A stretch of DNA of 64,000 bases, from the NCBI RefSeq assembly GCF_027214025.1, contig NZ_JAPWHB010000004.1:310001-374000 (forward strand), written 5' to 3'. Source of the stretch: Parahoeflea alexandrii (lineage in GTDB: Bacteria > Pseudomonadota > Alphaproteobacteria > Rhizobiales > Rhizobiaceae). This document shows positions 1-64,000 of this stretch, one piece after another (within the stretch, counting starts at the first letter, position 1; every line of letters begins with the position of its first letter). Both the position numbers and the translations under genes were made by a program. The notes below the pieces were generated by a model. That model made no database searches. It was not told the DNA's origin and saw nothing but the letters and a program-made list of their open reading frames with translations.

Positions 1-179
1 GCCGGATCGATGTCGGCCAGCACAGGCCTGATTTCCTCGGCCAGCAGTTCCAGCCGGGCGCGGTCGGCGTCGCGCATGTCGACCACCACATCGGTGCGGT
101 CGGCGGCGGCGATCTTGACGTCGCGCACGATGTCCGACAGGCGGCGGTCGTTGGAATGGTTCTTGGGTCGGTCGGTCAT
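1..179 (-). CDS. hypothetical protein, N-terminal 59 residues (cut by window edge)
   Basis: An open frame starts with ATG at 179 on the minus strand and runs off the left edge without a stop. The visible N-terminus is hydrophilic (MTDRPKNHSNDRRLSDIV, then acidic and basic residues) and contains no signal peptide or membrane segment. Codon use is GC-rich and consistent with a real gene. I do not recognise the family, and the body of the protein lies outside the window. Confidence 0.55.
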   Translation of the reverse strand, partial: MTDRPKNHSNDRRLSDIVRDVKIAAADRTDVVVDMRDADRARLELLAEEIRPVLADIDP

Positions 180-325
180 GGCATGGGTCCACGCGAAAAT
201 GGGGGCCGGGAACTGGTTAACAACTCCTTACCACAGACCGCCATTGATGGCGACAATGCGGCAGCCCCAGATTGTCGACGTGGTAAAGACGCGGAAACCC
301 CGCCAATCAGGCGGCTTCGCGCACC

Positions 326-1123
326 TCAGGCGTCGGCGCCGAGCGCCCCGAGCAGCACCCGCACCACCGCATCCGGCGCTTCCTCCGGCAGCATGTGACC
401 AAGGCCGGGCAGCACGTTGAAGGCGAACGAGGCCGGAAGCGCCGACGGCTTCGGGCACGGCAGCACCGTGTCGCCGGTGCCCCAGATCACCGCCACCGGC
501 ATGGCGAGCGCCGCAAGCGCGTCGGCCGGCAGCACCCCTTGCCCCTCTTCCGGACCGTTCGGGAACATCGCCCGGTAGGTCTCGTCCAGCGCCTCGATCT
601 GGCCCGGCTTCGCGCGCGCTGCGGTGAAATGGTCGATCACCGCCTGAGGCGTCGCAAACTCCGGCGCCGACATCTCGTTCAGACACGCGGCTATCTCTTC
701 CGCCGAACGGGCCTTGGCATAGCGCGCCAGCAGATCGGCATTGATCTCCTTGGCCATGCCGCCCGGCGCCACCAGCGTCAGCGACTTGACCCGGTCGGGC
801 GCCCGCATGGCGATCAGCGCCGACACCGCCCCGCCCATCGAATGGCCGGCGAGATGGAACCGGTCGACCCCGGCCGTATCCAGCCCGGCAAGAATGGCCT
901 TGGCCATCCGTCCGGCGCCGCCGCGGCCGTCCGATCCAAGCGAGCCGCCATGGCCGGGAAGATCCACCGTGATCACCCGCACCGTGGCGGGCAGCCCCGC
1001 CTTCACCGCAGCCCAGGCCGAGCCGTCGCCGCCAAACCCGTGCAGCAGCACCAGCGGCGTGCCGGTTTCAGGGCCTGAAAATTCCATGTGAAGTCCGGTC
1101 ACGGCGCGCTCCTCCTCGATCAT
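326..1123 (-). CDS. alpha/beta hydrolase
   Basis: A 265-residue alpha/beta-hydrolase-fold protein. The oxyanion-side motif LVLLHGFGGDGSAW lies near residue 25, DLPGHGGS follows, and the nucleophile elbow GHSMGG carries the catalytic Ser. The catalytic His is the one in the C-terminal GLGHMLPEE motif, and an Asp precedes it in the WGTGDTV motif. It resembles the hydrolase domain attached to acetoin dehydrogenase E2 (AcoC), but no lipoyl domain is present and no dehydrogenase genes are nearby, so the substrate is unknown. I start at the ATG at 1123 (MIEEE). The frame stays open upstream to 1174, but that stretch reads through a palindromic repeat at about 1142-1187 and is unlikely to be coding. 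Confidence 0.85.
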   Translation of the reverse strand: MIEEERAVTGLHMEFSGPETGTPLVLLHGFGGDGSAWAAVKAGLPATVRVITVDLPGHGGSLGSDGRGGAGRMAKAILAGLDTAGVDRFHLAGHSMGGAVSALIAMRAPDRVKSLTLVAPGGMAKEINADLLARYAKARSAEEIAACLNEMSAPEFATPQAVIDHFTAARAKPGQIEALDETYRAMFPNGPEEGQGVLPADALAALAMPVAVIWGTGDTVLPCPKPSALPASFAFNVLPGLGHMLPEEAPDAVVRVLLGALGADA

Positions 1124-1141
1124 CAGAAAACCGCCGCGCTT

Positions 1142-1187
1142 CTTACAGCGCCGCGCATCCAATTGGATGCGCAAAGGTCGCTGTAAC
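1142..1187. repeat. dispersed palindromic repeat, copy 1
   Basis: An imperfect palindrome centred on CCAATTGG, with GCGC arms and outer TTACAGCG/CGCTGTAA ends. Its reverse complement matches 16706-16749 at nearly every position, so the two are copies of one family. It sits just upstream of the alpha/beta hydrolase start. Rhizobial genomes are known for such intergenic palindromes; the copy number here is unknown. Confidence 0.75.
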
Positions 1188-1224
1188 GCTTTTCATCGCG
1201 GCGCGGCGGTCAATGCATTCTGTC

Positions 1225-2934
1225 TCAGCCCTTGGCGGCTGCCAGCGCCCGGTTGGCCGCCGACACCACCGCCTCGAGCGACGCCGCCACGATGTTGGTG
1301 TTGACGCCCGCGCCGTAGAGCTTGCCGGATGGCGTCTCCATCTGCATGTAGCAGATCGCCGCCGCGTTCGAGCCGTGCTGCATCGAGTGCTCGGAATAGT
1401 TGGCGACCGTCAGCTCGATTCCGAGATAGGTCGACAGCGCATTGACGAAGCCGTCGATCGGCCCGGTGCCGCGGCCCTCGATCCGCCTGGTCTCGCCATT
1501 GTCGGTGATTTCCGCCGAGACGATGCGGATGCCCTTGTTGCTGGGGTCCGTATGGGTGTGGTGATCGACAAAGCCGAGCCGCGCGCCGGGCTGGTTGACG
1601 TAAAGCTGCATGAAGCTCTCGTAGATCCGCTTCGGCGGCAGCTCCACGCCTTCCTCGTCGGTGATCCGCTGGATTTCCTCGCGGAACTCCACCTGCAGCG
1701 CCCGCGGCAGGTCGAGCCCGTAATCCTCCTTCAGGATATAGGCGATGCCGCCCTTGCCCGATTGCGAGTTGATGCGGATGATCGCCTCGTAGGAGCGACC
1801 GACATCCTGCGGATCGATCGGCAAATACGGCACTTCCCAGTCCGGCTTGTTGGCCTTGCGGATCGCCTTCATGCCCTTGTTGATGGCGTCCTGGTGCGAG
1901 CCGGAAAACGCCGTGTAGACCAGTTCGCCGACGTAAGGATGCCGCTCGGGGATCTTCATCTCGTTGGAATACTCGTACACCGCCTTGATCCGCTCGATAT
2001 CCGAGCAGTCGAGCTTCGGATCCACCCCTTGGGTGAACATGTTGAGCGCCAGCGCCACCACGTCGACATTGCCGGTGCGCTCGCCATTGCCGAACAGCGT
2101 GCCTTCCACCCGGTCGGCGCCCGCCATCAGCCCCAGCTCGGTGGCGGCGATGCCGGTGCCGCGGTCATTGTGCGGATGCAGCGAGATCAGCACGTTCTCG
2201 CGGTTGTCGATGTGCCTGCACATCCATTCGATCTGGTCGGCATAGATGTTCGGCGTCGCCATCTCCACCGTCGACGGCAAATTGAGGATCAGCTTGTTGT
2301 CGGGTGTCGGCTGAATGATGCCGATCACCGCGTTGGAGATCTCCAGCGCCACCTCGAGCTCGGTGCCGGTAAAACTTTCCGGCGAGTACTCGAAGCGGAA
2401 ATTGCCGCCGGCCTTCTCCGCCATCTCCTTGATCATCTTCGCCGCATCGACCGCGATCTGCTTGATGCCGGCGACATCCTTCTCGAACACCACCCGGCGC
2501 TGCAGTTCCGACGTCGAATTGTAGAAATGCACGATCGGCCGGTTGGCGCCTTCCAGCGCCTCGAAGGTGCGGGTGATCAGTTCGGGCCGGCACTGCACCA
2601 AGACCTGCAGCGACACGTCGTCAGGCACCCCGCCCTCTTCGACGCACCAGCGGGCGAAATCAAAATCGGTCTGCGAGGCGGACGGGAAACCGATCTCGAT
2701 TTCCTTGAAGCCCATGTCGAGCAGCAGCTGGAACATCCGCGCCTTGCGGTCATGCCCCATCGGGTTGATCAGCGACTGGTTGCCGTCGCGCAAATCCACC
2801 GAGCACCAGATCGGCGCGGTCTCGATGCGCTTGGACGGCCAGGTCCGGTCGGCGAGATCGATCTGCGGGTAAGCGTGGTACTTCTCGGCTGCCTTCGGCA
2901 TACCCTTCTGTCCGGATGCGGTATGTGCGGTCAT
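1225..2934 (-). CDS. leuA: 2-isopropylmalate synthase
   Basis: Catalyses the first committed step of leucine synthesis, acetyl-CoA plus 2-oxoisovalerate to 2-isopropylmalate. The 569 residues match the long LeuA type. The HMGL-like TIM barrel begins with the DLRDGNQ motif at residues 47-53 and includes the metal-binding HPHNDRGTG motif and GTLFGNGERTGN. The final ~130 residues form the regulatory leucine-binding domain (feedback inhibition is family knowledge). The ATG at 2934 follows a purine-rich stretch. The gene is monocistronic here. Its leader holds a Leu-rich peptide, a candidate attenuator and a promoter, so leucine-dependent attenuation is likely. Confidence 0.97.
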   Translation of the reverse strand: MTAHTASGQKGMPKAAEKYHAYPQIDLADRTWPSKRIETAPIWCSVDLRDGNQSLINPMGHDRKARMFQLLLDMGFKEIEIGFPSASQTDFDFARWCVEEGGVPDDVSLQVLVQCRPELITRTFEALEGANRPIVHFYNSTSELQRRVVFEKDVAGIKQIAVDAAKMIKEMAEKAGGNFRFEYSPESFTGTELEVALEISNAVIGIIQPTPDNKLILNLPSTVEMATPNIYADQIEWMCRHIDNRENVLISLHPHNDRGTGIAATELGLMAGADRVEGTLFGNGERTGNVDVVALALNMFTQGVDPKLDCSDIERIKAVYEYSNEMKIPERHPYVGELVYTAFSGSHQDAINKGMKAIRKANKPDWEVPYLPIDPQDVGRSYEAIIRINSQSGKGGIAYILKEDYGLDLPRALQVEFREEIQRITDEEGVELPPKRIYESFMQLYVNQPGARLGFVDHHTHTDPSNKGIRIVSAEITDNGETRRIEGRGTGPIDGFVNALSTYLGIELTVANYSEHSMQHGSNAAAICYMQMETPSGKLYGAGVNTNIVAASLEAVVSAANRALAAAKG

Positions 2935-3017
2935 GATTGTCTCTCGTTTCCTGGCCCAATCCCGGGAGCCGCGTATTAAGCGACATCAACCGGCCTCAGG
3001 CCGTCATGTTGCATTCA

Positions 3018-3085
3018 GGAAAAAATGTAAAGTCGAGAGAGGAGCGGGAGAGCCAGACGGCGGTTTCGACCGCCGGACGCTCCTC
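3018..3085 (-). terminator. candidate leu attenuator
   Basis: Between the leader peptide stop and leuA the minus strand can form a nested stem. The outer arms GAGGAGCG (3078-3085) and CGCTCCTC (3039-3046) enclose a perfect CGGCGGT-CGAA-ACCGCCG hairpin (3058-3075). A run of six T (minus strand) occurs at about 3019-3024, some distance after the outer stem, so which stem acts as terminator or antiterminator is not settled by eye. Confidence 0.5.
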
Positions 3086-3206
3086 AACGAGCCCGGCGAT
3101 CGCCGCTAAGCGCGAGAAGCAGAAGGCCACCAAGCCGCGCATGCGACATCGTTGCCGCCGCGAAGCGGGCAAAAGATGACGGGTTGGCGCGTGAGGTCTT
3201 GCTCAT
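3084..3206 (-). CDS. leuL: leuA leader peptide (leucine attenuation)
   Basis: A small frame upstream of leuA whose end reads RLGGLLLLALSGDRRAR then stop. It has six Leu codons in nine (CTT..CTT CTG CTT CTC GCG CTT). This is what a translating-ribosome attenuator for leucine needs. Two in-frame starts exist: ATG at 3206 (40 residues) and ATG at 3149 (21 residues). I prefer 3206 because a promoter-like pair (3213-3241) would place the transcript start on or next to that ATG, giving a leaderless peptide. Neither start has a strong Shine-Dalgarno sequence. Confidence 0.7.
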   Translation of the reverse strand: MSKTSRANPSSFARFAAATMSHARLGGLLLLALSGDRRAR

Positions 3207-3212
3207 GGGAGC

Positions 3213-3241
3213 TAGATACCGTGGGTGGGGCGGGATGGCAA
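3213..3241 (-). promoter_or_regulatory. putative leu promoter
   Basis: On the minus strand, TTGCCA (3236-3241), exactly 17 bp, then TATCTA (3213-3218) matches a housekeeping sigma-70-type promoter. The -10 box ends six bases before the leader ATG at 3206. The AT-rich insert begins just beyond the -35 box. Identified by eye only. Confidence 0.55.
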
Positions 3242-3311
3242 GAGCTTTCCGGAATTGTAAAGCCTCCCACACTTAAAACTAGAAACGAGTATCATTTCCG
3301 GACGGCTATGC

Positions 3312-4004
3312 TCATGAAGTAAGCTTTGCCAAGTCAATTCCTTTCGCAGAAAATCGCTTAACAAGACCACTGCGATACGCGGCGCTACATTTAGAAAGCG
3401 CATCGGCCAAATCAAATTCCGTAATGACAAAATCATCCGGAATCGAAAAGAACAATTCATGATGAATAAGGCATCTCACGACGTAATCGTAACCTACAGA
3501 TGGATCTTCATGGAATTCAATCGCACAGAGATCGAAATGTCGATTTATTAGAGGGTCAATATTTTTATACAAGAATTCCAGCGCTAAGCGACGCAAATCG
3601 ACCGAATCGGACGGGGAGCAAAAGTGTTGTATCGCATTTCGCGCCTTTCGTAATTTTTCGAAATTCTCTAAGTCCGGCACTCGTTCTCCCGTAGAAACCC
3701 AAAGCAATTTGGGCATGTGCTCGAAATTGTACGTCTTACCTTTTTCGATTATATGTTCAATTTTTAGATCTTGATTCAGTGGATCATCTAATGAGAAAAG
3801 ATCGCGAAATATTAGAAGTGGATGCTCTTTGGCAACAATAGCTTTTAGAAAAAGCTCCCCTGCCATCGCCGCATTCAAGACCGACATATCGGTCCAATGA
3901 TCCATGCCAGGATCATAGTAAACAGCGTGTTGATTGGCTTGAGTTAAGGCGCCTATTGCTACATCAAGAATTCTACCAGGAATATTCTCTATACCAGAGT
4001 ACAT
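3312..4004 (-). CDS. HEPN-like protein of a two-gene accessory pair
   Basis: A 230-residue protein with hallmarks of a HEPN domain. It has an early AGELFLKAIV helix and, at residues 116-128, EKLRKARNAIQHF, which contains the R-N-x3-H motif (Arg122 to His127) that forms the RNase site in many HEPN toxins and defence proteins. The rest is alpha-helical with a Cys/His-poor C-terminus and no membrane segment. I start at ATG 4004 (MYSGIEN); a longer open frame overlaps the upstream gene and is improbable. It lies 56 nt after the ParB-like gene on the same strand. G+C is clearly lower than in neighbouring genes, suggesting horizontal gain. RNase activity is inference. Confidence 0.75.
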   Translation of the reverse strand: MYSGIENIPGRILDVAIGALTQANQHAVYYDPGMDHWTDMSVLNAAMAGELFLKAIVAKEHPLLIFRDLFSLDDPLNQDLKIEHIIEKGKTYNFEHMPKLLWVSTGERVPDLENFEKLRKARNAIQHFCSPSDSVDLRRLALEFLYKNIDPLINRHFDLCAIEFHEDPSVGYDYVVRCLIHHELFFSIPDDFVITEFDLADALSKCSAAYRSGLVKRFSAKGIDLAKLTS

Positions 4005-4060
4005 GTATTTAACATTTCCAGATATGGAGTTTTTTTGGCATAAAAAGATCCATTTTGCTC

Positions 4061-5365
4061 TTATGTTGTCAGACAGACAACAAAGAATGTAGAGAGAGTA
4101 CCCCACAACATTTTCAGGTGCTCTGGGGAAACACTGAAATTCGGTGAGTGAACGTAGCGATTCAGGGTATCCATCGAAATAAGACCTTCTCCCTGCTGAA
4201 GTTTATTGATCGCTCCCAGATACTTCTTATCTATCTTGCCTTTTTCTTGCATATGTTCGGCAACTTTAGCAGCTTTCCGAGAAAGCTTGTCATTCTCATG
4301 CACCGTCCCGAGAGAATTCTGTACTACGTAGCAATCGACAGAAAGCTCAACCAGAACGCGCAGCAAAACCGAAATTGCATTTGGATGCTCCGAAAGTTCC
4401 AGCCTAAACTGCAACTCTTCCCAAATTTCACGGTGACGTTGGAGGCGAGCAGTCCAAACAATGCCATAATCCAAATCGGGAATGAGGTGCGGCCACGATT
4501 TCGGCCTGCCGGAGGTCGATTTCGGTGCTCGGGCGGGAACTAGAGCGGTTGCTGAGGCGGGCACCGCTCCTTTCACTGGAGCAACAGTCGGGAGAACACC
4601 TTCACGATCGAGCTGATCAATGTACTCAAGTTTCGATTCAGCGTCCCAGATGTTCTCAAGAGTAACGGTTCGCATCGCTAGATCTGTCGCAACGCGCTGC
4701 AGCGCACGGAGGGTCGCTTGTTCTTCCCTTACGAATTCCAGTTTACCCTTTCGAACTGATATTCCCAGCCGATTACGTAACGTTTCTGCAGAAAGCAAGC
4801 GGTTCATATTAGACCGTGGAACTTTTCGACTGGGAAGCATATGTGCCGACTTCAATCGCTTCTCTATCTCATCAGCTAAATTGAGCCCACTTCCCTTCCC
4901 TGTCCGGATGACGAAATTATTCTTCATCCGATCGTTCCAATTGCTTTGCCCTATACCGCCCTGAACACCTGTGTGGCGGCGGAATAAAATGTCATCCACA
5001 CGATCACGATCAACCTCGACTCGGCACTCAACTGTCTCGGGGAAATTTCCTGTCCATTGGTTGCGTAGCTCGGAGAAGAACTGTTGCAATTCCACCGTCG
5101 GTGCTCGACGCGGCGCAGCTAGTAGTTTGAGGCACGTGGTGCGCCGATTGCCATCTGCTACTACGAATTTATCCCCAACGGGAAACACAAGTGGAGGCTC
5201 GAATACTTCGCCCTTAGCGACCAGATCTCTTGCCAAATTTCGCATATGCTGTTCTTGCGAAGCAAATAGTTGTGCTATTGCGGCTGTTTCGTTTTCAAGT
5301 TCACCATGACGGTCATTAGCTGGATTCACTACCAGTGAAGTCAACGGTAAACGCTTGTAAGCCAT
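4061..5365 (-). CDS. ParB/Srx-like nuclease-fold domain protein
   Basis: A 434-residue protein. The N-terminus (PLTSLVVNPANDRHG) and the DGNRR motif at residues 71-75 mark a ParB/sulfiredoxin-like domain, roughly residues 1-130, known for nucleotide binding and sometimes nuclease activity. The middle is basic and variable. The last ~120 residues are helical and include LNRYVHSPNFSVSPEHLKMLW, a tail I associate from memory with ParB-N proteins of variable regions. It is not a chromosome-partition ParB: there is no HTH of that type and no parA beside it. ATG 5365 is chosen because GGAG precedes it by 7 nt; in-frame starts at 5377 (ATG) and 5392 (GTG) are alternatives. First gene of the low-GC pair. 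Confidence 0.75.
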   Translation of the reverse strand: MAYKRLPLTSLVVNPANDRHGELENETAAIAQLFASQEQHMRNLARDLVAKGEVFEPPLVFPVGDKFVVADGNRRTTCLKLLAAPRRAPTVELQQFFSELRNQWTGNFPETVECRVEVDRDRVDDILFRRHTGVQGGIGQSNWNDRMKNNFVIRTGKGSGLNLADEIEKRLKSAHMLPSRKVPRSNMNRLLSAETLRNRLGISVRKGKLEFVREEQATLRALQRVATDLAMRTVTLENIWDAESKLEYIDQLDREGVLPTVAPVKGAVPASATALVPARAPKSTSGRPKSWPHLIPDLDYGIVWTARLQRHREIWEELQFRLELSEHPNAISVLLRVLVELSVDCYVVQNSLGTVHENDKLSRKAAKVAEHMQEKGKIDKKYLGAINKLQQGEGLISMDTLNRYVHSPNFSVSPEHLKMLWGTLSTFFVVCLTT

Positions 5366-5584
5366 GTGTTTCTCCATCAACAGCTGACGCACCGAGCCTT
5401 ATACACGCTATAACATAGAACCTCAAAGCCACTTAACCGCAACGTGCGCGCAACTCGGAAGCCAGCACAATCAAGAACGGAAAGTTGCCTCTTAAGCTTG
5501 AGGTACTTTGATCTCGTTCTGGAACTTTTCAACGCTTGGTGCCGGCATTAAGTTCGGCAGGAACGAGTTTGAGGGAACCACGCC

Positions 5585-5616
5585 CCCCAACCTCCCCCTT
5601 TGAGGGGAGGTTGGGG
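5585..5616. repeat. GC-rich perfect hairpin
   Basis: 13-bp perfect arms (CCCCAACCTCCCC and its complement) flank a six-base loop CTTTGA. Such CCTCCCC/GGGGAGG hairpins are typical of intergenic repeat families in alphaproteobacteria. No T-run follows, so a terminator role is not supported. Confidence 0.7.
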
Positions 5617-5677
5617 ATACAAGCGTCCGCGCAGGCGATCCGGGTGGGGGGCCGCCGCAGAAGGCTGACACGCGCCC

Positions 5678-5853
5678 CCTCTCCCCTTGTGGGAGAGGAA
5701 GAAAAATCACGGTCTTGGTGCGTGAGCGCCAAGTCATAGATTTTTCAGGTGAGGGGAAGTTTTCTGTGTCGAATCCGGCCCCCTCTCTTGCAAAATCTAT
5801 GACTTAGCTGACGCTAAGCTCATGATTTTGCTTTCTCCCCCACCAAGGGGGAG
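5678..5853. repeat. composite nested inverted repeats
   Basis: Contains hairpin CCTCTCCC-CTTGT-GGGAGAGG (5678-5698), a 14-nt perfect inverted repeat AAGTCATAGATTTT (5731-5744) against AAAATCTATGACTT (5792-5805), a CTTAGC/GCTAAG mini-stem just after it, and hairpin CTCCCCC-ACCAA-GGGGGAG (5835-5853). The grouping resembles a composite repetitive element more than a terminator cluster. Confidence 0.6.
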
Positions 5854-6468
5854 AGGCTGCGCGCAGCGCCACTCATCCAAAACCCGCCCCGATTTCGTCC
5901 CCACCTTCCAGCCCCGTGCCACACTTTCCGTGCTCCCGCTGCCGGATGGATCGCGAACGTATCGGACCAGGCGGGAGGAAGGCCTGTCGGGATCTGCCGA
6001 AACGTGCGGCAGGTCAGGGCAGGAGGCGGAGGCCATCGGGGCTCCGCTGGCGGGCGGTCGAAGCGGCCGTGCAAAGCCAGCCACCGGGCCGGCAACCGTT
6101 TTCGCACCGCTACGGCGGCAGCAAACGGAACATCCGGTCCGGGCCTGTGGCGGACATGACGGGCCGGGTGCTGCGCGTCAGGGTCCGTGCCGGAACCTCG
6201 AAACCCACAACCCGCGGCCCGTCCAGGCCGCGGCCGGAGCAATCCGGGCGGAGGGCCCTGAAGAGGGGCAGGTGGATAAGCCGGCTCCGTGTGCTGCAAG
6301 GCGCCGCCTGTCGGATGCGGACATCATCCGGCGATACTCGGGCCGTGCGCGCGCTGCGCCACCGTTTTTACCTATTCCAGAGGCAAAGCCCGCGTGCGGC
6401 CCTCCGGACTACCAATGATCAAACCCGCTGGCGGAAAATTTTCGCGCGGGGGCTTTGGCGTGGAGTGA

Positions 6469-6532
6469 GGGGACAGTTTGCTTTCGGCACCGAGTTCAAA
6501 GGCGAGCGGATTGCCGAAAGTAAACTGTCCCC
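6469..6532. repeat. 64-bp long-arm palindrome (REP-like element)
   Basis: Left arm GGGGACAGTTTGCTTTCGGCA (6469-6489) pairs with the right arm (6512-6532) at 20 of 21 positions around a 22-nt spacer. A folded single strand would give a long stable stem. It lies alone in non-coding DNA, with no transposase nearby. Confidence 0.75.
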
Positions 6533-6674
6533 GAGATGCGGCAAACGCCCCCCTTTTTCGCCAAATTCCCGTTTCGGCCTTGCGTGTGACACCGGATTTT
6601 CCTAATTGCCCCTGACGCCCGGGTCCGCGCGACCGCGTGCGAACGCCTTTCCATGACAGCCAGGATGCCCCAGG

Positions 6675-7784
6675 ATGAACGAGACCGTGATCCAGACACC
6701 CTATTATCTGATCGACAAGTCGAAGCTCCTGATCAACATGGAGAAGATCGCCCGCCTGCGCGAACTTTCGGGCGCGAAGGCGCTTCTGGCGCTCAAGTGC
6801 TTTGCCACCTGGGGCGTATTCGATTTCATGGCCGACTACATGGACGGCACCACCTCGTCGTCATTGAACGAGGTGCGGCTCGGCCGCGAGCGCTTCGGCA
6901 AGGAAACTCACGCCTATTCCGTGGCCTATGCCGATCACGAGATTGACGAGGTGGTCTCCCACGCCGACAAGATCATCTTCAATTCGATTAGTCAGCTCAA
7001 TCGCTTTTCAGATCAATCCAAAGCCATCATCCGCGGCTTGCGGCTCAATCCCGGCGTCTCCTCCTCGTCCTTCGATCTCGCCGACCCGGCGCGGCCGTTC
7101 TCGCGGCTCGGCGAATGGGATCTGAAACAGGTCGAACCGGTGATGGAGATGATCTCCGGCTTCATGATCCACAACAATTGCGAAAATGGCGATTTCGCCC
7201 TGTTCGACCGGATGTTGGGCGACATCGAGCAAAAATTCGGCCCGCTTCTGAAAAAGGCCGAATGGGTCAGCCTCGGCGGCGGCATTCATTTCACCGGTGC
7301 GGACTATCCGCTGGAGCAATTCGCCGAACGGCTGAAGCGCTTCTCAGGCGAGTACGGCGTGCAGGTCTATCTCGAGCCCGGCGAAGCCTCGATCACCCGC
7401 TCGACGACGCTGGAAGTCACCGTGCTCGACACGCTCTACAACGGCAAGCACCTGGCGATCGTCGACTCGTCGATCGAGGCCCACATGCTGGACCTCCTGA
7501 TCTACCGCGAGAGCGCCAAGATCGAGCCCAACAAGGGTGACCACCGCACCATGATCTGCGGAAAGTCGTGCCTGGCCGGCGATATCTTCGGCGAGTTTGA
7601 TTTCCCGACCGAGGTGAAGATCGGCGACCGGATCTCGATCCAGGACGCGGCCGGTTACACAATGGTCAAGAAGAACTGGTTTAACGGCGTGCAAATGCCG
7701 TCAATCGCCATCCGCGAACTGGATGGCAGCCTCAGAACGGTCCGCAAGTTTGATTACGCGGATTTCGAACACAGCCTCTCGTAG
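6675..7784 (+). CDS. nspC: carboxynorspermidine/carboxyspermidine decarboxylase
   Basis: A 369-residue fold-III PLP decarboxylase of the alanine racemase/ornithine decarboxylase superfamily. It decarboxylates carboxy(nor)spermidine to (nor)spermidine. The PLP lysine is Lys41 in ALLALKCFATWG; the family's substrate-side segments are present as SLGGGIHFTG, LEPGEA and CGKSCLAGD. It is followed 36 nt later by the matching dehydrogenase, so the two probably form the polyamine operon known from rhizobia and vibrios. The chosen ATG follows AGG 5-6 nt upstream. The product is most likely spermidine or homospermidine-type polyamine in the cytoplasm; which one cannot be told from sequence alone. Confidence 0.93.
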   Translation: MNETVIQTPYYLIDKSKLLINMEKIARLRELSGAKALLALKCFATWGVFDFMADYMDGTTSSSLNEVRLGRERFGKETHAYSVAYADHEIDEVVSHADKIIFNSISQLNRFSDQSKAIIRGLRLNPGVSSSSFDLADPARPFSRLGEWDLKQVEPVMEMISGFMIHNNCENGDFALFDRMLGDIEQKFGPLLKKAEWVSLGGGIHFTGADYPLEQFAERLKRFSGEYGVQVYLEPGEASITRSTTLEVTVLDTLYNGKHLAIVDSSIEAHMLDLLIYRESAKIEPNKGDHRTMICGKSCLAGDIFGEFDFPTEVKIGDRISIQDAAGYTMVKKNWFNGVQMPSIAIRELDGSLRTVRKFDYADFEHSLS

Positions 7785-7820
7785 GCATCTGACGATTGGA
7801 CACAGGAGTTAGTCCCCATC

Positions 7821-9062
7821 ATGAAGAAGAACGTCCTCATCATCGGCGCCGGCGGCGTCGCCCAGGTAGTCGCGCACAAATGCGCCCAGAACAATGACGT
7901 GCTCGGCGACATCAACATCGCCTCGCGCACCAAGGCGAAATGCGACGCCATCATCGCCTCGATCGGCGAAAAGAACGCCATGAAACAGCCGGGCGTGCTC
8001 GCCGGCCATGCGCTTGACGCCATGGACATCGAGGCCACCAAGGCGCTGATCAAGGCGACCAATTCCCAGATCGTCATCAATGTCGGCACCGCCTTCCTCA
8101 ACATGTCGGTGATGCGCGCCTGCCTCGACACGGGTGCGGCCTACATCGACACCGCCATCCACGAGGAACCCGGCAAGATCTGCGAGACCCCGCCCTGGTA
8201 CGGCAATTACGAGTGGAAGCGCGCCGATGAGGCCGCCGAGAAGGGCGTTACCGTCATCTTGGGCGCCGGCTTCGACCCGGGCGTCGTCAACGCCTATGCG
8301 GCGCTGGCCAAGAACGATTATTTCGACAAGGTCACCGATGTCGACATCGTCGACATCAACGCCGGCAGCCACGGCAAGTATTTCGCCACCAATTTCGACC
8401 CGGAAATCAACTTCCGCGAATTCACCGGCGTGGTCTATTCCTGGCAGAACGGTGCATGGCAGACCAACAAGATGTTCGAGATCGGCAAGACCTACGACCT
8501 GCCCGTCGTCGGCCCGTCAAAGGCCTATCTCTGCGGCCATGACGAGGTGCATTCGCTGGCCAAGAACATGGACGGCGCCGATGTGCGCTTCTGGATGGGC
8601 TTCGGCGACCACTACATCAACGTCTTCACCGTGCTCAAATCGATCGGCCTGCTGTCCGAGCAGCCGGTCAAGCTCGCCAATGGCGACGAAGTCGTGCCGC
8701 TCAAAGTGGTCAAGGCCTGCCTGCCCGACCCGGCCTCGCTGGCGCCCGAATATACCGGCAAGACCTGCATCGGCGATTTCGTCAAGGGTCAGAAGGACGG
8801 CAAGGACCGCGAGGTCTTCATCTATAACGTCGCCGACCACAAGGACGCCTACAACGAAGTCGGCTCGCAAGGCATTTCCTACACCGCCGGCGTGCCGCCG
8901 GTGGCAGCCGCCATGCTGGTCGCCAGCGGCGAATGGGATGTGAAGAAGATGGCCAATGTCGAGGAACTCGACCCCAGGCCGTTCCTCAACATCCTGAACC
9001 ACATCGGCCTGCCGACCCGCATCAGGGACGAGAACGGCGACCGCGCGCTGGACTTTTCCTGA
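7821..9062 (+). CDS. carboxynorspermidine/carboxyspermidine dehydrogenase (saccharopine dehydrogenase-like)
   Basis: A 413-residue NAD(P)H-dependent enzyme that reductively condenses aspartate semialdehyde with a diamine to give carboxy(nor)spermidine, the substrate of the preceding decarboxylase. The N-terminal Rossmann motif GAGGVAQVV lies at residues 9-17. The saccharopine-dehydrogenase fold follows, with the conserved ILGAGFDPGVVNAY segment near the middle. Length matches the family. A GGAG ribosome-binding site precedes the ATG (CAGGAGTTAGTCCCCATC). An intrinsic terminator follows at 9096-9130, closing the two-gene operon. Confidence 0.93.
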   Translation: MKKNVLIIGAGGVAQVVAHKCAQNNDVLGDINIASRTKAKCDAIIASIGEKNAMKQPGVLAGHALDAMDIEATKALIKATNSQIVINVGTAFLNMSVMRACLDTGAAYIDTAIHEEPGKICETPPWYGNYEWKRADEAAEKGVTVILGAGFDPGVVNAYAALAKNDYFDKVTDVDIVDINAGSHGKYFATNFDPEINFREFTGVVYSWQNGAWQTNKMFEIGKTYDLPVVGPSKAYLCGHDEVHSLAKNMDGADVRFWMGFGDHYINVFTVLKSIGLLSEQPVKLANGDEVVPLKVVKACLPDPASLAPEYTGKTCIGDFVKGQKDGKDREVFIYNVADHKDAYNEVGSQGISYTAGVPPVAAAMLVASGEWDVKKMANVEELDPRPFLNILNHIGLPTRIRDENGDRALDFS

Positions 9063-9095
9063 CAGCCCGAGGCTGAGCACTGACTCATGAACATC

Positions 9096-9130
9096 AAGCC
9101 CTCGCCGGTCAGCCCGGCGGGGGCTTTTTG
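9096..9130 (+). terminator. intrinsic terminator after polyamine operon
   Basis: The stem AAGCCCTCGCCGG-TCAG-CCCGGCGGGGGCTT is followed by TTTTT. It sits 34 nt after the dehydrogenase stop codon. Confidence 0.9.
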
Positions 9131-9140
9131 ATTAAGCCCG

Positions 9141-9701
9141 TTACCGCCTGTGCCGGTAGACCAGAACCTCCGGACCCGGGCGGTCAGGATCGATTTCCAG
9201 TACGGCGCCCAGCCGCTCGGCCAGTTTGCGCGAGCGGTGATTGTCGGGATCGATGTGGCTGACCAGCGTTTCGAGCCCGCGGACGTCGAAGGCCCAGCGA
9301 CGCATCGCGATAGCCGCCTCGAATGCATAGCCCCTGCCCTCGGCGCCCGGATAGACCATCCAGCCAAGCTCGTGTTCGGGAAACAGTGGCCCGTGATTGA
9401 TGCCGACCTGGCCAAGGCATTCGCCGGTCTCGCGGTCATCGATCATCAACGCGCCGCAGCCCAGGAGCGGCCATTGTGCGAGATCGTGGCAGAACAGCCC
9501 CCAGGCTTCCGCCATCGTGTGCGGCCCCTCCATGTGCACGGCGCGCTCGGACATCATCAGGCCCGCATAGGCGGGCCAGTCCTGCATGGTCTGCGCTCTC
9601 AGCCGCAGCCGTTCGGTCTCAAGTGTCGGGATCAAGAAGCTGGCCTCGCTGTTGTCCGGAAATTTTCCGGCATGACGGAATCGTTTCCGCATCGATAGCA
9701 T
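9141..9701 (-). CDS. GNAT family N-acetyltransferase (RimJ/RimL type)
   Basis: A 186-residue acetyl-CoA-dependent N-acyltransferase. The early LETERLRLRAQTMQDW segment is the usual opening of the RimJ/RimL-like group. The acetyl-CoA loop appears as PGAEGRGYAFEAA, and the conserved HIDPDNHRSRKLAERLGA block lies in the last third. Substrate is unknown; family members modify ribosomal proteins, antibiotics or metabolites. Two starts (9701 and 9692) are equally possible. It stands alone, convergent with the polyamine operon. Confidence 0.88.
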   Translation of the reverse strand: MLSMRKRFRHAGKFPDNSEASFLIPTLETERLRLRAQTMQDWPAYAGLMMSERAVHMEGPHTMAEAWGLFCHDLAQWPLLGCGALMIDDRETGECLGQVGINHGPLFPEHELGWMVYPGAEGRGYAFEAAIAMRRWAFDVRGLETLVSHIDPDNHRSRKLAERLGAVLEIDPDRPGPEVLVYRHRR

Positions 9702-9820
9702 GGAATGCTATGATGAAAGCCTGTAGAGAACGCGGGGCGCCGCAATGTGAGGCACTTGAAGCGCTACAGGTGATATCCGCATTCGAGTTTCGGGACCCGT
9801 GAGCATGAAAGCCATTCTTG

Positions 9821-10894
9821 ATGACGCGTGACTTCTCGTCGCTTGCCCCCGCCGGCAAGGGCGAGAGCCCGACGCAACAGGTCACGCTGCTCAAAAGCCT
9901 CGGCTGGCAGAATTTCTTTGCCCAGCAGATCAGCATTGAGGAGATGGCCGCCACACCTCCCGTCCGGGTCACCGAAGTGCATCGCAGCGGATTGCGCGTG
10001 CTCGGAGACGGCATCGACATGATGGTCCCACCCCGCGCCGACGCCACCGTCGGCGACTGGCTGCTGCTCGACCGCACCCTGCCGAGCGCCAGCCGCTTGC
10101 TCGAACGCAAGAGCCTGATCAAGCGCCGCGCCGCCGGCCATGACCGCTCCGTCCAGCTGATCGCCGCCAACATCGACACCGCCTTCATCGTCACCTCCTG
10201 CAATCTCGATTTCAACGTCGCCCGGCTGGAACGCTACATCGCACTTGCCTTCGATGCCGGGGTGACGCCGGTGATCCTGCTGACCAAGCCCGATCTCTGT
10301 GATGATCCGGCCCCCTATGTCGCTGACGCCGAGGCGATTTCCACTGACGTCGCGGTGCTGACGCTCAACGCCAAGAGCGACGAACCGGCATCGAAGCTGG
10401 CACCCTGGTGCAAGCCCGGCCAGACCATCGCCTTTCTCGGCTCCTCCGGTGTTGGCAAGTCAACGCTTACCAATTCGCTGTCGGTCAGCGAAGTCGCCGC
10501 CACGCAGGCGATCCGCGAGGACGATGCCAAGGGCCGCCACACCACCTCGCACCGCCAGCTCCACATCCTGCCCAACGGCTGCGCCGTGCTCGACACGCCG
10601 GGCGTGCGCGAACTGCAGCTGACAGATGCGGAAGAAGGCGTCGCGGAGGTCTTCTCCGATCTCGATGCGCTGTCGCTCGAATGCCGCTTCTCGGATTGCA
10701 AACACACGACCGAGCCCGGATGCGCGGTTCTGGCGGCGCTCGAGCGCGGCGACATCGACGCCGCCCGGCTGGGACGCTGGCGCAAGCTGGTTGCCGAAGA
10801 CCAGCACAACACCGCAAGCCTCGCCCAGCGCCGCTCGAAGGACAAGGCCTTCGGCAAGATGGTCAAGCAGGCCAAGAAGCTCAAATCGAAGTAA
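9821..10894 (+). CDS. rsgA: ribosome small-subunit biogenesis GTPase RsgA
   Basis: A 357-residue circularly permuted GTPase that helps mature the 30S subunit. An OB-fold N-terminus is followed by motifs in the permuted order G4 (TKPD, about residue 154), G1 (GSSGVGKST, about 207) and G3 (DTPG, about 258). The zinc-binding C-terminal part contains ECRFSDCKHTTEPGC. The basic Lys-rich tail fits rRNA binding. ATG 9821 is used; a TTG directly before it is an alternative, and no clear Shine-Dalgarno is seen. It is convergent with clpP and shares the hairpin at 10910-10935. Confidence 0.94.
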   Translation: MTRDFSSLAPAGKGESPTQQVTLLKSLGWQNFFAQQISIEEMAATPPVRVTEVHRSGLRVLGDGIDMMVPPRADATVGDWLLLDRTLPSASRLLERKSLIKRRAAGHDRSVQLIAANIDTAFIVTSCNLDFNVARLERYIALAFDAGVTPVILLTKPDLCDDPAPYVADAEAISTDVAVLTLNAKSDEPASKLAPWCKPGQTIAFLGSSGVGKSTLTNSLSVSEVAATQAIREDDAKGRHTTSHRQLHILPNGCAVLDTPGVRELQLTDAEEGVAEVFSDLDALSLECRFSDCKHTTEPGCAVLAALERGDIDAARLGRWRKLVAEDQHNTASLAQRRSKDKAFGKMVKQAKKLKSK

Positions 10895-10905
10895 CCCGGT
10901 CAAGC

Positions 10906-10935
10906 AAAAGCCCCGCCGGCTTGCGCTGGCGGGGC
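10906..10935 (-). terminator. terminator between rsgA and clpP
   Basis: Stem GCCCCGCC / GGCGGGGC (10910-10935) with a ten-base loop. On the minus strand it is followed by TTTT, so it serves clpP best; the hairpin could also slow transcription coming from rsgA. Confidence 0.75.
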
Positions 10936-10961
10936 CTGATAGGTCAGTCGGCGGACTCGGT

Positions 10962-11540
10962 TCAGATTTCGCTCTGATTGGTGATGATCTTGCCCACCAG
11001 GCCGTAGTCCTTGGCCTCTTCGGCCGACAGCCAGTAATCGCGGTCGGTGTCGGCGGCGATCTTCTCGATCTTCTGGCCGGTGGCCTTGGCGAAGATCCTG
11101 TTCAGCCGCTCGTTCATCTTGATGATCTCGCGCGCCTGGATCTCGATGTCGGAGACCATGCCGCGGGTGCCGCCGGACGGTTGATGCAGCAGGAAGCGGG
11201 TGTTGGGCAGGCACAGCCGCTGCTCCTTCGGCACCGAGACATAGATCAGCGCGCCAGCGGAGGCAACCCAGCCGGTGCCGATGATCCAGACCTTGGGCTT
11301 GATGAAGCCGATCATGTCATGGATCGAATCGCCCGATTCGACATGGCCGCCCGGTGAATTGACGAAGATGCGGATGTCGTCGTCGCTGGCCGCGGCAAGG
11401 GCTGCAAGCTGGGCGCAGACCTTGTGCGCCAGTTCCTGGGTGATGCCGCCGTAGATAAAGATCGAGCGCGATTTGAACAGGTTTGCTTCCGCTTCCTTGC
11501 CCAGGGGCAGTTCAGTCGTCTTTTCTTCTTCGTCGCTCAT
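10962..11540 (-). CDS. clpP: ATP-dependent Clp protease proteolytic subunit
   Basis: A 192-residue serine protease of the ClpP family. Catalytic residues are visible: Ser94 in GWVASAGAL, His119 in FLLHQPSGG and Asp168 in DTDRDYW. The INSPGG-type oxyanion segment is [14 protein letters not shown] 11540 (MSDEEEK) is the family-like start; an upstream in-frame start would add eight unlikely residues. The serine motif differs from the classic QAASMGA, so this is probably one of the additional ClpP paralogues of alphaproteobacteria. No clpX or clpA is adjacent. An intrinsic terminator follows. Confidence 0.93.
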
Positions 11541-11630
11541 AAGGCAGTCTCCGTGTGTTTGCATGTCTCGCAGATAGTACGAACCGGCGTGCGAAACAAT
11601 GGCTGTACGGCGAATGGGTTGCCAACATGC

Positions 11631-11661
11631 AAACGGCGCCGCAAAAAATGCAGCGCCGTTT
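11631..11661. repeat. hairpin between clpP and the helicase gene
   Basis: AAACGGCGC and GCGCCGTTT form a perfect 9-bp stem around a 13-base A-rich loop. It could be the terminator of the helicase gene on the minus strand, but no strong T-run follows. Confidence 0.5.
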
Positions 11662-11723
11662 GGCTATCCCTATGCAATTGCCGATCCGGGATCAGCGCTG
11701 TTCAAACCTCAGGCGAACGCCTG

Positions 11724-13175
11724 TCAGCCGCGGGCAACGGCCTTGTCGCCGGCCTGCTCCGGCCGCGGACGGCGGTCGCTGCGGCGGCGGCGCGACTTGG
11801 CTGCCGGCTGGTCGCCATTCTGATTGGCGGCGGCTGCCGGGTGATGCCGGTTTGCGCCGGGCTTGCCGGCCTGCTGGCCATTGGCTGCACGACCCTGGCC
11901 TTGCGGCTTTCCGCCCTGGCCCTGACGCTGGTCAGGCCTGCGGCCCTGGCCCTGCGGCTTGGCGCCTTGCGGGCGCTGACCCTGGCGCGGACGCTGGGTC
12001 TTGTTGAGCGGCGCGAAATCGCCATCCGGATCGGCAAGCGCGTCGACATAGGTGCCTTCCGGCGCCTTTTCGACCGGGATTTCGGTCTTCAGCATCTTTT
12101 CGATATCGCGCAGCAGCGAGCGTTCGTCCGGTGCGCAGAAGGTCACGGCGGTGCCTTCGGCGCCGGCGCGCGCGGTACGGCCGATGCGGTGGACATAGAC
12201 TTCCGGCACGTTCGGCAGTTCGTAATTGACCACGAGCGTCACGCCCGGCACGTCGATGCCGCGGGCGGCGATATCGGTGGCGATCAGCACCGGCACGGTG
12301 CCGGCGCGGAAGCCGGCAAGGGCGCGTTCGCGCTGGCCCTGCGACTTGTTGCCGTGAATGGCGGCGGCGTTGATGCCGTCTGTTTCAAGCCGCTTGACGG
12401 CCTTGTCGGCGCCGCGCTTGGTGCGGGTGAACACGATCACGCGTTCGCCCTTGCGGGCCCGGATAAGGCCGGCCAGCGCGCCCATCTTGGCGGGCGTCTG
12501 CATGTGCATGACCGAATGATCGACGCGGTCGGCGGTCTTCTTGGCCGGAATCACCGAAACTTCCGTCGGATTCTTCAGGTGACGCGAGGAGAGCTCGCGG
12601 ATTTCCTTGGGCATGGTCGCCGAGAACAGCAACGTCTGGCGGTTCTGCGGGGTCATCGCCAGAATGCGCTTGATTGCCGGCATGAAGCCGATGTCGAGCA
12701 TCTGGTCGGCCTCGTCGAGCACGACGACTTCGATCTCGTTCAATGACACGGCGCGCTGCTCGATCAGGTCCATCAGGCGGCCCGGGGTGGCGATCAGGAT
12801 ATCGATCCCGCCGGCCAGGGCCTTGATCTGCGGGCGGATCGACACGCCGCCGACCACCACGGTCGAGGTCAGGTGCAGCTTGCGGCCGTAATCCTTGACG
12901 CTCTTGGCGATCTGGGCGGAGAGTTCGCGGGTTGGCGAAAGGATCAGCGCGCGGACTTTCTTCGGCGCGGCTTTCTTGCCGGGCGCCAGGCGGTGCAGGA
13001 TCGGCAGCGAGAACGCCGCGGTCTTGCCGGTGCCGGTCTGCGCCAGCCCGATGACGTCGCGGCCTTCGAGAACAAGCGGAATCGCCTGAACCTGGATCGG
13101 CGTCGGGGTGGTCAGATGCAGACCGTCAAGCGTGTCGAGAAGGGCCTTGGACAGGCCGAGTTCGGAAAACAACAT
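11724..13175 (-). CDS. DEAD-box ATP-dependent RNA helicase (RhlE-like)
   Basis: A 483-residue RNA helicase. The Q motif (PTPIQ) lies near residues 24-28, Walker A AQTGTGKT at 45-52, then motif II (VLDEADQMLD), motif III (FSATMP), IATDIAARGIDVPGV and the arginine-finger motif HRIGRTARAG. The last ~90 residues are a low-complexity Gln/Gly/Arg/Pro tail rich in QGQ and RRP repeats, typical of RhlE-type helicases that bind RNA through the tail. ATG 13175 (MLFSELGLS) is chosen because the Q-motif region then starts at the family position; the longer open frame is non-homologous. Likely roles are ribosome assembly, RNA turnover or cold response. Confidence 0.93.
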   Translation of the reverse strand: MLFSELGLSKALLDTLDGLHLTTPTPIQVQAIPLVLEGRDVIGLAQTGTGKTAAFSLPILHRLAPGKKAAPKKVRALILSPTRELSAQIAKSVKDYGRKLHLTSTVVVGGVSIRPQIKALAGGIDILIATPGRLMDLIEQRAVSLNEIEVVVLDEADQMLDIGFMPAIKRILAMTPQNRQTLLFSATMPKEIRELSSRHLKNPTEVSVIPAKKTADRVDHSVMHMQTPAKMGALAGLIRARKGERVIVFTRTKRGADKAVKRLETDGINAAAIHGNKSQGQRERALAGFRAGTVPVLIATDIAARGIDVPGVTLVVNYELPNVPEVYVHRIGRTARAGAEGTAVTFCAPDERSLLRDIEKMLKTEIPVEKAPEGTYVDALADPDGDFAPLNKTQRPRQGQRPQGAKPQGQGRRPDQRQGQGGKPQGQGRAANGQQAGKPGANRHHPAAAANQNGDQPAAKSRRRRSDRRPRPEQAGDKAVARG

Positions 13176-13483
13176 GGTATAACTTTCAGATTTTGGGCAA
13201 TACGTCGGGGAGCGCCTGTGCGCTGCCATTCGCGGACCATGCCCGATCACAAATATCCCGCCGGCTACGGACAAACCGCAATCGGAGGAGTTCGGGTTGG
13301 GCGCATCGCCGCTGGCCGACGCGAAAATTTCAAGGTGGACGTTAGGGGAAGTCAGAACACGCTCATCGCGAGGGAGGCGTGCAGCGGCCGAATGGGCCCC
13401 TATCCAGTTGCCCCCTTAGGCCTGACAATTGCGGCCATGTCAAGGCGCATCCACTCAATTCCGCTGCGGTGCGGCAAACAGGC
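13176..13483. other. intergenic region, no feature recognised
   Basis: 308 bases between the helicase start and the EamA transporter stop, both minus-strand genes. It should hold the helicase promoter and 5' leader. I see no convincing gene, repeat or terminator in it. Confidence 0.5.
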
Positions 13484-14434
13484 TTAACGCAATCCGTCCT
13501 CTTCGCCCCCGGCCTCGCCCTCGATGGCGGCATTGGCGGCGATGCTGCGGATCGACCTGCTCGGCGTCAGCGCGATCGCCGAAATGACGATGGCGCAGGC
13601 GATCCACTGGGCGACGCCGACCGGTTCGGCGAAGGCAAACCAGCCGACCAGGAACATCGTCGGCAGTTCGATGCTCCCAGCGATCGCCGTCCGCGCGGTG
13701 CCGATCACCGGCGCCGCCACCGTGTAGAGCAGTTGCGGGATCAGCGCCGAGCCGAGCGCGATGCCAGCCACCAGCCCCCAGCCCGATGCGCTCACAGGAA
13801 ACACCGCCGCGGCGGGCGTCGCCAGCATCAGCGGCATGAGCCCCAGCACCGAGCCGAGACTGACGCAGGCGAGACGCGCCAGCGGATTGAGCACGGTCAG
13901 TTTGTGCACCAGCACATTGATGCCGAAGCCGAACCCCAGCGGTGCCGCCAGCGACAGGACGAGCGCCGGAAGCTGATCGGCGGTGACGGTGGCGGGAGAT
14001 GTGGCGAGCGCCGCCGCCGCGACGATCATCAACGAGGCCAGGATGGCGCGGCGGCCGGGCACGTCGCCGAACACCAGCCAGGCGATCAGCAGCGTGAACA
14101 CGGGATAGGTCATGTAAAGAACGCCGGCCGTCGACACCGGCACGATTTCCACGGCGCGGACATAACCGACCCAGCCAACGCCCATGGCGATGCCGGCGAT
14201 CAGGCCCCATGCAAGCGCAGTCCACCTGGCCCGCGCCCGCCACACGAATGGCAGCAGCACGGTTGCCGCAATGGCGTAGCGGAAAAAGGCAATCGCGTGC
14301 GGCGCCATGCCCTCGGCGGTCAGCGAACGGGCGAAATAGGGCACGAGCCCGAAGCCGACCGACGCAAGGATGATCCCGACGGTCGCAAGCCCCGGACCGA
14401 TGTGATGCGGATGGTCGGCGTGTTCGATGCTCAT
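13484..14434 (-). CDS. EamA/DMT family transporter
   Basis: A 316-residue inner-membrane protein of the drug/metabolite transporter superfamily. About ten hydrophobic segments form two EamA repeats (roughly residues 15-145 and 160-295), each ending with the family-typical Pro/Gly-rich helix (for example STAGVLYMTYPVFTLLIAW in the first). The N-terminus is His-rich and cytoplasmic. The C-terminus is acidic and short. Substrate is unknown; homologues export amino acids, sugars or drugs. It is transcribed alone and divergently from the B12 riboswitch unit. Confidence 0.88.
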   Translation of the reverse strand: MSIEHADHPHHIGPGLATVGIILASVGFGLVPYFARSLTAEGMAPHAIAFFRYAIAATVLLPFVWRARARWTALAWGLIAGIAMGVGWVGYVRAVEIVPVSTAGVLYMTYPVFTLLIAWLVFGDVPGRRAILASLMIVAAAALATSPATVTADQLPALVLSLAAPLGFGFGINVLVHKLTVLNPLARLACVSLGSVLGLMPLMLATPAAAVFPVSASGWGLVAGIALGSALIPQLLYTVAAPVIGTARTAIAGSIELPTMFLVGWFAFAEPVGVAQWIACAIVISAIALTPSRSIRSIAANAAIEGEAGGEEDGLR

Positions 14435-14566
14435 CGCCGGTGAGTATCAGCCTGGCCTCGCATCGGCAATCAGTTGCTGCGGCAGCCAACGGGGAAACAA
14501 CAGGATACGGCGCACCGTGTCGCAAAATCCGATTGCGGTTTGCCGATCCCGGACGTAACCTCGCCA

Positions 14567-14764
14567 TGTTCGGGTTCCGTGAAGGCCAAGCCTTCGGGAT
14601 GAAAAGGGAACACGGTAGGGACGACCCGCAAAGGGGCCCGATCCGTGGCTGCCCTCGCAACTGTGAGCGTGAGCCGCATCCACAATGCCACTGGGGAACT
14701 GGGAAACCATGAAACCGGGAAGGCGGATGCCGGCGATGAAGCGCGAGCCAGGAGACCTGCCCGG
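14567..14764 (+). ncRNA. cobalamin riboswitch
   Basis: A canonical B12-element of about 200 nt. In order it contains GGTTCCGTGAAG with a paired GAAAAGGGAACACGG, the GACGACCCGCAAAGGGG segment, the conserved GGCTGCCCTCGCAACTGTGAGC core, CCACTGGG, the GGGAAGGCGGATG block and the closing GCGCGAGCCAGGAGACCTGCC. The aptamer ends 72 nt before the CbiM-like gene, so binding of adenosylcobalamin should turn that gene off. Confidence 0.95.
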
Positions 14765-14836
14765 ACATGAGTGGAAACCGTGAACAACGGCTTCCGGGTT
14801 CAACCTTCGCACGAAGGGTGCGGAAAGGAATACAAC

Positions 14837-15523
14837 ATGCATATCGAACCAGGCGTCGTCGACGGCGCAAAACTTGCCTTGAGCTATGCCACCGCGGCCG
14901 CTGCCGGCGGACTTCTCCTGAAAATGTCATGGGACACGATCCGCAACGATGGCGGCGTCGCGGCACTGGCCATGCGCTCGGTAGCCACCACGCTTCTGGT
15001 GTTTTCCTTCTTCGAAATCTTCCCGCATCACGCCGTTGGCGTCTCTGAAGTCCATCTCATCCTCGGTTCGACGCTCTATCTGATGTTCGGCGCAGGACCG
15101 GCGGCCATCGGGCTGGCGCTGGGGCTCCTGGTCCAGGGCCTGTTCTTCGCACCCTTCGACCTGCCGCAATACGGCATGAACGTCACCACCCTGCTGGTGC
15201 CGCTCTACGCCATGTCGCTGATTGCCCGTCGCATCATTCCGGCAGGCACGGCCTACAAGGACGTGAGCTACAAGCAGGCGCTGGCGCTGTCGACCAGCTA
15301 CCAGGGCGGCATCGTCATGTGGGTCGGTTTCTGGGCGCTTTACGGTCACGGCTTCGGCGCCGAGAACCTGTCGCAGATCGCCGCCTTCGGCGCCGCCTAC
15401 ATGCTGGTGATCATCGTCGAGCCGATCGCCGACCTCGCCGTTCTCGCCATTGCCAAGAACGTGTCCGGCACCATTGGCAACCCGATGTTCAACGGCCGGC
15501 TGCACCGCCCGGCTGCCGCCTGA
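14837..15523 (+). CDS. CbiM-like cobalt transport permease (ECF-type substrate component)
   Basis: A 228-residue integral membrane protein with about six hydrophobic segments. The N-terminus MHIEPGVVDG resembles the CbiM start, where the N-terminal Met and His2 bind Co(II). The motif GSTLYLMFGAGPAAIGLALG also fits CbiM. ATG 14837 follows AAAGGAA by 6 nt. It lies directly behind a cobalamin riboswitch, consistent with cobalt uptake for B12 synthesis. No cbiN, cbiQ or cbiO partner is present in this window, so it is solitary here and either uses distant partners or works alone. A strong terminator follows. Confidence 0.88.
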   Translation: MHIEPGVVDGAKLALSYATAAAAGGLLLKMSWDTIRNDGGVAALAMRSVATTLLVFSFFEIFPHHAVGVSEVHLILGSTLYLMFGAGPAAIGLALGLLVQGLFFAPFDLPQYGMNVTTLLVPLYAMSLIARRIIPAGTAYKDVSYKQALALSTSYQGGIVMWVGFWALYGHGFGAENLSQIAAFGAAYMLVIIVEPIADLAVLAIAKNVSGTIGNPMFNGRLHRPAAA

Positions 15524-15552
15524 TCCAGGCCTTCGGCATCTCAAGTCATCAC

Positions 15553-15584
15553 GCCGCGCGGGAGCACCTCCCGCGCGGCTTTTT
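15553..15584 (+). terminator. intrinsic terminator after CbiM-like gene
   Basis: Perfect 12-bp stem GCCGCGCGGGAG / CTCCCGCGCGGC with a CAC loop and a following T-run. It lies 30 nt after the stop codon. Confidence 0.93.
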
Positions 15585-15670
15585 CATGCCAATGGCCCTG
15601 CAATTCGCTTGGAGAATCAGGTGTGCTGCCTCTACCCTGACCGGCGCCAGGGACAACGGGAAAATCTGAC

Positions 15671-16645
15671 ATGAACATCGAGATGATCCGCGCGGCGCGC
15701 GACCGGCTGGAAGGTCATGTCCGCCGCACGCCTTTGCTCAATTCCCCGTTTCTCGACGAAATTGCCGGACGGCGGGTCTGGGTCAAGCCTGAATGCCTGC
15801 AGCACACCGGCAGTTTCAAGTTCCGCGGCGGCTGGTCGGCGGTCTCGGCCATGACGCCGGAAGACCGGGCCCGCGGCGTCATCGCCTTTTCAAGCGGCAA
15901 CCACGGACAGGGCGTGGCTTTCGCGGCCGCCCGGCATGGTGCTCCGGCGGTCATCGTCATGCCGTCGGATGCGCCCAAGCTGAAGATCGACAACACCAGG
16001 GCTCTTGGCGCCGAAGTGGTTCTCTACGACCGGGCGACGGAAGACCGCAACGCGATCACCGCACGGCTGGCCGACGAACGCGGGCTGACCCTGATCAAGC
16101 CGTTCGACGAGCCGCTGGTCATCGCCGGCCAGGGAACCTGCGGACTGGAGATCGCCGAACAGGCAGCGGAACAAGGCATTGCCGAAGCCGATGTCCTGGT
16201 CTGCTGCGGTGGCGGCGGCTTCGCCTCCGGCATGGCGCTGGCGCTGGAAGCCGAAGCCCCCGGGCTGCGCGTGCGGCCGGCAGAGCCTGAAGGCTTCGAC
16301 GACATGGCCCGCAGCCTGCGCTCGGGCACGATCGAACGCAACGCGCGCCTGTCGGGTTCGATCTGCGACGCGATCCTGACGCCGCAACCCGGCGAACTCA
16401 CCTTTCCGATCCTCGCCCGTCTTGCCGGCGCAGGACTGGTGGTGACCGAAGCCGAAGTCCTCAACGCCATAGCCCTTGCCTTCACCCGGCTCAAGATCGT
16501 CGCCGAGCCGGGAGGCGTGGTTGCCCTGGCGGCTGCATTGTTTCATGGCGACGAGATCGAAGGCGAGGACGTGATCGTCACGGTCTCCGGCGGCAATGTC
16601 GACGCCGGTGTGTTCTGCATGGCGCTGGAGCGGTTCGCCGGCTAA
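15671..16645 (+). CDS. threonine/serine dehydratase-like PLP enzyme
   Basis: A 324-residue fold-II PLP enzyme. The Schiff-base lysine lies in GSFKFRGGW (near residue 49). SSGNHGQGVAFAA and the glycine-rich phosphate loop CCGGGGFASG complete the cofactor site. Its length matches the catalytic domain only; there is no C-terminal ACT-like regulatory domain, as in catabolic threonine dehydratase and serine racemase-type enzymes. Likely reaction: threonine or serine to the 2-oxo acid plus ammonia. Alternatives such as hydroxyaspartate ammonia-lyase cannot be excluded. Monocistronic; a palindromic repeat starts at its stop codon. Confidence 0.87.
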   Translation: MNIEMIRAARDRLEGHVRRTPLLNSPFLDEIAGRRVWVKPECLQHTGSFKFRGGWSAVSAMTPEDRARGVIAFSSGNHGQGVAFAAARHGAPAVIVMPSDAPKLKIDNTRALGAEVVLYDRATEDRNAITARLADERGLTLIKPFDEPLVIAGQGTCGLEIAEQAAEQGIAEADVLVCCGGGGFASGMALALEAEAPGLRVRPAEPEGFDDMARSLRSGTIERNARLSGSICDAILTPQPGELTFPILARLAGAGLVVTEAEVLNAIALAFTRLKIVAEPGGVVALAAALFHGDEIEGEDVIVTVSGGNVDAGVFCMALERFAG

Positions 16646-16693
16646 TGCATGTCGCGCTCAATTGGATTCAATTGAGCGATAACGAACATGCAT
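16645..16693. repeat. double palindrome at the end of the dehydratase gene
   Basis: Outer arms ATGCATGT (16645-16652) and ACATGCAT (16686-16693) enclose a perfect inner stem CGCTCAATTG-GATT-CAATTGAGCG (16655-16678). The layout matches a repeat type I recall from many rhizobial intergenic regions. Confidence 0.75.
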
Positions 16694-16705
16694 CATGTCA
16701 AAGTG

Positions 16706-16749
16706 CTACAGCGTCCTTTGCGCATACAATTGGATGCGCGGCGCTGCAG
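16706..16749. repeat. dispersed palindromic repeat, copy 2
   Basis: Palindrome CTACAGCG..TTTGCGCATACAATTGGATGCGC..CGCTGCAG. It is nearly identical to the reverse complement of 1142-1187 and lies 12 nt after the double palindrome, so the two may be parts of one composite element. Confidence 0.75.
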
Positions 16750-16777
16750 CGGATCGGGCAAGCGGGCCGCGCGTGCC

Positions 16778-17677
16778 TCAGGTCAGCACGACACCTTCAT
16801 CCTTGGCCTTGTGCCCCGGCTCGACATGGATGATCACGCGGATGCCTTCGACCTCCTTGCGCAGCGCCGTTTCCAGCCGGTCGCAGATCCGGTGCGATTC
16901 CTCCACGCTCATGTCGCCGTCGACGACCAGATGAAACTCGACGAAAGAGGCCCGGCCCGCCATTCGGGTACGGATGTCGTGCGCCTCGATGGCGCCGGCG
17001 GCCTCGGCCTTGATGATGTCATGGATGCGCAGTTCATCGGCAGAATCGATGGCCCGGTCCATCAGCCCGTCGACGGAGGAGGCGATCACTTTCCAGCCCT
17101 GCCACAGCACATTGAAAGCGACGATCAGCGCCAGCAGCGGGTCAAGTCTTGGCTGGTCAAAGGCCAGTGCCAGGCCGAGCCCGAAGATCACGCCAACCGA
17201 CGTCACCACGTCCGACAGGATGTGATGGCCATCGGCCTGCAGCGCCGGTGAACGGTGGCGGCGGCCTATCCGCAGCAGCGCCGCGGCCCAGATGCCGTTG
17301 ATCACCGCGGCGCTTGCATTGACGGCCAGACCCAGCACCGGCGCCTCGATCCGCTGCGGCGCGAGCAGTCCGCCCACGGCCTCATGCACGATCAGCAGCG
17401 CCGCGACCACGATCAGCACGCCTTCGAGAACGGCGGAAAAATACTCGGCCTTGTGATGGCCGTAAGGGTGGGAGATATCGGCGGGCTTCTGCGCGTAACC
17501 GATGGCGATGAAGGCCGCCGTCGCGGCAATCACATTGACGATGGATTCAAGCGCATCGGAGTAAAGCGCGATCGATCCGGTCAGGTACCAGGCGACGAAC
17601 TTGAGTCCCATCACGCCGAAAGCCAGCGGAATCGACCAGAACGCCAGCCGGCGGATGGTTCTTGAGGCCTGCGGCAC
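16778..17677 (-). CDS. cation diffusion facilitator (CDF) family transporter
   Basis: A 299-residue inner-membrane metal exporter. About six hydrophobic segments are followed by a ~90-residue cytoplasmic domain (from RIHDIIKAEAA onward, including HDIRTRMAGRASFVEFHLVV). Metal-site helices show YSDALESIVN and DGHHILSDVVTS; the second Asp of the first motif is replaced by Ser in a DALES arrangement. HPYGHHKAEY lies between them. Start is GTG at 17677, five nt after the cytochrome c stop, which implies co-translation. Substrate could be Zn, Co, Fe or Mn; the motif does not decide it. Last gene of the trp-linked transcript. Confidence 0.88.
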   Translation of the reverse strand: MPQASRTIRRLAFWSIPLAFGVMGLKFVAWYLTGSIALYSDALESIVNVIAATAAFIAIGYAQKPADISHPYGHHKAEYFSAVLEGVLIVVAALLIVHEAVGGLLAPQRIEAPVLGLAVNASAAVINGIWAAALLRIGRRHRSPALQADGHHILSDVVTSVGVIFGLGLALAFDQPRLDPLLALIVAFNVLWQGWKVIASSVDGLMDRAIDSADELRIHDIIKAEAAGAIEAHDIRTRMAGRASFVEFHLVVDGDMSVEESHRICDRLETALRKEVEGIRVIIHVEPGHKAKDEGVVLT

Positions 17678-17682
17678 GCCGT

Positions 17683-18042
17683 CTAGTCCTGCAGCGAAGC
17701 GATATAGGCGATGATCGCTTCGACCTGTTCGGGCGTCGCGATGAACTCCGGCATGTCCGGATGGCCCGAATAGATCCGCCCGTCGGAAAACGCTTCCTCG
17801 AGCGCATCCATCGGGAAGCTGTCGGACAGCTTGCGGAAGGGTGGCGCAGCCTCGTGCGGGCTGGCGTCGGCTTCGCCCACCGCATGGCATTTGCCGCAAT
17901 TGATTTCGACCAGTTCCCGGCCCGCTTTCAGTTCATCGCCGGACTGCGCCCGGGCGACGTCTACTCCCGGCAGGAGACACAGCGCCGAAGTCGCCAGCAC
18001 CGCAGCGACCATCAGCCTGTCCACCTTGTGCATCCGCATCAT
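17683..18042 (-). CDS. small periplasmic c-type cytochrome
   Basis: A 119-residue protein with an N-terminal signal peptide (hydrophobic [15 protein letters not shown], cleavage near ARA-QS). One haem site CGKCH lies at residues 49-53, with a candidate axial Met in HPDMPEF. This is a class I cytochrome c layout, acting as a periplasmic electron carrier. Its ATG overlaps the trpE(G) stop by four bases (ATGA), and the CDF gene starts five nt after its own stop, so it is the middle gene of a translationally linked trio. Confidence 0.9.
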
Positions 18043-20228
18043 GCTGCCTCCACCTTCTTCCGGCGCGCCAGATGCGCCACGACATTCTCGATCATCCGCA
18101 TGCCTGCATCCTGGCCCAGCGTCATGATCGATTCAGGATGAAACTGCACCGCCGCGATCGGCAGGCTTTCATGCTCGAACGCCATGATCACCCCGTCATC
18201 GGTCTCCGCAGTAACACGGAATTCCTTTGGCAATGTGGCGTAGTCGGCAAAAATCGAGTGATAGCGCCCGACCGTCACTTCCTTTGCCAAGCCTGAAAAA
18301 ATGATCCCGTTCGACGATACCCGGATTCGCGACGGCTTGCCATGCACCGGCACCGCCAGTTCCCGCAGGCTGCCGCCGAAGCTTTCGGCCAGTGCCTGCA
18401 GGCCGAGACAGACACCGAAGACCGGAAGATCCCGCGCCCGGATCTGCTTGATGGTTGCGGCACAATCGAAATCCTTCGGGCTTCCCGGTCCCGGCGACAG
18501 CACCACCAGATCCGGCGACACCCGGTCGAACACCTCGTCGGCCACCGGCGCGCGCACCGTGGTCACCTTGGCCCCGGTCTGGCGGAAATAGTTTGCCAGG
18601 GTGTGGACGAAGGAATCCTCGTGGTCGACCAGCAGGATCGAGGTGCCCTCGCCCACTTTCGCGGTCTCGCGGGCCCCGGAGCCGGCATTGCCAAGCTTCG
18701 CATCGCGGATCGCCGACAGCATCGCCGACGCCTTCAGCTCGGTCTCGGCTTCCTCTTCCTCGGGATTGGAATCGAACAGCAATGTGGCGCCGGCGCGCAC
18801 CTCGGCAATGCCGTCCTTGATGCGGATGGTGCGGAGCGTCAGGCCGGTATTCATGTCGCCGTTGAAGCTGACCATGCCGACTGCACCGCCATACCAGGCG
18901 CGCGGGCTCTTCTCGTTGTTTTCGAGAAACCGCATCGCCCACAGTTTCGGGGCGCCGGTCACCGTCACTGCCCAGGCGTGGCTGAGAAACCCGTCGAACG
19001 CATCCATGCCGTCGCGCAAGCGGCCCTCGATATGGTCGACGGTGTGGATCAGCCGCGAATACATCTCGATCTGCCGGCGGCCGATCACCTTCACCGAGCC
19101 CGGCTCGCAGACCCGGCTCTTGTCGTTGCGGTCGACGTCCGAGCACATGGTGAGCTCGGATTCGTCCTTCTTCGAATTCAGCAGCTTGAGGATCTGCTCG
19201 GAATCCGAGATCGCATCCTCGCCGCGCTTGATGGTGCCGGATATCGGGCAGGTCTCGATCCGCCGGCCATTGACCCGCACGAACATTTCCGGCGAAGCCC
19301 CGACCAGGTACTCCTGGTTCCCCAGATTGATGAAGAACGAATAGGGCGACGGATTGATGGCCTTGAGCCGCCGACTGATTTCCGACGGCCGCGCTTCGCA
19401 GCGCTCGAAGAAGGTCTGTCCGGGAACCACCTCGAACAGATCTCCGCGGCGAAAACTGTCCTTGGCGCGCTTGACCAGTTCGGCATATTCGCCCGGCGTG
19501 TGATCGCCGCGCGGCGGCACCCGGTCGGCTGGCTTGAACGGTTCGGGCGCAATCTCCGCATCCCGGCCTTCGGTGTTCACGCCGTCGAGGCTGAAATCAT
19601 AGCGGTCGATCCAGGCTTTGGCGGCATGGTGGTCGACCACCAGGATCTCGTCGGGCAGGAACAGTAGCAGGTCCCGCTGATCGTCGGGGCGCGCCAGTTT
19701 CGGCGCCACCGGGTCGAACTGGAAGGCAAGATCGTAGCCGAACGCGCCATAGAATCCGATATTGCCGTCTTCGGCCGAATGGAACAGATCGACGATCACC
19801 CGCAGCACCGAAAACACGGTCGGTGCCCGCGAGCGTTCTTCCTCGGAGAAGACCCGGTCGGGCCGGGCGATCTCGATCTCGATCTTCCGCGCGTCCTGGC
19901 CGGTGATCGCAAATTCCGCATGTCCCCGGAGACGGCCAGCGAGAATGGAAATCAGCGCCTCGCCGCGGCCGTTATAGGCTTCGATGGTCAGGTTCCGCTC
20001 TCGCGAGGAGATCCCCAGCGGCGGATCGACAATCGCCGTGTCCCAGCGGGTGTAACGGCCCGGATACTCGTAGTTCGACGAAAACACCGCTCCGCGCCGG
20101 CTGTCGAGCGCATCGATGTAGCCCGAGATGGCATCCGCGTAAGGGGTTTCGCGCCGCCGGCGGGTGACCAGAACCCCGCCACGTGTCTGGTATTGCGCTG
20201 CGCTGTCTGAAAGTACCGTGGTGCCCAT
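18039..20228 (-). CDS. trpE(G): anthranilate synthase, fused TrpE-TrpG
   Basis: A 729-residue single-chain anthranilate synthase converting chorismate and glutamine to anthranilate, the first step of tryptophan synthesis. The component I (chorismate-binding) part occupies about residues 1-510, with [29 protein letters not shown] and [11 protein letters not shown]. The class I glutamine amidotransferase part occupies the last ~200 residues with VLSPGPGSP, the nucleophile Cys in [11 protein letters not shown] and the His-Glu pair in AVQFHPESI. The fusion is characteristic of rhizobia and relatives. ATG 20228 has GGAG seven nt upstream and is preferred to the in-frame TTG at 20234. Regulated by the trpL attenuator. 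Confidence 0.97.
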
Positions 20229-20278
20229 GTTCAAACTCCATTTGAACCGACCGGGGTATCCTGGGCCAGCGGGTCAAA

Positions 20279-20312
20279 CAAAAAGCCGCCGGACCTTGAG
20301 GTCCCGGGCGGC
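20279..20312 (-). terminator. trp attenuator terminator
   Basis: On the minus strand GCCGCC-CGGGACC, loop TCAA, GGTCC-GGCGGC followed by TTTTTG forms a strong intrinsic terminator between the leader peptide and trpE(G). Confidence 0.88.
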
Positions 20313-20349
20313 TTGTTGATCTCTAACGCGCATGCGTGGTCAAGGCCGC

Positions 20350-20397
20350 CTAGAAGCGAACCCACCACCAATTGTTCTGTGCCACGTGCATCGTCAT
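20350..20397 (-). CDS. trpL: trp leader peptide
   Basis: A short frame ending QNNWWWVRF then stop, with three consecutive Trp codons, 121 nt upstream of trpE(G). It corresponds to the known rhizobial trpL (the S. meliloti peptide also ends with a WWW block). Starts at 20397 (15 residues) or 20391 (13 residues) are in frame. The promoter spacing puts the transcript start at about 20397, suggesting leaderless translation. When Trp-tRNA is scarce the ribosome stalls at WWW and the terminator at 20279-20312 should not form. Confidence 0.92.
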   Translation of the reverse strand: MTMHVAQNNWWWVRF

Positions 20398-20868
20398 GAC
20401 AAAGCTCTTAGCGCAGGCGGTGACATGCTTCAAGTGGGGAAGAATACTTCATGCGTCTTCGCCGTTGATGCGCAGTCGCAAACAAAACCGGGTTCTGCCT
20501 GAATACCACGCTCTCCATGGGCAAACGCCCTCGATCACAGCCTGACTTCGAAACGGCAGCGCCTGCTCCTCAACTCATTCTGGAGCCGATGCTACTGCCT
20601 TGACTTCGTCATGATCTTGTCTAACAGTTTAAGCATGAAACTTTATCGCACTCATGTTTCCAGGTTTTTCAGGGCCTTTCCCATCGCGGAAATCTGACCC
20701 TCGGTCCGGCGACCTGCGCCCCCGGACCGCGGGGCAAACATGCGGGTATGCGGACGGTCTGACGACACTTCGAACTCTCTGCTGCTAACGGCGCGACAAT
20801 CCCAGAATCTGTAGCAACACGTCCCTCGTCCCCCGTGACCAGGGCAATACAATTGCGTGGACAAATCA
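20398..20868. other. divergent intergenic region between trpL and the Rnk-like genes
   Basis: About 470 bases. It holds the trp promoter at its left end and must hold the promoter of the first Rnk-like gene at its right. A TTGACT at about 20600 could be a -35 box, but I see no good matching -10. No gene or repeat recognised. Confidence 0.5.
20405..20433 (-). promoter_or_regulatory. putative trp promoter
   Basis: On the minus strand, TTGAAG (20428-20433), 17 bp, TAAGAG (20405-20410). The leader ATG at 20397 begins seven bases after the -10 box, the same arrangement as at the leu leader. Confidence 0.6.
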
Positions 20869-21285
20869 ATGCAAGCGAAGCCTCGTCGCAAGCCCAGGAT
20901 CACCATCAGCGAAGGCGATTACAATCGGCTCAGCAACCTCGCTGTGGCCTGGGAGCAAAACAACCCTTTCATCGCAGCGTGCCTGATGAATGAAATCGAC
21001 CGCGCCCGTATCGTCAGTGACCGGAGCATGCGTGCGGCCTTTGTCAGAATGGGATCAACCGTGACCTATGTGGTCGACGGCAATCCGGGCAGGACGGTGA
21101 CACTCGTCTACCCCGCAGATGCCGACATCGAAGATGGAAGAATTTCGATAACCACACCGGTCGGCACAGCTCTCATTGGCCTCAAGGCAGGACAATCGAT
21201 CAGTTTCCTGACCGGCAATGGCCGGGCACACGATCTGACCGTGATTGAAGTCACCCAGAACCCGGAAGGCTATCAGGATCGATGA
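20869..21285 (+). CDS. Rnk-like / GreA-GreB C-terminal-domain protein, copy 1
   Basis: A 138-residue protein. The ITISEGDYNRLSNLA start and the GSTVTYVVDG..RTVTLVYPADADIEDGRISITTPVGTALIGLKAGQSI block match the regulator-of-nucleoside-diphosphate-kinase (Rnk) family, whose C-terminal half is the GreA/GreB FKBP-like fold that binds RNA polymerase. ATG 20869 is used; a GTG at 20857 is in frame. A second, divergent paralogue follows on the same strand. Role (anti-Gre factor or stress regulator) is inferred from family. Confidence 0.83.
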   Translation: MQAKPRRKPRITISEGDYNRLSNLAVAWEQNNPFIAACLMNEIDRARIVSDRSMRAAFVRMGSTVTYVVDGNPGRTVTLVYPADADIEDGRISITTPVGTALIGLKAGQSISFLTGNGRAHDLTVIEVTQNPEGYQDR

Positions 21286-21449
21286 CCGTCCTTCGGATCT
21301 GCTTTCAACACCCGATCGGGGTCTTGCTCATGACAGGATCACCTCCCCTGCATCCGGCGCTGCAACGAACGCGGCCCGATGCAGGGGAGACGGTTTTCCC
21401 TGACCCTTTTGTGCGCCGCCATAGACGCCGGCGCGGTTGGAGTTCCGCC

Positions 21450-21920
21450 ATGTGGAAAAAGCAGAAATGCACCCTGACAAGCAAAGACATCACCATTCTT
21501 CAGACAATGTACGACCGTCGCCATTCATTGGCGGATTCCGTACACGAGCTGCTCAAGCACAAGCTCGACAATGCGATTGTGGTCTTCAGTGAGGACATCG
21601 ACGCCAAAACCGTCACCCTGAACACACGCGTGCGCTACCGTATCGGCGACGGGCAACCGCAAACCGCCATCATCACGCAAGGTCGAATGGATGGAATGGT
21701 CGGCCAATGCCTTTCACTGGGGACGGTGCGTGGGCTGGCGTTGCTGGGCTTGACCGAGACTGATGAGCTCTCGCTCCCTCGCCAGGGCAACACAGCGCCT
21801 GATCGTCTTGTCGTCGAAGCCGTGCTGTTCCAGCCCGAAGCAGCCAGGCGGGAACGCCTGAAGCAGGAACTCACGGCTCGCACGCTTCGCCTCGTTCACG
21901 ATGCATCACTGATGGAGTGA
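21450..21920 (+). CDS. Rnk-like protein, copy 2 (divergent)
   Basis: A 156-residue relative of the preceding protein. LTSKDITILQTMYDRRHS aligns with the ITISEGDYNRL start, and VTLNTRVRYRIGDG..TAIITQGRMDGMVGQCLSLGTVRGLALLGLTETDEL aligns with the GreA/B-like half, but sequence identity is low. It lacks the PVG..L motif in usual form and has a charged C-terminal extension (REALKQE-like). The frame is open back to 21282, overlapping the first gene's stop, so the start is uncertain; ATG 21450 has a weak TTGGAG nine nt upstream and gives the family length. Confidence 0.65.
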   Translation: MWKKQKCTLTSKDITILQTMYDRRHSLADSVHELLKHKLDNAIVVFSEDIDAKTVTLNTRVRYRIGDGQPQTAIITQGRMDGMVGQCLSLGTVRGLALLGLTETDELSLPRQGNTAPDRLVVEAVLFQPEAARRERLKQELTARTLRLVHDASLME

Positions 21921-21976
21921 CTGCTCCATAACGAGGTCTGAATCTTTGGAGGAGCCAGTTTCGCCTCGAACAGTCC

Positions 21977-22009
21977 TTGAACCACCCTTGTACCACCCTT
22001 GTACCACCC
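21977..22009. repeat. three tandem 11-nt repeats
   Basis: TTGAACCACCC, TTGTACCACCC, TTGTACCACCC in direct succession after the second Rnk-like gene and running into a hairpin. Confidence 0.75.
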
Positions 22010-22030
22010 CGGGCCTTGAGGTCCGGGGTG
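22005..22030 (+). terminator. probable terminator after Rnk-like genes
   Basis: Stem CACCCCGG / CCGGGGTG around a ten-base loop, followed by TGTGTTTCC. The T-run is weak; it may be a bidirectional hairpin between converging genes. Confidence 0.5.
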
Positions 22031-22037
22031 TGTTTCC

Positions 22038-22826
22038 TCAGGCATCTTCGACGTTGATGCGCCGCCAGGCCGCTTCTGCGAAGGAATAGAGCGCAAACAG
22101 CAGGAACCCTGCCCCCGTCGCCCCCAAAAGCCACGCCCCGAACCGAAGGCCGGCGATGAAATCAAGCGCCGCGGCGAGGCTCGCCCGCCCCTCCTGCCCG
22201 GCAAGACCGTGGCGGAACAGCAGGAACGCAATGACGAGGAAAATGATGCCGCGGGCGCACAATCCGCCGATCGCGGCAACGTCGATCCACCGCTCTGCCT
22301 GAGGCGAGGCCTCGATGTGATCGCGATATCTTCGGCTGAGCGCCTTCCAGACATGCGCACCGCCGACAATCACGAATATCGCGCTCAGGATCAGCGACAC
22401 CGGACCGGCGCCGATAAAGCCGGCGGCCGTGCGCGCGAACCCGCCACCGGAACCATCTCCGGAAGAAACCATGCCGCCCCACCACAGCGAAAAGGCATAG
22501 AGCATCAGAAAGCCGTAGGTCGTTGCCGATCCCAGCAAGCCGGCACGCACCGCCAGTCCCGCAGGCTTGATGCCGTGATCATCGGTATCGAAGATCGCCT
22601 GCACAACCCGCCAGAGGCAGTAGCCGGCGAGGCTGACGATGAGAAGCGGCGTCAGGATGGCGCTTGCCGTGGACTGCGTGATGAACCGCACCGCGTCCTT
22701 TGAGTCGCCGCCGCTGCCGGTGGTCAGCGCGGCGCTGGCGATGAAGAGGGCCAGCACCAGGTAGACCAGGCCGCGTGCGCCGTAGCCGAGCCGCGCGAAC
22801 GGTTTGAACCAGTCATGCCAGGTCAA
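22038..22826 (-). CDS. DUF1206 family membrane protein
   Basis: A 262-residue membrane protein built of three repeats, each with two hydrophobic helices and a start like ARLGYGARGLVYLVLALF, RAGLLGSATTYGFLMLYAF and AAIGGLCARGIIFLVIAFLLF. This is the DUF1206 layout; function unknown. Start is TTG at 22826, overlapping the PAP2 stop (TTGA), which implies translational coupling. A longer open frame upstream simply overlaps the PAP2 gene in another phase and is rejected. Confidence 0.8.
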   Translation of the reverse strand: MTWHDWFKPFARLGYGARGLVYLVLALFIASAALTTGSGGDSKDAVRFITQSTASAILTPLLIVSLAGYCLWRVVQAIFDTDDHGIKPAGLAVRAGLLGSATTYGFLMLYAFSLWWGGMVSSGDGSGGGFARTAAGFIGAGPVSLILSAIFVIVGGAHVWKALSRRYRDHIEASPQAERWIDVAAIGGLCARGIIFLVIAFLLFRHGLAGQEGRASLAAALDFIAGLRFGAWLLGATGAGFLLFALYSFAEAAWRRINVEDA

Positions 22827-23578
22827 CGGCCAGGTTCCCTGGCCTGCCAGGGCAAGCCTTTCGCCTTGCGCCTTTGCAGCATGTGCACGATCAGCCAGGT
22901 AAAGCTGGCCCAGGCGGCGCCGAGCGCCCAGCCGGCGGCGACATCGCTCGGCCAGTGCACACCGAGATAGACCCGGCTGACACCGACCATCACTGCAACC
23001 AGCACCGCGACGCCGAGCACATAGGCCCGGGCGCGCGCGCTTTCGAGATAGCCAATGACGATGGCCGCCAGCGTCAGGTAGGCCACGGTCGTCACCAGCG
23101 CGTGTCCGCTCGGGAAACTGGCGGTATGAACTGCGTCGAGATGGTCGACCAGATCGGGCCGCGGACGCGCGTAATACTGCTTGAGCGTCTGGCTCAGCAG
23201 CGCACCCGATCCCACCGACAGCACCGCATAGACGGCCGCGCCGTAGCGCCGCGTCACGATGAAGAAGCCGGACACTGCTGCGAGCGTCAGCATGATCAGC
23301 GGGTATCCGCCGATTGCGGTGATCTCCAGCGCTGTCTCCTGCAGCCAACCCGGCCCCAGCGGCCGGGCCGGATCCCCCGGCACCCGCATCATCAGAAACA
23401 GCGTTTCGTCGAGATTGCGGATTTCGCCCTCGGCCATTTCGTCGGCGATCTGGATGAAGGCATAGACGCCGAGCATGACGATACCGAGCAGCAGCACCGG
23501 CATGCGATTGGCGTTGCCGTTCTTCAGTCCCCGCACAAGCCACTCGCGCGCCTTTTGCAAAATCGGTTTTTCAGTCAC
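22823..23578 (-). CDS. PAP2 superfamily phosphatase
   Basis: A 251-residue membrane phosphatase of the phosphatidic acid phosphatase type 2 family. The three signature motifs are present: KQYYARPRP, PSGHA and SRVYLGVHWPSD, which carries the catalytic His and Asp. About six hydrophobic helices surround them. Likely substrates are lipid phosphates or undecaprenyl pyrophosphate. Start is GTG at 23578. It is translationally coupled to the DUF1206 gene, and the pair may act together in the envelope. Confidence 0.92.
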   Translation of the reverse strand: MTEKPILQKAREWLVRGLKNGNANRMPVLLLGIVMLGVYAFIQIADEMAEGEIRNLDETLFLMMRVPGDPARPLGPGWLQETALEITAIGGYPLIMLTLAAVSGFFIVTRRYGAAVYAVLSVGSGALLSQTLKQYYARPRPDLVDHLDAVHTASFPSGHALVTTVAYLTLAAIVIGYLESARARAYVLGVAVLVAVMVGVSRVYLGVHWPSDVAAGWALGAAWASFTWLIVHMLQRRKAKGLPWQAREPGR

Positions 23579-23767
23579 GCAGTCCCTGCCCCACTTTACT
23601 CGTGTCCATCGTGGACAATTCCCCGGCAGCCGTTTCGTTCCAACAAATGCACAATCCGCACGCCCGATCCTTACAAAGGCTTAATCTTCCGGTCATCGCG
23701 CGGAAAGGTGCGGGCCGCCACCTTCAACGGGTCCAGAACATCAAGACCAACCGAAAAGGGGAACATC

Positions 23768-24544
23768 ATGGACCGTCCGCTATCCTATCTCGTTATCGCC
23801 GGCATCACCATTGCCGGAATTGCCGCAAGCGCCGTCGCGGCAAACTCGGCGTCCGGCTCCGTCTCCATCACCAAAAGCCGCGGCAAGATCTGCATGACCT
23901 CGAACGGGCTGCCAGATCATGCCACCGGCAGATTTCCCAATTCCGGCAATCCGCACAGGATCGCGGCCCAGTTCATTGAGGTGTGCGTGCCGGAGAAACC
24001 GGTCAAGACCACCCGCGCCACGGAACTCCGCGGCTCGACCGGTTTTGCGCTCAACGGCGTCATGATCCGGCCCGGCACCGCCGATTATTACGATCCGTCC
24101 TCGCCGCGCGGTTTCAGCCGCAATCCGGCCTCCGGATGGAAGCTCGACGGCAAGGGCGCCGGCGCCATGCTGGGGCTCGACCAGAACAACGCCCATGTCG
24201 ATCACCGCGGCCTCTACCATTACCACGCCAAGCCGACGGGCTTTCTCAGTGGCAAGAACTCCACGCTCGTCGGTTTCGCCGCAGACGGGTTTGAAATCCA
24301 CTATGTCGGCTCGGGAGCCAGATCGGGATACAGCCTCAAACCCGGAAACCGCAACGGCGGCCCCGGCGGACGGCATGACGGCACCTATGTCCAGGACTGG
24401 CAATACACCGGCGGCACTGGCAAGCTCGACCAGTGCAACGGCGGCACGCTCAACGGCAAGTTCGTCTATTTCGTCACCGACAGCTATCCCTATTTCCCGC
24501 ACTGCGCCTGGGGCAAGGTCAGCCGCGATTTCGGCAGGCCCTGA
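23768..24544 (+). CDS. secreted YHYH-domain protein
   Basis: A 258-residue exported protein. The signal peptide covers about residues 1-25 (hydrophobic LVIAGITIAGIAASAVA, cleavage near VAA-NS). The mature part contains the name-giving GLYHYHAKPTG motif, DHRG before it and AADGFEIHYVG after it. Several Cys residues (for example CMTSNG, EVCVPE, LDQCNGG, FPHCAWG) could form disulfides. AAAAGGGG precedes the ATG. YHYH proteins are secreted and uncharacterised; some sit beside copper or lipid genes. It is transcribed alone. Confidence 0.85.
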   Translation: MDRPLSYLVIAGITIAGIAASAVAANSASGSVSITKSRGKICMTSNGLPDHATGRFPNSGNPHRIAAQFIEVCVPEKPVKTTRATELRGSTGFALNGVMIRPGTADYYDPSSPRGFSRNPASGWKLDGKGAGAMLGLDQNNAHVDHRGLYHYHAKPTGFLSGKNSTLVGFAADGFEIHYVGSGARSGYSLKPGNRNGGPGGRHDGTYVQDWQYTGGTGKLDQCNGGTLNGKFVYFVTDSYPYFPHCAWGKVSRDFGRP

Positions 24545-24716
24545 CTCCCAGCTGCCGCTGTCACGACCCATTGTCGCGGCTGCGCGCAAGCCGCGACTTC
24601 ATTGCCGAACGCGATGTTATCTGCCGGTCGATTGATCCCCATCAAGGTCCTCACTGCCGCCAGCGATTATGGAAGAACTGTCTCAATCACCTTCACAGCA
24701 CAACAAGGAGAAATCC

Positions 24717-25082
24717 ATGGACACGCAGGATAGCAAGGGGAAGAGAACTTTCACCGAGGAAATCGAGGTCCTGGGCGACCAGCTTGTTCAGCAGGTCAAG
24801 GACCTCTTGAAGGAAGGCAATGTCCGGCAGTTGCGCATCCGGGCGTCCGACGGCGACATCGTGCTGGAAACGCCGCTGACCTTCGGCGTGGTCGCGGGCG
24901 GCGCGGTGGTGCTGGCAGCCCCTTGGCTTGCGATCCTCGGCGCCATCGCCGCTTTCGTCACCCGCGTTCAGCTGGAGGTCGTGCGCGAAGTCGATGACAC
25001 TGACGCGGAAGCGGCAGACAATGCAGATAAGCCGGCGACCGGCGCGGCAGATGAACCGGCCGACAAATCGGGCGGCATCTGA
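24717..25082 (+). CDS. DUF4342 domain-containing protein
   Basis: A 121-residue protein. The N-terminal half has the DUF4342 pattern (EEIEVLGDQLVQQVKDLLKEGNVRQLRI). It continues with LETPLTFGVVAGGAVVLAAPWLAILGAIAAF as one long hydrophobic stretch, then an acidic, Ala/Asp-rich tail (EADNADKPATG-like composition). AAGGAG lies six nt before ATG 24717. One membrane-inserted hairpin or amphipathic anchoring is likely; function unknown. Confidence 0.8.
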   Translation: MDTQDSKGKRTFTEEIEVLGDQLVQQVKDLLKEGNVRQLRIRASDGDIVLETPLTFGVVAGGAVVLAAPWLAILGAIAAFVTRVQLEVVREVDDTDAEAADNADKPATGAADEPADKSGGI

Positions 25083-25186
25083 CGCAACGCCTCTGTCATC
25101 CCGGTGAAATCCTTTGCCACTAGAACACGGGGTCAACGGCCTCCCGCCGGAATAAAGTCGTTGCCCACCGGCCAGGAAAGACCGTC

Positions 25187-26740
25187 GTGACCGAACAAGC
25201 CAGCCTTTCACCGCAACCGGGCACTGCGCCCGATCCGGCAGCCGGCCCAGCAGTCGGCCCAGAAGCCGGCATTGCCGGCATCAAAGCCTGCCGACGCCTG
25301 CTTGCCGAGAGCATCGAGAAGATCGATGCCGACAGCACCGCGATCTTCCGGGACTGGGAGAGCGAGATCGCGCGGCCGGTATTCCGGACAGGCGCCGAAA
25401 ACCTCGCCTTCTACCTGGCGGCCCGGCAGTACGATCTGACGGGCCTCCAATCCAGTCTCTCGGTTCTCGGCCTGTCATCGCTGGGACGCTCGGAATCCCA
25501 TCTCCGCCAGTCTCTGGCAGCCGTCAGCGCCACGCTGGACGGGTTGTCCGGCCTGCCGGCGACATGGCCGGAGCCCGCGGCACTCGACGCCGGACTGGCG
25601 CAGATCACCCGTGACCAGGCACGGTTTTTCGGAGACTATCCCGGCGAGCGCAACACCCGCATCATGGTCACTGTCCCGCCGCAGGGCGCCACCGATCCCG
25701 CCTTCGTCGATCAGCTGGTCGAGGCCGGCGCCAGTTGCTTTCGCATCAACTGCGCCCATGACGGACCCGAGGTATGGGCGGCGATGATCGCCAACATCCG
25801 CGCCGCCGCCGCCAGGGCCCAAAGGACGTGCCCGGTGCTGATGGACATCGCCGGACCGAAATGCCGGATCGAAAGCATCACGCCTGCCAAGGCAAAGCGG
25901 CTCTATCGCGGCGACCGTTTCAGGCTTTTGGGCAGGCCGCAGAAAAAGCCCGACCGCTTGCCGTCCATCACCATCACCTTTCCGGACATCGTCGCCAGGC
26001 TGCAGCCCGGGCTCCAGGTATGGATCGATGACGGCAAGATCGGCGCCCGCGTTGTCGAACTGATCGAGGATGGCGCGGTGCTGGAAGTCACCGTGGTGGC
26101 TGACAAGGGCAAGAAGCTGAAGATCGAGAAGGGGATCAACTTCCCGGCCATCGATCTCGAGATCGAGCACCTGACGCCCACCGACCTTGCCAACCTTCCC
26201 TTTGTCGCCGCAAACGCCGACATCGTCGGCTGTTCCTTCGTGCAGCGGCCGGAAGACGTTCGCGGCATGATGGCAGCACTCAGGCAGCATCGCGGCGACC
26301 GCCCGCCGCAACCGCTGCTGCTGAAGATCGAGACCGGACTCGCAGTCCGCAACCTGCCGAGGCTGATCGTTCAGGCCGGGTCGCATCATCCCGTGGCGGT
26401 GATGATCGCCCGCGGCGACCTGGCCATGGAGGTCGGCACCGAGCGCCTGTCTGAAGCCCAGGAGGAAATCCTCTGGCTCTGCGAGGCGGCGCACATACCC
26501 GTGGTCTGGGCAACCCAGGTGCTCGAGACGCTGCTCAAGAGCGGCGCACCGTCGCGCGCCGAAGTCACCGATGCCGCCATGGGCCAGCGGGCCGAATGCG
26601 TCATGCTCAACAAGGGGCCTTACATCATCGAGACCATCCGCTTTCTCGCCGGCATCCTCCGGCGCATGGACCGCCACCAGTTCAAGAAGAGCGCGCGGTT
26701 GTCGGCGCTGACCTCCTGGCGCGGTCCGCAGCCGCTGTGA
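25187..26740 (+). CDS. pyruvate kinase-like protein with N-terminal extension
   Basis: A 517-residue protein. Residues ~150-500 follow pyruvate kinase order: TRIMVTVPP, CFRINCAHDG (for NFSHG), LMDIAGPKCRIE (for DTKGPEIR), WIDDGKIGARV, LTPTDLANLPFVAANADIVGCSF, LLKIETGLAVRNL, MIARGDLAMEVG and WATQVLETLLKSGAPSRAEVTDAA. The key Lys, Glu and Asp of the active site are therefore present, but glycine-loop residues differ. The first ~140 residues are unrelated and helical (CRRLLAESIEKIDADS). The usual allosteric C-terminal domain is missing. Start is GTG 25187 with GGAAAG upstream. It may be an unregulated or repurposed kinase. Confidence 0.8.
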   Translation: MTEQASLSPQPGTAPDPAAGPAVGPEAGIAGIKACRRLLAESIEKIDADSTAIFRDWESEIARPVFRTGAENLAFYLAARQYDLTGLQSSLSVLGLSSLGRSESHLRQSLAAVSATLDGLSGLPATWPEPAALDAGLAQITRDQARFFGDYPGERNTRIMVTVPPQGATDPAFVDQLVEAGASCFRINCAHDGPEVWAAMIANIRAAAARAQRTCPVLMDIAGPKCRIESITPAKAKRLYRGDRFRLLGRPQKKPDRLPSITITFPDIVARLQPGLQVWIDDGKIGARVVELIEDGAVLEVTVVADKGKKLKIEKGINFPAIDLEIEHLTPTDLANLPFVAANADIVGCSFVQRPEDVRGMMAALRQHRGDRPPQPLLLKIETGLAVRNLPRLIVQAGSHHPVAVMIARGDLAMEVGTERLSEAQEEILWLCEAAHIPVVWATQVLETLLKSGAPSRAEVTDAAMGQRAECVMLNKGPYIIETIRFLAGILRRMDRHQFKKSARLSALTSWRGPQPL

Positions 26741-26876
26741 GCCGGCCGGGCGTGGTAAGCTGATATTTCGCGGCCTGCCTGAACGTGATGCATCTTTCCG
26801 GCGTCTCGTGCGTTGTCTGCCTGTCGGGCGCTTTCACCTTTCGCGCCGGCACAGTTGAAACCGGGACCACGATACG

Positions 26877-27095
26877 ATGGACGCCATCCAGATCACGCTT
26901 GCAATCGCTGCCGCAACATTCGCCGCGGCGGTGACATTCGCCAAAGCCAATGCCGGTCCTGTGGCCGGTTCTATGGAAGACTTCTCCGCCAGTCCAACAT
27001 CCCTCACAGGTGAACCGTCACCTCAAGGCAACCGCCCTTTCAACGATGGCAGGATCATCGCCGGCATGAGCGTTTCGCTTGAAGTCAGGAGCTGA
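26877..27095 (+). CDS. small exported protein candidate
   Basis: A 72-residue frame three nt upstream of the extensin-like gene. The N-terminus (ITLAIAAATFAAAVTFAKANA) looks like a signal peptide with an ANA-GP cleavage site; the remainder is Ser/Pro/Gly-rich. No family recognised. The tight spacing and plausible codon use support it, but the lack of a clear ribosome-binding site does not. Confidence 0.4.
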   Translation: MDAIQITLAIAAATFAAAVTFAKANAGPVAGSMEDFSASPTSLTGEPSPQGNRPFNDGRIIAGMSVSLEVRS

Positions 27096-27098
27096 CCG

Positions 27099-27920
27099 GT
27101 GCGCCGCCTGCTCGTCCTTCCGGTGCTGATCGCCGTCTTGATGGGGGTGGAACTGCCCCAGGACGGCCCGGTGCCGCAGGAAAACCCGCGGCCGCAGACA
27201 AAGCAGGGCTCGACGCCGTTGCCGGCGGCCAAACCGGACGACGCCGCATCCGCCCAGGCTGTTCCCGTGCCGCAGAAAAAGACCGATCCGGACGCAACAG
27301 AGGTGGAGCCTGCGGGAGCCGAGAAATCCAACCCGCTTCCTACCATTTCAACGCCCAAACCCGATGAAGTCGCGCTCGCCCACTGCGAAGCCGAACTGCG
27401 CAAGCTCGGCGCCGTCTTCGCCCGCGAGGAAACGGTCAGCGGAGAAAACGGCTGCGGTATTGAAGCGCCATACAAAATCGACCGGATCATCCGCGGCGTT
27501 GCCCTGTCGCCGGCATCGCAGCTGCGATGCGCAACCGCCCTGGCGCTGGCGCGCTGGACCGACACGGTTGTCCTGCCTGCGACGTCGGCCTTGCCGGGAA
27601 AGGTCGCGCTTACCGGCATCAATCACGGCTCGACCTATGTCTGCCGCCGCCGCAACAACCTTCCCACCGGGAAAATGTCCGAGCACTCGATCGGCAATGC
27701 CATCGACATCGTCGATTTCGAATTTGAGGGAAGCCAGCCGATCGGCATTTCGCCGCGTCAGGGCGATGGAGACATTGAAGAGGCGTTCCAGCGGGCCGTG
27801 CGCGGCGGCGCCTGCCTGCATTTCACCACCGTGCTCGGGCCGGGCTCGGACACCAGCCATGCCGGCCATCTTCATCTCGACATCGCCAAACGCAGAGGCG
27901 GGTACCGCCTCTGCCAGTGA
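27099..27920 (+). CDS. extensin-like family protein (LAS-type peptidase fold)
   Basis: A 273-residue secreted or membrane-anchored protein. A short hydrophobic N-terminus is followed by a ~70-residue Pro/Lys/Ala linker, then the extensin-like C-terminal domain from about residue 95. Motifs HSIGNAID and GHLHLD supply an H-x6-D and H-x-H set like that of D,D-carboxypeptidases of the LAS group; Cys residues at several places are conserved in the family. Start is GTG 27099 with AGGAG upstream. Possible role in cell-wall trimming (inference). Confidence 0.83.
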   Translation: MRRLLVLPVLIAVLMGVELPQDGPVPQENPRPQTKQGSTPLPAAKPDDAASAQAVPVPQKKTDPDATEVEPAGAEKSNPLPTISTPKPDEVALAHCEAELRKLGAVFAREETVSGENGCGIEAPYKIDRIIRGVALSPASQLRCATALALARWTDTVVLPATSALPGKVALTGINHGSTYVCRRRNNLPTGKMSEHSIGNAIDIVDFEFEGSQPIGISPRQGDGDIEEAFQRAVRGGACLHFTTVLGPGSDTSHAGHLHLDIAKRRGGYRLCQ

Positions 27921-27960
27921 CGTTGGACAATCCGGGCGATCGGTTCGCCCGGACCAGATC

Positions 27961-29640
27961 CTAGAACAGCCCTTCGATCTGGCCCTTGTCGTTGAGGCAG
28001 ATCTTTTCCGACGAGGGCGTTCTCGGCAGACCCGGCATGGTCATGATCTCGCCGGTGATGACGACGATGAAGCCAGCGCCGGCGGAAAGCCGGACCTCGC
28101 GTACGGGAACGGTGTGACCCGAAGGCGCACCGCGCAGGTTGGGATCGGTCGAGAACGAGTACTGCGTCTTGGCCATGCAGATCGGCAGCTTGCCGTAGCC
28201 CTGCGCTTCCCACTGCCTGAGTTGCTCGCGCACCGATTTCTCGGCGATCACCTCGCCTGCGTGGTAGATCGACTTGGCGATGGTCTCGATCTTTTCGAAC
28301 AGCGGCATCTCGTCGGGATAGAGCGGCGCGAATTGCGCCGAACCGGATTCGGCCAGTTCGACCACCTTGTGCGCCAGATCCTCGATCCCGGCCGAACCCT
28401 GCGCCCAGTGCTTGCACAGGATGGCTTCAGCACCGAGCGTTGCGACGTAGTCCTTGACCGCCTGGATCTCGGCGTCGGTGTCGGTGACGAAGTGGTTGAT
28501 CGCCACCACCACCGGCACGCCGAACTTCTTGACGTTCTGGACGTGGCGGCCAAGGTTGGCGCAGCCCTTCTCGACAGCCGCCACGTTCTCCGGTCCGAGA
28601 TCGTCCTTCTTGACGCCGCCGTTCATCTTCATGGCGCGCACGGTAGCGACGATGACCGCTGCATCGGGCTTCAGCCCGGCCTTGCGGCACTTGATGTCGA
28701 AGAACTTCTCGGCGCCAAGATCCGCGCCGAAACCGGCTTCGGTGACGACGTAGTCGGCGAGCTTGAGCGCGGTCGTGGTGGCCACCACCGAATTGCAGCC
28801 ATGCGCAATGTTGGCGAACGGCCCGCCATGCACGAAGGCCGGGTTGTTCTCCAGCGTCTGCACCAGATTGGGCTGCATCGCATCTTTCAACAGAACGGTC
28901 ATGGCGCCGTCGGCCTTGATGTCACGGCAATAGATCGGCGTCTTGTCCCGGCGGTAGGCGACAACGATGGATCCGAGCCGCTCCTGCAGGTCCTTGAGGT
29001 CCTTGGCGAGGCACAGGATTGCCATGACTTCCGAGGCCACGGTGATGTCGAACCCGGTCTGGCGCGGGAAGCCGTTGGCGACGCCGCCGAGATTGACCAC
29101 GATGTCGCGCAGTGCCCGGTCGTTCATGTCCATCACCCGGCGCCAGACGATCCGGCGCGCGTCGATTTCCAGCTCGTTGCCCCAGTAGATGTGGTTGTCG
29201 ATCATCGCCGAGAGCAGGTTGTGGGCCGAGGTGATGGCATGGAAATCGCCGGTGAAATGCAGGTTCATCTCTTCCATCGGCACGATCTGCGCCATGCCGC
29301 CGCCCGCGGCCCCGCCCTTCATGCCGAAATTCGGCCCGAGAGAGGCTTCGCGGATGCAGATCATCGCGTTCTTGCCGATGCGGTTGAGACCATCGCCCAG
29401 CCCCACCGTGGTGGTGGTCTTGCCCTCGCCGGCAGGCGTCGGGTTGATTGCGGTGACCAGGATCAGCTTGCCGTCTTTCTTGTCCTTCTGCCGGGCGATG
29501 AAATCGGCGGAGATCTTCGCCTTGTCATGGCCGTAGGGAACGAGATCCTCGAGCGGAATGCCAAGCTTCTCGCCGATCTGCTGGATCGGCTTCTTGTTTG
29601 CCGCGCGGGCAATCTCGATATCGGTCTTGTACTCAGCCAT
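27961..29640 (-). CDS. fhs: formate-tetrahydrofolate ligase
   Basis: A 559-residue enzyme making 10-formyl-tetrahydrofolate from formate, ATP and THF. The ATP-binding P-loop is [12 protein letters not shown]; the family block [18 protein letters not shown] follows. Other family signatures are [12 protein letters not shown] and PVVVAINHF. It closes with the signature [17 protein letters not shown] 29640 (MAEYKTD) is preferred; the longer open frame adds 35 unlike residues. It is monocistronic and supplies one-carbon units for purines and serine metabolism. Confidence 0.96.
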
Positions 29641-29817
29641 TGTGTCGTTTTCCTCTTCCCGACCCGACCGCATCTCCCGTGCGGCCTGTGCCGGTGAATA
29701 GAAACCGAAAGCCCGGCCGATGCTTGCATGAAACGGGACGCCCAATGCGCCAATTGCGACACGGGAGAGAAAGGTATCTGCCGAAGCCGCCGGTTTACGA
29801 GACGCCGGGCGTTCGGG

Positions 29818-30183
29818 CTACTCCAGATGCACCATCAGGGCATGGACATCAGATCCGCCAATTGTTCTGGCGGAATGTCCCTTGCCCGTCGTGTCTTCCA
29901 TGAGGATGACGTCGCCCGGCCCCAGATCCATCACGGTGCCGTCGCTGGCTTGCCCCTGGAACTGTCCCGACAGCATGACGAAGAGTTGCCGCCGCGGCGC
30001 AGGATGCAGCTCGCTGTCCCAGCCCGCCGGGAAATGCACCATGATGAAGCGCATTGCATCGGTCGGACGGGACACGCCGAATGCCGGCGCCGGTGGAGCG
30101 TAGACCGCCATATCGAACTCGGCCTGCATCTCCTCGACACGGCTCTCGCCAGTTTCATCGGCATAGAGCCGCAGATACTTCAT
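29818..30183 (-). CDS. small cupin-domain protein
   Basis: A 121-residue single-domain cupin. The first motif is spread over WDSELHPAPRRQLFVMLSGQFQGQ and the second over LGPGDVILMEDTTGKGHSAR, with His in each available for a metal. Enzymatic function cannot be assigned. Stands alone between fhs and the ClpP-like gene. Confidence 0.8.
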   Translation of the reverse strand: MKYLRLYADETGESRVEEMQAEFDMAVYAPPAPAFGVSRPTDAMRFIMVHFPAGWDSELHPAPRRQLFVMLSGQFQGQASDGTVMDLGPGDVILMEDTTGKGHSARTIGGSDVHALMVHLE

Positions 30184-30264
30184 GGGTTTCCCTTCCGCAA
30201 CAAACGCCTTGATGCTTGCAGGTCACCGTACTGAATCCCAGGCTGCGGCGCTTCAAGTAAATTT

Positions 30265-31185
30265 CTAATTGCGCAAAAGACAATTTTTGGGTCGAGGTTG
30301 GCTCCTGCAGATCCCCGCCGCAACCAGGCGTTCAATCTCGTGGATATCGGTGACCACTCCAAGGCTCTTGAGCTCCTGCAAATTCAGATATCTGATTTCC
30401 TCCGGAGGCGTCGATAGCATCAGCTCGATCAAGGCTGGTTTGACATTCATGGCGCTCAGGTAGTTTTCCAGATCCGAACGCAGGGAGCCCCGCAATTCTG
30501 TCGATCGGACCGTTCCGATCTTTTGCCGCTCCACCAGTTCCCTTTTGGTGACTATGGAACCGTTGCCCAACCTCTCCTGGTAAACCTTGTACCTGTTCCT
30601 GTATTTTTCCCGGGTTGTCACAATCTGATGAACACCGATACCGGCAAGTGGGCCTGCGATCCGGCGGGCGCCGCCAGCCAGCAATATGGGACAGGCAGAG
30701 TTGCAAACACCGAACGTCAAATTGGCGTAGCCGTAATAAGCGCCGTCTTTGAAGTCAGGCTTGCACTTGGCGTCCCAAGGCTTGCAGCGCCGATAATCCG
30801 TGCGCGCAACTTCGACCGTCATGTCACGTTCGCGGATCAGCCGTCCCATCGCCATCGCGACGTCGACTCTCCCGCCGAACGAATTGATGAGCAACGGAAG
30901 GTTCCGCGAGCCGACCTGCTCGAGAATGGCCTTGAATGCCTTTTCGGCGTTTTCTCGTATGTCGCCATCGGCTGCAATCCACTCGGGACAATCGGGCTCG
31001 CAGGCTGAATCGCTTTTTCGGACAATGGAAAACACCATTTCCCGGGACGGCGCATTCTCTGCAGCCCCCGCGGGAGCACCCGATGCACTCCCTAAGAATC
31101 CCAAGGCAGCCACGGCAATCGCACCGACCGTCCTCAAGAGGCGGTGCCCTTGACCGGAAAGAAACGGGATCGCGCGTGCCCTCAT
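30265..31185 (-). CDS. exported ClpP/SppA-like protein (COG3904-like)
   Basis: A 306-residue protein. A signal or anchor sequence (TVGAIAVAALGFLGSASG) leads into a crotonase-like Clp fold. INSFGGRVDVAMAMG resembles the ClpP oxyanion segment INSPGG. CNSACPILLAGGARRI carries the presumed nucleophile Ser, and GIGVHQIV the catalytic His. A C-terminal helical region follows, ending RPKNCLLRN. Family knowledge (COG3904, predicted periplasmic proteins) gives no substrate. Start is ATG 31185; an upstream ATG at 31254 is possible but would move the signal peptide inward. Confidence 0.75.
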   Translation of the reverse strand: MRARAIPFLSGQGHRLLRTVGAIAVAALGFLGSASGAPAGAAENAPSREMVFSIVRKSDSACEPDCPEWIAADGDIRENAEKAFKAILEQVGSRNLPLLINSFGGRVDVAMAMGRLIRERDMTVEVARTDYRRCKPWDAKCKPDFKDGAYYGYANLTFGVCNSACPILLAGGARRIAGPLAGIGVHQIVTTREKYRNRYKVYQERLGNGSIVTKRELVERQKIGTVRSTELRGSLRSDLENYLSAMNVKPALIELMLSTPPEEIRYLNLQELKSLGVVTDIHEIERLVAAGICRSQPRPKNCLLRN

Positions 31186-31323
31186 CCGCGCCGGCTCCGC
31201 CGCCCAAACATCAATCCATGGCTTCGGAATCCGCGCATGCAGCGAGGCTAGCAATCAAGCCCAAGCGTGACAAGGCAGCTCCGCATCCGCCTCCCGACAA
31301 CCGTGCTTCAAGGTCCCGCCGAC

Positions 31324-34300
31324 CTATCCGTCCCCCATGGCGATCAGCCCGGCATTGCCGCCGGCAGCCGCGGTGTTGACCGAGACCGCCTGCTCGACGG
31401 CGAACCGCATCAGGTAGTGTGGGCCGCCGGCCTTGAAGCCGGTGCCCGACAGGCCGGACCCGCCGAATGGCTGGGTGCCGACCACCGCGCCGATCATGTT
31501 GCGGTTGATGTAGACATTGCCGGTGTCGAGCCGGTCGATCACCTTGCGCACGGTGGCCTCGATGCGCGAATGCACACCGAGCGTCAGGCCAAAGCCGGTG
31601 GCGTCGATCGCGTCAAGCACCGTGTCGAGCTTCTTGGCCTTGAAGCGCACCACGTGCAGCACCGGTCCGAAGATCTCGCGATCAAGTGCTGCCGCATCCT
31701 TGAGTTCGACAATGTGCGGGGCGAAGAACAGCCCCTCGTTCGGCGCGTCGCCCGCATAAACCAGCTTCTGGGTTTTCGAGATCGTCGCGATATGGTCCGC
31801 CAGCATCTCGCGCTGCGCTTCGTCGATCACCGGGCCGACATCGGTCGACGGCTTCGACGGATCGCCGAGCTTGAGTTCGCGCGCAGCCCCCTCGATCATC
31901 TCGAGCATGGCGTCTGCGACATCCTCCTGCACGAACAGCAGCCTCAGCGCCGAACAGCGCTGGCCGGCGGAGCGGAACGCCGACATCACCACGTCGTCGG
32001 CCACCTGTTCGGCCAGCGCTGTCGCGTCGACGATCATCGCGTTGAGGCCGCCGGTCTCGGCGATGAACGGCACGATCGGCCCGTCCTTGGCGGCAAGCGT
32101 CCGGTTGATGGCGCGCGCGGTCTCGGTCGAACCGGTAAAGGCCACGCCGCCGATCTTCGGATGCGAGGTCAGCGCGGCACCGACGTCGCCCGCACCGGGA
32201 AGGCATAGCAGCACGTCCTTCGGCACGCCCGCCTCATGCATCAGGCAAATCGCTTCATGGGCGATCAGCGGCGTCTGCTCGGCCGGCTTGGCAATCACCG
32301 CATTGCCGGCGGCAAGCCCTGCCGAGACTTGGCCGAGAAAGATCGCCAGCGGAAAGTTCCACGGCGAGATGCAGACGAACACGCCACGGCCGCGCCAGCC
32401 AAGCCGGTTGTCCTCCCCGGTTGGCCCCGGCATCGGCAGCATCTTCGTAAACATGTCGCGCGAGCGGGCGGCGTAATAGCGCAGGAAGTCGACGGCCTCG
32501 CGGATTTCAGCGATGCCGTCATCGAGCGTCTTGCCCGCTTCAATCGACAAAAGCGCCATGAACCTGTCGCGCCGGTCTTCGAGCAGGTCGGCGGCCCGGT
32601 CGAGCGCCGCCGCGCGTTCGCCCGGATCGGTCCGCGACCAGCTCTTGAAGCCCTTGAGCGCCGTGGTCACGGCCGTGTCGACATCCTTTGGATCGGTGAA
32701 CCGCACCGTGCCTGCAACTCGCGACGGATCGGACGGCGAACGAACCTGCTGCGCCGCACCGCCCTTCAGCCCCGGCGCCAGCGGCCCGGCCTCGACCGCA
32801 GCCGAGGAGCGCCCCATGCCTTCGATGAGCGAGGCCAGCTGGAAGCGGTCGCCGAACTCGACGCCGCGCGAATTCGGCCGGTCGGGATAGATCGCCTCGG
32901 GGAGCGGGATCTGGCTGTTGCGGGCCGATTGCCCCCGGGCCAGCCCGAGCTTTGCGTCCGGACGCTCCAGCAGAGATTCAACGGGAATGTTCTTGTCGCC
33001 GGCCACCGCCACGAAGGACGAGTTGGCGCCGTTCTCGAGAAGCCGGCGCACCAGGTAGGCCAGCAGGTCGCGGTAGCCGCCGACCGGCGCATAGATCCGG
33101 CACGGCACCCGGTCATTGCTCTTGCTCAGGCTGTCATAGACCACCTCGCCCATACCGTGCAGGCGCTGGAACTCGAAGCCGCTGCGATCCTCCGCCATCT
33201 CCACGATGGTGGCGACAGTGAGCGCATTGTGAGTGGCGAATTGCGGATAGATCACGTCGCGCAGGTCAAGCAGCTGCCGCGAACAGGCGAGGTAGGACAA
33301 ATCGGTCGCCGCCTTGCGGGTATAGACCGCGTAGCCTTCGAGCCCGCGCTCCTGCGCCCGCTTGATCTCGGTGTCCCAATAGGCTCCCTTGACCAGCCGC
33401 ACCATCATCCGACGGCCGTGCTTGCGGCAAAGACCTGCGATATGGTCGATCACCTGCGGCGCGCGTTTCTGATAGGCCTGGATGGCGAGACCGAACCCGT
33501 CCCAGCCGGCCAGCGACGGATCGGCGAACGCCCGGTCGATCACATCGAGCGACAGTTCCAGCCGGTCGACCTCTTCCGCGTCGACGGTGAAGTTGAGGTC
33601 ATGCGCCTTGGCCATCTGCGCCAGCTTGACCAGATCCGGCACCAGTTCCGCAAGCACCTGCTCGCGATGGGTGGCGAGATAGCGCGGGTGCAGCGCCGAC
33701 AGCTTGACCGAGATGCCCGGACGGTCCGGCAGCTTGCGCCCGGCCGACACCTTGTCGGCGGATTTCCCGATCGCCGCGATGGCATCGGCATAGGACTTGA
33801 AATAGCGTTTGGCGTCGGCGCGGGTCCGCGCCCCTTCGCCGAGCATGTCGTAGGAATGGCGGAAGCCGCGGGTCTCGTTCTTGGCAGCGCGGTTGAGCGC
33901 CTCGCCGATGGTTTCGCCGAGCACGAAATGGTGCCCAAGGAAGCGCATTGCCTGCCGCGTCGCCGTCCGCACCGTCGGCATGCCCATCCGCTTGACCAGC
34001 CCGCGCATCACCCCTTCCGGCGTCTCGCCCGGCTTGATCACCCGCGCCGACATGCCGAGCGCCCAGGCGGAGGCGGAGACAAACCAGGTGTCGCCATGCG
34101 TCTCGTGATCGCTCCAGCCGCCTTCCTTCAGCTTGTCTTCGATCAGCCGGTCCTGGGTCAGCGCATCAGGCACCCTGAGCAGCGCCTCGGCCAGCACCAT
34201 CAGCGCAAGACCCTCCCGTGTCGACAGCCCGTATTCGCGCAGGAAGTCCTCGACCCCGCCCATCTGGCCGGAATCGGTGCGGATCGCCTGGATCAGCTTC

Positions 34301-34437
34301 GTGGCGCGCGCATCGATCGCCCGCTCCTGGGCGCTGGTGAAATTCAGCCGTTCGCTGAAACCCCGGATCAGGCGGTCGTCATCCGGTGCATGTGAGGCAT
34401 GAAAGGCGGTCAGAACTGGCGCGGCTGTAGCGGTCAT
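31324..34437 (-). CDS. putA: bifunctional proline dehydrogenase / glutamate-semialdehyde dehydrogenase
   Basis: A 1037-residue enzyme that oxidises proline to glutamate at the membrane. The FAD proline dehydrogenase barrel occupies about residues 80-470 (for example RRMMVRLVKGAYWDTEIK). The aldehyde dehydrogenase occupies about 540-1030, with ISPWNFPLAIFLGQ and catalytic Cys in SAGQRCSALRLL. There is no N-terminal ribbon-helix-helix domain and no long C-terminal extension, so it is the short non-DNA-binding type. ATG 34437 fits the family start. It is divergent from an Lrp-type regulator that probably replaces the missing autoregulatory domain. Confidence 0.97.
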   Translation of the reverse strand: MTATAAPVLTAFHASHAPDDDRLIRGFSERLNFTSAQERAIDARATKLIQAIRTDSGQMGGVEDFLREYGLSTREGLALMVLAEALLRVPDALTQDRLIEDKLKEGGWSDHETHGDTWFVSASAWALGMSARVIKPGETPEGVMRGLVKRMGMPTVRTATRQAMRFLGHHFVLGETIGEALNRAAKNETRGFRHSYDMLGEGARTRADAKRYFKSYADAIAAIGKSADKVSAGRKLPDRPGISVKLSALHPRYLATHREQVLAELVPDLVKLAQMAKAHDLNFTVDAEEVDRLELSLDVIDRAFADPSLAGWDGFGLAIQAYQKRAPQVIDHIAGLCRKHGRRMMVRLVKGAYWDTEIKRAQERGLEGYAVYTRKAATDLSYLACSRQLLDLRDVIYPQFATHNALTVATIVEMAEDRSGFEFQRLHGMGEVVYDSLSKSNDRVPCRIYAPVGGYRDLLAYLVRRLLENGANSSFVAVAGDKNIPVESLLERPDAKLGLARGQSARNSQIPLPEAIYPDRPNSRGVEFGDRFQLASLIEGMGRSSAAVEAGPLAPGLKGGAAQQVRSPSDPSRVAGTVRFTDPKDVDTAVTTALKGFKSWSRTDPGERAAALDRAADLLEDRRDRFMALLSIEAGKTLDDGIAEIREAVDFLRYYAARSRDMFTKMLPMPGPTGEDNRLGWRGRGVFVCISPWNFPLAIFLGQVSAGLAAGNAVIAKPAEQTPLIAHEAICLMHEAGVPKDVLLCLPGAGDVGAALTSHPKIGGVAFTGSTETARAINRTLAAKDGPIVPFIAETGGLNAMIVDATALAEQVADDVVMSAFRSAGQRCSALRLLFVQEDVADAMLEMIEGAARELKLGDPSKPSTDVGPVIDEAQREMLADHIATISKTQKLVYAGDAPNEGLFFAPHIVELKDAAALDREIFGPVLHVVRFKAKKLDTVLDAIDATGFGLTLGVHSRIEATVRKVIDRLDTGNVYINRNMIGAVVGTQPFGGSGLSGTGFKAGGPHYLMRFAVEQAVSVNTAAAGGNAGLIAMGDG

Positions 34438-34516
34438 GGCAATTTCCCCGTGGATGCCGCAGCATAACCCTTGATGAGTAGCGTTTCTCACTGTATTTGG
34501 GTCAGGAGATTGAATC

Positions 34517-34537
34517 ATTCTCTACAAATTCGAGAAT
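34517..34537. promoter_or_regulatory. putative PutR operator
   Basis: Inverted repeat ATTCTC, nine bases, GAGAAT in the putA/regulator gap, 14 nt before the regulator ATG. The spacing suits a dimer of an Lrp-type protein. Seen by eye only. Confidence 0.45.
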
Positions 34538-34550
34538 TCAGGGGGATTTG

Positions 34551-35012
34551 ATGAGGGAAATAGACCGGATTGATCGGAAGATCCTTCGCGCCATACAGGA
34601 CAATGGGCGGCTGACCAATCTCGAACTGGCGGACACGATCAGCCTTTCCCCCACCGCAACGGCCGAACGCCTCAAACGCCTCAACCGCGACGGCTACATT
34701 CAGGGCTACACCGCCAAGCTCTCCCCCGAGAAACTCAACCGCGGGATGCTTGTCTTCGTCGAGGTTAAGCTCGACCGGACCACTCCAGATGTATTTGACG
34801 CATTTTCCGAGGCCGTTCGCAAGTCCGACGATGTGATGGAATGCCACATGGTCGCCGGCGGCTTCGACTATCTCGTCAAGGCCCGCGTCAAAGGCATGGA
34901 AGCATACCGCAGCTTTCTTTCCGATATCATTCTGTCCTTGCCCGGCGTTCGTGAAACACACACATACCCGGTCATGGAAGAAGTAAAAAACACCGGAAAA
35001 CTTCCGGTTTGA
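34551..35012 (+). CDS. putR: Lrp/AsnC family regulator of proline use
   Basis: A 153-residue regulator. The N-terminal winged HTH (RIDRKILRAIQDNGRLTNLELA, then SLSPTATAERLKRL) is followed by the RAM/AsnC ligand domain (MVAGGFDYLVKARVK, SDIILSLPGVRETHTYPVMEEVK). ATG 34551 has AGGGGGAT upstream. It is divergent from putA, as PutR is in Agrobacterium and other rhizobia, where it activates putA in response to proline (family knowledge). An inverted repeat in the gap could be its site. Confidence 0.93.
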   Translation: MREIDRIDRKILRAIQDNGRLTNLELADTISLSPTATAERLKRLNRDGYIQGYTAKLSPEKLNRGMLVFVEVKLDRTTPDVFDAFSEAVRKSDDVMECHMVAGGFDYLVKARVKGMEAYRSFLSDIILSLPGVRETHTYPVMEEVKNTGKLPV

Positions 35013-35154
35013 CTGATTGATTACTTCGTAAGACCTCGTATCATGCAATGAACCGCATCCGCACACTCATGCCATCAAGAACCGGAAACTTCGCCAGGAA
35101 GGAACACACCATCTTTGATGGCCTTGATCAGATTCCCGCGACGGAGCACCGCTG

Positions 35155-35868
35155 ATGTCAGATCAAAGCGACCTCTTGTGTGCTCTGCATGAGATCCGGA
35201 CAGAGGCCGAACTTGCAATTTTCTTGCGGAGGCTCTCCAGGCATTTCGACTTCACCGGATTCATGCTTTTCAGCATTCCCGGACTGACCGAAGACAATCT
35301 GCTGCCGAGGATCGAGCTGTCGGATCTGCCCGCCGGGATGATTGAAGGCTATGACGAACTGGGACTGTTGAGGAATTCCCAGATCTTCCAGACCTTGCGG
35401 CGCTCAACCGCCCCGATCACACTCGACACGCTGACATTTCACGACACACGCCCATCGGAGGAGGCTCAGGCAGCCGCCCGGTTCTTCGCAAGCTACAACA
35501 TCACGACGGCCGCGTTTTTCCCCGTCCACGGATCCGGAGGAGCCCGCGCGGTGTTCGGATTTCTCGGCAACCGAAACCAACTGACGCACGCGGAAATGGG
35601 CGAACTTGGCGTTTTCACCGCCCACGCATACAGCGTCTACTCGAACCTGAAGAACGCAACCCGGGAAACCGATGGCGGGCTGACGCCGCGCGAACTCGAA
35701 GCCATTCGCTGGGTGGCGAACGGCAAGACATCGGGCGAGATCGCCTCGATCCTTTCGCTGTCCGAGCACACCGTCAACACCTACGTCAACAACGCCATCC
35801 GCAAGCTCGACTGCGTCAACAGAACCCACCTGGTGGCCAAGGCGCTCAGGCTGCGCATTATCTGTTGA
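35155..35868 (+). CDS. LuxR-type transcriptional regulator (orphan)
   Basis: A 237-residue protein. The first ~160 residues form an autoinducer-binding-like domain ([20 protein letters not shown], then [15 protein letters not shown]). The last ~65 form a Ger[29 protein letters not shown] and [29 protein letters not shown]. Typical acyl-homoserine-lactone contact residues (Trp/Tyr/Asp set) are not clearly all present, and no luxI-type synthase lies in the window. It may be a VisN/VisR- or solo-type regulator. Monocistronic. Confidence 0.85.
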
Positions 35869-35996
35869 TGCCTGTCACGCTCACATGAAGCCTTTTGGGT
35901 GACAACATTCCTGCATGCAGCGACCTGCTGCGCCGTTCCGGGTGGCCTTCAACGCCCATATTGCGGGCGGCATGACCTCGGCTGGCCGGTAACTGA

Positions 35997-37094
35997 TCAG
36001 CGATCCAGAATTGCGCGCATCTCGACCAGGTTCGAGCGGAATCTCAGCACATAAAACCCCATGGTCGCCAGATGCGTCGGCATGATCCATCCGCTTTCAT
36101 TGCCATTCGAGATGATGAAAGGCTGGATCTTCAGCGCCGAGGACAATTGCACGTCCATATCGTCCCACAATTGACCGAGATTGCGTTGCGCCACCACATC
36201 GCGGAAGTCCTCGCGGGTTGCCTTCAGGATCCCGTAATAGCCGTAGAGCTGGCCATAGGAAAACCAGAACCGGTCGTCAGCGCGTGTATCGAACCAGCCG
36301 GAATTGAAGTTCTCCGACCGGTCACGCAGGATCGCCGAGGTCGACCCGACGTCTGATGCAATCCTGTCAAGGAACTGAACCAGGTTGTCGGTGCGGGCAT
36401 CGTAGGTTGCCTCGCACTTGCTCAGGCGGGTGTTGAATGCCTCAAGGTTCTGGATCGCCGAACGGTAGAAAGACGGCGTCGGTGTCTTTGGTCCAAACGG
36501 GCTGATGCCGAAATACCAGGTGTATTCGTCAAACTGCATGGCGCCGCGCGCATCCTGCAGGTCGCCGTCGACCTGGCTGGTGCCGCGCACGCGCCCCAGC
36601 GTGTCGACAAACTCGACCGTGGTCCGGCGGATCGCCTGGTTTACGCCGCGCTGAAACGCCGCCTTGTTGTCGAAGAAAGGCGTGTGATCCCACTCCACAC
36701 CGAACAGGCCTGCCTTGTAGAGGATCATCGACGAAATCCAGGCATTCTGATTGACGTTGAAGTCGATCAGGTCAGATGTCATCGATACCATTGCCGAAGG
36801 CGCGCAAGTGCCATCGGCCTGCTTGGTTCCAGGCGTCGTTGCCATGGCTTCGCGCTTTGCCGGATAGTCAGGATCGAACCCGCTCCAGACCTGGGTCTGC
36901 CAGAAGAAGTAGCCGTAAAGCCCGACAAAGACGACGATGATGCCGCCGACGATGGCCTTGAGAAGGAAGCCACGCCGCCGGTACCAGCCCGCCATCGTGA
37001 CGAAGGGCCACAGAAGAAGCGAAATCAGCATGCCGATACCGCGGCCGATGGCGTGGAAGATCCGCTCAAAAAACTCAATCACCGGGTCAAGCAT
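35997..37094 (-). CDS. DUF2333-like membrane-anchored protein (gene 5 of AAA operon)
   Basis: A 365-residue protein. One or two hydrophobic segments near residues 15-35 (GIGMLISLLLWPFVTMAGW) and 45-65 (AIVGGIIVVFVGLYGYFFW) anchor it; the rest is a soluble, probably periplasmic domain rich in aromatic residues (WYFGISPFG, FWFSYGQLYGYYG). Resembles DUF2333 family proteins, whose function is unknown. Its ATG overlaps the preceding gene's stop by eight bases. Last gene of the five-gene operon. Confidence 0.8.
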   Translation of the reverse strand: MLDPVIEFFERIFHAIGRGIGMLISLLLWPFVTMAGWYRRRGFLLKAIVGGIIVVFVGLYGYFFWQTQVWSGFDPDYPAKREAMATTPGTKQADGTCAPSAMVSMTSDLIDFNVNQNAWISSMILYKAGLFGVEWDHTPFFDNKAAFQRGVNQAIRRTTVEFVDTLGRVRGTSQVDGDLQDARGAMQFDEYTWYFGISPFGPKTPTPSFYRSAIQNLEAFNTRLSKCEATYDARTDNLVQFLDRIASDVGSTSAILRDRSENFNSGWFDTRADDRFWFSYGQLYGYYGILKATREDFRDVVAQRNLGQLWDDMDVQLSSALKIQPFIISNGNESGWIMPTHLATMGFYVLRFRSNLVEMRAILDR

Positions 37095-38388
37095 CGTCTT
37101 GGTATCCTTCCAGTCCGTAAAGCCGCGCCCTCAGCGCTGCCTTGTTGTTCAGATAGGTGGCCGCGAGCACATCCACAACATGAGCGCGGTAGCTCTCGGA
37201 ATAGCCGTCATAAGCCGTGTAAAAACCCTGCTTGTCAAAGACGAAGCGGCTGACGAAGTCAAACGGCGCCAATCCCGCAAGCAGCCGGTTGACGAGCCAC
37301 TGGTCCGGATGCGCGGGGACCGCTCGGCACAGCATAAGCCGCCGGTCGGCCCGAACTTCACGCATCTTCACCTGTCCGGTCGATGCAACCTCGCGCATCG
37401 CCTCCTGCAGGAACGGATAGATCCCCTCCTCGGCAATCAGCGCGGAATTCCGGTGCATCCATGTCTGCATCCAGATCCGGTCGGTTCCCGCGAGATCGAC
37501 CGACGGATCGGCCCTGCGGATAAGATCGTACACCGCCATCTCGGCCCGGTGGGCGAAGAATCCCGACGGCTCGACCCAGGAAGCCCGTGGCAATTGCAGC
37601 CGCTCCGATTTCGACAGGTACTCGAAGATCCGCGCATGGTCGCGAATGTCGATATAGCTCACTTCCCACGGGCGGGACCGCCGGAACCCCGGCGCGTGAC
37701 TGTCGCAGATCACGGTGGTGGTCCGGTCATCGCGGAAGATGAATACGCCGCCGAAATGGTTGGCCCAGTAGGAATTGTGCGGGAACACCAGCTTGTCGGG
37801 CACCAGCGCGTTCTGGCGAATGTCACCGGTTTCCTTCGCAAGCTCGACCATCCTGTTGAGCATGGCGTCATCCCGCCAGCCGTCCTTCGAGGACTTCAGC
37901 CGGTCGACCAGCGCGCGCAATTCCGTCGCCTTGCCCAGCATGTTCTCGGCCGACATCACCCGGAAACGGACCTCGTTGATCGACAGCAGATCCTCGACCC
38001 CGGTCACCACATCGACCGGCTCCTCGATCTCGCCAAACAGCGCATCCTTGATCGTCACCGCGTGCACGGCGCGGCGATTGCCGTCGAAGAACTCGTGCAT
38101 CAACCCGGCGGTGTTGGAGAAATGGGTGTGGACCACCGGCAGGTTCTCCTGCTCCGGGGTCAGCACGATGAACCGGCGGTTGACGCCGTTGGGGTCGAGA
38201 TACTGCACGTCGCCGAGTTCCTCGGCGATTTCCGGCGAGAAGCCGGTCATGTCGATGCGGAACTCCTCGAGCTTTGTTTCGGGCAGTCCGAAAGCCCGCA
38301 GCGCCTTGTTGTAGCGCGCCACGAGATGCGGCTCGGCGACAGGAAGCAACCGCCCGTAGATCAGTTCGTTTTCGACGAGCCGGTTCAT
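37087..38388 (-). CDS. uncharacterised protein, perhaps DUF6638 (gene 4 of AAA operon)
   Basis: A 433-residue soluble protein with no signal peptide or membrane segment. I think it corresponds to DUF6638, but this rests on memory of neighbouring annotations. Notable segments are VVHTHFSNTAGLMHEFFDGNRR (several His), ALFGEIEEPVDVVTGVEDLL and a C-terminal region of charged helices. Its ATG overlaps the AAA ATPase stop by four bases (ATGA), so the two proteins are made in coupled fashion and probably work together. Confidence 0.8.
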   Translation of the reverse strand: MNRLVENELIYGRLLPVAEPHLVARYNKALRAFGLPETKLEEFRIDMTGFSPEIAEELGDVQYLDPNGVNRRFIVLTPEQENLPVVHTHFSNTAGLMHEFFDGNRRAVHAVTIKDALFGEIEEPVDVVTGVEDLLSINEVRFRVMSAENMLGKATELRALVDRLKSSKDGWRDDAMLNRMVELAKETGDIRQNALVPDKLVFPHNSYWANHFGGVFIFRDDRTTTVICDSHAPGFRRSRPWEVSYIDIRDHARIFEYLSKSERLQLPRASWVEPSGFFAHRAEMAVYDLIRRADPSVDLAGTDRIWMQTWMHRNSALIAEEGIYPFLQEAMREVASTGQVKMREVRADRRLMLCRAVPAHPDQWLVNRLLAGLAPFDFVSRFVFDKQGFYTAYDGYSESYRAHVVDVLAATYLNNKAALRARLYGLEGYQDDA

Positions 38389-40301
38389 TGCTGCCAGCGC
38401 CCGTCCCGTTTCATGGATTCGATCTCGCGGATCGCCCGTTCGCGCTGCCGCTCGCGGCGGATGATGTCGTCGACGGCCGTGGCATCCGAGCGGTCGGTGT
38501 AGCGGAATTCGGAGTCGGCGTAGCGATTGATCTCCTGCAGCACCATCTCGATGGTGAACGGCTTGCGCAATTCGGAGATCATCGCGATCTTGTCGTCATA
38601 GGATTTGTGCATGAAGGCTTCAGGCGTTTCGAACCACTCGTCCGGCAGGTCGATGTCCATCGCCCGCATCTTGATCGCGTCGCTGATGTTCTTGATCGCC
38701 CGGCCGGTAAAGCGCGGTTCGGCAAGCTTGATGCGGTGCAGATAGGCGCCGATATCGGCAATGGTCGTCACCTTGCCGTGCTCGCTTTCGAACCGTTCCC
38801 AGACTGAAAGCAGCCCCTCCTCCTGCGGCCGGTCATGGCCGTCATAGGAGCGTTCAACCGCCTTTTTGATTTCCTGGCTGGCAAACAGATCGTGCGCCCC
38901 GAGCGGGATCGAGTGGTTCTTGCCGGCCAGCAGCGCGAAGATGTCGATGTAGTCGTCAAGCGATTGCGGCCCGTCGACCAGCCAGCGGGCGCCGGCGCGT
39001 TGCCTGAGCGCATCGTCGACATTTTCCGGATAGTTCGAGAACATGCCGAAGCTGCAATTGCCGCGCACCACGGTGGAGGCGCCGGCGAAACTTTCCATCA
39101 GCACGGCGGTGACTTCCTGCTGGCCCGCCGACGCCCGGTCGTCGGAGCGCTTGGCCGCGACCTGATCGATGTCGTCGATGGTGCCGAAACCGATGGCGCG
39201 CGGATTGAGCACGTTGTCGACGAAGGCCTTGCAGTTCTGGCCCGACTTGCCCTGGTAGGACGAGATCTGGTCGACGCCGAAATTCTCGTAGTGAAACGGA
39301 TAGCCCGCGACCTCGCAGTAATCGTTGATCATGCCGGCCAGCATCTGGATCAGGATGGTCTTGCCGGTGCCCGGCGCCCCGTCGCCCATGAAGGTGAACA
39401 GGAAGCCGCCGAGTTCGACGAACGGATTGAGCTGCCGGTCGAAATCATAGGCCATGACCATCCGCGCCAGCCGCATCGCCTGATGCTTGGCAAGATGGTT
39501 GCCGATGATCTCGCCCGGCTTCTTGAAGCTCATCACCAGCGGCTTGCGGCGCTGCCCCGGCGCCACGTCGAAGCCGTCTAAGGTGAAATTGTCGCTTTCG
39601 AGCCTGAGATGCGATTGCGCGAAAGCGCTCAGCGCGTCGAACCGGGCGCGCCGGCTGATCAGCCCCTCGATCGCAACCCGCGCCAGCGCACGGGCGCGCG
39701 AAGTCATCGCGGTCTCGTCCGGCGCGCCGGAAATCGCCTCGTCAAGCGCAGCAACGATTGATTTCAGCGCATCCTGCGGCGTGTCGAACTGGAAATCCGG
39801 CTCCTCGGTGTCGTTCGCCGGTTCGCTTTCGCCGTCGACGGTCTGCAGGATGTAGGCGGCAAGCGTGAACGCCGCCACATAGGCCGAGGCCGAGAGCAGC
39901 CGCTTGAAACGCTCCGCCTCCTCGCCCTGCAGCGGCGCACCGGCATTGCGCGATTGCAGACTTTCAAGATCGGTCTGCTCGGCAAACATTTCCGCCACCG
40001 CCAGCGCCACCGCAATCCCGCGCCGGGTGCGATAGAGAAGAGCGTGCTGCGGGATCGACAACATCTGGTCATTGGCCCGGACCGACTGGATGGTCTTTGC
40101 AAACTCGATTTCGCGGGTGCGGCGCATGCCTCCGGTCGAGACCGTCGAGACGAACCGCCTCTGGGTTCCCGCAAGCGGCGTCGAGGATGTGCCGTCCTCT
40201 TTGGTCAGCACCACGACGCGGGTTACCATCGACTGCGCCACCGTCTGGTGCCGGGCGATGTCTTCCTCGGAAATCGTTGTCAGCCCTGTTGTCTGGCTCA
40301 T
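38385..40301 (-). CDS. AAA family ATPase (gene 3 of AAA operon)
   Basis: A 638-residue protein. Walker A GAPGTGKT lies at residues 308-315 and Walker B-like GFGTIDDIDQ at 371-380, with arginine-finger candidates in LRQRAGARW about 85 residues later. The first ~300 residues are a helical domain of unknown type; the last ~180 carry a helical lid and a basic tail (RQRERAIREIE). It is a cytoplasmic mechano-ATPase or chaperone-like motor. Substrates are unknown. Encoded in a five-gene operon with two membrane- or coil-rich partners. Confidence 0.88.
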   Translation of the reverse strand: MSQTTGLTTISEEDIARHQTVAQSMVTRVVVLTKEDGTSSTPLAGTQRRFVSTVSTGGMRRTREIEFAKTIQSVRANDQMLSIPQHALLYRTRRGIAVALAVAEMFAEQTDLESLQSRNAGAPLQGEEAERFKRLLSASAYVAAFTLAAYILQTVDGESEPANDTEEPDFQFDTPQDALKSIVAALDEAISGAPDETAMTSRARALARVAIEGLISRRARFDALSAFAQSHLRLESDNFTLDGFDVAPGQRRKPLVMSFKKPGEIIGNHLAKHQAMRLARMVMAYDFDRQLNPFVELGGFLFTFMGDGAPGTGKTILIQMLAGMINDYCEVAGYPFHYENFGVDQISSYQGKSGQNCKAFVDNVLNPRAIGFGTIDDIDQVAAKRSDDRASAGQQEVTAVLMESFAGASTVVRGNCSFGMFSNYPENVDDALRQRAGARWLVDGPQSLDDYIDIFALLAGKNHSIPLGAHDLFASQEIKKAVERSYDGHDRPQEEGLLSVWERFESEHGKVTTIADIGAYLHRIKLAEPRFTGRAIKNISDAIKMRAMDIDLPDEWFETPEAFMHKSYDDKIAMISELRKPFTIEMVLQEINRYADSEFRYTDRSDATAVDDIIRRERQRERAIREIESMKRDGRWQQ

Positions 40302-40305
40302 GATC

Positions 40306-41451
40306 TCATACCTCGCTTATGACCTGGTTGCCCGACACCACATGCACGGTAAAGCCCGAGAAAATGCTCTCGGCCTCGCCCGAGGCATAAAGCGCCTGGT
40401 AGGCGTCGTGCGGCACAAGCGCATGTTTCTGGTAGGCGCTTACACCCTGCCGCGTCGCTTCCAGGTCATCGGTTTCGATATGGTATTCGTCCCGCGCCGG
40501 CTCCGAGCTCCACAGCCCCCGCCTGGCCGGACGTTCGGCCTTGGAAAACACCTCCTGCATGGTCCAGGTCAGAAGCCAGGCGTTTTCGTCCTTGCGCACC
40601 TTCGACAGGATCGTCGAGATCCGGTCGCTGTTCTCCGTCACGCCGGCCGAATAGAATGGCCCGAGCACGAAGCGGCGCAACTGCTTGGGGTGCAGGTGCT
40701 CGAAATCGGCGTCGAGGTTCTGCGCGATCGTCACCGGCGACAGCGAATAGGCGCCGTTCTTTTCGGCCGAGGCATCGAAGGCGCGGGCGAATTCCGGATT
40801 GAGCAGCCCGCCGACAGGCAGCGGGATATCGACTTCCGGATTAAGTTTGCCGTCCTTGGTCACCAGCATCTTGGCGATGGATTCGCTCGAATCCTCGATC
40901 GTCGCCATGTAGACCATCGGCAGCGTCTGGCTGCCGTCGAAAACGCCCCAGTGCACTACGTAAAAGGGGCGCCCGTTTCTCGGATTGACCGAAACCCGTA
41001 TCGTTTCGGGCAGGATGAACGGCGCGAACACCGCATCCTTGCCGATCTCCTCGAGATACAGCCGCTCGGCGATCTGTTCCTGCAGGGCCGCGGGAAATTC
41101 CTTGTGGCGCAGGATGAAGTCGGCCATTTCCGCCTTCAGCGTCTCGACATCGGGGATCGACGCCAGCCTTTCCGTGGCCGTTGCGCGGTCGTTTTCCAGC
41201 GTCAGCACGTTCTGGAACATCGGAAAGCCGCTCTCCGCGCGGCTGATGCGGAAGCGCTCGATGAAGCCCACCCGGTTTTCCCAGGCCGAAAACGTCGCCT
41301 CCAGCCGGTCGACATAGGGAATGATCACCTGGCCGACCAACCCGTGCGCGTAAAGCGGCGAATTGTCGTCGGCAAGATAGACCCGCAAGCCCTGCAAGGC
41401 GGCGTGCATCGACCTGAAATAAGCTCCGGCAGCGCCGGTGTCAGCACGCAT
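40306..41451 (-). CDS. uncharacterised protein (gene 2 of AAA operon)
   Basis: A 381-residue soluble protein of unknown family. The N-terminus is helical (YFRSMHAALQGLRVYLADDN), then come regions with mixed beta content (FYVVHWGVFDGSQTLPMVYM) and a helical C-terminus (YQALYASGEAESIFSGF). No catalytic motif, signal peptide or membrane segment seen. Its stop lies four nt before the AAA ATPase start, so the two are almost certainly co-translated. Confidence 0.8.
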   Translation of the reverse strand: MRADTGAAGAYFRSMHAALQGLRVYLADDNSPLYAHGLVGQVIIPYVDRLEATFSAWENRVGFIERFRISRAESGFPMFQNVLTLENDRATATERLASIPDVETLKAEMADFILRHKEFPAALQEQIAERLYLEEIGKDAVFAPFILPETIRVSVNPRNGRPFYVVHWGVFDGSQTLPMVYMATIEDSSESIAKMLVTKDGKLNPEVDIPLPVGGLLNPEFARAFDASAEKNGAYSLSPVTIAQNLDADFEHLHPKQLRRFVLGPFYSAGVTENSDRISTILSKVRKDENAWLLTWTMQEVFSKAERPARRGLWSSEPARDEYHIETDDLEATRQGVSAYQKHALVPHDAYQALYASGEAESIFSGFTVHVVSGNQVISEV

Positions 41452-41480
41452 GGCCGGCCTCCGGTTTCATCACGGCGCGC

Positions 41481-42569
41481 TTAGGATTTCACGTAGTTGG
41501 CTGAATTGTGCTTTTCCAGAACCTCTGAAAAACGCCGGGCGAACGCGTCGTCGGCAAGCTTCTTGCGGCGCTGGATGTCCTGCGTCGACAGCATGTTCTT
41601 CTCATGCATCTCCAGAAGGTCGCCAATGTGCTTCTGCGCGGCGGCGCCGATTCCGGCCATGGTTTCTTCCGCGGCGGTGTCGACCCGGCTCCCGAGCGTG
41701 TTGATCTTGTGGGCCACGTCCTGCTGCGCCGCGGTCTTCAACGAATCCTCGAGCGCCTTGTAGAGCACGATGCGCTGTTCGGTATCGATGGTCAGCTTGT
41801 TGATCAGCGTGTTCTGCGCGGCGATCTGGTTGTTGAGCGAATCCACGAAGGTCTGGAACATCGAGGTGTAGCGCTCCAGCGTCTGGCTTTCCGCCAGCAG
41901 TTCCTGCTCCTTGGCCTGCCGCTCATTGTACTCGGTGGCGAGCTTCGAGCGATCACTTTCAAGCTCGGTGCGGGTCTTCTGATCGGTCGAAGCGGCAATC
42001 TTGTTTTCGATGTCCATCAGCAGCGGATTGAGTTCCTCGATCCGCTGCTGCGTGGTTTCGAGATTGGCCATGGTCACCTTGCGCCGCTCGATCACCTTGA
42101 TCAGGCTCGCCTCCGAGGTCTTGTAGCGGCTGTCGAGGATATCCTTCTGGTCCTTCAGGATGCCGGTGATGGTGTCGGACTTCTTCAGAAGCTCCTGCAG
42201 GTTGCCCGACAGCGACATGTTCCTGACCCGGTCCGAGCGCATCCGTTGCGCGCGCGCCTTGGAGAAGATCGCCACAAAGCTCTCCATTCCGGAAAAGCCC
42301 TTCATGCTTTCGAATTCGGAACCGAACACGTTGGTGGCGTCCTCGAGCCCGATAATCAGGTCGGCGATGTTGGTTTCCATCATCCGCTGCTGGCGCAGGA
42401 CGTCCTGAATACGGGCATTTTCGATATCGAACTGCGGATCGCCAAGCTCTGCATCGGCCTCCGACAGCTTTTCGAGCACCACGCCCGACGCCTCGATCTT
42501 CGAGCGCATGTCATTGACCACCGAGCGTGTCTTTTCGATTTCCGCATCGAGCGCCTTGATATCGGCCAT
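41481..42569 (-). CDS. coiled-coil protein (gene 1 of AAA operon)
   Basis: A 362-residue, almost entirely alpha-helical protein with long heptad-rich stretches (for example residues ~150-245 with LETTQQRIEELNPLLMDIE and SKLATEYNERQAKEQELLAE). No membrane segment or signal peptide. Its general layout, with a KLTIDTEQRIVLYKALEDSL segment, recalls toxic-anion-resistance (TelA-like) proteins, but I cannot establish homology. ATG 42569 has AGGGG eight nt upstream; a TTG at 42575 is in frame. First gene of the operon. Confidence 0.8.
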   Translation of the reverse strand: MADIKALDAEIEKTRSVVNDMRSKIEASGVVLEKLSEADAELGDPQFDIENARIQDVLRQQRMMETNIADLIIGLEDATNVFGSEFESMKGFSGMESFVAIFSKARAQRMRSDRVRNMSLSGNLQELLKKSDTITGILKDQKDILDSRYKTSEASLIKVIERRKVTMANLETTQQRIEELNPLLMDIENKIAASTDQKTRTELESDRSKLATEYNERQAKEQELLAESQTLERYTSMFQTFVDSLNNQIAAQNTLINKLTIDTEQRIVLYKALEDSLKTAAQQDVAHKINTLGSRVDTAAEETMAGIGAAAQKHIGDLLEMHEKNMLSTQDIQRRKKLADDAFARRFSEVLEKHNSANYVKS

Positions 42570-42709
42570 GTCCAATTCCCCTGTTTATCTGCGTCCTCTG
42601 AAGATGACGCTCAAGCAACCCGTCCAGTAGCGCCGGACACCATTGTATTCGTAGCACCGGTTCAATGCTGCGAAAACCTCACGCTGGCAAGGTGGGTATT
42701 CCGAAGCCC

Positions 42710-42739
42710 AAAAAAAAGGCCGCTCCTCCGGGAGCGGCC
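42710..42739 (-). terminator. intrinsic terminator of the cytochrome c gene
   Basis: Stem GGCCGCTCC / GGAGCGGCC with a CGGA loop, followed on the minus strand by TTTTTTT. It lies 25 nt beyond the cytochrome stop. Confidence 0.93.
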
Positions 42740-42764
42740 TCGATTTCGGCGCTTCGGATCAGCT

Positions 42765-43163
42765 TCACTCGGCTGCCGCGGGATCCTTGAGATAGGCGAT
42801 GACGTTCTCGATGTCGTCATCCTTCTTCAGGCCGGCGAAGGCCATCTTGGTTCCCTTCACAACGCCCTTGGGGTCGTGCAGGTAGGCGTTCAGCGCTTCG
42901 ACCGTCCAGGTCGGCACTTCGGCGGCGTGCTCGGTCATCGCCTTGGAGTACTTGTAGTCCTCGACCGAGGCGATCGGGCGATCGATGATGCCGACCAGGT
43001 GCGGGCCGACCTTGTTCTTGGCTTCGGTGGCAGTGTGGCAAGCCGCGCACTTCTTGAACACCTTGGCGCCCTTGGCGGCGTCTCCATCAGCAAGTGCCAC
43101 GGTCGGGGCGGAAAGGCCGGCCACGATGACGGCGCCCAACATCATGGAAAGGGAAATGCGCAT
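42765..43163 (-). CDS. class I cytochrome c
   Basis: A 132-residue periplasmic cytochrome. The signal peptide (MRISLSMMLGAVIVAGLSAP, cleavage near ALA-DG) leads to the haem site CAACH and the axial Met in GTKMAFAG. The segment VGPHLVGIIDRPIASVEDYKYS matches the bacterial c2/c550 group. It is a soluble electron carrier between respiratory complexes. Monocistronic with a strong terminator. Confidence 0.92.
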   Translation of the reverse strand: MRISLSMMLGAVIVAGLSAPTVALADGDAAKGAKVFKKCAACHTATEAKNKVGPHLVGIIDRPIASVEDYKYSKAMTEHAAEVPTWTVEALNAYLHDPKGVVKGTKMAFAGLKKDDDIENVIAYLKDPAAAE

Positions 43164-43301
43164 AGAACAGTCTCCGTTCGCTTATTTTCAGATAGCCGCT
43201 GTTATAGCTCATACTGAAATGAGGGCAATCAGCACTTCGGCGCAATCGGAACGCCAGAGAACTGAAATTCAGCAAAAACAATGCCTGATGCAGCCAAAAC
43301 C

Positions 43302-43919
43302 CTACTCTTGAGCGTCAGGATTCATCACATCGTCCCAGTGACGGCGACAATAAGACACATATTTCTCGTTGCCGCCGACCTCGATCTGGGCGCCCTCGCG
43401 GATCACCCTGCCCTGCTCGTCCATGCGGACGACCATCGTCGCCTTGCGCCCGCAATGACAAATCGTGCGCACCTCGCGCAACTCGTCGGCAAGCGCAAGC
43501 AAGGCCTGCGACCCTGGAAACAGCTGCCCGCGGAAATCAGTCCGTAGGCCATAGGTCATCACCGGGATCTTCAAACGATCCGCCACGCGCGCCAGTTGCC
43601 ACACCTGCGCTTCGGTCAGGAACTGCGCCTCGTCAACGAAGGCGCAGGCGATGTCGCCGCCCGCCTGCAGGCTCTTCAGTGTTTCGTAGAGATCGTCTTC
43701 CGGACGGAACGCGTGCGCCTCGCTGTCGAGCCCGATGCGCGAGGCAATGCGTCCGACGCCGGCACGGTCATCGAAGGCCGCGATGAACAGCACCGTCCGC
43801 ATGCCGCGTTCCCGGTAGTTGTAGGAGGCCTGCAGCAGAAGCGTCGACTTGCCGGCATTCATGGTGGAATAGCTGAAATAAAGCTTGGCCAAGACCGGCT
43901 CCCGATTATCTCCCGGCAT
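43302..43919 (-). CDS. tdk: thymidine kinase (class II)
   Basis: A 205-residue salvage enzyme phosphorylating thymidine. Walker A STMNAGKST lies at residues 18-26, Walker B FVDEAQFL follows, and the zinc finger (HCGRKA and YCRRHW) closes the protein. The lasso-loop segment is present as YGLRTDFRGQLFPGS. ATG 43919 is used; the open frame extends upstream without homology. Divergent from the choline transporter. Confidence 0.94.
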   Translation of the reverse strand: MPGDNREPVLAKLYFSYSTMNAGKSTLLLQASYNYRERGMRTVLFIAAFDDRAGVGRIASRIGLDSEAHAFRPEDDLYETLKSLQAGGDIACAFVDEAQFLTEAQVWQLARVADRLKIPVMTYGLRTDFRGQLFPGSQALLALADELREVRTICHCGRKATMVVRMDEQGRVIREGAQIEVGGNEKYVSYCRRHWDDVMNPDAQE

Positions 43920-44136
43920 CCGCGTCTCGCCGACGCGTCCCGCAGGAGTCAAGACCCGGCGAAACCATGAACACCGGTTACGCCTCTCTTGCCGGTCAGC
44001 GCGGTCAAATTCCAGCCCCGTCATGCCGCTTTCAACAGCCGTTTTCGATCCCAGCACAAAAATTGACGGCATTGCGGCTTGAGTTCACCGCCCATAGGTG
44101 GTTGTTTCTGCAATCGGAACACGGGAGAGACCGACC

Positions 44137-45066
44137 ATGACAAGAAAAATGACCCTTACTTTCGCTGCAATCCTGCTCGCCGGAACCGCATCCGTTCAGG
44201 CGGCCGATGCCGAATCCTGCAAGAATGTCCGCTTTGCCGATGTCGGCTGGACCGACATCCAGGCCACCACGGCCGTCGCCGGCGTCGTGCTTGACGCACT
44301 CGGCTATTCCCAGGAAGTCCAGGTGCTCAGCGTGCCTGTGACCTACCAGTCGCTGAAGAACGAGGACATGGATGTTTTCCTTGGCAACTGGATGCCCTCG
44401 ATGGCCGCCGACGTGCAGCCCTTCCTCGACGATGGTTCGGTTGAAACCGTCGCCCAGAACCTTGACGGCGCAGGCTATGGCCTGGTTGTCCCGACCTATG
44501 CCGCCGAAGCCGGCGTCAAGAGCCTGAGCGACATCGGCAAGTTCAAGGACAAGTTCGACGGCAAGATCTACGGCATCGAACCGGGCAATGACGGCAACCG
44601 CATCGTGCTCGAGATGATCGCCGATCCGGCCAATGGCCTCGATGGTTTCGAACTGGTCGAAAGCTCCGAAGCCGGCATGCTGTCGCAGGCCGAAAAGGCG
44701 CTCAAGAACGAGGAGTGGATCGCATTCCTCGGCTGGACCCCGCACCCGGTGATGGGCGAGATGTCGATCGCCTATCTCGATGGCATGGGCGACAGCGGCT
44801 TCGGCGCCGCCACCGTGCACACCAATGTGCGCGCCGGCTACACCACCGAGTGCCCGAACGTCGGAACCCTGATCAAGAACCTGTCGTTCTCGCTGTCGAT
44901 GGAAAACCAGATCATGGACGCGATCCTCAAGGGCGAAGACGCGAATGCCGCAGGCCTTGCCTGGCTGAAGGCCAACCCGGATGCGGTCAAGCCCTGGCTT
45001 GAAGGCGTCACCACCTTCGACGGCGGCGACGCTGCCGCAGCCGTTACAGCCAAGCTCGGCATGTAA
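44137..45066 (+). CDS. choX: choline ABC transporter substrate-binding protein
   Basis: A 309-residue periplasmic protein with a signal peptide (LTFAAILLAGTASVQA). Aromatic residues that form the choline cage are present in DVGWTDIQATT, FLGNWMPSM and LGWTPHPVM. The domain order matches ProX/ChoX type II binding proteins. It begins the choXWV operon; choW follows after 66 nt. AGAGA precedes the ATG. In rhizobia choX is choline-inducible (family knowledge). Confidence 0.95.
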   Translation: MTRKMTLTFAAILLAGTASVQAADAESCKNVRFADVGWTDIQATTAVAGVVLDALGYSQEVQVLSVPVTYQSLKNEDMDVFLGNWMPSMAADVQPFLDDGSVETVAQNLDGAGYGLVVPTYAAEAGVKSLSDIGKFKDKFDGKIYGIEPGNDGNRIVLEMIADPANGLDGFELVESSEAGMLSQAEKALKNEEWIAFLGWTPHPVMGEMSIAYLDGMGDSGFGAATVHTNVRAGYTTECPNVGTLIKNLSFSLSMENQIMDAILKGEDANAAGLAWLKANPDAVKPWLEGVTTFDGGDAAAAVTAKLGM

Positions 45067-45132
45067 GACTTGCAATGACGGTCCGGGGCTGCTTGCCGGT
45101 TCCGGACCGTTTTGGGTGTCGGGGGACATGAC

Positions 45133-45987
45133 ATGGATGGACTGGCAGATTTCATAACGGCCTGGAAAATCCCGGTCGGGCAATGGGGAAAGAGCTTCTT
45201 CAATTTCCTCACCGACAATTTCGAGTTCGCCTTCGACGCCATCGCCGACAGCCTCAAGTTCCTCCTCGATTCAATGATTGACGGTCTCTTGTGGCTGCCC
45301 CCGCTCGTCCTCGTCGCGGTGATCGCGGCTATAGGCTGGCGCATCCAGAAATCCTGGAAACTGGCGCTCGGGATCGTTCTCGGGCTGACCTTTATCATCA
45401 ATCAGGGCCTGTGGAAGGAAACCGTCGAAACCCTTGTCCTGGTCATATCCGCCGCCTTCATGTCGATGCTCATCGGCGTTCCGATCGGTATCTGGCTGGC
45501 GCACCGGCAGCGGCTCTACACCTATGTTCAGCCGGTCCTCGATCTGATGCAGACGATGCCGACCTTCGTCTACCTGATCCCGGTGCTCATCCTCTTCGGC
45601 CTCGGCCTCGCCCCGGGCCTGCTTGTCACCATCATCTTCGCCGCACCGGCGCCGATCCGGCTCACCTATCTGGGCATCACCTCGGTCCCCAGGCCTATGG
45701 TTGAAGCCGGACAAGCCTTTGGCGCCTCGCCCCAGCAGCTGCTCCGCAAGGTCGAACTGCCCGCCGCCCTGCCGACCATCATGGCAGGCCTCACCCAGTG
45801 CATCATGCTGTCGCTGTCGATGGTCGTGATCGCCGCGCTGATCGGCGCCAACGGGCTCGGCAAGCCGGTGGTGCGGGCGCTCAACACGGTCAACATTCCG
45901 CTCGGGCTTGAAGCCGGCATCGCCATCGTCATTCTCGCCATCATCCTCGACCGCATCTGCCGGGTCCGGATCGGAGCCACGTCATGA
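45133..45987 (+). CDS. choW: choline ABC transporter permease
   Basis: A 284-residue inner-membrane permease with about six to seven hydrophobic helices and the cytoplasmic coupling motif EAGQAFGASPQQLLRKVELPAAL. The family signature VLDLMQTMPTFVYLIPVLILFG is present. Its stop overlaps the ATG of choV (ATGA). Works with ChoX and ChoV to import choline for osmoprotection or membrane lipid synthesis. Confidence 0.95.
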   Translation: MDGLADFITAWKIPVGQWGKSFFNFLTDNFEFAFDAIADSLKFLLDSMIDGLLWLPPLVLVAVIAAIGWRIQKSWKLALGIVLGLTFIINQGLWKETVETLVLVISAAFMSMLIGVPIGIWLAHRQRLYTYVQPVLDLMQTMPTFVYLIPVLILFGLGLAPGLLVTIIFAAPAPIRLTYLGITSVPRPMVEAGQAFGASPQQLLRKVELPAALPTIMAGLTQCIMLSLSMVVIAALIGANGLGKPVVRALNTVNIPLGLEAGIAIVILAIILDRICRVRIGATS

Positions 45988-47051
45988 GCCCTGATGCTGC
46001 GCGCGGCTCGGTCCGCATCGACAATGTCTCCATCATCTTCGGCGACAGTTCAGCCGAGAGCCTGGCACTCGCCGACGCCGGCAAATCCCGCACCGAGATC
46101 CAGGAAGCCACCGGCGACGTGCTCGGTGTGCACAATTGCACCGTCGATATCAACGAGGGAGAGATCCTGGTCCTGATGGGCCTGTCCGGCTCGGGAAAAT
46201 CCACCCTTTTGCGTGCCGTCAACCGGCTCAACCCGATCAGCCGCGGCAAGCTCATCGTCCATTGCGGCGACGAGACTTTCGATGTCGGGGCCTGTGACGA
46301 CAGGCAGCTCAAGCAGCTGCGCATGGACACGGTCTCGATGGTGTTCCAGCAATTCGGCCTGCTGCCATGGCGCACGGTGGCCGACAATGTCGGCTTCGGC
46401 CTTGAAATCGCCGGTGTCCCCAAGTCCGAACGTGACAGGCGGGTTGCCGAACAGCTCGCGCTCGTCGGCCTCTCCGACTGGTCCGAGCGCATGGTGGCCG
46501 AACTTTCGGGCGGCATGCAGCAGCGCGTCGGCCTGGCCCGCGCCTTTGCCACCGGCGCACCGATCCTGTTGATGGACGAGCCGTTCTCGGCGCTTGATCC
46601 GCTGATCCGCACCCGGCTGCAGGACGAGTTGCTCGAACTGCAATCCCGGCTCGGCAAGACCATCATCTTCGTCAGCCACGACCTCGACGAGGCCATGAAA
46701 CTGGGCAACCGCATCGCCATCATGGAAGGCGGCCGCATCATCCAATGCGGCACGCCGCGCGACATCGTCAATTCGCCCGTCAACAAGTATGTCGCCGATT
46801 TCGTCGCCAACATGAACCCGATCGCCATGCTCACCGCGCGCGATGTCATGGAGCCTGGAAAGCCCGACATCTCGCGCGGCCAATCGCCGCTGTCGGCGTC
46901 CGTAACCCCCGATACGCCGCTTTCCGACGTGATGGACGCACTGGCGAGGCGAGAAGGGACCGTTGGCGTGATTGACAAGGGCGTCGTCACAGGCTCCATC
47001 ACAGCCGACGATATTGTTCGCGGCCTGACGCGGCACCGCCGCTCAGATTGA
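45984..47051 (+). CDS. choV: choline ABC transporter ATP-binding protein
   Basis: A 355-residue ABC ATPase. Walker A GLSGSGKST, the Q-loop VFQQFGLLPWRT, signature LSGGMQQRVGLARA, Walker B ILLMDEPFSALD and switch His in IFVSHDLDEA are all present. A C-terminal CBS-like regulatory part (SVTPDTPLSDVMDALARREGT) is typical of the ProV/OpuA group and may sense ionic strength. It starts at an ATGA overlap with choW. The betaine-synthesis genes often linked to choXWV are not in this window. Confidence 0.95.
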   Translation: MSPDAARGSVRIDNVSIIFGDSSAESLALADAGKSRTEIQEATGDVLGVHNCTVDINEGEILVLMGLSGSGKSTLLRAVNRLNPISRGKLIVHCGDETFDVGACDDRQLKQLRMDTVSMVFQQFGLLPWRTVADNVGFGLEIAGVPKSERDRRVAEQLALVGLSDWSERMVAELSGGMQQRVGLARAFATGAPILLMDEPFSALDPLIRTRLQDELLELQSRLGKTIIFVSHDLDEAMKLGNRIAIMEGGRIIQCGTPRDIVNSPVNKYVADFVANMNPIAMLTARDVMEPGKPDISRGQSPLSASVTPDTPLSDVMDALARREGTVGVIDKGVVTGSITADDIVRGLTRHRRSD

Positions 47052-47095
47052 CCGGGTCCAGATAATTAACGCAGTGCAGTCAAGGAGATCAGAGT

Positions 47096-47857
47096 ATGGA
47101 AGTTAAGGGCAAAACCGCCGTTGTGACTGGTGGAGGCTCGGGGCTCGGTGCGGCAACCGCACGGGCATTGGCAGCAGCGGGCGCAAAGGTCTCCCTGCTC
47201 GACGTCAATCTCGCGCAGGCCGAAAAGGTCGCCGCCGAAATCGGCGGCAAGGCGATCGCCTGCGATGTTTCCAATGCCGCTGCCGCCGAAGCGGCCCTTG
47301 CTCAATCCGCCGAAGCCCTGGGAGAAGCACGGATCCTGATCAACTGCGCGGGTATCGCACCCGCCGTTCGCGTTGTCGGCCGCGAAGGCCCGCACGATCT
47401 CGACGTGTTCCGCAAGGTCGTCGAAGTCAACCTGATCGGCAGCTTCAACATGCTGCGGCTGTTTTCCGACCGCGCTTCCAGGCTTGAGCCGCTCGCTGAC
47501 GGTGAACGCGGCGTGGTGATCTCGACGGCTTCCGTTGCAGCCTTCGACGGCCAGATCGGCCAGGCAGCCTATTCCGCCTCCAAGGGCGGCGTGCACGCCA
47601 TGGCGCTTCCGATCGCGCGCGAGCTTGCCCGCTTCGGCATCAGGGTGATGACCATTGCACCGGGGATCTTCGCCACCCCCATGCTGCTCGGCATGCCGCA
47701 GGAAGTCCAGGACAGCCTCGGCGCCTCCGTCCCCTTCCCGTCGCGTCTGGGGCAGCCTGAGGAATATGCCAGCCTTGCCATGCACATCATCGAAAATGTC
47801 ATGCTCAATGGCGAGACGATCCGTCTTGACGGGGCGATCCGGATGGCACCGAAATAG
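47096..47857 (+). CDS. SDR family oxidoreductase (3-hydroxyacyl-CoA dehydrogenase type-2-like)
   Basis: A 253-residue classical short-chain dehydrogenase. The cofactor motif TGGGSGLG lies at residues 11-18; the NCAGIAPAV motif and active-site Ser, Tyr and Lys in STASVAAFDGQIGQAAYSASKG complete it. The long segment between NAG and the active site resembles the HSD17B10/type II hydroxyacyl-CoA dehydrogenases. It begins 44 nt after choV on the same strand and is followed 16 nt later by the HugZ-like gene. Confidence 0.88.
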   Translation: MEVKGKTAVVTGGGSGLGAATARALAAAGAKVSLLDVNLAQAEKVAAEIGGKAIACDVSNAAAAEAALAQSAEALGEARILINCAGIAPAVRVVGREGPHDLDVFRKVVEVNLIGSFNMLRLFSDRASRLEPLADGERGVVISTASVAAFDGQIGQAAYSASKGGVHAMALPIARELARFGIRVMTIAPGIFATPMLLGMPQEVQDSLGASVPFPSRLGQPEEYASLAMHIIENVMLNGETIRLDGAIRMAPK

Positions 47858-47873
47858 GGAGCTGGGTCCTCTG

Positions 47874-48620
47874 ATGAAGGAGCCCGTCAAGACCATACGC
47901 GACACGGACGAGGAAGCGCGCAGGCTCGCGCGCCGGCTCATCCGTGGCGCCCGCTTTGGCGCCATCGCCGTGCTTGAGCCAGGCACCGGCTTTCCCTTTG
48001 CCAGCCGGGTCCTGACCGGCACTGATATCGACGGCACGCCGTTGATCCTGGTCTCGGCACTCTCGGTGCACACCGGTGCGCTGACTGCCGATCCGCGCGC
48101 TTCGCTTCTGTTCGGCGAACCCGGCAAGGGCGACCCGCTCGCCCACCCCCGCATCACCGTGCGCACCCGGGCGGAACGCGTTGCAAGGCAGGATCTGGCC
48201 CATATCCGCCTGCGCGCCCGCTTCATTGCCAGGCATCCCAAGGCGGCACTCTACGCTGACTTTCCCGATTTTTCGTTTTTCCGCATGGTTCCCGAATCAG
48301 CCAGCCTCAATGGTGGCTTCGGCAAGGCCTTCGTGCTCGATTCGTCCGATCTTCATATCGTCTCACCGGCCATCGCCGATGTCGGAGAAATCGAACCGAG
48401 CGCGATAAATCATATGAATGCCGATCACCCCGATTCCATCGATTCTTATGCCCGGAACCTCGGAAAATCGAAGAAAACGGGGTGGAAAGTCTGCGGAATT
48501 GACTGCGCGGGCCTCGATCTTGCCAATGGCGACGAACTTCTGCGCATCGAATTCGATACGCCCCTGCAACAGGCGTCCGGGTTGCGGACGAAACTTGCCG
48601 AACTCTCCCGTACGCTGTGA
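47874..48620 (+). CDS. HugZ-like pyridoxamine-phosphate-oxidase-fold protein with DUF2470 domain
   Basis: A 248-residue protein. The first ~150 residues are the split beta-barrel (pyridoxamine 5'-phosphate oxidase-like, with ILVSALSVHTGALTADPRAS), and the last ~85 residues are a DUF2470 domain marked by INHMNADHPDSIDSYARNL. This two-domain layout is that of HugZ-type haem-degrading or flavin-binding proteins. Start ATG 47874 follows the SDR by 16 nt. Function in haem use is possible but not shown; no haem transporter is adjacent. Confidence 0.82.
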   Translation: MKEPVKTIRDTDEEARRLARRLIRGARFGAIAVLEPGTGFPFASRVLTGTDIDGTPLILVSALSVHTGALTADPRASLLFGEPGKGDPLAHPRITVRTRAERVARQDLAHIRLRARFIARHPKAALYADFPDFSFFRMVPESASLNGGFGKAFVLDSSDLHIVSPAIADVGEIEPSAINHMNADHPDSIDSYARNLGKSKKTGWKVCGIDCAGLDLANGDELLRIEFDTPLQQASGLRTKLAELSRTL

Positions 48621-48726
48621 GAAAATAAGGGTGTACATTGACCGCTTTATAGTTGAAATATAATCGACGACATTTTTTGAGCATTTGGACTAATTTATTG
48701 AAGCCCGCCGCGGGCGGTGGCTACGG

Positions 48727-49032
48727 ATGATACCCATGATTGATACGAGCCGTCTGGAAAATTACTCTGAGGAAGCAGCAGACCTTCTGGCTGCGATGGG
48801 CAATCAGAAGCGGATGATGATTCTCTGTAATCTCGCCAAGGGAGAAATGCAGGTTGGCACCCTGGCGGAGAAGGTTGACTTGAGCCAGTCCGCCCTGTCC
48901 CAGCACCTTGCCAAACTCAGAACGCGTCAACTGGTCAAGACCCGCCGCGAGGCGCAGTCGGTGTATTATTCGATCAACTCGGAACCCGTTCTGCAGATGC
49001 TGCGGACACTGAGCAGCATCTATTGCAACTGA
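48727..49032 (+). CDS. ArsR family repressor with two-Cys pattern
   Basis: A 101-residue winged-HTH dimer-type regulator. LCNLAKGEMQVGTLAEKV, then SQSALSQHLAKLR and the wing TRREAQSVYYSI are the family core. Cys34 and Cys100 are 66 residues apart, the same spacing as the Cys pair that senses persulfide in BigR/SqrR/YgaV. It is followed by copZ- and copA-type genes, so its signal could be sulfur or metal. Confidence 0.85.
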   Translation: MIPMIDTSRLENYSEEAADLLAAMGNQKRMMILCNLAKGEMQVGTLAEKVDLSQSALSQHLAKLRTRQLVKTRREAQSVYYSINSEPVLQMLRTLSSIYCN

Positions 49033-49131
49033 AGCAACGCATCTGATCCTGGGTCAGGTCGCCACAGCCTGATCAGGGCGCTTGACGATGCCACCGGCCC
49101 ATCCCCATATGGGGCGGAAAGGATGATGCTG

Positions 49132-49344
49132 ATGACTATTTCTATCCGGATTGATGGCATGCATTGCGGCGGATGCGTGCGTTCCGTCGAGAAAGCCGCA
49201 CAGTCTGTCGACGGTGTTTCAAACCTGTCGGTCAACCTCGAGAGCGGCGAACTGAGGGCCGATATCGACAGACCTGAGCTGGTCGACACGCTGAAAGGCG
49301 TTATCGAGGATTGCGGTTTCGACGTGACCGGCGTCACGGCCTGA
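49132..49344 (+). CDS. copZ: heavy-metal-associated domain protein (copper chaperone-like)
   Basis: A 70-residue HMA-domain protein. The copper-binding motif GMHCGGC lies near residues 9-15, and the length and ferredoxin-like fold match CopZ. I use ATG 49132 (MTISIRI) because GGAAAGG lies nine nt upstream; ATG 49123 touches that site. It would pass Cu(I) to the ATPase encoded next. Confidence 0.86.
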   Translation: MTISIRIDGMHCGGCVRSVEKAAQSVDGVSNLSVNLESGELRADIDRPELVDTLKGVIEDCGFDVTGVTA

Positions 49345-49354
49345 GGCCGATCCA

Positions 49355-51595
49355 TTGACCGCCAAACCCGACCATGTGACGTTCGATATCACCGGCATGA
49401 CCTGCGCAAGCTGTTCGGCGCGGGTGGAGAAGGTGCTTTCGCGCCAGCCGGGCGTGGTGGAGGCGCGCGTCAATCTGGCGCTAGAACGCGCCGACATAGA
49501 GGGAACCGATCTCGATCCATCGAGCCTATCCGAAGCCATCGCACGTGCCGGTTTCGGCGCCGTGCTGCGCCGCGACGATTTCGCCGCACACCGTGACGCC
49601 GACGAAGCCCAAGCAGCCAGCCGCCGCGCCGATGAGCGGCAGACCCTGCTGCGCCTCATCGTTTCAGCCATCCTCACCCTGCCCATCGTCATCGGCATGC
49701 TTCCGATGATGACCGGCCTCGGCGACGCGTGGATCTCCCCCGTCTGGCAGGCGCTGCTGGCCACCGGGGTGATGGCAGTATCGGGCAGCCGGTTCTGGCG
49801 CGAAGCCTTCGGCGCCCTGCGTGGCGGGTCGGCCAATATGGCCGTACTGGTCAGTCTCGGCACCGGCGTCGCCTATGTCTGGTCGCTGTGGGTAATGGCA
49901 AGCGGCTGGAACGATCCACACGCCGGTCACGGACAGGCGATGGCCTCGCATCTCCACTTTGAAGCCGCCGCAGTCGTGCTGACGCTCATCATGCTCGGAA
50001 AATACCTCGAAGCCCGGGCCAAATCCGGCGCCGCGGGTGCCTTGCGGGCACTTGGCCGGCTGCAGCCCGACACAGCCGAGCTGAAAACCTTGAGCGGGTC
50101 GGTCCGCACAATTCCGGTCGAACGCCTTGCGGCCGGCGATGTCATCGTCGTCAGGCCGGGCATGCGGGTTGCCGCCGATGGCGTCATCCTGACCGGCCGG
50201 TCCTCCCTCGATGAGGCCATGGTGACAGGCGAAAGCATGCCGGTTTCCCGCGGGCCCGGAGACCAGGTCATCACCGGCACCACCAACACGGATGGCGTGC
50301 TGGAGGTCCAGGTGACCGCCGCCGGTGCTGACACGCGGCTTGCCCGCATGACGCGGCTGGTCGAGGAGGCCCAGACCGGTCATGCGCCGGTACAGAAGCT
50401 TGTCGACCGGATATCCGCGATCTTTGTTCCGCTCATCCTGGTCATCGCCCTGGCGACATTTTCGGGATGGATGCTCTCGGGCGCGGACTTTGAAACCGCC
50501 ATGGTCGCGGCCGTCGCGGTGCTGGTCATCGCCTGCCCCTGCGCACTCGGCCTTGCCACGCCCACCGCGCTCGTTGCCGGCACCGGCGCCGCGGCAAGAG
50601 CCGGCATCCTGATCCGGGACATCGAGACGCTCGAACGCGCCACCGACATAAGGCTGGTGGCGTTCGACAAGACCGGAACCCTGACCATGGGCACGCCCGA
50701 AGTTGCAGGGCTTTACCCGGTGGCAGGCACCAGCACGCCCGAACTGCTCGGCCTTGCCGGTTCGGTCGAGACGGGAAGCGAACACCCGCTTGGCCGTGCC
50801 ATCCTTGCCCGTGCCAATCGCGAGGGCATCCGGATTTCCCCGGCGGCGGACATCCGCGCCGTTCCCGGCCGCGGCCTGGAAGGAACCAATGACGGAGTGA
50901 AGATACGGGTCGGCTCGGAGCGGTTTCTCGCCGAGGCCGGCATCGATACGAAGGGCGCCGAAGCAACAGGCGCGCGCGATGAAACCGGCACATTGGCCTG
51001 GGTTGCCAAGGGCGATCTGCTGATTGGCGTGATCCGCCTGGCCGACACCATCAGGCCGCAAACCCGGCAGGCCCTTGCCGATCTGGCGGCAAGAGGACTA
51101 CCCAGCGTGATGCTGACTGGAGACAATGAGGCCACCGCCCGGGCGATCGCGGCCGAGGCCGGCGTGTCCGATGTTCGCGCCGGGCTGCTGCCTGGCGAAA
51201 AGCTTGACGTCATCCGCGATCTGGCGAAAAGCACAGGAGGTCATGTCGCCTTTGTCGGGGACGGCTTGAATGATGCGCCGGCGCTCGCCGCGGCCAATCT
51301 CGGCATTGCCATGGCCGGTGGAGCCGACGCCGCCCGCGAAGCGGCCGCCATCACCCTGATGCGGCCCAATCTCCGCCTCGTGTCTGCGGCTCTGGATGTC
51401 GCGGCGAAGACCCGGCGAACCATTCGGCAGAACCTCGGCTGGGCCTTTGTCTACAATCTGATCGGCATTCCCCTGGCCGCCCTCGGCATCCTGCCGCCGG
51501 TCTTTGCCGGCGCCGCCATGGCCTTCTCCTCGGTCAGCGTCGTCACCAATTCCGCCCTGATGGCGCGGTGGAAACCGGGCTTTGCCAGGGACTGA
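49355..51595 (+). CDS. copA: copper-exporting P1B-type ATPase
   Basis: A 746-residue inner-membrane ATPase. One N-terminal HMA site GMTCASC (Cys17, Cys20) precedes eight hydrophobic helices. The metal site is ACPCALG in the sixth, with the phosphorylation motif DKTGTLT, TGES, SEHPLG and the hinge GDGLNDAPALA. It exports Cu(I) from the cytoplasm. Start is TTG at 49355, ten nt after the chaperone stop. The gene closes the ArsR-CopZ-CopA group. Confidence 0.96.
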   Translation: MTAKPDHVTFDITGMTCASCSARVEKVLSRQPGVVEARVNLALERADIEGTDLDPSSLSEAIARAGFGAVLRRDDFAAHRDADEAQAASRRADERQTLLRLIVSAILTLPIVIGMLPMMTGLGDAWISPVWQALLATGVMAVSGSRFWREAFGALRGGSANMAVLVSLGTGVAYVWSLWVMASGWNDPHAGHGQAMASHLHFEAAAVVLTLIMLGKYLEARAKSGAAGALRALGRLQPDTAELKTLSGSVRTIPVERLAAGDVIVVRPGMRVAADGVILTGRSSLDEAMVTGESMPVSRGPGDQVITGTTNTDGVLEVQVTAAGADTRLARMTRLVEEAQTGHAPVQKLVDRISAIFVPLILVIALATFSGWMLSGADFETAMVAAVAVLVIACPCALGLATPTALVAGTGAAARAGILIRDIETLERATDIRLVAFDKTGTLTMGTPEVAGLYPVAGTSTPELLGLAGSVETGSEHPLGRAILARANREGIRISPAADIRAVPGRGLEGTNDGVKIRVGSERFLAEAGIDTKGAEATGARDETGTLAWVAKGDLLIGVIRLADTIRPQTRQALADLAARGLPSVMLTGDNEATARAIAAEAGVSDVRAGLLPGEKLDVIRDLAKSTGGHVAFVGDGLNDAPALAAANLGIAMAGGADAAREAAAITLMRPNLRLVSAALDVAAKTRRTIRQNLGWAFVYNLIGIPLAALGILPPVFAGAAMAFSSVSVVTNSALMARWKPGFARD

Positions 51596-51711
51596 AGCCC
51601 TCGTCGCGGACAGCTGCAAAGGAAGCGGAGAAACGGGCCTTTCATTCCCGGCCCGCACCTGACAGGCAGGTGAACTCTCGCGCCTTGCTTGCACAAATGC
51701 GCACAGAATCG

Positions 51712-51742
51712 AAAAGGCCCGCCTCTTCGGAGACGGGCCTTT
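51712..51742. terminator. bidirectional terminator between copA and the chemoreceptor gene
   Basis: AAAGGCCCG-CCTC, TTCG loop, GAGA-CGGGCCTTT gives a strong stem with A- and T-rich flanks usable on both strands. It lies between converging genes. Confidence 0.88.
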
Positions 51743-51781
51743 CTTGATGCTTGAACCGAAGATCTGATCCGGTCCGCCCGG

Positions 51782-53725
51782 TCAGAACTCTTCCCAGCTG
51801 TCTTGTGCGACGGCTGCATTTCCCTGGCTGCGCATCTGCGGCCGGGCAGCGCTGGCGGCGGGCCGGCGGGCCTCAGTCGGAGCCGGCTTCGCCATGGTCC
51901 GTGCGGTCTGGCGCAGCACGGCCGATTGCGCCGTTGCCGAGCCATCGATCGTGAACTGGGAGATCAGTTCACGAAGCTTTCCGGCTTCGGCGGCCAGTTC
52001 GGCGGAGGCAGCGTTGGATTGTTCCACCATCGCGGCGTTCTGCTGGGTTGTCTGGTCCATCTGGTTGACCGCCTGATTGACCTCGGACAGACCGGTGGAC
52101 TGCTCTTTGGCCGAGACGGCAATCGCGTCCATGTGGGTGTTGATTTCGGTGATGAAGCCACCGATGGTACGAAGCGCTTCGCTTGCCTTGCGCACCAGAT
52201 CCACGCCGCTGGAAACTTCCGTCGAGGAGTTGTGGATGAGCTCCTTGATTTCCTTTGCCGCATTGGCGGAGCGCTGGGCCAGCTCGCGCACTTCCTGGGC
52301 AACGACGGCGAAGCCTTTGCCGGCTTCCCCGGCGCGTGCAGCCTCGACGCCGGCATTCAGCGCCAGAAGGTTGGTCTGGAAGGCGATCTCGTCGATCACC
52401 CCGATGATGTTCGAGATCTGCTTCGAGCTTTCCTCGATCCGCCGCATCGCGTCCTCTGCCTGCCCGACGACCTCGGAAGACTGGTTTGCCGAGGAATTGG
52501 CCTGGGAGGCTACGCCGCGGGCTTCTTCGGTGCGCTTTGTGGAATTGACCACATTGGCGGTGATTTCCTCAACGGCGGCTGCCGTTTCCTCGAGCGCGGC
52601 AGCCTGACGCTCGGTGCGCTTTGCCAGGTCATCCGTGCCGTTGGCGATTTCGCGGGTTCCGGTTTCCATCATCGAGACACTGTCGGTGATCGACCCCATC
52701 GTCGAGCTCAACTGCCGGACCGACTGGTTGAAGTCATGGCGCAGGGCTTCAAAGTCCGGCGCAAAGGCCTCTTCGAGCTGGAACGACAAATCCCCCGCGG
52801 CCAGTCGCTTCAAGCCTGCGGCGAGGCCGGACGTGGCGATTTTCAGGCGAGCCGCGGCATCGGCCTCCGCCTTTTCCTGCGCGGCGATGCGATCTGCCTC
52901 GGCCTGCTTGCGGTTTTCTTCCGCTTCCGCCTGCAGGCGCCGGTTGGCAACACCGGCTTCGCGGAACACCTGCATGGCTTCCGCCATCTTGCCGATCTCG
53001 TCCTTGCCGCCCTTTTCGATGGTCACGTCGAGGTCGCCGTTGGCGAGTTTTGCGGTGGCGTCAGCCAGGCGGCTCAGCGGACGCGAGACCATCTGGAAGT
53101 TCATGAGGCCCATGCCGGCGGCCACGAGGGCGACGATGATGGATGCCGCGAGGCTGATGAATTCAACGGCTGTAAGGGCCGACATCTGGTCGCTGGAAGC
53201 AGCGGCGCTCTTCTGCTGGATCGTGCTCAGCAATCCGCCGACTTTCGCTCCGAAGTCCGCCAGGAGCGTGGTGCCTTCGCCTGTCAGTTCCAGTACCCGC
53301 GCCAGTTCAACCGTCATTGGATCCCGCATCAGCTTGATCTGGCGTTCCACCACAGCGCTGCGCCATTCGCCAATCACCGTTGCGGCTTCTCTTAAAGCCG
53401 GCTCCTCACTGGCGGCATGTTTCGAATAGAGATCCATGAGCTTGGCAAACTCGGCGTCGATGGACGCGCTTGATTCCTCGTAAGCCGTCACGAACGCGCG
53501 ATTGCCCGTCAGCAGGAAGTTCTTCACGTGAAGATTGGCTTTGTTGACCTCGGAGTTGAGGTTGGTGGTCTCATCCAGCAACTCCGCCATTGTCTGGCTG
53601 TGCTGGGCAAGTTCGTTTGCGGTCAGTGCCCGCATGTAAATGAGGCTGGAGGCACCGATGGCAATGAAAGCCAGGATTGCGAAGGCTGCGAACCCCTTTG
53701 TGCTGACGGATATGTTCTTGAGCAT
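51782..53725 (-). CDS. methyl-accepting chemotaxis protein
   Basis: A 647-residue chemoreceptor. TM1 lies at about residues 10-33 and TM2 at about 190-212; between them is a helical periplasmic sensor resembling CHASE3 or four-helix type ([18 protein letters not shown]). A HAMP domain ([20 protein letters not shown]), a second helical region and the signalling domain ([41 protein letters not shown] hairpin tip, in part) follow. It ends DSWEEF, a pentapeptide-like tether for CheR/CheB. The next upstream gene, 77 nt away, encodes a secreted sensor-like protein. Confidence 0.95.
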
Positions 53726-53802
53726 GTTAAACGTCCTGTTGGGTCTGAGGTGTCGCGGCCTGGAAGGCTCAGTATATTACGACGCTATCTGTATGGGCTT
53801 GG

Positions 53803-54408
53803 TCATGCACCGGTGGCGATACGACGTTCAAGTTCTGTCAGGTTGACTTCCATGGTCACTGCGCCGATGGATTTGTCGTTGTCGGTCAGAGTGAAACTGA
53901 CCTGACCGCGCCAGATCTTGTTGTCCTCGTCCCATTCTGGCTCATCGACAAACAGCGCATCACCGGAGACATCGTAGGTTTTCTGAAACTTGGCTTCGTC
54001 GCCCTGCCAGTAGTCACTGGTAATCGAGCTTTGTCCGACATTCAGGCCGTTGTGGTCCATGACGAAGATTTCGGCATACAGACCAAGTGATTTTCCCTGC
54101 AGGCGCGTCAGGTAGACCGACAGCGGGTTCGACAGTGTCGCCGCGATCAACGGCTTGTCATCGCTTTCGCGTTCAGCCCGCCACTGGGCATCGAGGGCAT
54201 CGATCTTTTCCTGGGGAAGCTTCTGGATGCGGTCATTCTGGGCGCCGACCGAAATCCGCACGATGTCGGTTTCGATCCATTGGCGCATTTCTTCCACCAC
54301 CGGTGCGGTAATGAGACGATGAACATCGGGTTTGGCGGGTTCCGCTGACGCCGCGGAAGCCAGCACGCACATGGCGGCTGCGGAAAATATGCTTTTCGAA
54401 AAGCCCAT
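53803..54408 (-). CDS. secreted Cache/PDC-like sensor protein next to the chemoreceptor
   Basis: A 201-residue exported protein. Signal peptide (SIFSAAAMCVLASAASA, cleavage near ASA-EP). The mature protein reads like a PAS-like periplasmic sensor: a long N-terminal helix (VVEEMRQWIETDIVRISVGAQ), then LYAEIFVMDHNGLNVGQSS and ISFTL-like strands (GQVSFTLTDNDKSIGAVTMEVNL). Such domains bind small ligands in receptors but here the domain is free-standing. It precedes the chemoreceptor in the same direction with a 77-nt gap, so it may be its ligand-binding partner. Confidence 0.78.
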   Translation of the reverse strand: MGFSKSIFSAAAMCVLASAASAEPAKPDVHRLITAPVVEEMRQWIETDIVRISVGAQNDRIQKLPQEKIDALDAQWRAERESDDKPLIAATLSNPLSVYLTRLQGKSLGLYAEIFVMDHNGLNVGQSSITSDYWQGDEAKFQKTYDVSGDALFVDEPEWDEDNKIWRGQVSFTLTDNDKSIGAVTMEVNLTELERRIATGA

Positions 54409-54755
54409 GGTTGTCTCCTTTTGGACAACAATTGGACCTATTTTTTTAAAAGATGGTTAAACACCCCAGTCTTATTGGTATTAGGTGAAAAACGACTCAA
54501 GATATCTTCTACCGCCGGAACATCGCAACGCCGCAGACCCACTTGAGGACAATTCGGATACATCCCGGAATGCAGACGGGCGTTATCCGGCGAGAATAAC
54601 GCCCGTCAAGCGACGGCAGGGAAATCCCTGCCATGCCGCCGGTCGCTGGCGAAAATGAACACCCAATCTTGCACCGGCCTTACCTCGCAAGCCGGCTCCC
54701 TTGTGACGGCTGCCTTGCCGTGGCATTGGAGTGCCCGGATGAACAGGAACAGGCC
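54409..54755. other. intergenic region with a strong hairpin
   Basis: 347 bases between two divergent genes. It contains a perfect 12-bp stem GACGGGCGTTAT / ATAACGCCCGTC (54575-54607, nine-base loop) with no T-run. Promoters for the chemoreceptor operon and the nucleoside hydrolase should lie here; none is clear by eye. Confidence 0.55.
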
Positions 54756-55709
54756 ATGAAGCACAAGATCATTATCGATACAGATCCCGGCATCGACGAC
54801 GCCATGGCAATTGCCTATGCGATCGCTCACCCCGATATCGAGTTGCTGGCCCTGACCACCATCTTCGGCAATGTGCGCACCGACGAGGCGACCCGCAACG
54901 CGCTTGCGCTGCTCGACCACTGGGGCGTCAGCGCAGACGTGGCCGAAGGCGAGCCGGCGCCGTTGTCGATGCCCGCCAACCAGCCAAGCTATCTGGTTCA
55001 CGGCCGCAACGGCTTTGGCGAAGTCGACATACCGGCTTCCACCCGGCAAAAACACGTGCTGGACGCAGTCGACTACATCATCGAGGCGACCAAACGCCAT
55101 CCGGGAGAAATCACCATTTGCGCCGTCGGCCCCTTGACCAACCTGGCGAGGCTGCTCGAGCGCGATCCGGAGGTGGTCTCCCGCCTCAAGGGCGTCATCG
55201 TCATGGGCGGCGCCGTGCACCGCAAGGGCAATGTCACGCCGGTGGCGGAGGCCAATTTCTGGAATGACCCGGACGCCGCCGATGCCGTGCTGGCGGCAAG
55301 CTGGCCGCTGGTTCTGGCGCCGCTCGACTGCACCATGCCGGTGGTTTTCACGCCTGACTTCATGCAGGCCCTGGCCAGGGAAAACCCGACGATGGGAACG
55401 CCTCTGGCGGCCATGGCCGAATTCTATGCCCGGTTTTACCGCTCCCATCTCGGCATCGGCGGCTGCGTGCCGCATGATGTGATGGCGCTGTCCTGGCTGA
55501 CGGTTCCGGGCGCCTTCCGCCTGCAGAAGGGCGCGCTTGCCGTGATCACCGACGGCCCCGCCATCGGTCAGACCCTGTTCCAGCCCGGCGGCACGAAGAG
55601 CCGGGCCCGTTGCTTTGACGGCAGACCGGACCATATGGTGATGGTCGACACGGACCCGGAAATGTTCATGGCCGACTATATGATGGTCATGACGCAGCAC
55701 GCCGGGTGA
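54756..55709 (+). CDS. nucleoside hydrolase
   Basis: A 317-residue inosine-uridine-preferring-type N-ribohydrolase. The N-terminal metal-binding cluster IIDTDPGIDDAMAI is diagnostic (Asp residues bind Ca). VGPLTNLARLL and VMGGAVHRKGN follow, and the C-terminal His-Asp pair is in GGCVPHDVMALSW. ATG 54756 is the family start. It splits ribonucleosides to base and ribose for salvage. Confidence 0.93.
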   Translation: MKHKIIIDTDPGIDDAMAIAYAIAHPDIELLALTTIFGNVRTDEATRNALALLDHWGVSADVAEGEPAPLSMPANQPSYLVHGRNGFGEVDIPASTRQKHVLDAVDYIIEATKRHPGEITICAVGPLTNLARLLERDPEVVSRLKGVIVMGGAVHRKGNVTPVAEANFWNDPDAADAVLAASWPLVLAPLDCTMPVVFTPDFMQALARENPTMGTPLAAMAEFYARFYRSHLGIGGCVPHDVMALSWLTVPGAFRLQKGALAVITDGPAIGQTLFQPGGTKSRARCFDGRPDHMVMVDTDPEMFMADYMMVMTQHAG

Positions 55710-55748
55710 AACATCTCCCCTCGTTGGCGGCGCCAACGGAGGAGCGAA

Positions 55749-56453
55749 ATGGACAGCTTGAAAAAGGGTGGACTGGCAGTCGTCATCGGCTCCACCGGCG
55801 GCATCGGCGCGGCGATGGCCGATATCCTGGAACAGTCCGGCGCCTTTGCCGGCGTCACCGGGTTCTCACGAACATCGCAGCCCGGGATCAATCTGCTCGA
55901 CGAGCAAAGCATCATCCGCGCCGCCGACACCGTCAGGGCGAGGCAAATGGATCTCCGCCTGGTCTTAGACGCGACCGGCTTCCTGCATGGCAGCGGTTTC
56001 ACGCCTGAGAAATCGCTCGCCGCCCTCACGCCCGAGCACATGGCCCATGCCTTTGCCGTCAATGCGATGGGGCCGGCGCTGGTGATGAAACATTTCCTGC
56101 CACTGCTGCCGAAGCAGGGAAAATCGATCTTTGCCACCCTGTCGGCGAAGGTGGGCTCGATCGGCGACAACCGGCTCGGCGGCTGGTACAGCTACCGTGC
56201 CTCCAAGGCGGCACTCAACCAGCTGGTCCACACCGCGGCAATCGAATTGGCCCGCCGGAAACCTGAAGCCGTCTGCGTGGCGTTGCACCCCGGAACCGTC
56301 GACACCGGCCTGTCGTCGGATTTTGCCAGGACCGGCCTCAAGGTTCGCCGGCCGGACCAAGCCGCCGCCCTGCTGATCGGCGCGCTTGACCGGCTCACGC
56401 CGGCCGAGACCGGCGGCTTCTTTGACTACAACGGCGAGCCGCTGCCCTGGTAA
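55749..56453 (+). CDS. SDR family oxidoreductase (CsgA-like)
   Basis: A 234-residue short-chain dehydrogenase of the divergent type. The cofactor motif GSTGGIGAA lies at residues 14-22; the LVLDATGFLHG segment takes the place of the NNAG motif, and the active site WYSYRASKAAL carries Tyr and Lys. C-terminal PGTVDTGLSSDF is typical of CsgA/cell-cell-signalling-like SDRs. It begins 39 nt after the nucleoside hydrolase, so the two may be cotranscribed. Substrate unknown. Confidence 0.88.
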   Translation: MDSLKKGGLAVVIGSTGGIGAAMADILEQSGAFAGVTGFSRTSQPGINLLDEQSIIRAADTVRARQMDLRLVLDATGFLHGSGFTPEKSLAALTPEHMAHAFAVNAMGPALVMKHFLPLLPKQGKSIFATLSAKVGSIGDNRLGGWYSYRASKAALNQLVHTAAIELARRKPEAVCVALHPGTVDTGLSSDFARTGLKVRRPDQAAALLIGALDRLTPAETGGFFDYNGEPLPW

Positions 56454-56535
56454 GGGCGCTGATTGCGCCGATCCTGCCCTCCCGCGAACTCCACTCTTTA
56501 CCCGGCTTTCACCAGCATCATCCTATAAGACTGCC

Positions 56536-57594
56536 ATGAACGAGACGAAGATCATCCGCTGGGGCATCGCAGGCACCGGAACCATCGCCCGGCAGTTCGC
56601 TTCCGACATCGGCCATGCGCGCGGCGCGGTGCTGGCGGCAGTCTGCTCGCGCGACGTGGCTCGGGCGCGTGAGTTTGCTGAGCGCCAGCCCGGCGTCCAT
56701 GCTTTCGGCTCGCTTGCCTCTATGCTCGACGCGCAGGCCGTCGACGCTGTCTATCTCGCCACCCCGAATACGGCGCACCGGCAGGCCGCCCTCGAATGCA
56801 TCGCCGCGGGCATCCCGGTGCTCATCGAAAAGCCGATGACGGCCAGCCTTGACGAAGCCCTGGAAATCGAGCGGGCTGCGAGCACTGGCGGCAGCCTCGT
56901 GATGGAGGCGATGTGGAGCCGCTACCTCCCCGCCATGGGGGCCCTGCGAACGGCCCTGCGCAACGGCCTGATCGGCACCGTCCGCAAGATCGAGGCGGAT
57001 CTTGCCTGGAAACACGAATATGATGCCGCAAACCGGTTCTTCGACAAGTCCCAGGGCGGCGGCGCGCTGCACGATCTCGGGATCTACCCGATCTCGCTGG
57101 CACGTTACTTTCTCGGTGATCCCGACAGCGTCGACGCATCCTGGCGGGCCGCGCCATCGGGTGTCGATATCGCGGCAACCCTGCATATGCAATTTGCAGA
57201 CGCCGAAGCCGAGATCCGGTGCGGCTTCGATCGCAATGGATCCAACCGGATGTTGATCGAAGGCGACAAAGGGGTTGTGGTGATCGCGCCGCCGTTCATC
57301 AAGGCGTCAGGGTTCACGGTCTACCCATCCCGCCGCCTCGCCGATCTGGCCCAGCCGGGTGGCAACGGCTTGCCGGACCGGATCCGCCGGAAACTTTTCA
57401 AGCGCCTGCCGCTGCCCGGAACGGCAATCCACCATTTCGGGTTTGAAGGCGGCGGGCTGCAGTTCGAGATCGAAGCCGCATCCGAAGCCATCCGTCAGGG
57501 CCTGAGCGAAGAACCGGACAACCGTCTGGGCGACAGCATTGCCGCCTTGAGGATCATCGCGGCCGTTCTCGCAAAACCTCCGGCCGCAGGATAA
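56536..57594 (+). CDS. Gfo/Idh/MocA family oxidoreductase
   Basis: A 352-residue NAD(P)-dependent sugar or inositol dehydrogenase-like enzyme. Rossmann motif GIAGTGTIARQFA near the start, EKPMTAS in the nucleotide half and catalytic GGGALHDLGIYPIS with the Lys/His pair typical of the family. Substrate not assignable. Convergent with a second family member, five nt between stops. Confidence 0.9.
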   Translation: MNETKIIRWGIAGTGTIARQFASDIGHARGAVLAAVCSRDVARAREFAERQPGVHAFGSLASMLDAQAVDAVYLATPNTAHRQAALECIAAGIPVLIEKPMTASLDEALEIERAASTGGSLVMEAMWSRYLPAMGALRTALRNGLIGTVRKIEADLAWKHEYDAANRFFDKSQGGGALHDLGIYPISLARYFLGDPDSVDASWRAAPSGVDIAATLHMQFADAEAEIRCGFDRNGSNRMLIEGDKGVVVIAPPFIKASGFTVYPSRRLADLAQPGGNGLPDRIRRKLFKRLPLPGTAIHHFGFEGGGLQFEIEAASEAIRQGLSEEPDNRLGDSIAALRIIAAVLAKPPAAG

Positions 57595-57599
57595 GACCG

Positions 57600-58739
57600 C
57601 TAGAATCCGGAGCGCGGGGTAAACGATCCCACGCCTTCGTTCATCGCCAACGCCAGTTCCGTCAGATGCAGAGCCCTTTGGCCGGAAAAGAACGGCACCT
57701 GGTTGTTCGCCAGCGCCTCCGCCATGGTGGCGATGCCGCGGGCAAAGTCGATCTGCGAGGGAAACGCCGCAAGCTTGACCGCCTTCGGCGGAGCCGGATA
57801 GGCGACCGGCCGGCCGTGGGTCAGCCTGAGCGGCAACACTTGTCCGCGCGAGCGTTCGAACCGCCCCGCCAGGCGTTGCAGCAGCGGTCGCTTGCCGTCA
57901 AACCGGCTCAGATGCACGGGCGAGCGGTCGTCCCAGAGATCCCGCACAACGATGGTGCCCTCTTCTCCGACAATCGTCAGCGACCGGTCGCGCGGCGCGG
58001 CAAGCCCGCAGGTCAGGCGCGCCGTCACCCCGGAACTGAACGACAGGCAGCCGACGGCAAAATCCGGCGCCATGGCGATGTTTCCTGTGCCCGGCCCCTT
58101 GTCGGGGAAGGTGAGCGCCGAAAAGGCTTGCCCCTGCTCGACAGCGCCAAACAGCGACACCAGCCAGGACAGGCCGTAACCGGCATGCTCGAGCGTGCAG
58201 CCGACCTCGAATTCATGCAGACCCGGCCATTTGGCACCCGAGCGCGAACGCCACTCCGTCCAGTTGTCCTTGAACACCGGTCCGTCTTCCATTTCGGCAT
58301 AGGCAAGCCGCGGCGCACCGATCCGCCCGGCTGCGATCAGGCCGGCGACCAGCTGCTGCGCATCCGAAAGACCGTTGGCCGGCGCACCGCAGACCGTCAG
58401 CCCCTTGCTGTCGGCCAGATCGATGACCGCCCGCGCTTGCTCGTAGGTCATGCCAAGCGGCTTTTCGCAATAGACATGCTTGCCCGCGTTCAAGGCCGCG
58501 CAGTTGAGTTCGAAATGGCTCTCCGGCGACGCCAGGTTGACGAATATTTCGGTTTCACCGTCGGCCAGGCATTCTTCGAGCGATCCGTAGGCCTGAACAT
58601 CGTGAAAGCGGCAGAATTGCGCGAGCCGGCCGGCATCGTGATCCCATGTTCCCGCAACAACGAGCCCGGGATAGTTGGCAAGCGTGGTCATGTAGTAGTC
58701 GGCAACGAAGCCGGTGCCGACAAGTGCGATCTTGGTCAT
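57600..58739 (-). CDS. Gfo/Idh/MocA family oxidoreductase, second type
   Basis: A 379-residue NAD(P)-dependent oxidoreductase. Rossmann motif GTGFVADYYM, CEKPLGMTYEQA and the catalytic-helix segment LHEFEVGCTLEHAGYGLSWL. It differs clearly from the adjacent family member and includes a long loop region (FERSRGQVLPLRLTHGRP). Substrate unknown. The gene stands alone and is convergent with its distant paralogue. Confidence 0.88.
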   Translation of the reverse strand: MTKIALVGTGFVADYYMTTLANYPGLVVAGTWDHDAGRLAQFCRFHDVQAYGSLEECLADGETEIFVNLASPESHFELNCAALNAGKHVYCEKPLGMTYEQARAVIDLADSKGLTVCGAPANGLSDAQQLVAGLIAAGRIGAPRLAYAEMEDGPVFKDNWTEWRSRSGAKWPGLHEFEVGCTLEHAGYGLSWLVSLFGAVEQGQAFSALTFPDKGPGTGNIAMAPDFAVGCLSFSSGVTARLTCGLAAPRDRSLTIVGEEGTIVVRDLWDDRSPVHLSRFDGKRPLLQRLAGRFERSRGQVLPLRLTHGRPVAYPAPPKAVKLAAFPSQIDFARGIATMAEALANNQVPFFSGQRALHLTELALAMNEGVGSFTPRSGF

Positions 58740-58829
58740 GGGTCCTGGGTTCCGGCCAGCTGATGTCTTCAGACTAGCAATGCGACGTTAAGATGCGGTT
58801 GCCTGCGCGTGCCGGTCCGCAGCCGGTGT

Positions 58830-61100
58830 TCAGCGTGCATCCGCGAGAAATGACGCGATCCAGGTCAGCGGCGCGTTCCAGTTGATGGCGATTTCATTGG
58901 TCGAGTAGGACCGCGCATCATCGACATAGCAGGCCTGCGGCGCGCAGCCTTCGAGTTTCCGGATGGCATAGTCGTCGGCAAGGCCGCTGTTCGGCCCGCC
59001 GGCAAGCGCGCCTTTCGGCACCGCCGGGTAGGACGGATCGGTCGAGGCGGCGAACATGTTGGAATATTGCCGCTGCGCATAGGTCGTGCCGTAGCCGGTG
59101 ACATAGGAGATCCCCAGGGCATTGCGGCCGAAAATGTAGTCCATGCTTTCACGCGCCGCCTGCAGAAAGCGCTTGTCACCGGTAATGTCATAGGCGGTAG
59201 CGACGACGATCATGTTCTGGATCACCGAATGGTTCGATCCCCAGCCGAACCGTTCGGGCCTGTACATCAGGCCGAAGGGCTCCTGCCTCTGGTCCGCAAG
59301 GTAAGCCTCGGCAGCATCGCGGACCGACAGTTGAACCGCCTTCAGATCGCGCTTCGGCATATTCGATGGAACCGAGGCGAGCTGCAGCCGGGCAAGGCCT
59401 GCGACCGAGCGCCAGTCGAACCCGTTCGGCGGGAACGCCGCTCCGGACCAGTAGGGCGATGCCTTGGCGCGGTCGAGCCATGCCTCGTCTCCCGTGGTCA
59501 GATACAGTTCCGACGCGGCCCAGTAGAATTCGTCGGTGACATCGTCGTCCTGATAGTCCCCGCCGCCAAAGCTGCCATCGGTATAGGGCGCATGAAGCGC
59601 CGGATTGGCTTCCGCCGCACGATAGGCGCGGACTGCCGTGGCGAGCAGTTTCTCCGAATAGGCCCGGTCATAGCGGGCAAACAGCCGCGCCCCCTGCGCC
59701 GCCGCCGCCGCAAGGTTGAGCGTGGCCGCAGTCGATGGCCGGTGCAGAACTCTCAGTTCGCGATCGCGATGCGGCAGGATCGGCCCCACGGTCCAGCGGT
59801 TGCCATGCACCTTGTGATGCGCCATCCCGGCAAGCGCCTCGCCTTCGGGAACAACCATCGACATCAGGAAATCAAGCTCCCAGCGGGCCTCGTCGAGAAT
59901 GTCCGGAATGCCGTTTCCTGCTTCGGGAATCAGCGCCAGCCCGTCCGCGAGCGCCGGCGACGCGCCCCTTGTATGATGAAGCGCCCGCTCGTAGGTCCCG
60001 AGCAGCTGGGCCACGGCGATGCCGCCATTGACGACGTATTTGCCGAAGTCGCCCGCGTCGTACCAGCCGCCGGCCACATTGAGCTTGTAGCCGCAGCTCC
60101 ACGCCTCGCCATAGACCTTGCGCGCCGTCCGGGTGTCGACGCAGCCAACCGAGGTGTCGCCACGGTTGGGCGCCTTGCCCAGGTGACCGGCCGGGCGGCC
60201 ATAGCCCTTGCCGGCAAGCGCATCCTTGATCTCGATGCCGCTGCGGACCTTGTAGAAATAGCCGAGCGCGTCGACCCGCAGCGCCTCGTAGGCCGAGGCC
60301 GAAATCGAAAACGGCGGACTTGTCTCTTCACCGACGACAAGCCGGTAGCCGTCGCCGGGAGCCCGGACCCCGCTGAAATCGATCGTGTGCACATCGAGTC
60401 CGGAGGATGGGTTGTATCCCTGCGGCTTGCTGAACCCGTAAGCGACCTGCTCGCCCGAAGCCGAGAGCAATCGCCACTCGACCCGCGACCGGTCCTTGCG
60501 CACCAGGGTGGCGTGCTTGGGACCGTTGGAAAAATAGGCGAACTGGTTGACGCGGATCGCTGACGACGCGCTGGCCGCGGACTCCGCGGCGGCTTCCTGG
60601 CCGGACTGCAGCGAGGCCGCGTGCAGGCAGAAACGCCAGGGGGTATCGGACCCGCCAAGCTGGAAGACCAGCTGGGCTTCCGCATGGGTTTCGGCCGCGG
60701 TGAAATCCTCGTTCAGTGTCTGCTTGCCGGCATTGACGCTGCGCGAAATCTCGCCTTCCGCGGTCCAGGGTTCGGCGGCCTTCTGCGCCAGGGCCCGCAT
60801 CGGTCCACCCGGATCGCCTGAAACCGTGACTGACAGCCGGTAACGCTCGCCTTTCTTGAACGAAAGCCCGTTGAACCCGAGGATCGCGTCCCAGGGCTGG
60901 GCGGTACCGCCGGCGACCACGCCGCAGAGCGCGCCGGGCTGATACTCGAATTTGATGGAAGGTGTCGCCCACCATTCTCCGGCAAGCACCGGCTGGGCAA
61001 ACACCGGATCAGGCAGCATTTCGCGCGCTGCGGCTCGTTCGGATATGGCGTAGGACGCCAGCAAGGCAAGGAGGCCCGTCATGGCCCTGGAATACGTCAT
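58830..61100 (-). CDS. secreted glycoside hydrolase family 9 (endoglucanase-like)
   Basis: A 756-residue exported enzyme. Signal peptide over residues 1-24 (GLLALLASYAISERAAA). Residues ~30-170 look like a CBM4/9-type carbohydrate-binding module (CLHAASLQSG at its end), ~185-270 an Ig-like N-terminal domain of GH9 (IRVNQFAYFSNGPKHATL), and ~280-756 the catalytic (alpha/alpha)6 barrel. Catalytic residues are seen in GGWYDAGDFGKYV (Asp pair) and in STNEIAINWNAPLTW (acid Glu). Likely acts on beta-1,4-glucan or related plant or bacterial glucans. It is monocistronic. Confidence 0.9.
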   Translation of the reverse strand: MTYSRAMTGLLALLASYAISERAAAREMLPDPVFAQPVLAGEWWATPSIKFEYQPGALCGVVAGGTAQPWDAILGFNGLSFKKGERYRLSVTVSGDPGGPMRALAQKAAEPWTAEGEISRSVNAGKQTLNEDFTAAETHAEAQLVFQLGGSDTPWRFCLHAASLQSGQEAAAESAASASSAIRVNQFAYFSNGPKHATLVRKDRSRVEWRLLSASGEQVAYGFSKPQGYNPSSGLDVHTIDFSGVRAPGDGYRLVVGEETSPPFSISASAYEALRVDALGYFYKVRSGIEIKDALAGKGYGRPAGHLGKAPNRGDTSVGCVDTRTARKVYGEAWSCGYKLNVAGGWYDAGDFGKYVVNGGIAVAQLLGTYERALHHTRGASPALADGLALIPEAGNGIPDILDEARWELDFLMSMVVPEGEALAGMAHHKVHGNRWTVGPILPHRDRELRVLHRPSTAATLNLAAAAAQGARLFARYDRAYSEKLLATAVRAYRAAEANPALHAPYTDGSFGGGDYQDDDVTDEFYWAASELYLTTGDEAWLDRAKASPYWSGAAFPPNGFDWRSVAGLARLQLASVPSNMPKRDLKAVQLSVRDAAEAYLADQRQEPFGLMYRPERFGWGSNHSVIQNMIVVATAYDITGDKRFLQAARESMDYIFGRNALGISYVTGYGTTYAQRQYSNMFAASTDPSYPAVPKGALAGGPNSGLADDYAIRKLEGCAPQACYVDDARSYSTNEIAINWNAPLTWIASFLADAR

Positions 61101-61258
61101 GTTTGTTTCCGGATTCAGTGATCGGGAAGAATGACGGCCCTGATGGCCGCAATGCATTGGCTGTCGCAACAAAATTAGGCTGTCGCCGTCAACAAAACCT
61201 TAACTGCACCCGGCCTCCTCGCCCGGTCCTTGACCTCGCCCCCCGAGCTCGAGGCCGC

Positions 61259-62095
61259 TCAGCCCTCCAGTCCGACAAACGCCCGGCAGAGCGGGTGATC
61301 CGGATCCGACAGCCCGTCGATCACATCGAAATGGTGCTTGCCGGCATCCTCGTGCATCTGCATCGGCGTCGCAAAGCCCCGCCACATTTCATAGAGCGCC
61401 CGGTTCTGCCGCACGAATTCCGGCCGCTCGGCAGCCCCCACCCATGCGGTGACCGGGATCGGCTTGAGCGGCGCCAGCAACACCGGGCTTTCCGATTGCG
61501 CCTCGGCCGCATCGATCTTCAGGATCTCATTCATCTCGGTGCGCATCAGCGGCCTGAGATCGTGAACGCCCGAGATCGATGTGACGCCGGCAATGCGGCT
61601 CAGGACCGCGTCGGACAACAGCGGTGCACCGCTGATCATGCGGGTGACCAGCTGGCCGCCGGCGGAGTGACCGGTAAGCCGGATCGGACCGGCGACTTCC
61701 CCTGCGGCAAAACCGATCGCCGCGGCAATTTCCCTGGCGATCCCGGAAATACTGTTGTCCGGACACAGAGTGTAGCTCGGCATCGCCACCGCATAGCCAT
61801 GCGCCAGCGGCCCGGAGGCCAGGTGCGACCAGACCGACTTGTCGAACGCCTTCCAGTAGCCGCCATGGACAAACACAGCCAGCCCCTTTGCAGGATCCTT
61901 GGGCAGGAACAGGTCGAGGCGGTTGCGCTGAGCCGGCCCATAACCGAGATCCAGACGCGCCCTGCCCGCCTTGCTCAACTCTTCCCGGAAGGCCTCGGCC
62001 ATCGCCGTCCATCGCGGCGGATAATCCGCTGCGCCGGCAATGTGGGCGCCATTCGCATAGGCATCGTCGTAGTCGGTAATCGGGTAATCTGTCAC
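61259..62095 (-). CDS. alpha/beta hydrolase (kynurenine-formamidase-like esterase)
   Basis: A 278-residue esterase. The HGGYW oxyanion motif (FVHGGYWKAFDKSVWSHLA) and nucleophile LTGHSAGGQLV are characteristic of the kynurenine formamidase/arylformamidase-like group; catalytic His lies in GKHHFDVIDGL. Start is GTG 62095 because AAGGAG lies seven nt upstream; the ATG at 62119 is less well placed. It is divergent from preT and may share a pyrimidine-related regulator (see the operator). Confidence 0.88.
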   Translation of the reverse strand: MTDYPITDYDDAYANGAHIAGAADYPPRWTAMAEAFREELSKAGRARLDLGYGPAQRNRLDLFLPKDPAKGLAVFVHGGYWKAFDKSVWSHLASGPLAHGYAVAMPSYTLCPDNSISGIAREIAAAIGFAAGEVAGPIRLTGHSAGGQLVTRMISGAPLLSDAVLSRIAGVTSISGVHDLRPLMRTEMNEILKIDAAEAQSESPVLLAPLKPIPVTAWVGAAERPEFVRQNRALYEMWRGFATPMQMHEDAGKHHFDVIDGLSDPDHPLCRAFVGLEG

Positions 62096-62166
62096 TGCGG
62101 TCTCCTTGGTTGGCGACATATTTACCGGGCTTCGGCCGAAGCGCAATGTTGACGGTAAAAGTCAAA

Positions 62167-62204
62167 TTTTGATCAATTGATAAAAAAATTGACCTTTTGA
62201 TCAA
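62167..62204. promoter_or_regulatory. RutR-like operator region upstream of preT
   Basis: TTGACC-TTTT-GATCAA (62189-62204) closely resembles the RutR consensus (TTGACCA..TGGTCAA), matching 12 of the 14 defined positions. A second TTTTGATCAA copy lies at 62167-62176, about one or two helix turns away. It lies 94 nt before the preT ATG and 71 nt before the divergent esterase start. Confidence 0.6.
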
Positions 62205-62298
62205 ACCGTTTCATTCTTTCCGAACTGCGGCAGTGGTGGCGCTCGGGAGTTGCCCCAAAAAGACCGCAGACGAGGTTCTCGAAACGAGAGGGGTTCTG

Positions 62299-63645
62299 AT
62301 GACTGAGTCCGAGACGAGCGACGTGAGGGCGAACCGTCTTTCCGGCGCCGAATATGCCGACAATTTTTCCGACATCCATCCACCGCTGACCCCGCACGAG
62401 GCGCTGGTGGAAGCGGACCGGTGCTATTTCTGCTATGACGCGCCGTGCATGACCGCCTGCCCGACATCGATCGACATTCCGATGTTCATCCGCAAGATCC
62501 AGGCCGCCAACCCCGTCGGCTCCGCCAAGACGATCTTCGAGCAGAACATCATGGGCGGCATGTGCGCCCGCGTCTGCCCGACCGAAACCCTTTGCGAGGA
62601 AGTCTGCGTGCGCGAAACCGCCGAAGGCAAGCCGGTCAAGATCGGACTGCTGCAGCGCTATGCGACCGACACCTTCATGGAGCGCGAACAACCCCATCCC
62701 TTCAGCCGCGCAGCGCCCACCGGCAAGAAGATCGCCGTCATCGGCGCCGGCCCCGCAGGCCTCTCCTGCGCCCACCGGCTGGCAACCAAGGGCCACGACG
62801 TCACCGTCTATGAAGCCCGCGAGAAGGCCGGCGGCCTCAACGAATACGGCATCGCCTCCTACAAGACGACCAACGATTTCGCCCAGGACGAGGTCGAGTT
62901 CATCCTGCAGGTCGGCGGCATCACCATCGAGAACGGCAAGGCGCTCGGTCGCGACGTCGCGCTGGAACAGCTGACCGCGGATTTCGACGCCGTGTTCCTC
63001 GGCCTCGGACTGCCCGGCGTCAACGCGCTGGGTCTTGAGGGCGAGAATGCATCGGGCGTCATCGACGCTGTCGATTTCATCGGCGTGCTGCGCCAGGCCG
63101 AAGATCTGTCACAGATCGAGATCGGCCGCCGGATTGTGGTCATCGGCGGCGGCATGACCGCGATCGATGCCGCCATGCAATCCAAGCTGCTGGGCGCCGA
63201 GGACGTCACCGTCGCCTACCGCCGCGGCCAGGAGCACATGAACGCCTCGCTCTATGAACAGGAACTGGCCCAGACCCACGGCATCGCCATTCGTCACTGG
63301 CTGATGCCCGACAGCCTGAATGTCAGCAATGGCGCGGTCACCGCGATCACGCTGGAAAGGACGGCGCTCGACGCCGGTGGCAAGCTTGTCGGCACCGGAG
63401 AAAAGGTGACCATCGAGGCCGACCAGGTGTTCAAGGCCATCGGCCAGACTCCGGATGCCGGACCGCTTGCCGGTTCGGTCGAGCTGGAGAAGGGTCGCAT
63501 TCGCGTCGATGACCAGCGCCGCACCTCGCACAGCAAGATCTGGGCCGGCGGCGACTGCGTTGCCGGTGGCGAAGACCTGACCGTGGTCTCCGTCGAGGAC
63601 GGCAAGATCGCCGCTGAAAGCATTCACAAAGCCCTGATGGCTTGA
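62299..63645 (+). CDS. preT: NAD-dependent dihydropyrimidine dehydrogenase subunit PreT
   Basis: A 448-residue flavoprotein half of the reductive pyrimidine degradation enzyme, reducing uracil and thymine with NADH. The N-terminal part carries two iron-sulfur-type Cys clusters (RCYFCYDAPCMTACPTS and CARVCPTETLCEEVC). The FAD motif GAGPAGLSCAHRLA and the NAD motif GGGMTAIDAAMQ follow. ATG 62299 is the family start. It is followed 17 nt later by preA. Confidence 0.94.
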   Translation: MTESETSDVRANRLSGAEYADNFSDIHPPLTPHEALVEADRCYFCYDAPCMTACPTSIDIPMFIRKIQAANPVGSAKTIFEQNIMGGMCARVCPTETLCEEVCVRETAEGKPVKIGLLQRYATDTFMEREQPHPFSRAAPTGKKIAVIGAGPAGLSCAHRLATKGHDVTVYEAREKAGGLNEYGIASYKTTNDFAQDEVEFILQVGGITIENGKALGRDVALEQLTADFDAVFLGLGLPGVNALGLEGENASGVIDAVDFIGVLRQAEDLSQIEIGRRIVVIGGGMTAIDAAMQSKLLGAEDVTVAYRRGQEHMNASLYEQELAQTHGIAIRHWLMPDSLNVSNGAVTAITLERTALDAGGKLVGTGEKVTIEADQVFKAIGQTPDAGPLAGSVELEKGRIRVDDQRRTSHSKIWAGGDCVAGGEDLTVVSVEDGKIAAESIHKALMA

Positions 63646-63661
63646 GGAAGGAAAAGATATC

Positions 63662-64000
63662 ATGGCTGACCTTTCCACCAATTTTCTCGGTATCAAGTCC
63701 CCCAACCCGTTCTGGCTCGCATCGGCTCCGCCGACCGACAAGGCCTACAATGTCGAGCGCGCCTTCGAGGCCGGCTGGGGCGGTGTCGTCTGGAAGACGC
63801 TTGGCGAAGCCGGCCCGCCGGTCGTCAACGTCAACGGCCCGCGCTACGGCGCCATCTGGGGTCCCGACCGCAGGCTGCTCGGTCTCAACAACATCGAGCT
63901 GATCACCGACCGCGACCTCGAGATCAATCTCAGGGAAATCACCGAGGTCAAGAAGCGCTGGCCCGACCGGGCGATGATCGTCTCGATCATGGTGCCCTGC
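63662..64000 (+). CDS. preA: dihydropyrimidine dehydrogenase subunit PreA, 5' part
   Basis: The N-terminal 113 residues of the FMN-containing catalytic subunit are visible: LGIKSPNPFWLASAPPT, GWGGVVWKT and NVNGPRYGAIWGPD match the dihydroorotate/dihydropyrimidine dehydrogenase barrel start. The gene runs past the window edge. GGAAAAG lies upstream of the ATG. It completes the PreT-PreA enzyme. Confidence 0.94.
   Translation, partial: MADLSTNFLGIKSPNPFWLASAPPTDKAYNVERAFEAGWGGVVWKTLGEAGPPVVNVNGPRYGAIWGPDRRLLGLNNIELITDRDLEINLREITEVKKRWPDRAMIVSIMVPC

Follow-up and report, generated by a model that had tools for sequence, protein, structure and literature searches.

Do five tightly packed genes arranged around an AAA ATPase encode a single molecular machine, and what would such a machine do? 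The question is raised by positions 35997-42569 of the window, by which is meant the whole stretch of 64,000 nucleotides of Parahoeflea alexandrii analysed here. The ATPase was found in 116 of the 199 sampled genomes of the family Rhizobiaceae, which includes the root-nodule symbiont Sinorhizobium meliloti, and the machine to which it would belong is undescribed in the literature searched. The locus also offers natural dissections, namely reduced coil proteins, DUF2333 alone, split operons and an exchanged membrane partner, which are ready-made experiments. Moreover, one of its junctions receives successive unrelated toxin or nuclease modules in relatives, providing a natural case for how toxin-antitoxin (TA) genes choose their sites and posing the question of whether hosts exploit the TA genes found there.

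Judging from gene numbering, SMc02733 of Sinorhizobium is presumably one of the genes of this operon, an assumption which is not used as evidence here. In a DNA-binding screen, ChvI bound the Sinorhizobium fragment F9, which lies inside SMc02733 (PMC3687685). The families DUF6638 and DUF2333 are uncharacterised, and the latter is described as such in the literature (PMC5256989). In the literature searched, no paper was found on DUF6638, DUF6384 or SMc02735-02737, nor on a TA insertion hotspot in rhizobia, and the publications on DUF1523 concern, by their listing, other topics only.

Organisation of the operon

An ORF scan of the window placed all five genes on the minus strand (Table 1). The first-pass annotation had described their packing as gaps of 29 and 4 nt followed by overlaps of 4 and 8 nt, and the ORF coordinates match it exactly (+29, +4, -4 and -8 nt in the order coil, p381, AAA ATPase, DUF6638 and DUF2333). 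The coil ORF as scanned runs from a TTG start at 42575 to 41481, the first position given in Table 1 being that of its ATG. The five ORFs are not due to chance: related genomes conserve all of them as proteins and keep their order. Among the five products, a hydropathy scan detected membrane segments in the DUF2333 protein only, whose N-terminus carries hydrophobic segments at residues 19-37 and 40-66. A terminator-like hairpin separates the operon from an upstream cytochrome-c-like gene; this single hairpin is modest evidence, because the scan gave 15 sites versus 7.1 in shuffled sequences. The sigma-70 promoter scan returned 2 sites, both on the plus strand, versus 1.7 expected, and is uninformative for the operon.

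Table 1. Coordinates of the operon genes and associated features in the window
Feature	Positions	Strand	Description
Coil protein	41481..42569	-	362 aa from ATG at 42569; no Pfam family
p381	40306..41451	-	381 aa, soluble; no Pfam family
AAA ATPase	38385..40301	-	638 aa; PF00004 at residues 308-438
DUF6638 protein	37087..38388	-	433 aa; PF20343, E 8.7e-79
DUF2333 protein	35997..37094	-	365 aa; PF10095, E 2.3e-19; membrane-anchored
AAA/DUF6638 junction	38385..38388	-	4-nt overlap; insertion slot of relatives, empty in the window
Terminator-like hairpin	42716..42741	-	11 pairs, 8 of them G-C, followed by a T-run

Conservation across genomes

Gene-order conservation, which had been suggested as a check, was borne out: the order coil, p381, AAA ATPase, DUF6638 and DUF2333 is intact in 77 of 80 loci, the other three being cut by contig ends, where the 80 are the best of 513, skewed to near relatives and mutually non-independent. 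The first four genes recur in the same order in 20 of 20 further loci, at least one of which shares its genome with the 80-locus set (L066 and L101). Proteins with masked letters were excluded and their loci lost from the counts needing them, which leaves an AAA entry in 98 of the 100 loci L047-L146. Dispersal of the genes in relatives had been named as the observation that would speak against a joint function; it was seen only in part, in the split operons L214 and L215, which lie in two blocks, with DUF6638 and DUF2333 together and separate from the remaining genes.

At the genome level, full-length coil and DUF2333 accompany the ATPase in 116 of the 116 family genomes bearing it. A full coil was otherwise found in one 68%-complete draft, in a count excluding 8 of 125 matches, which are either reduced (G043, G107, G253, G265 and G684) or near the threshold (G567, G665 and G685). 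Together with the kept order, this co-occurrence supports the claim of one functional unit.

Coil, p381, AAA ATPase and DUF6638 form a conserved soluble core that travels together. In Rhizobiaceae the core is coupled to DUF2333; a second set of loci, mostly of family code f16, has a DUF1523-like membrane protein coupled to it in place of DUF2333, again as the last gene. A different membrane protein occupies the last position in 11 of 11 second-set loci, mostly together with a small two-TM protein. The four-gene core is also present on Vibrio megaplasmids, where no obvious membrane partner was seen among the neighbours scanned. The membrane segments in the last protein, and the second set ending with a different membrane protein, support the layout from cytoplasm to inner membrane that had been proposed from the sequence.

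Features of the encoded proteins

The ATPase matches PF00004 with 45.7 bits, above the gathering score of 21.2 (E 1.2e-11), and its best matches are CDC48, the proteasome-activating nucleotidase (PAN) and the i-AAA (FtsH-type) protease. With these classical AAA proteins it shares the PF00004 module and the Walker A motif (GDGxPGTGKT), the sensor-1 Asn (N423) and the Arg fingers (R433/R435/R439), these three being invariant in an alignment of 18 sequences (A3), as well as a conserved aromatic-x-Gly pore-loop-like motif (Y349-Q-G). Unlike Cdc48, PAN and FtsH, its matches are confined to approximately residues 286-478 of 638, an N-terminal region of about 280 residues belongs to no family, no protease domain was seen and its partners are orphans. 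Furthermore, Walker B is Asp-Asp (D376 D377) in 18 of 18 sequences instead of the usual Asp-Glu. As the Glu is replaced, catalysis by this residue cannot be assumed, while the Pfam match stands; the Asp could point to slow ATP turnover, or to a switch instead of a motor.

For the partners, scattered weak coiled-coil-type matches in Pfam, PADLOC and NCBIfam assign the coil to no known family. The model of p381 (pLDDT 87.7) is helical at the N-terminus, whereas its C-terminal domain (approximately residues 156-343) is beta-rich and gives weak VIA matches (Z ≤5.6, 125 aligned, rmsd 3.9) to the T-fold proteins urate oxidase, GTP cyclohydrolase I and DHNA, its best structural matches. With Z below 8, the predicted likeness may reflect just a common arrangement. 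Foldseek gave nothing for p381 at E ≤0.001 (best E 0.13, an unrelated design), TM-scores against a viral fold library were ≤0.20 among the matches listed and were disregarded, and a family scan of 19 members returned two matches at E 0.07-0.17 and no known family.

The DUF6638 protein scores 265.9 bits against PF20343 (cut-off 27) and its predicted model is confident (pLDDT 90.1); it has no PDB match at E ≤0.001 and VIA matches of Z ≤4.6 over 41 residues, which does not show a new fold. The DUF2333 protein scores 69.9 bits against PF10095 (cut-off 22). An SP motif common to p381, DUF6638 and DUF2333 had hinted at homology among them, which was rejected, with hhalign probabilities below 1%. No convincing solved relatives were found for coil, p381, DUF6638 or DUF2333; the AAA module alone has them.

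One segment of the coil, at approximately residues 285-312, carries the motif QQDVAHxINxxG...MAGIGA. In the five AAA-less loci with a reduced coil, which span three genus codes only, this segment is deleted in 4 and degenerate in 1. Other parts are also gone from the reduced coils of L212 and L213, and the loss may instead be general decay.

Proposed function

In the reading that we prefer, and to which we give an even chance, the five genes specify a single AAA+ remodelling machine that docks at the inner membrane. The ATPase would form a ring and thread or pull a substrate via its Tyr-Gln-Gly pore loop, in the manner of classical AAA proteins of the Cdc48/FtsH type. The coil would dock on it through the C-terminal segment at approximately 285-312, a role suggested by that segment being missing or degenerate where the ATPase is missing, and would link it to the membrane partner, with p381 and DUF6638 as putative adaptors or regulators dedicated to it. 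Such a machine would probably serve in quality control or remodelling of proteins or membrane complexes at the cytoplasmic face.

Insertion slot between the AAA ATPase and DUF6638

Inserts of at least 300 nt are found at the AAA/DUF6638 junction in 52 of 95 loci, versus 11 of 276 at the remaining junctions. This slot was absent from the first-pass annotation. The 52 inserts include 24 complete type II TA pairs of three kinds (RelE/ParE with RelB-type RHH, ParE with HTH, and Phd-PIN) and 18 DUF559 nucleases, where classes denote similarity to seeds, most of them Pfam-named and the one for Fic a guess, and not a per-locus Pfam assignment. All 24 pairs are co-directional with the operon and end -17 to 59 nt from DUF6638. 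An IS element was found in the slot, and three f16 slots hold an AbiJ_NTD4, a DUF3825 and a HEPN-like (sub-threshold) gene. Type II TA systems are therein inserts of relatives, whether passengers or effectors, and stand outside the core. Among co-directional insert ORFs of at least 72 aa, 89 of 103 were family-scanned, the other 14 being alternative ORFs of the same inserts; opposite-strand ORFs were compared only with the class seeds, so antisense inserts of other families could be missed. Inserts of at least 300 nt at other junctions contain 27 ORFs of at least 72 aa, and Fic domains occur in 3 of the 26 scanned.

It is moderately probable that the slot acts as no more than a safe harbour, where TA and DUF559 cassettes land at a module boundary that tolerates insertion and are unrelated to the function of the operon. 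This explanation is limited to the slot and does not conflict with the membrane-docked machine. It agrees with the fast swapping of contents among close relatives, amounting to at least 30 changes when L104 (antitoxin only) is labelled as Phd-PIN and L117 (gap of 232 nt) as DUF559, with the presence of DUF559 and the IS element, with the slot being empty in 36 of 89 classified loci, and with the breakage of L214 and L215 at the same junction. However, the scarcity of inserts at the other junctions implies that the tolerance must be junction-specific, and the slot is filled in both Rhizobiaceae and f16 loci, by different genes. Within the proposed machine, the boundary would split a coil-p381-AAA module from a DUF6638-DUF2333 module; TA or nuclease cassettes may settle there because a co-directional insert would leave both halves expressed, and would be protected by the conserved operon.

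Association of DUF2333 with the core

An unlikely alternative to the single machine is that DUF2333 works alone, the four-gene AAA core being a separate system just upstream. The ATPase is absent from 40 of the 156 family genomes bearing DUF2333. In a sample of 19 loci from these 40, a recognisable coil is gone in 14, which implies that DUF2333 acts without the ATPase there and that the link may be loose. In genomes outside Rhizobiaceae DUF2333 likewise stands without the ATPase, nine of its neighbours from seven of 20 loci (LysR, tRNA synthetase, Mur ligase, kinase and others) showed no shared theme, and other proteins follow the core in f16 and Vibrio. In favour of the single machine, DUF2333 adjoins the same transporter-like genes in 16 of 17 AAA-less loci (L200 being the exception). 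Against a DUF2333 working alone, none of the 116 AAA-bearing family genomes is without it, and it overlaps or nearly touches DUF6638, with a gap below 60 nt in 66 of 84 cases and the two genes remaining together in both split operons.

On the DUF2333 tree, which cannot separate gain from loss, at least 11 switches between full and not-full operon were counted. The DUF2333 of Hoeflea olei belongs to a different clade and has 60% identity to that of the window, versus 87-89% in other Hoeflea, from which it follows that the pairing of core and DUF2333 tolerates exchange and that the core may have been gained or lost fewer times than the 11 switches suggest.

Phage defence and tellurite resistance as alternative readings

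A defence or abortive-infection chassis, in which the core senses phage or stress and controls exchangeable slot effectors (RelE/ParE, PIN, AbiJ-type, HEPN-like), is rather improbable. In its favour, the slot contents are mostly TA or nuclease genes, the TA pairs are co-directional and close to DUF6638, the f16 slots hold AbiJ_NTD4, DUF3825 and HEPN-like genes, Fic domains occur at other junctions and some slot proteins match PADLOC, although mostly as generic HTH or control proteins. However, many slots are empty, and the TA pairs bring their own antitoxins, which makes outside control unneeded. The core, present in more than half of the family genomes, mostly forms one block and is not scattered. 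Against PADLOC-DB 2023 it gave generic AAA matches only (TRIP13, E 2e-4; IetA, 0.014-0.019) and weak coil matches (JetC1, 0.039; LmuB, 0.47), which are neither convincing nor sufficient for a system model, and a search of 50,697 phage records gave no match to the ATPase at E ≤1e-10. A bolder version, in which a conserved AAA chassis present in some vibrios as well as in alphaproteobacteria would detect stress on the envelope or from phage and govern any toxin or nuclease module that sits in the slot, is very doubtful; no chassis with an exchangeable effector slot was found in the literature searched.

Lastly, a role of TelA type in resistance to tellurite or toxic anions, already disfavoured, is extremely improbable: TelA is mostly helical or coiled coil, likewise the coil protein, and only the layout noted in the first-pass annotation and 16 hhalign columns speak for it, against 18 coil proteins without a PF05816 match at E up to 0.1, a genome in which no TelA gene was found and a profile-profile probability of 1.2% over those columns, homology between TelA and coil being undetectable. 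As a separate observation, the genomes G051, G055, G067, G083, G099 and G115 carry a TelA match elsewhere, besides this operon.

Organisation of the operon and gene families

The five-gene layout proposed in the first-pass annotation was recovered, on the minus strand, with spacings of 29, 4, -4 and -8 nt between the genes for a coiled-coil protein (coil), p381, the AAA ATPase (AAA), DUF6638 and DUF2333. By Pfam, proteins three to five carry an AAA module, DUF6638 and DUF2333, respectively, while Pfam and further profile scans assigned no family to coil or p381, and sequence search returned no convincing solved-structure relative for coil, p381, DUF6638 or DUF2333. The TelA likeness earlier proposed for coil was rejected. 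Among the five proteins, membrane-type hydrophobic segments are confined to the last, DUF2333. A terminator-like hairpin may set the operon apart from the upstream cytochrome-c-like gene. Judged by position and reading, the adjoining ABC transporter and thymidine-kinase-like genes would sit where the S. meliloti operon has a choline transporter and a thymidine kinase.

Coordinates of the operon, its neighbours and two individual inserts
Feature	Sequence	Position	Strand	Remark
Five-gene operon	window	35997-42569	-	
Terminator-like hairpin	window	42741-42716		3' of the upstream cytochrome-c-like gene
ABC transporter	window	44098-47051	+	adjoins operon
Thymidine-kinase-like gene	window	43302-44072	-	adjoins operon
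Proline dehydrogenase/aldehyde dehydrogenase gene	window	31324-34518	-	near operon; presumably PutA-like, from reading the sequence
Regulator gene	window	34497-35012	+	divergent; presumably Lrp-like, from reading the sequence
Slot with annotated endonuclease-domain gene and inverted ISRm16 transposase	L218 (Sinorhizobium meliloti Ak57)	11106-12851		
313-aa ORF	L111	7642-8583		

The ATPase and predicted structures

Across 18 AAA sequences, Walker A (GDGxPGTGKT), a Y349-Q-G motif positioned like the pore loop that grips substrate, N423 and R433/R435/R439 are invariant, and the Walker B pair is Asp-Asp instead of Asp-Glu in all 18. These motifs fit an AAA that threads substrate and whose ATP turnover is altered and, equally, a slow switch. 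The AlphaFold2 models of DUF6638 and p381 (pLDDT 90.1 and 87.7) gave no Foldseek match in the PDB with E <=0.001. In VIA, the DUF6638 model reached Z <=4.6, and the top rows for the p381 model were urate oxidases (Z up to 5.6), with other T-fold proteins lower, a hint of T-fold likeness in the model. Our preferred reading, at even odds, is that the operon encodes a membrane-docked AAA+ remodelling machine.

Conservation, loss and splitting

Conserved gene order was borne out in relatives: coil, p381, AAA, DUF6638 and DUF2333 follow one another in 77 of 80 named loci, the remaining three ending at contig ends, in a sample that is biased to near relatives because it holds the best 80 of 513 loci encoding a relative. 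The first four genes keep this order in 20/20 loci looked at in a second collection, at least one of them from a genome that is also in the named set. An even, class-wide sample of 240 genomes yielded coil and AAA in the same four, and of 199 Rhizobiaceae genomes 116 have AAA, 117 a full-length coil and 156 DUF2333. All 116 AAA-bearing genomes also carry coil and DUF2333, and the lone genome with a full coil and no AAA is a 68% complete draft. In G309, of the same genus (L043, L046), the AAA coding sequence is divided between two frames (residues 248-636 and 1-248), seemingly a broken gene or else a sequencing error.

DUF2333 occurs without AAA in 40 of the 199 family genomes, 19 of which (17 + 2) were examined at locus level. 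It adjoins the same conserved transporter-like genes, taken by position and size to be the choline transporter annotated next to the S. meliloti operon, in 16/17 AAA-less loci (exception L200). Five AAA-less loci from three genus codes (L177, L178, L201, L212, L213) have a reduced coil before DUF2333, and no recognisable coil was found in the other 14 of the 19. The conserved coil segment at ~285-312 is deleted in four of the five and degenerate in L201, a further stretch being also gone in L212 and L213; its loss together with AAA suggests that this segment may dock on the ATPase. A quickly built DUF2333 tree shows at least 11 switches between full and not-full loci, a rough figure since DUF2333 is sometimes exchanged and the tree is blind to gain versus loss; the coil remnants favour loss of the core over gain. 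L214 and L215 have split operons, each divided between AAA and DUF6638, a boundary that is therefore a breaking point. Co-occurrence, AAA-less loci and split operons together indicate that the core of coil, p381, AAA and DUF6638 stays together and that DUF2333 can stand alone.

Exchange of the membrane partner

A second set of eleven loci (L047-L057) lacks DUF2333 throughout; nine of them come from family code f16, which we suspect to be Rhodobacteraceae, one from another family of the window's own order and one from another class. The place of DUF2333 after DUF6638 is held by proteins of 215-266 aa that resemble one another across the eleven loci, preceded in most by a ~90-aa protein; both examples scanned of this small protein carry two hydrophobic segments. 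One terminal protein is DUF1523 (E 1.6e-65), and similarity to this protein extends to three more that were checked and to that of L216, from a further family code. On megaplasmids of Vibrio vulnificus and V. parahaemolyticus, the four-gene core precedes an mfd copy, with homology confirmed on the V. vulnificus proteins and no membrane protein among the neighbours scanned. The second-set and Vibrio loci thus define the core as four soluble proteins with an interchangeable membrane partner. The Hoeflea olei DUF2333 (L066/L101) is 60% identical to that of the window, against 85-93% for the other four proteins, and groups with those of L104 and Pseudohoeflea (L107), so that the membrane partner appears to have been replaced. 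On both Vibrio megaplasmids (~0.9 Mb; L217, L220) the core shares a block, arranged in the same way in each, with SIMPL-domain, DUF3592 and hypothetical genes, a plasmid mfd copy and an A24 peptidase.

Inserts at the AAA-DUF6638 junction

The AAA-DUF6638 junction, a 4-nt overlap in the window, has a gap of at least 300 nt in 52/95 measurable loci (L047-L146), compared with 5/96, 6/96 and 0/84 at the other three junctions (Fisher p 2e-26, relatedness of loci ignored). These 52 slots hold toxin-antitoxin (TA) genes, namely ten pairs of a ParE-type toxin and an HTH antitoxin, seven of RelE/ParE and a ribbon-helix-helix antitoxin, seven of a Phd antitoxin and a PIN toxin, and one Phd by itself; a DUF559 endonuclease (18); AbiJ_NTD4, DUF3825 and a sub-threshold HEPN-like protein (one f16 locus each); a TM protein common to two f16 loci; or content given no family (4). 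All 24 complete TA pairs are co-directional with the operon, lying a median of 56 nt after AAA and -17 to 59 nt (median 16) before DUF6638. On the AAA tree (98 rows, 89 labelled), slot content switches at least 30 times, a rough figure as the tree is quick and has long branches, and close relatives carry differing TA pairs (L075/L078, L088/L077). An effector position wired to the core is the less likely reading of this slot, and a tolerated module boundary the more likely one.

ORFs from inserts at the other junctions matched Fic in 3/26 cases and Band_7 (Band_7/SPFH) in 1/26. By size, the Band_7 match is suspected to be the ORF of L111, and the Fic matches three of the 259-265-aa ORFs between p381 and AAA in L117, L139, L140 and L144.
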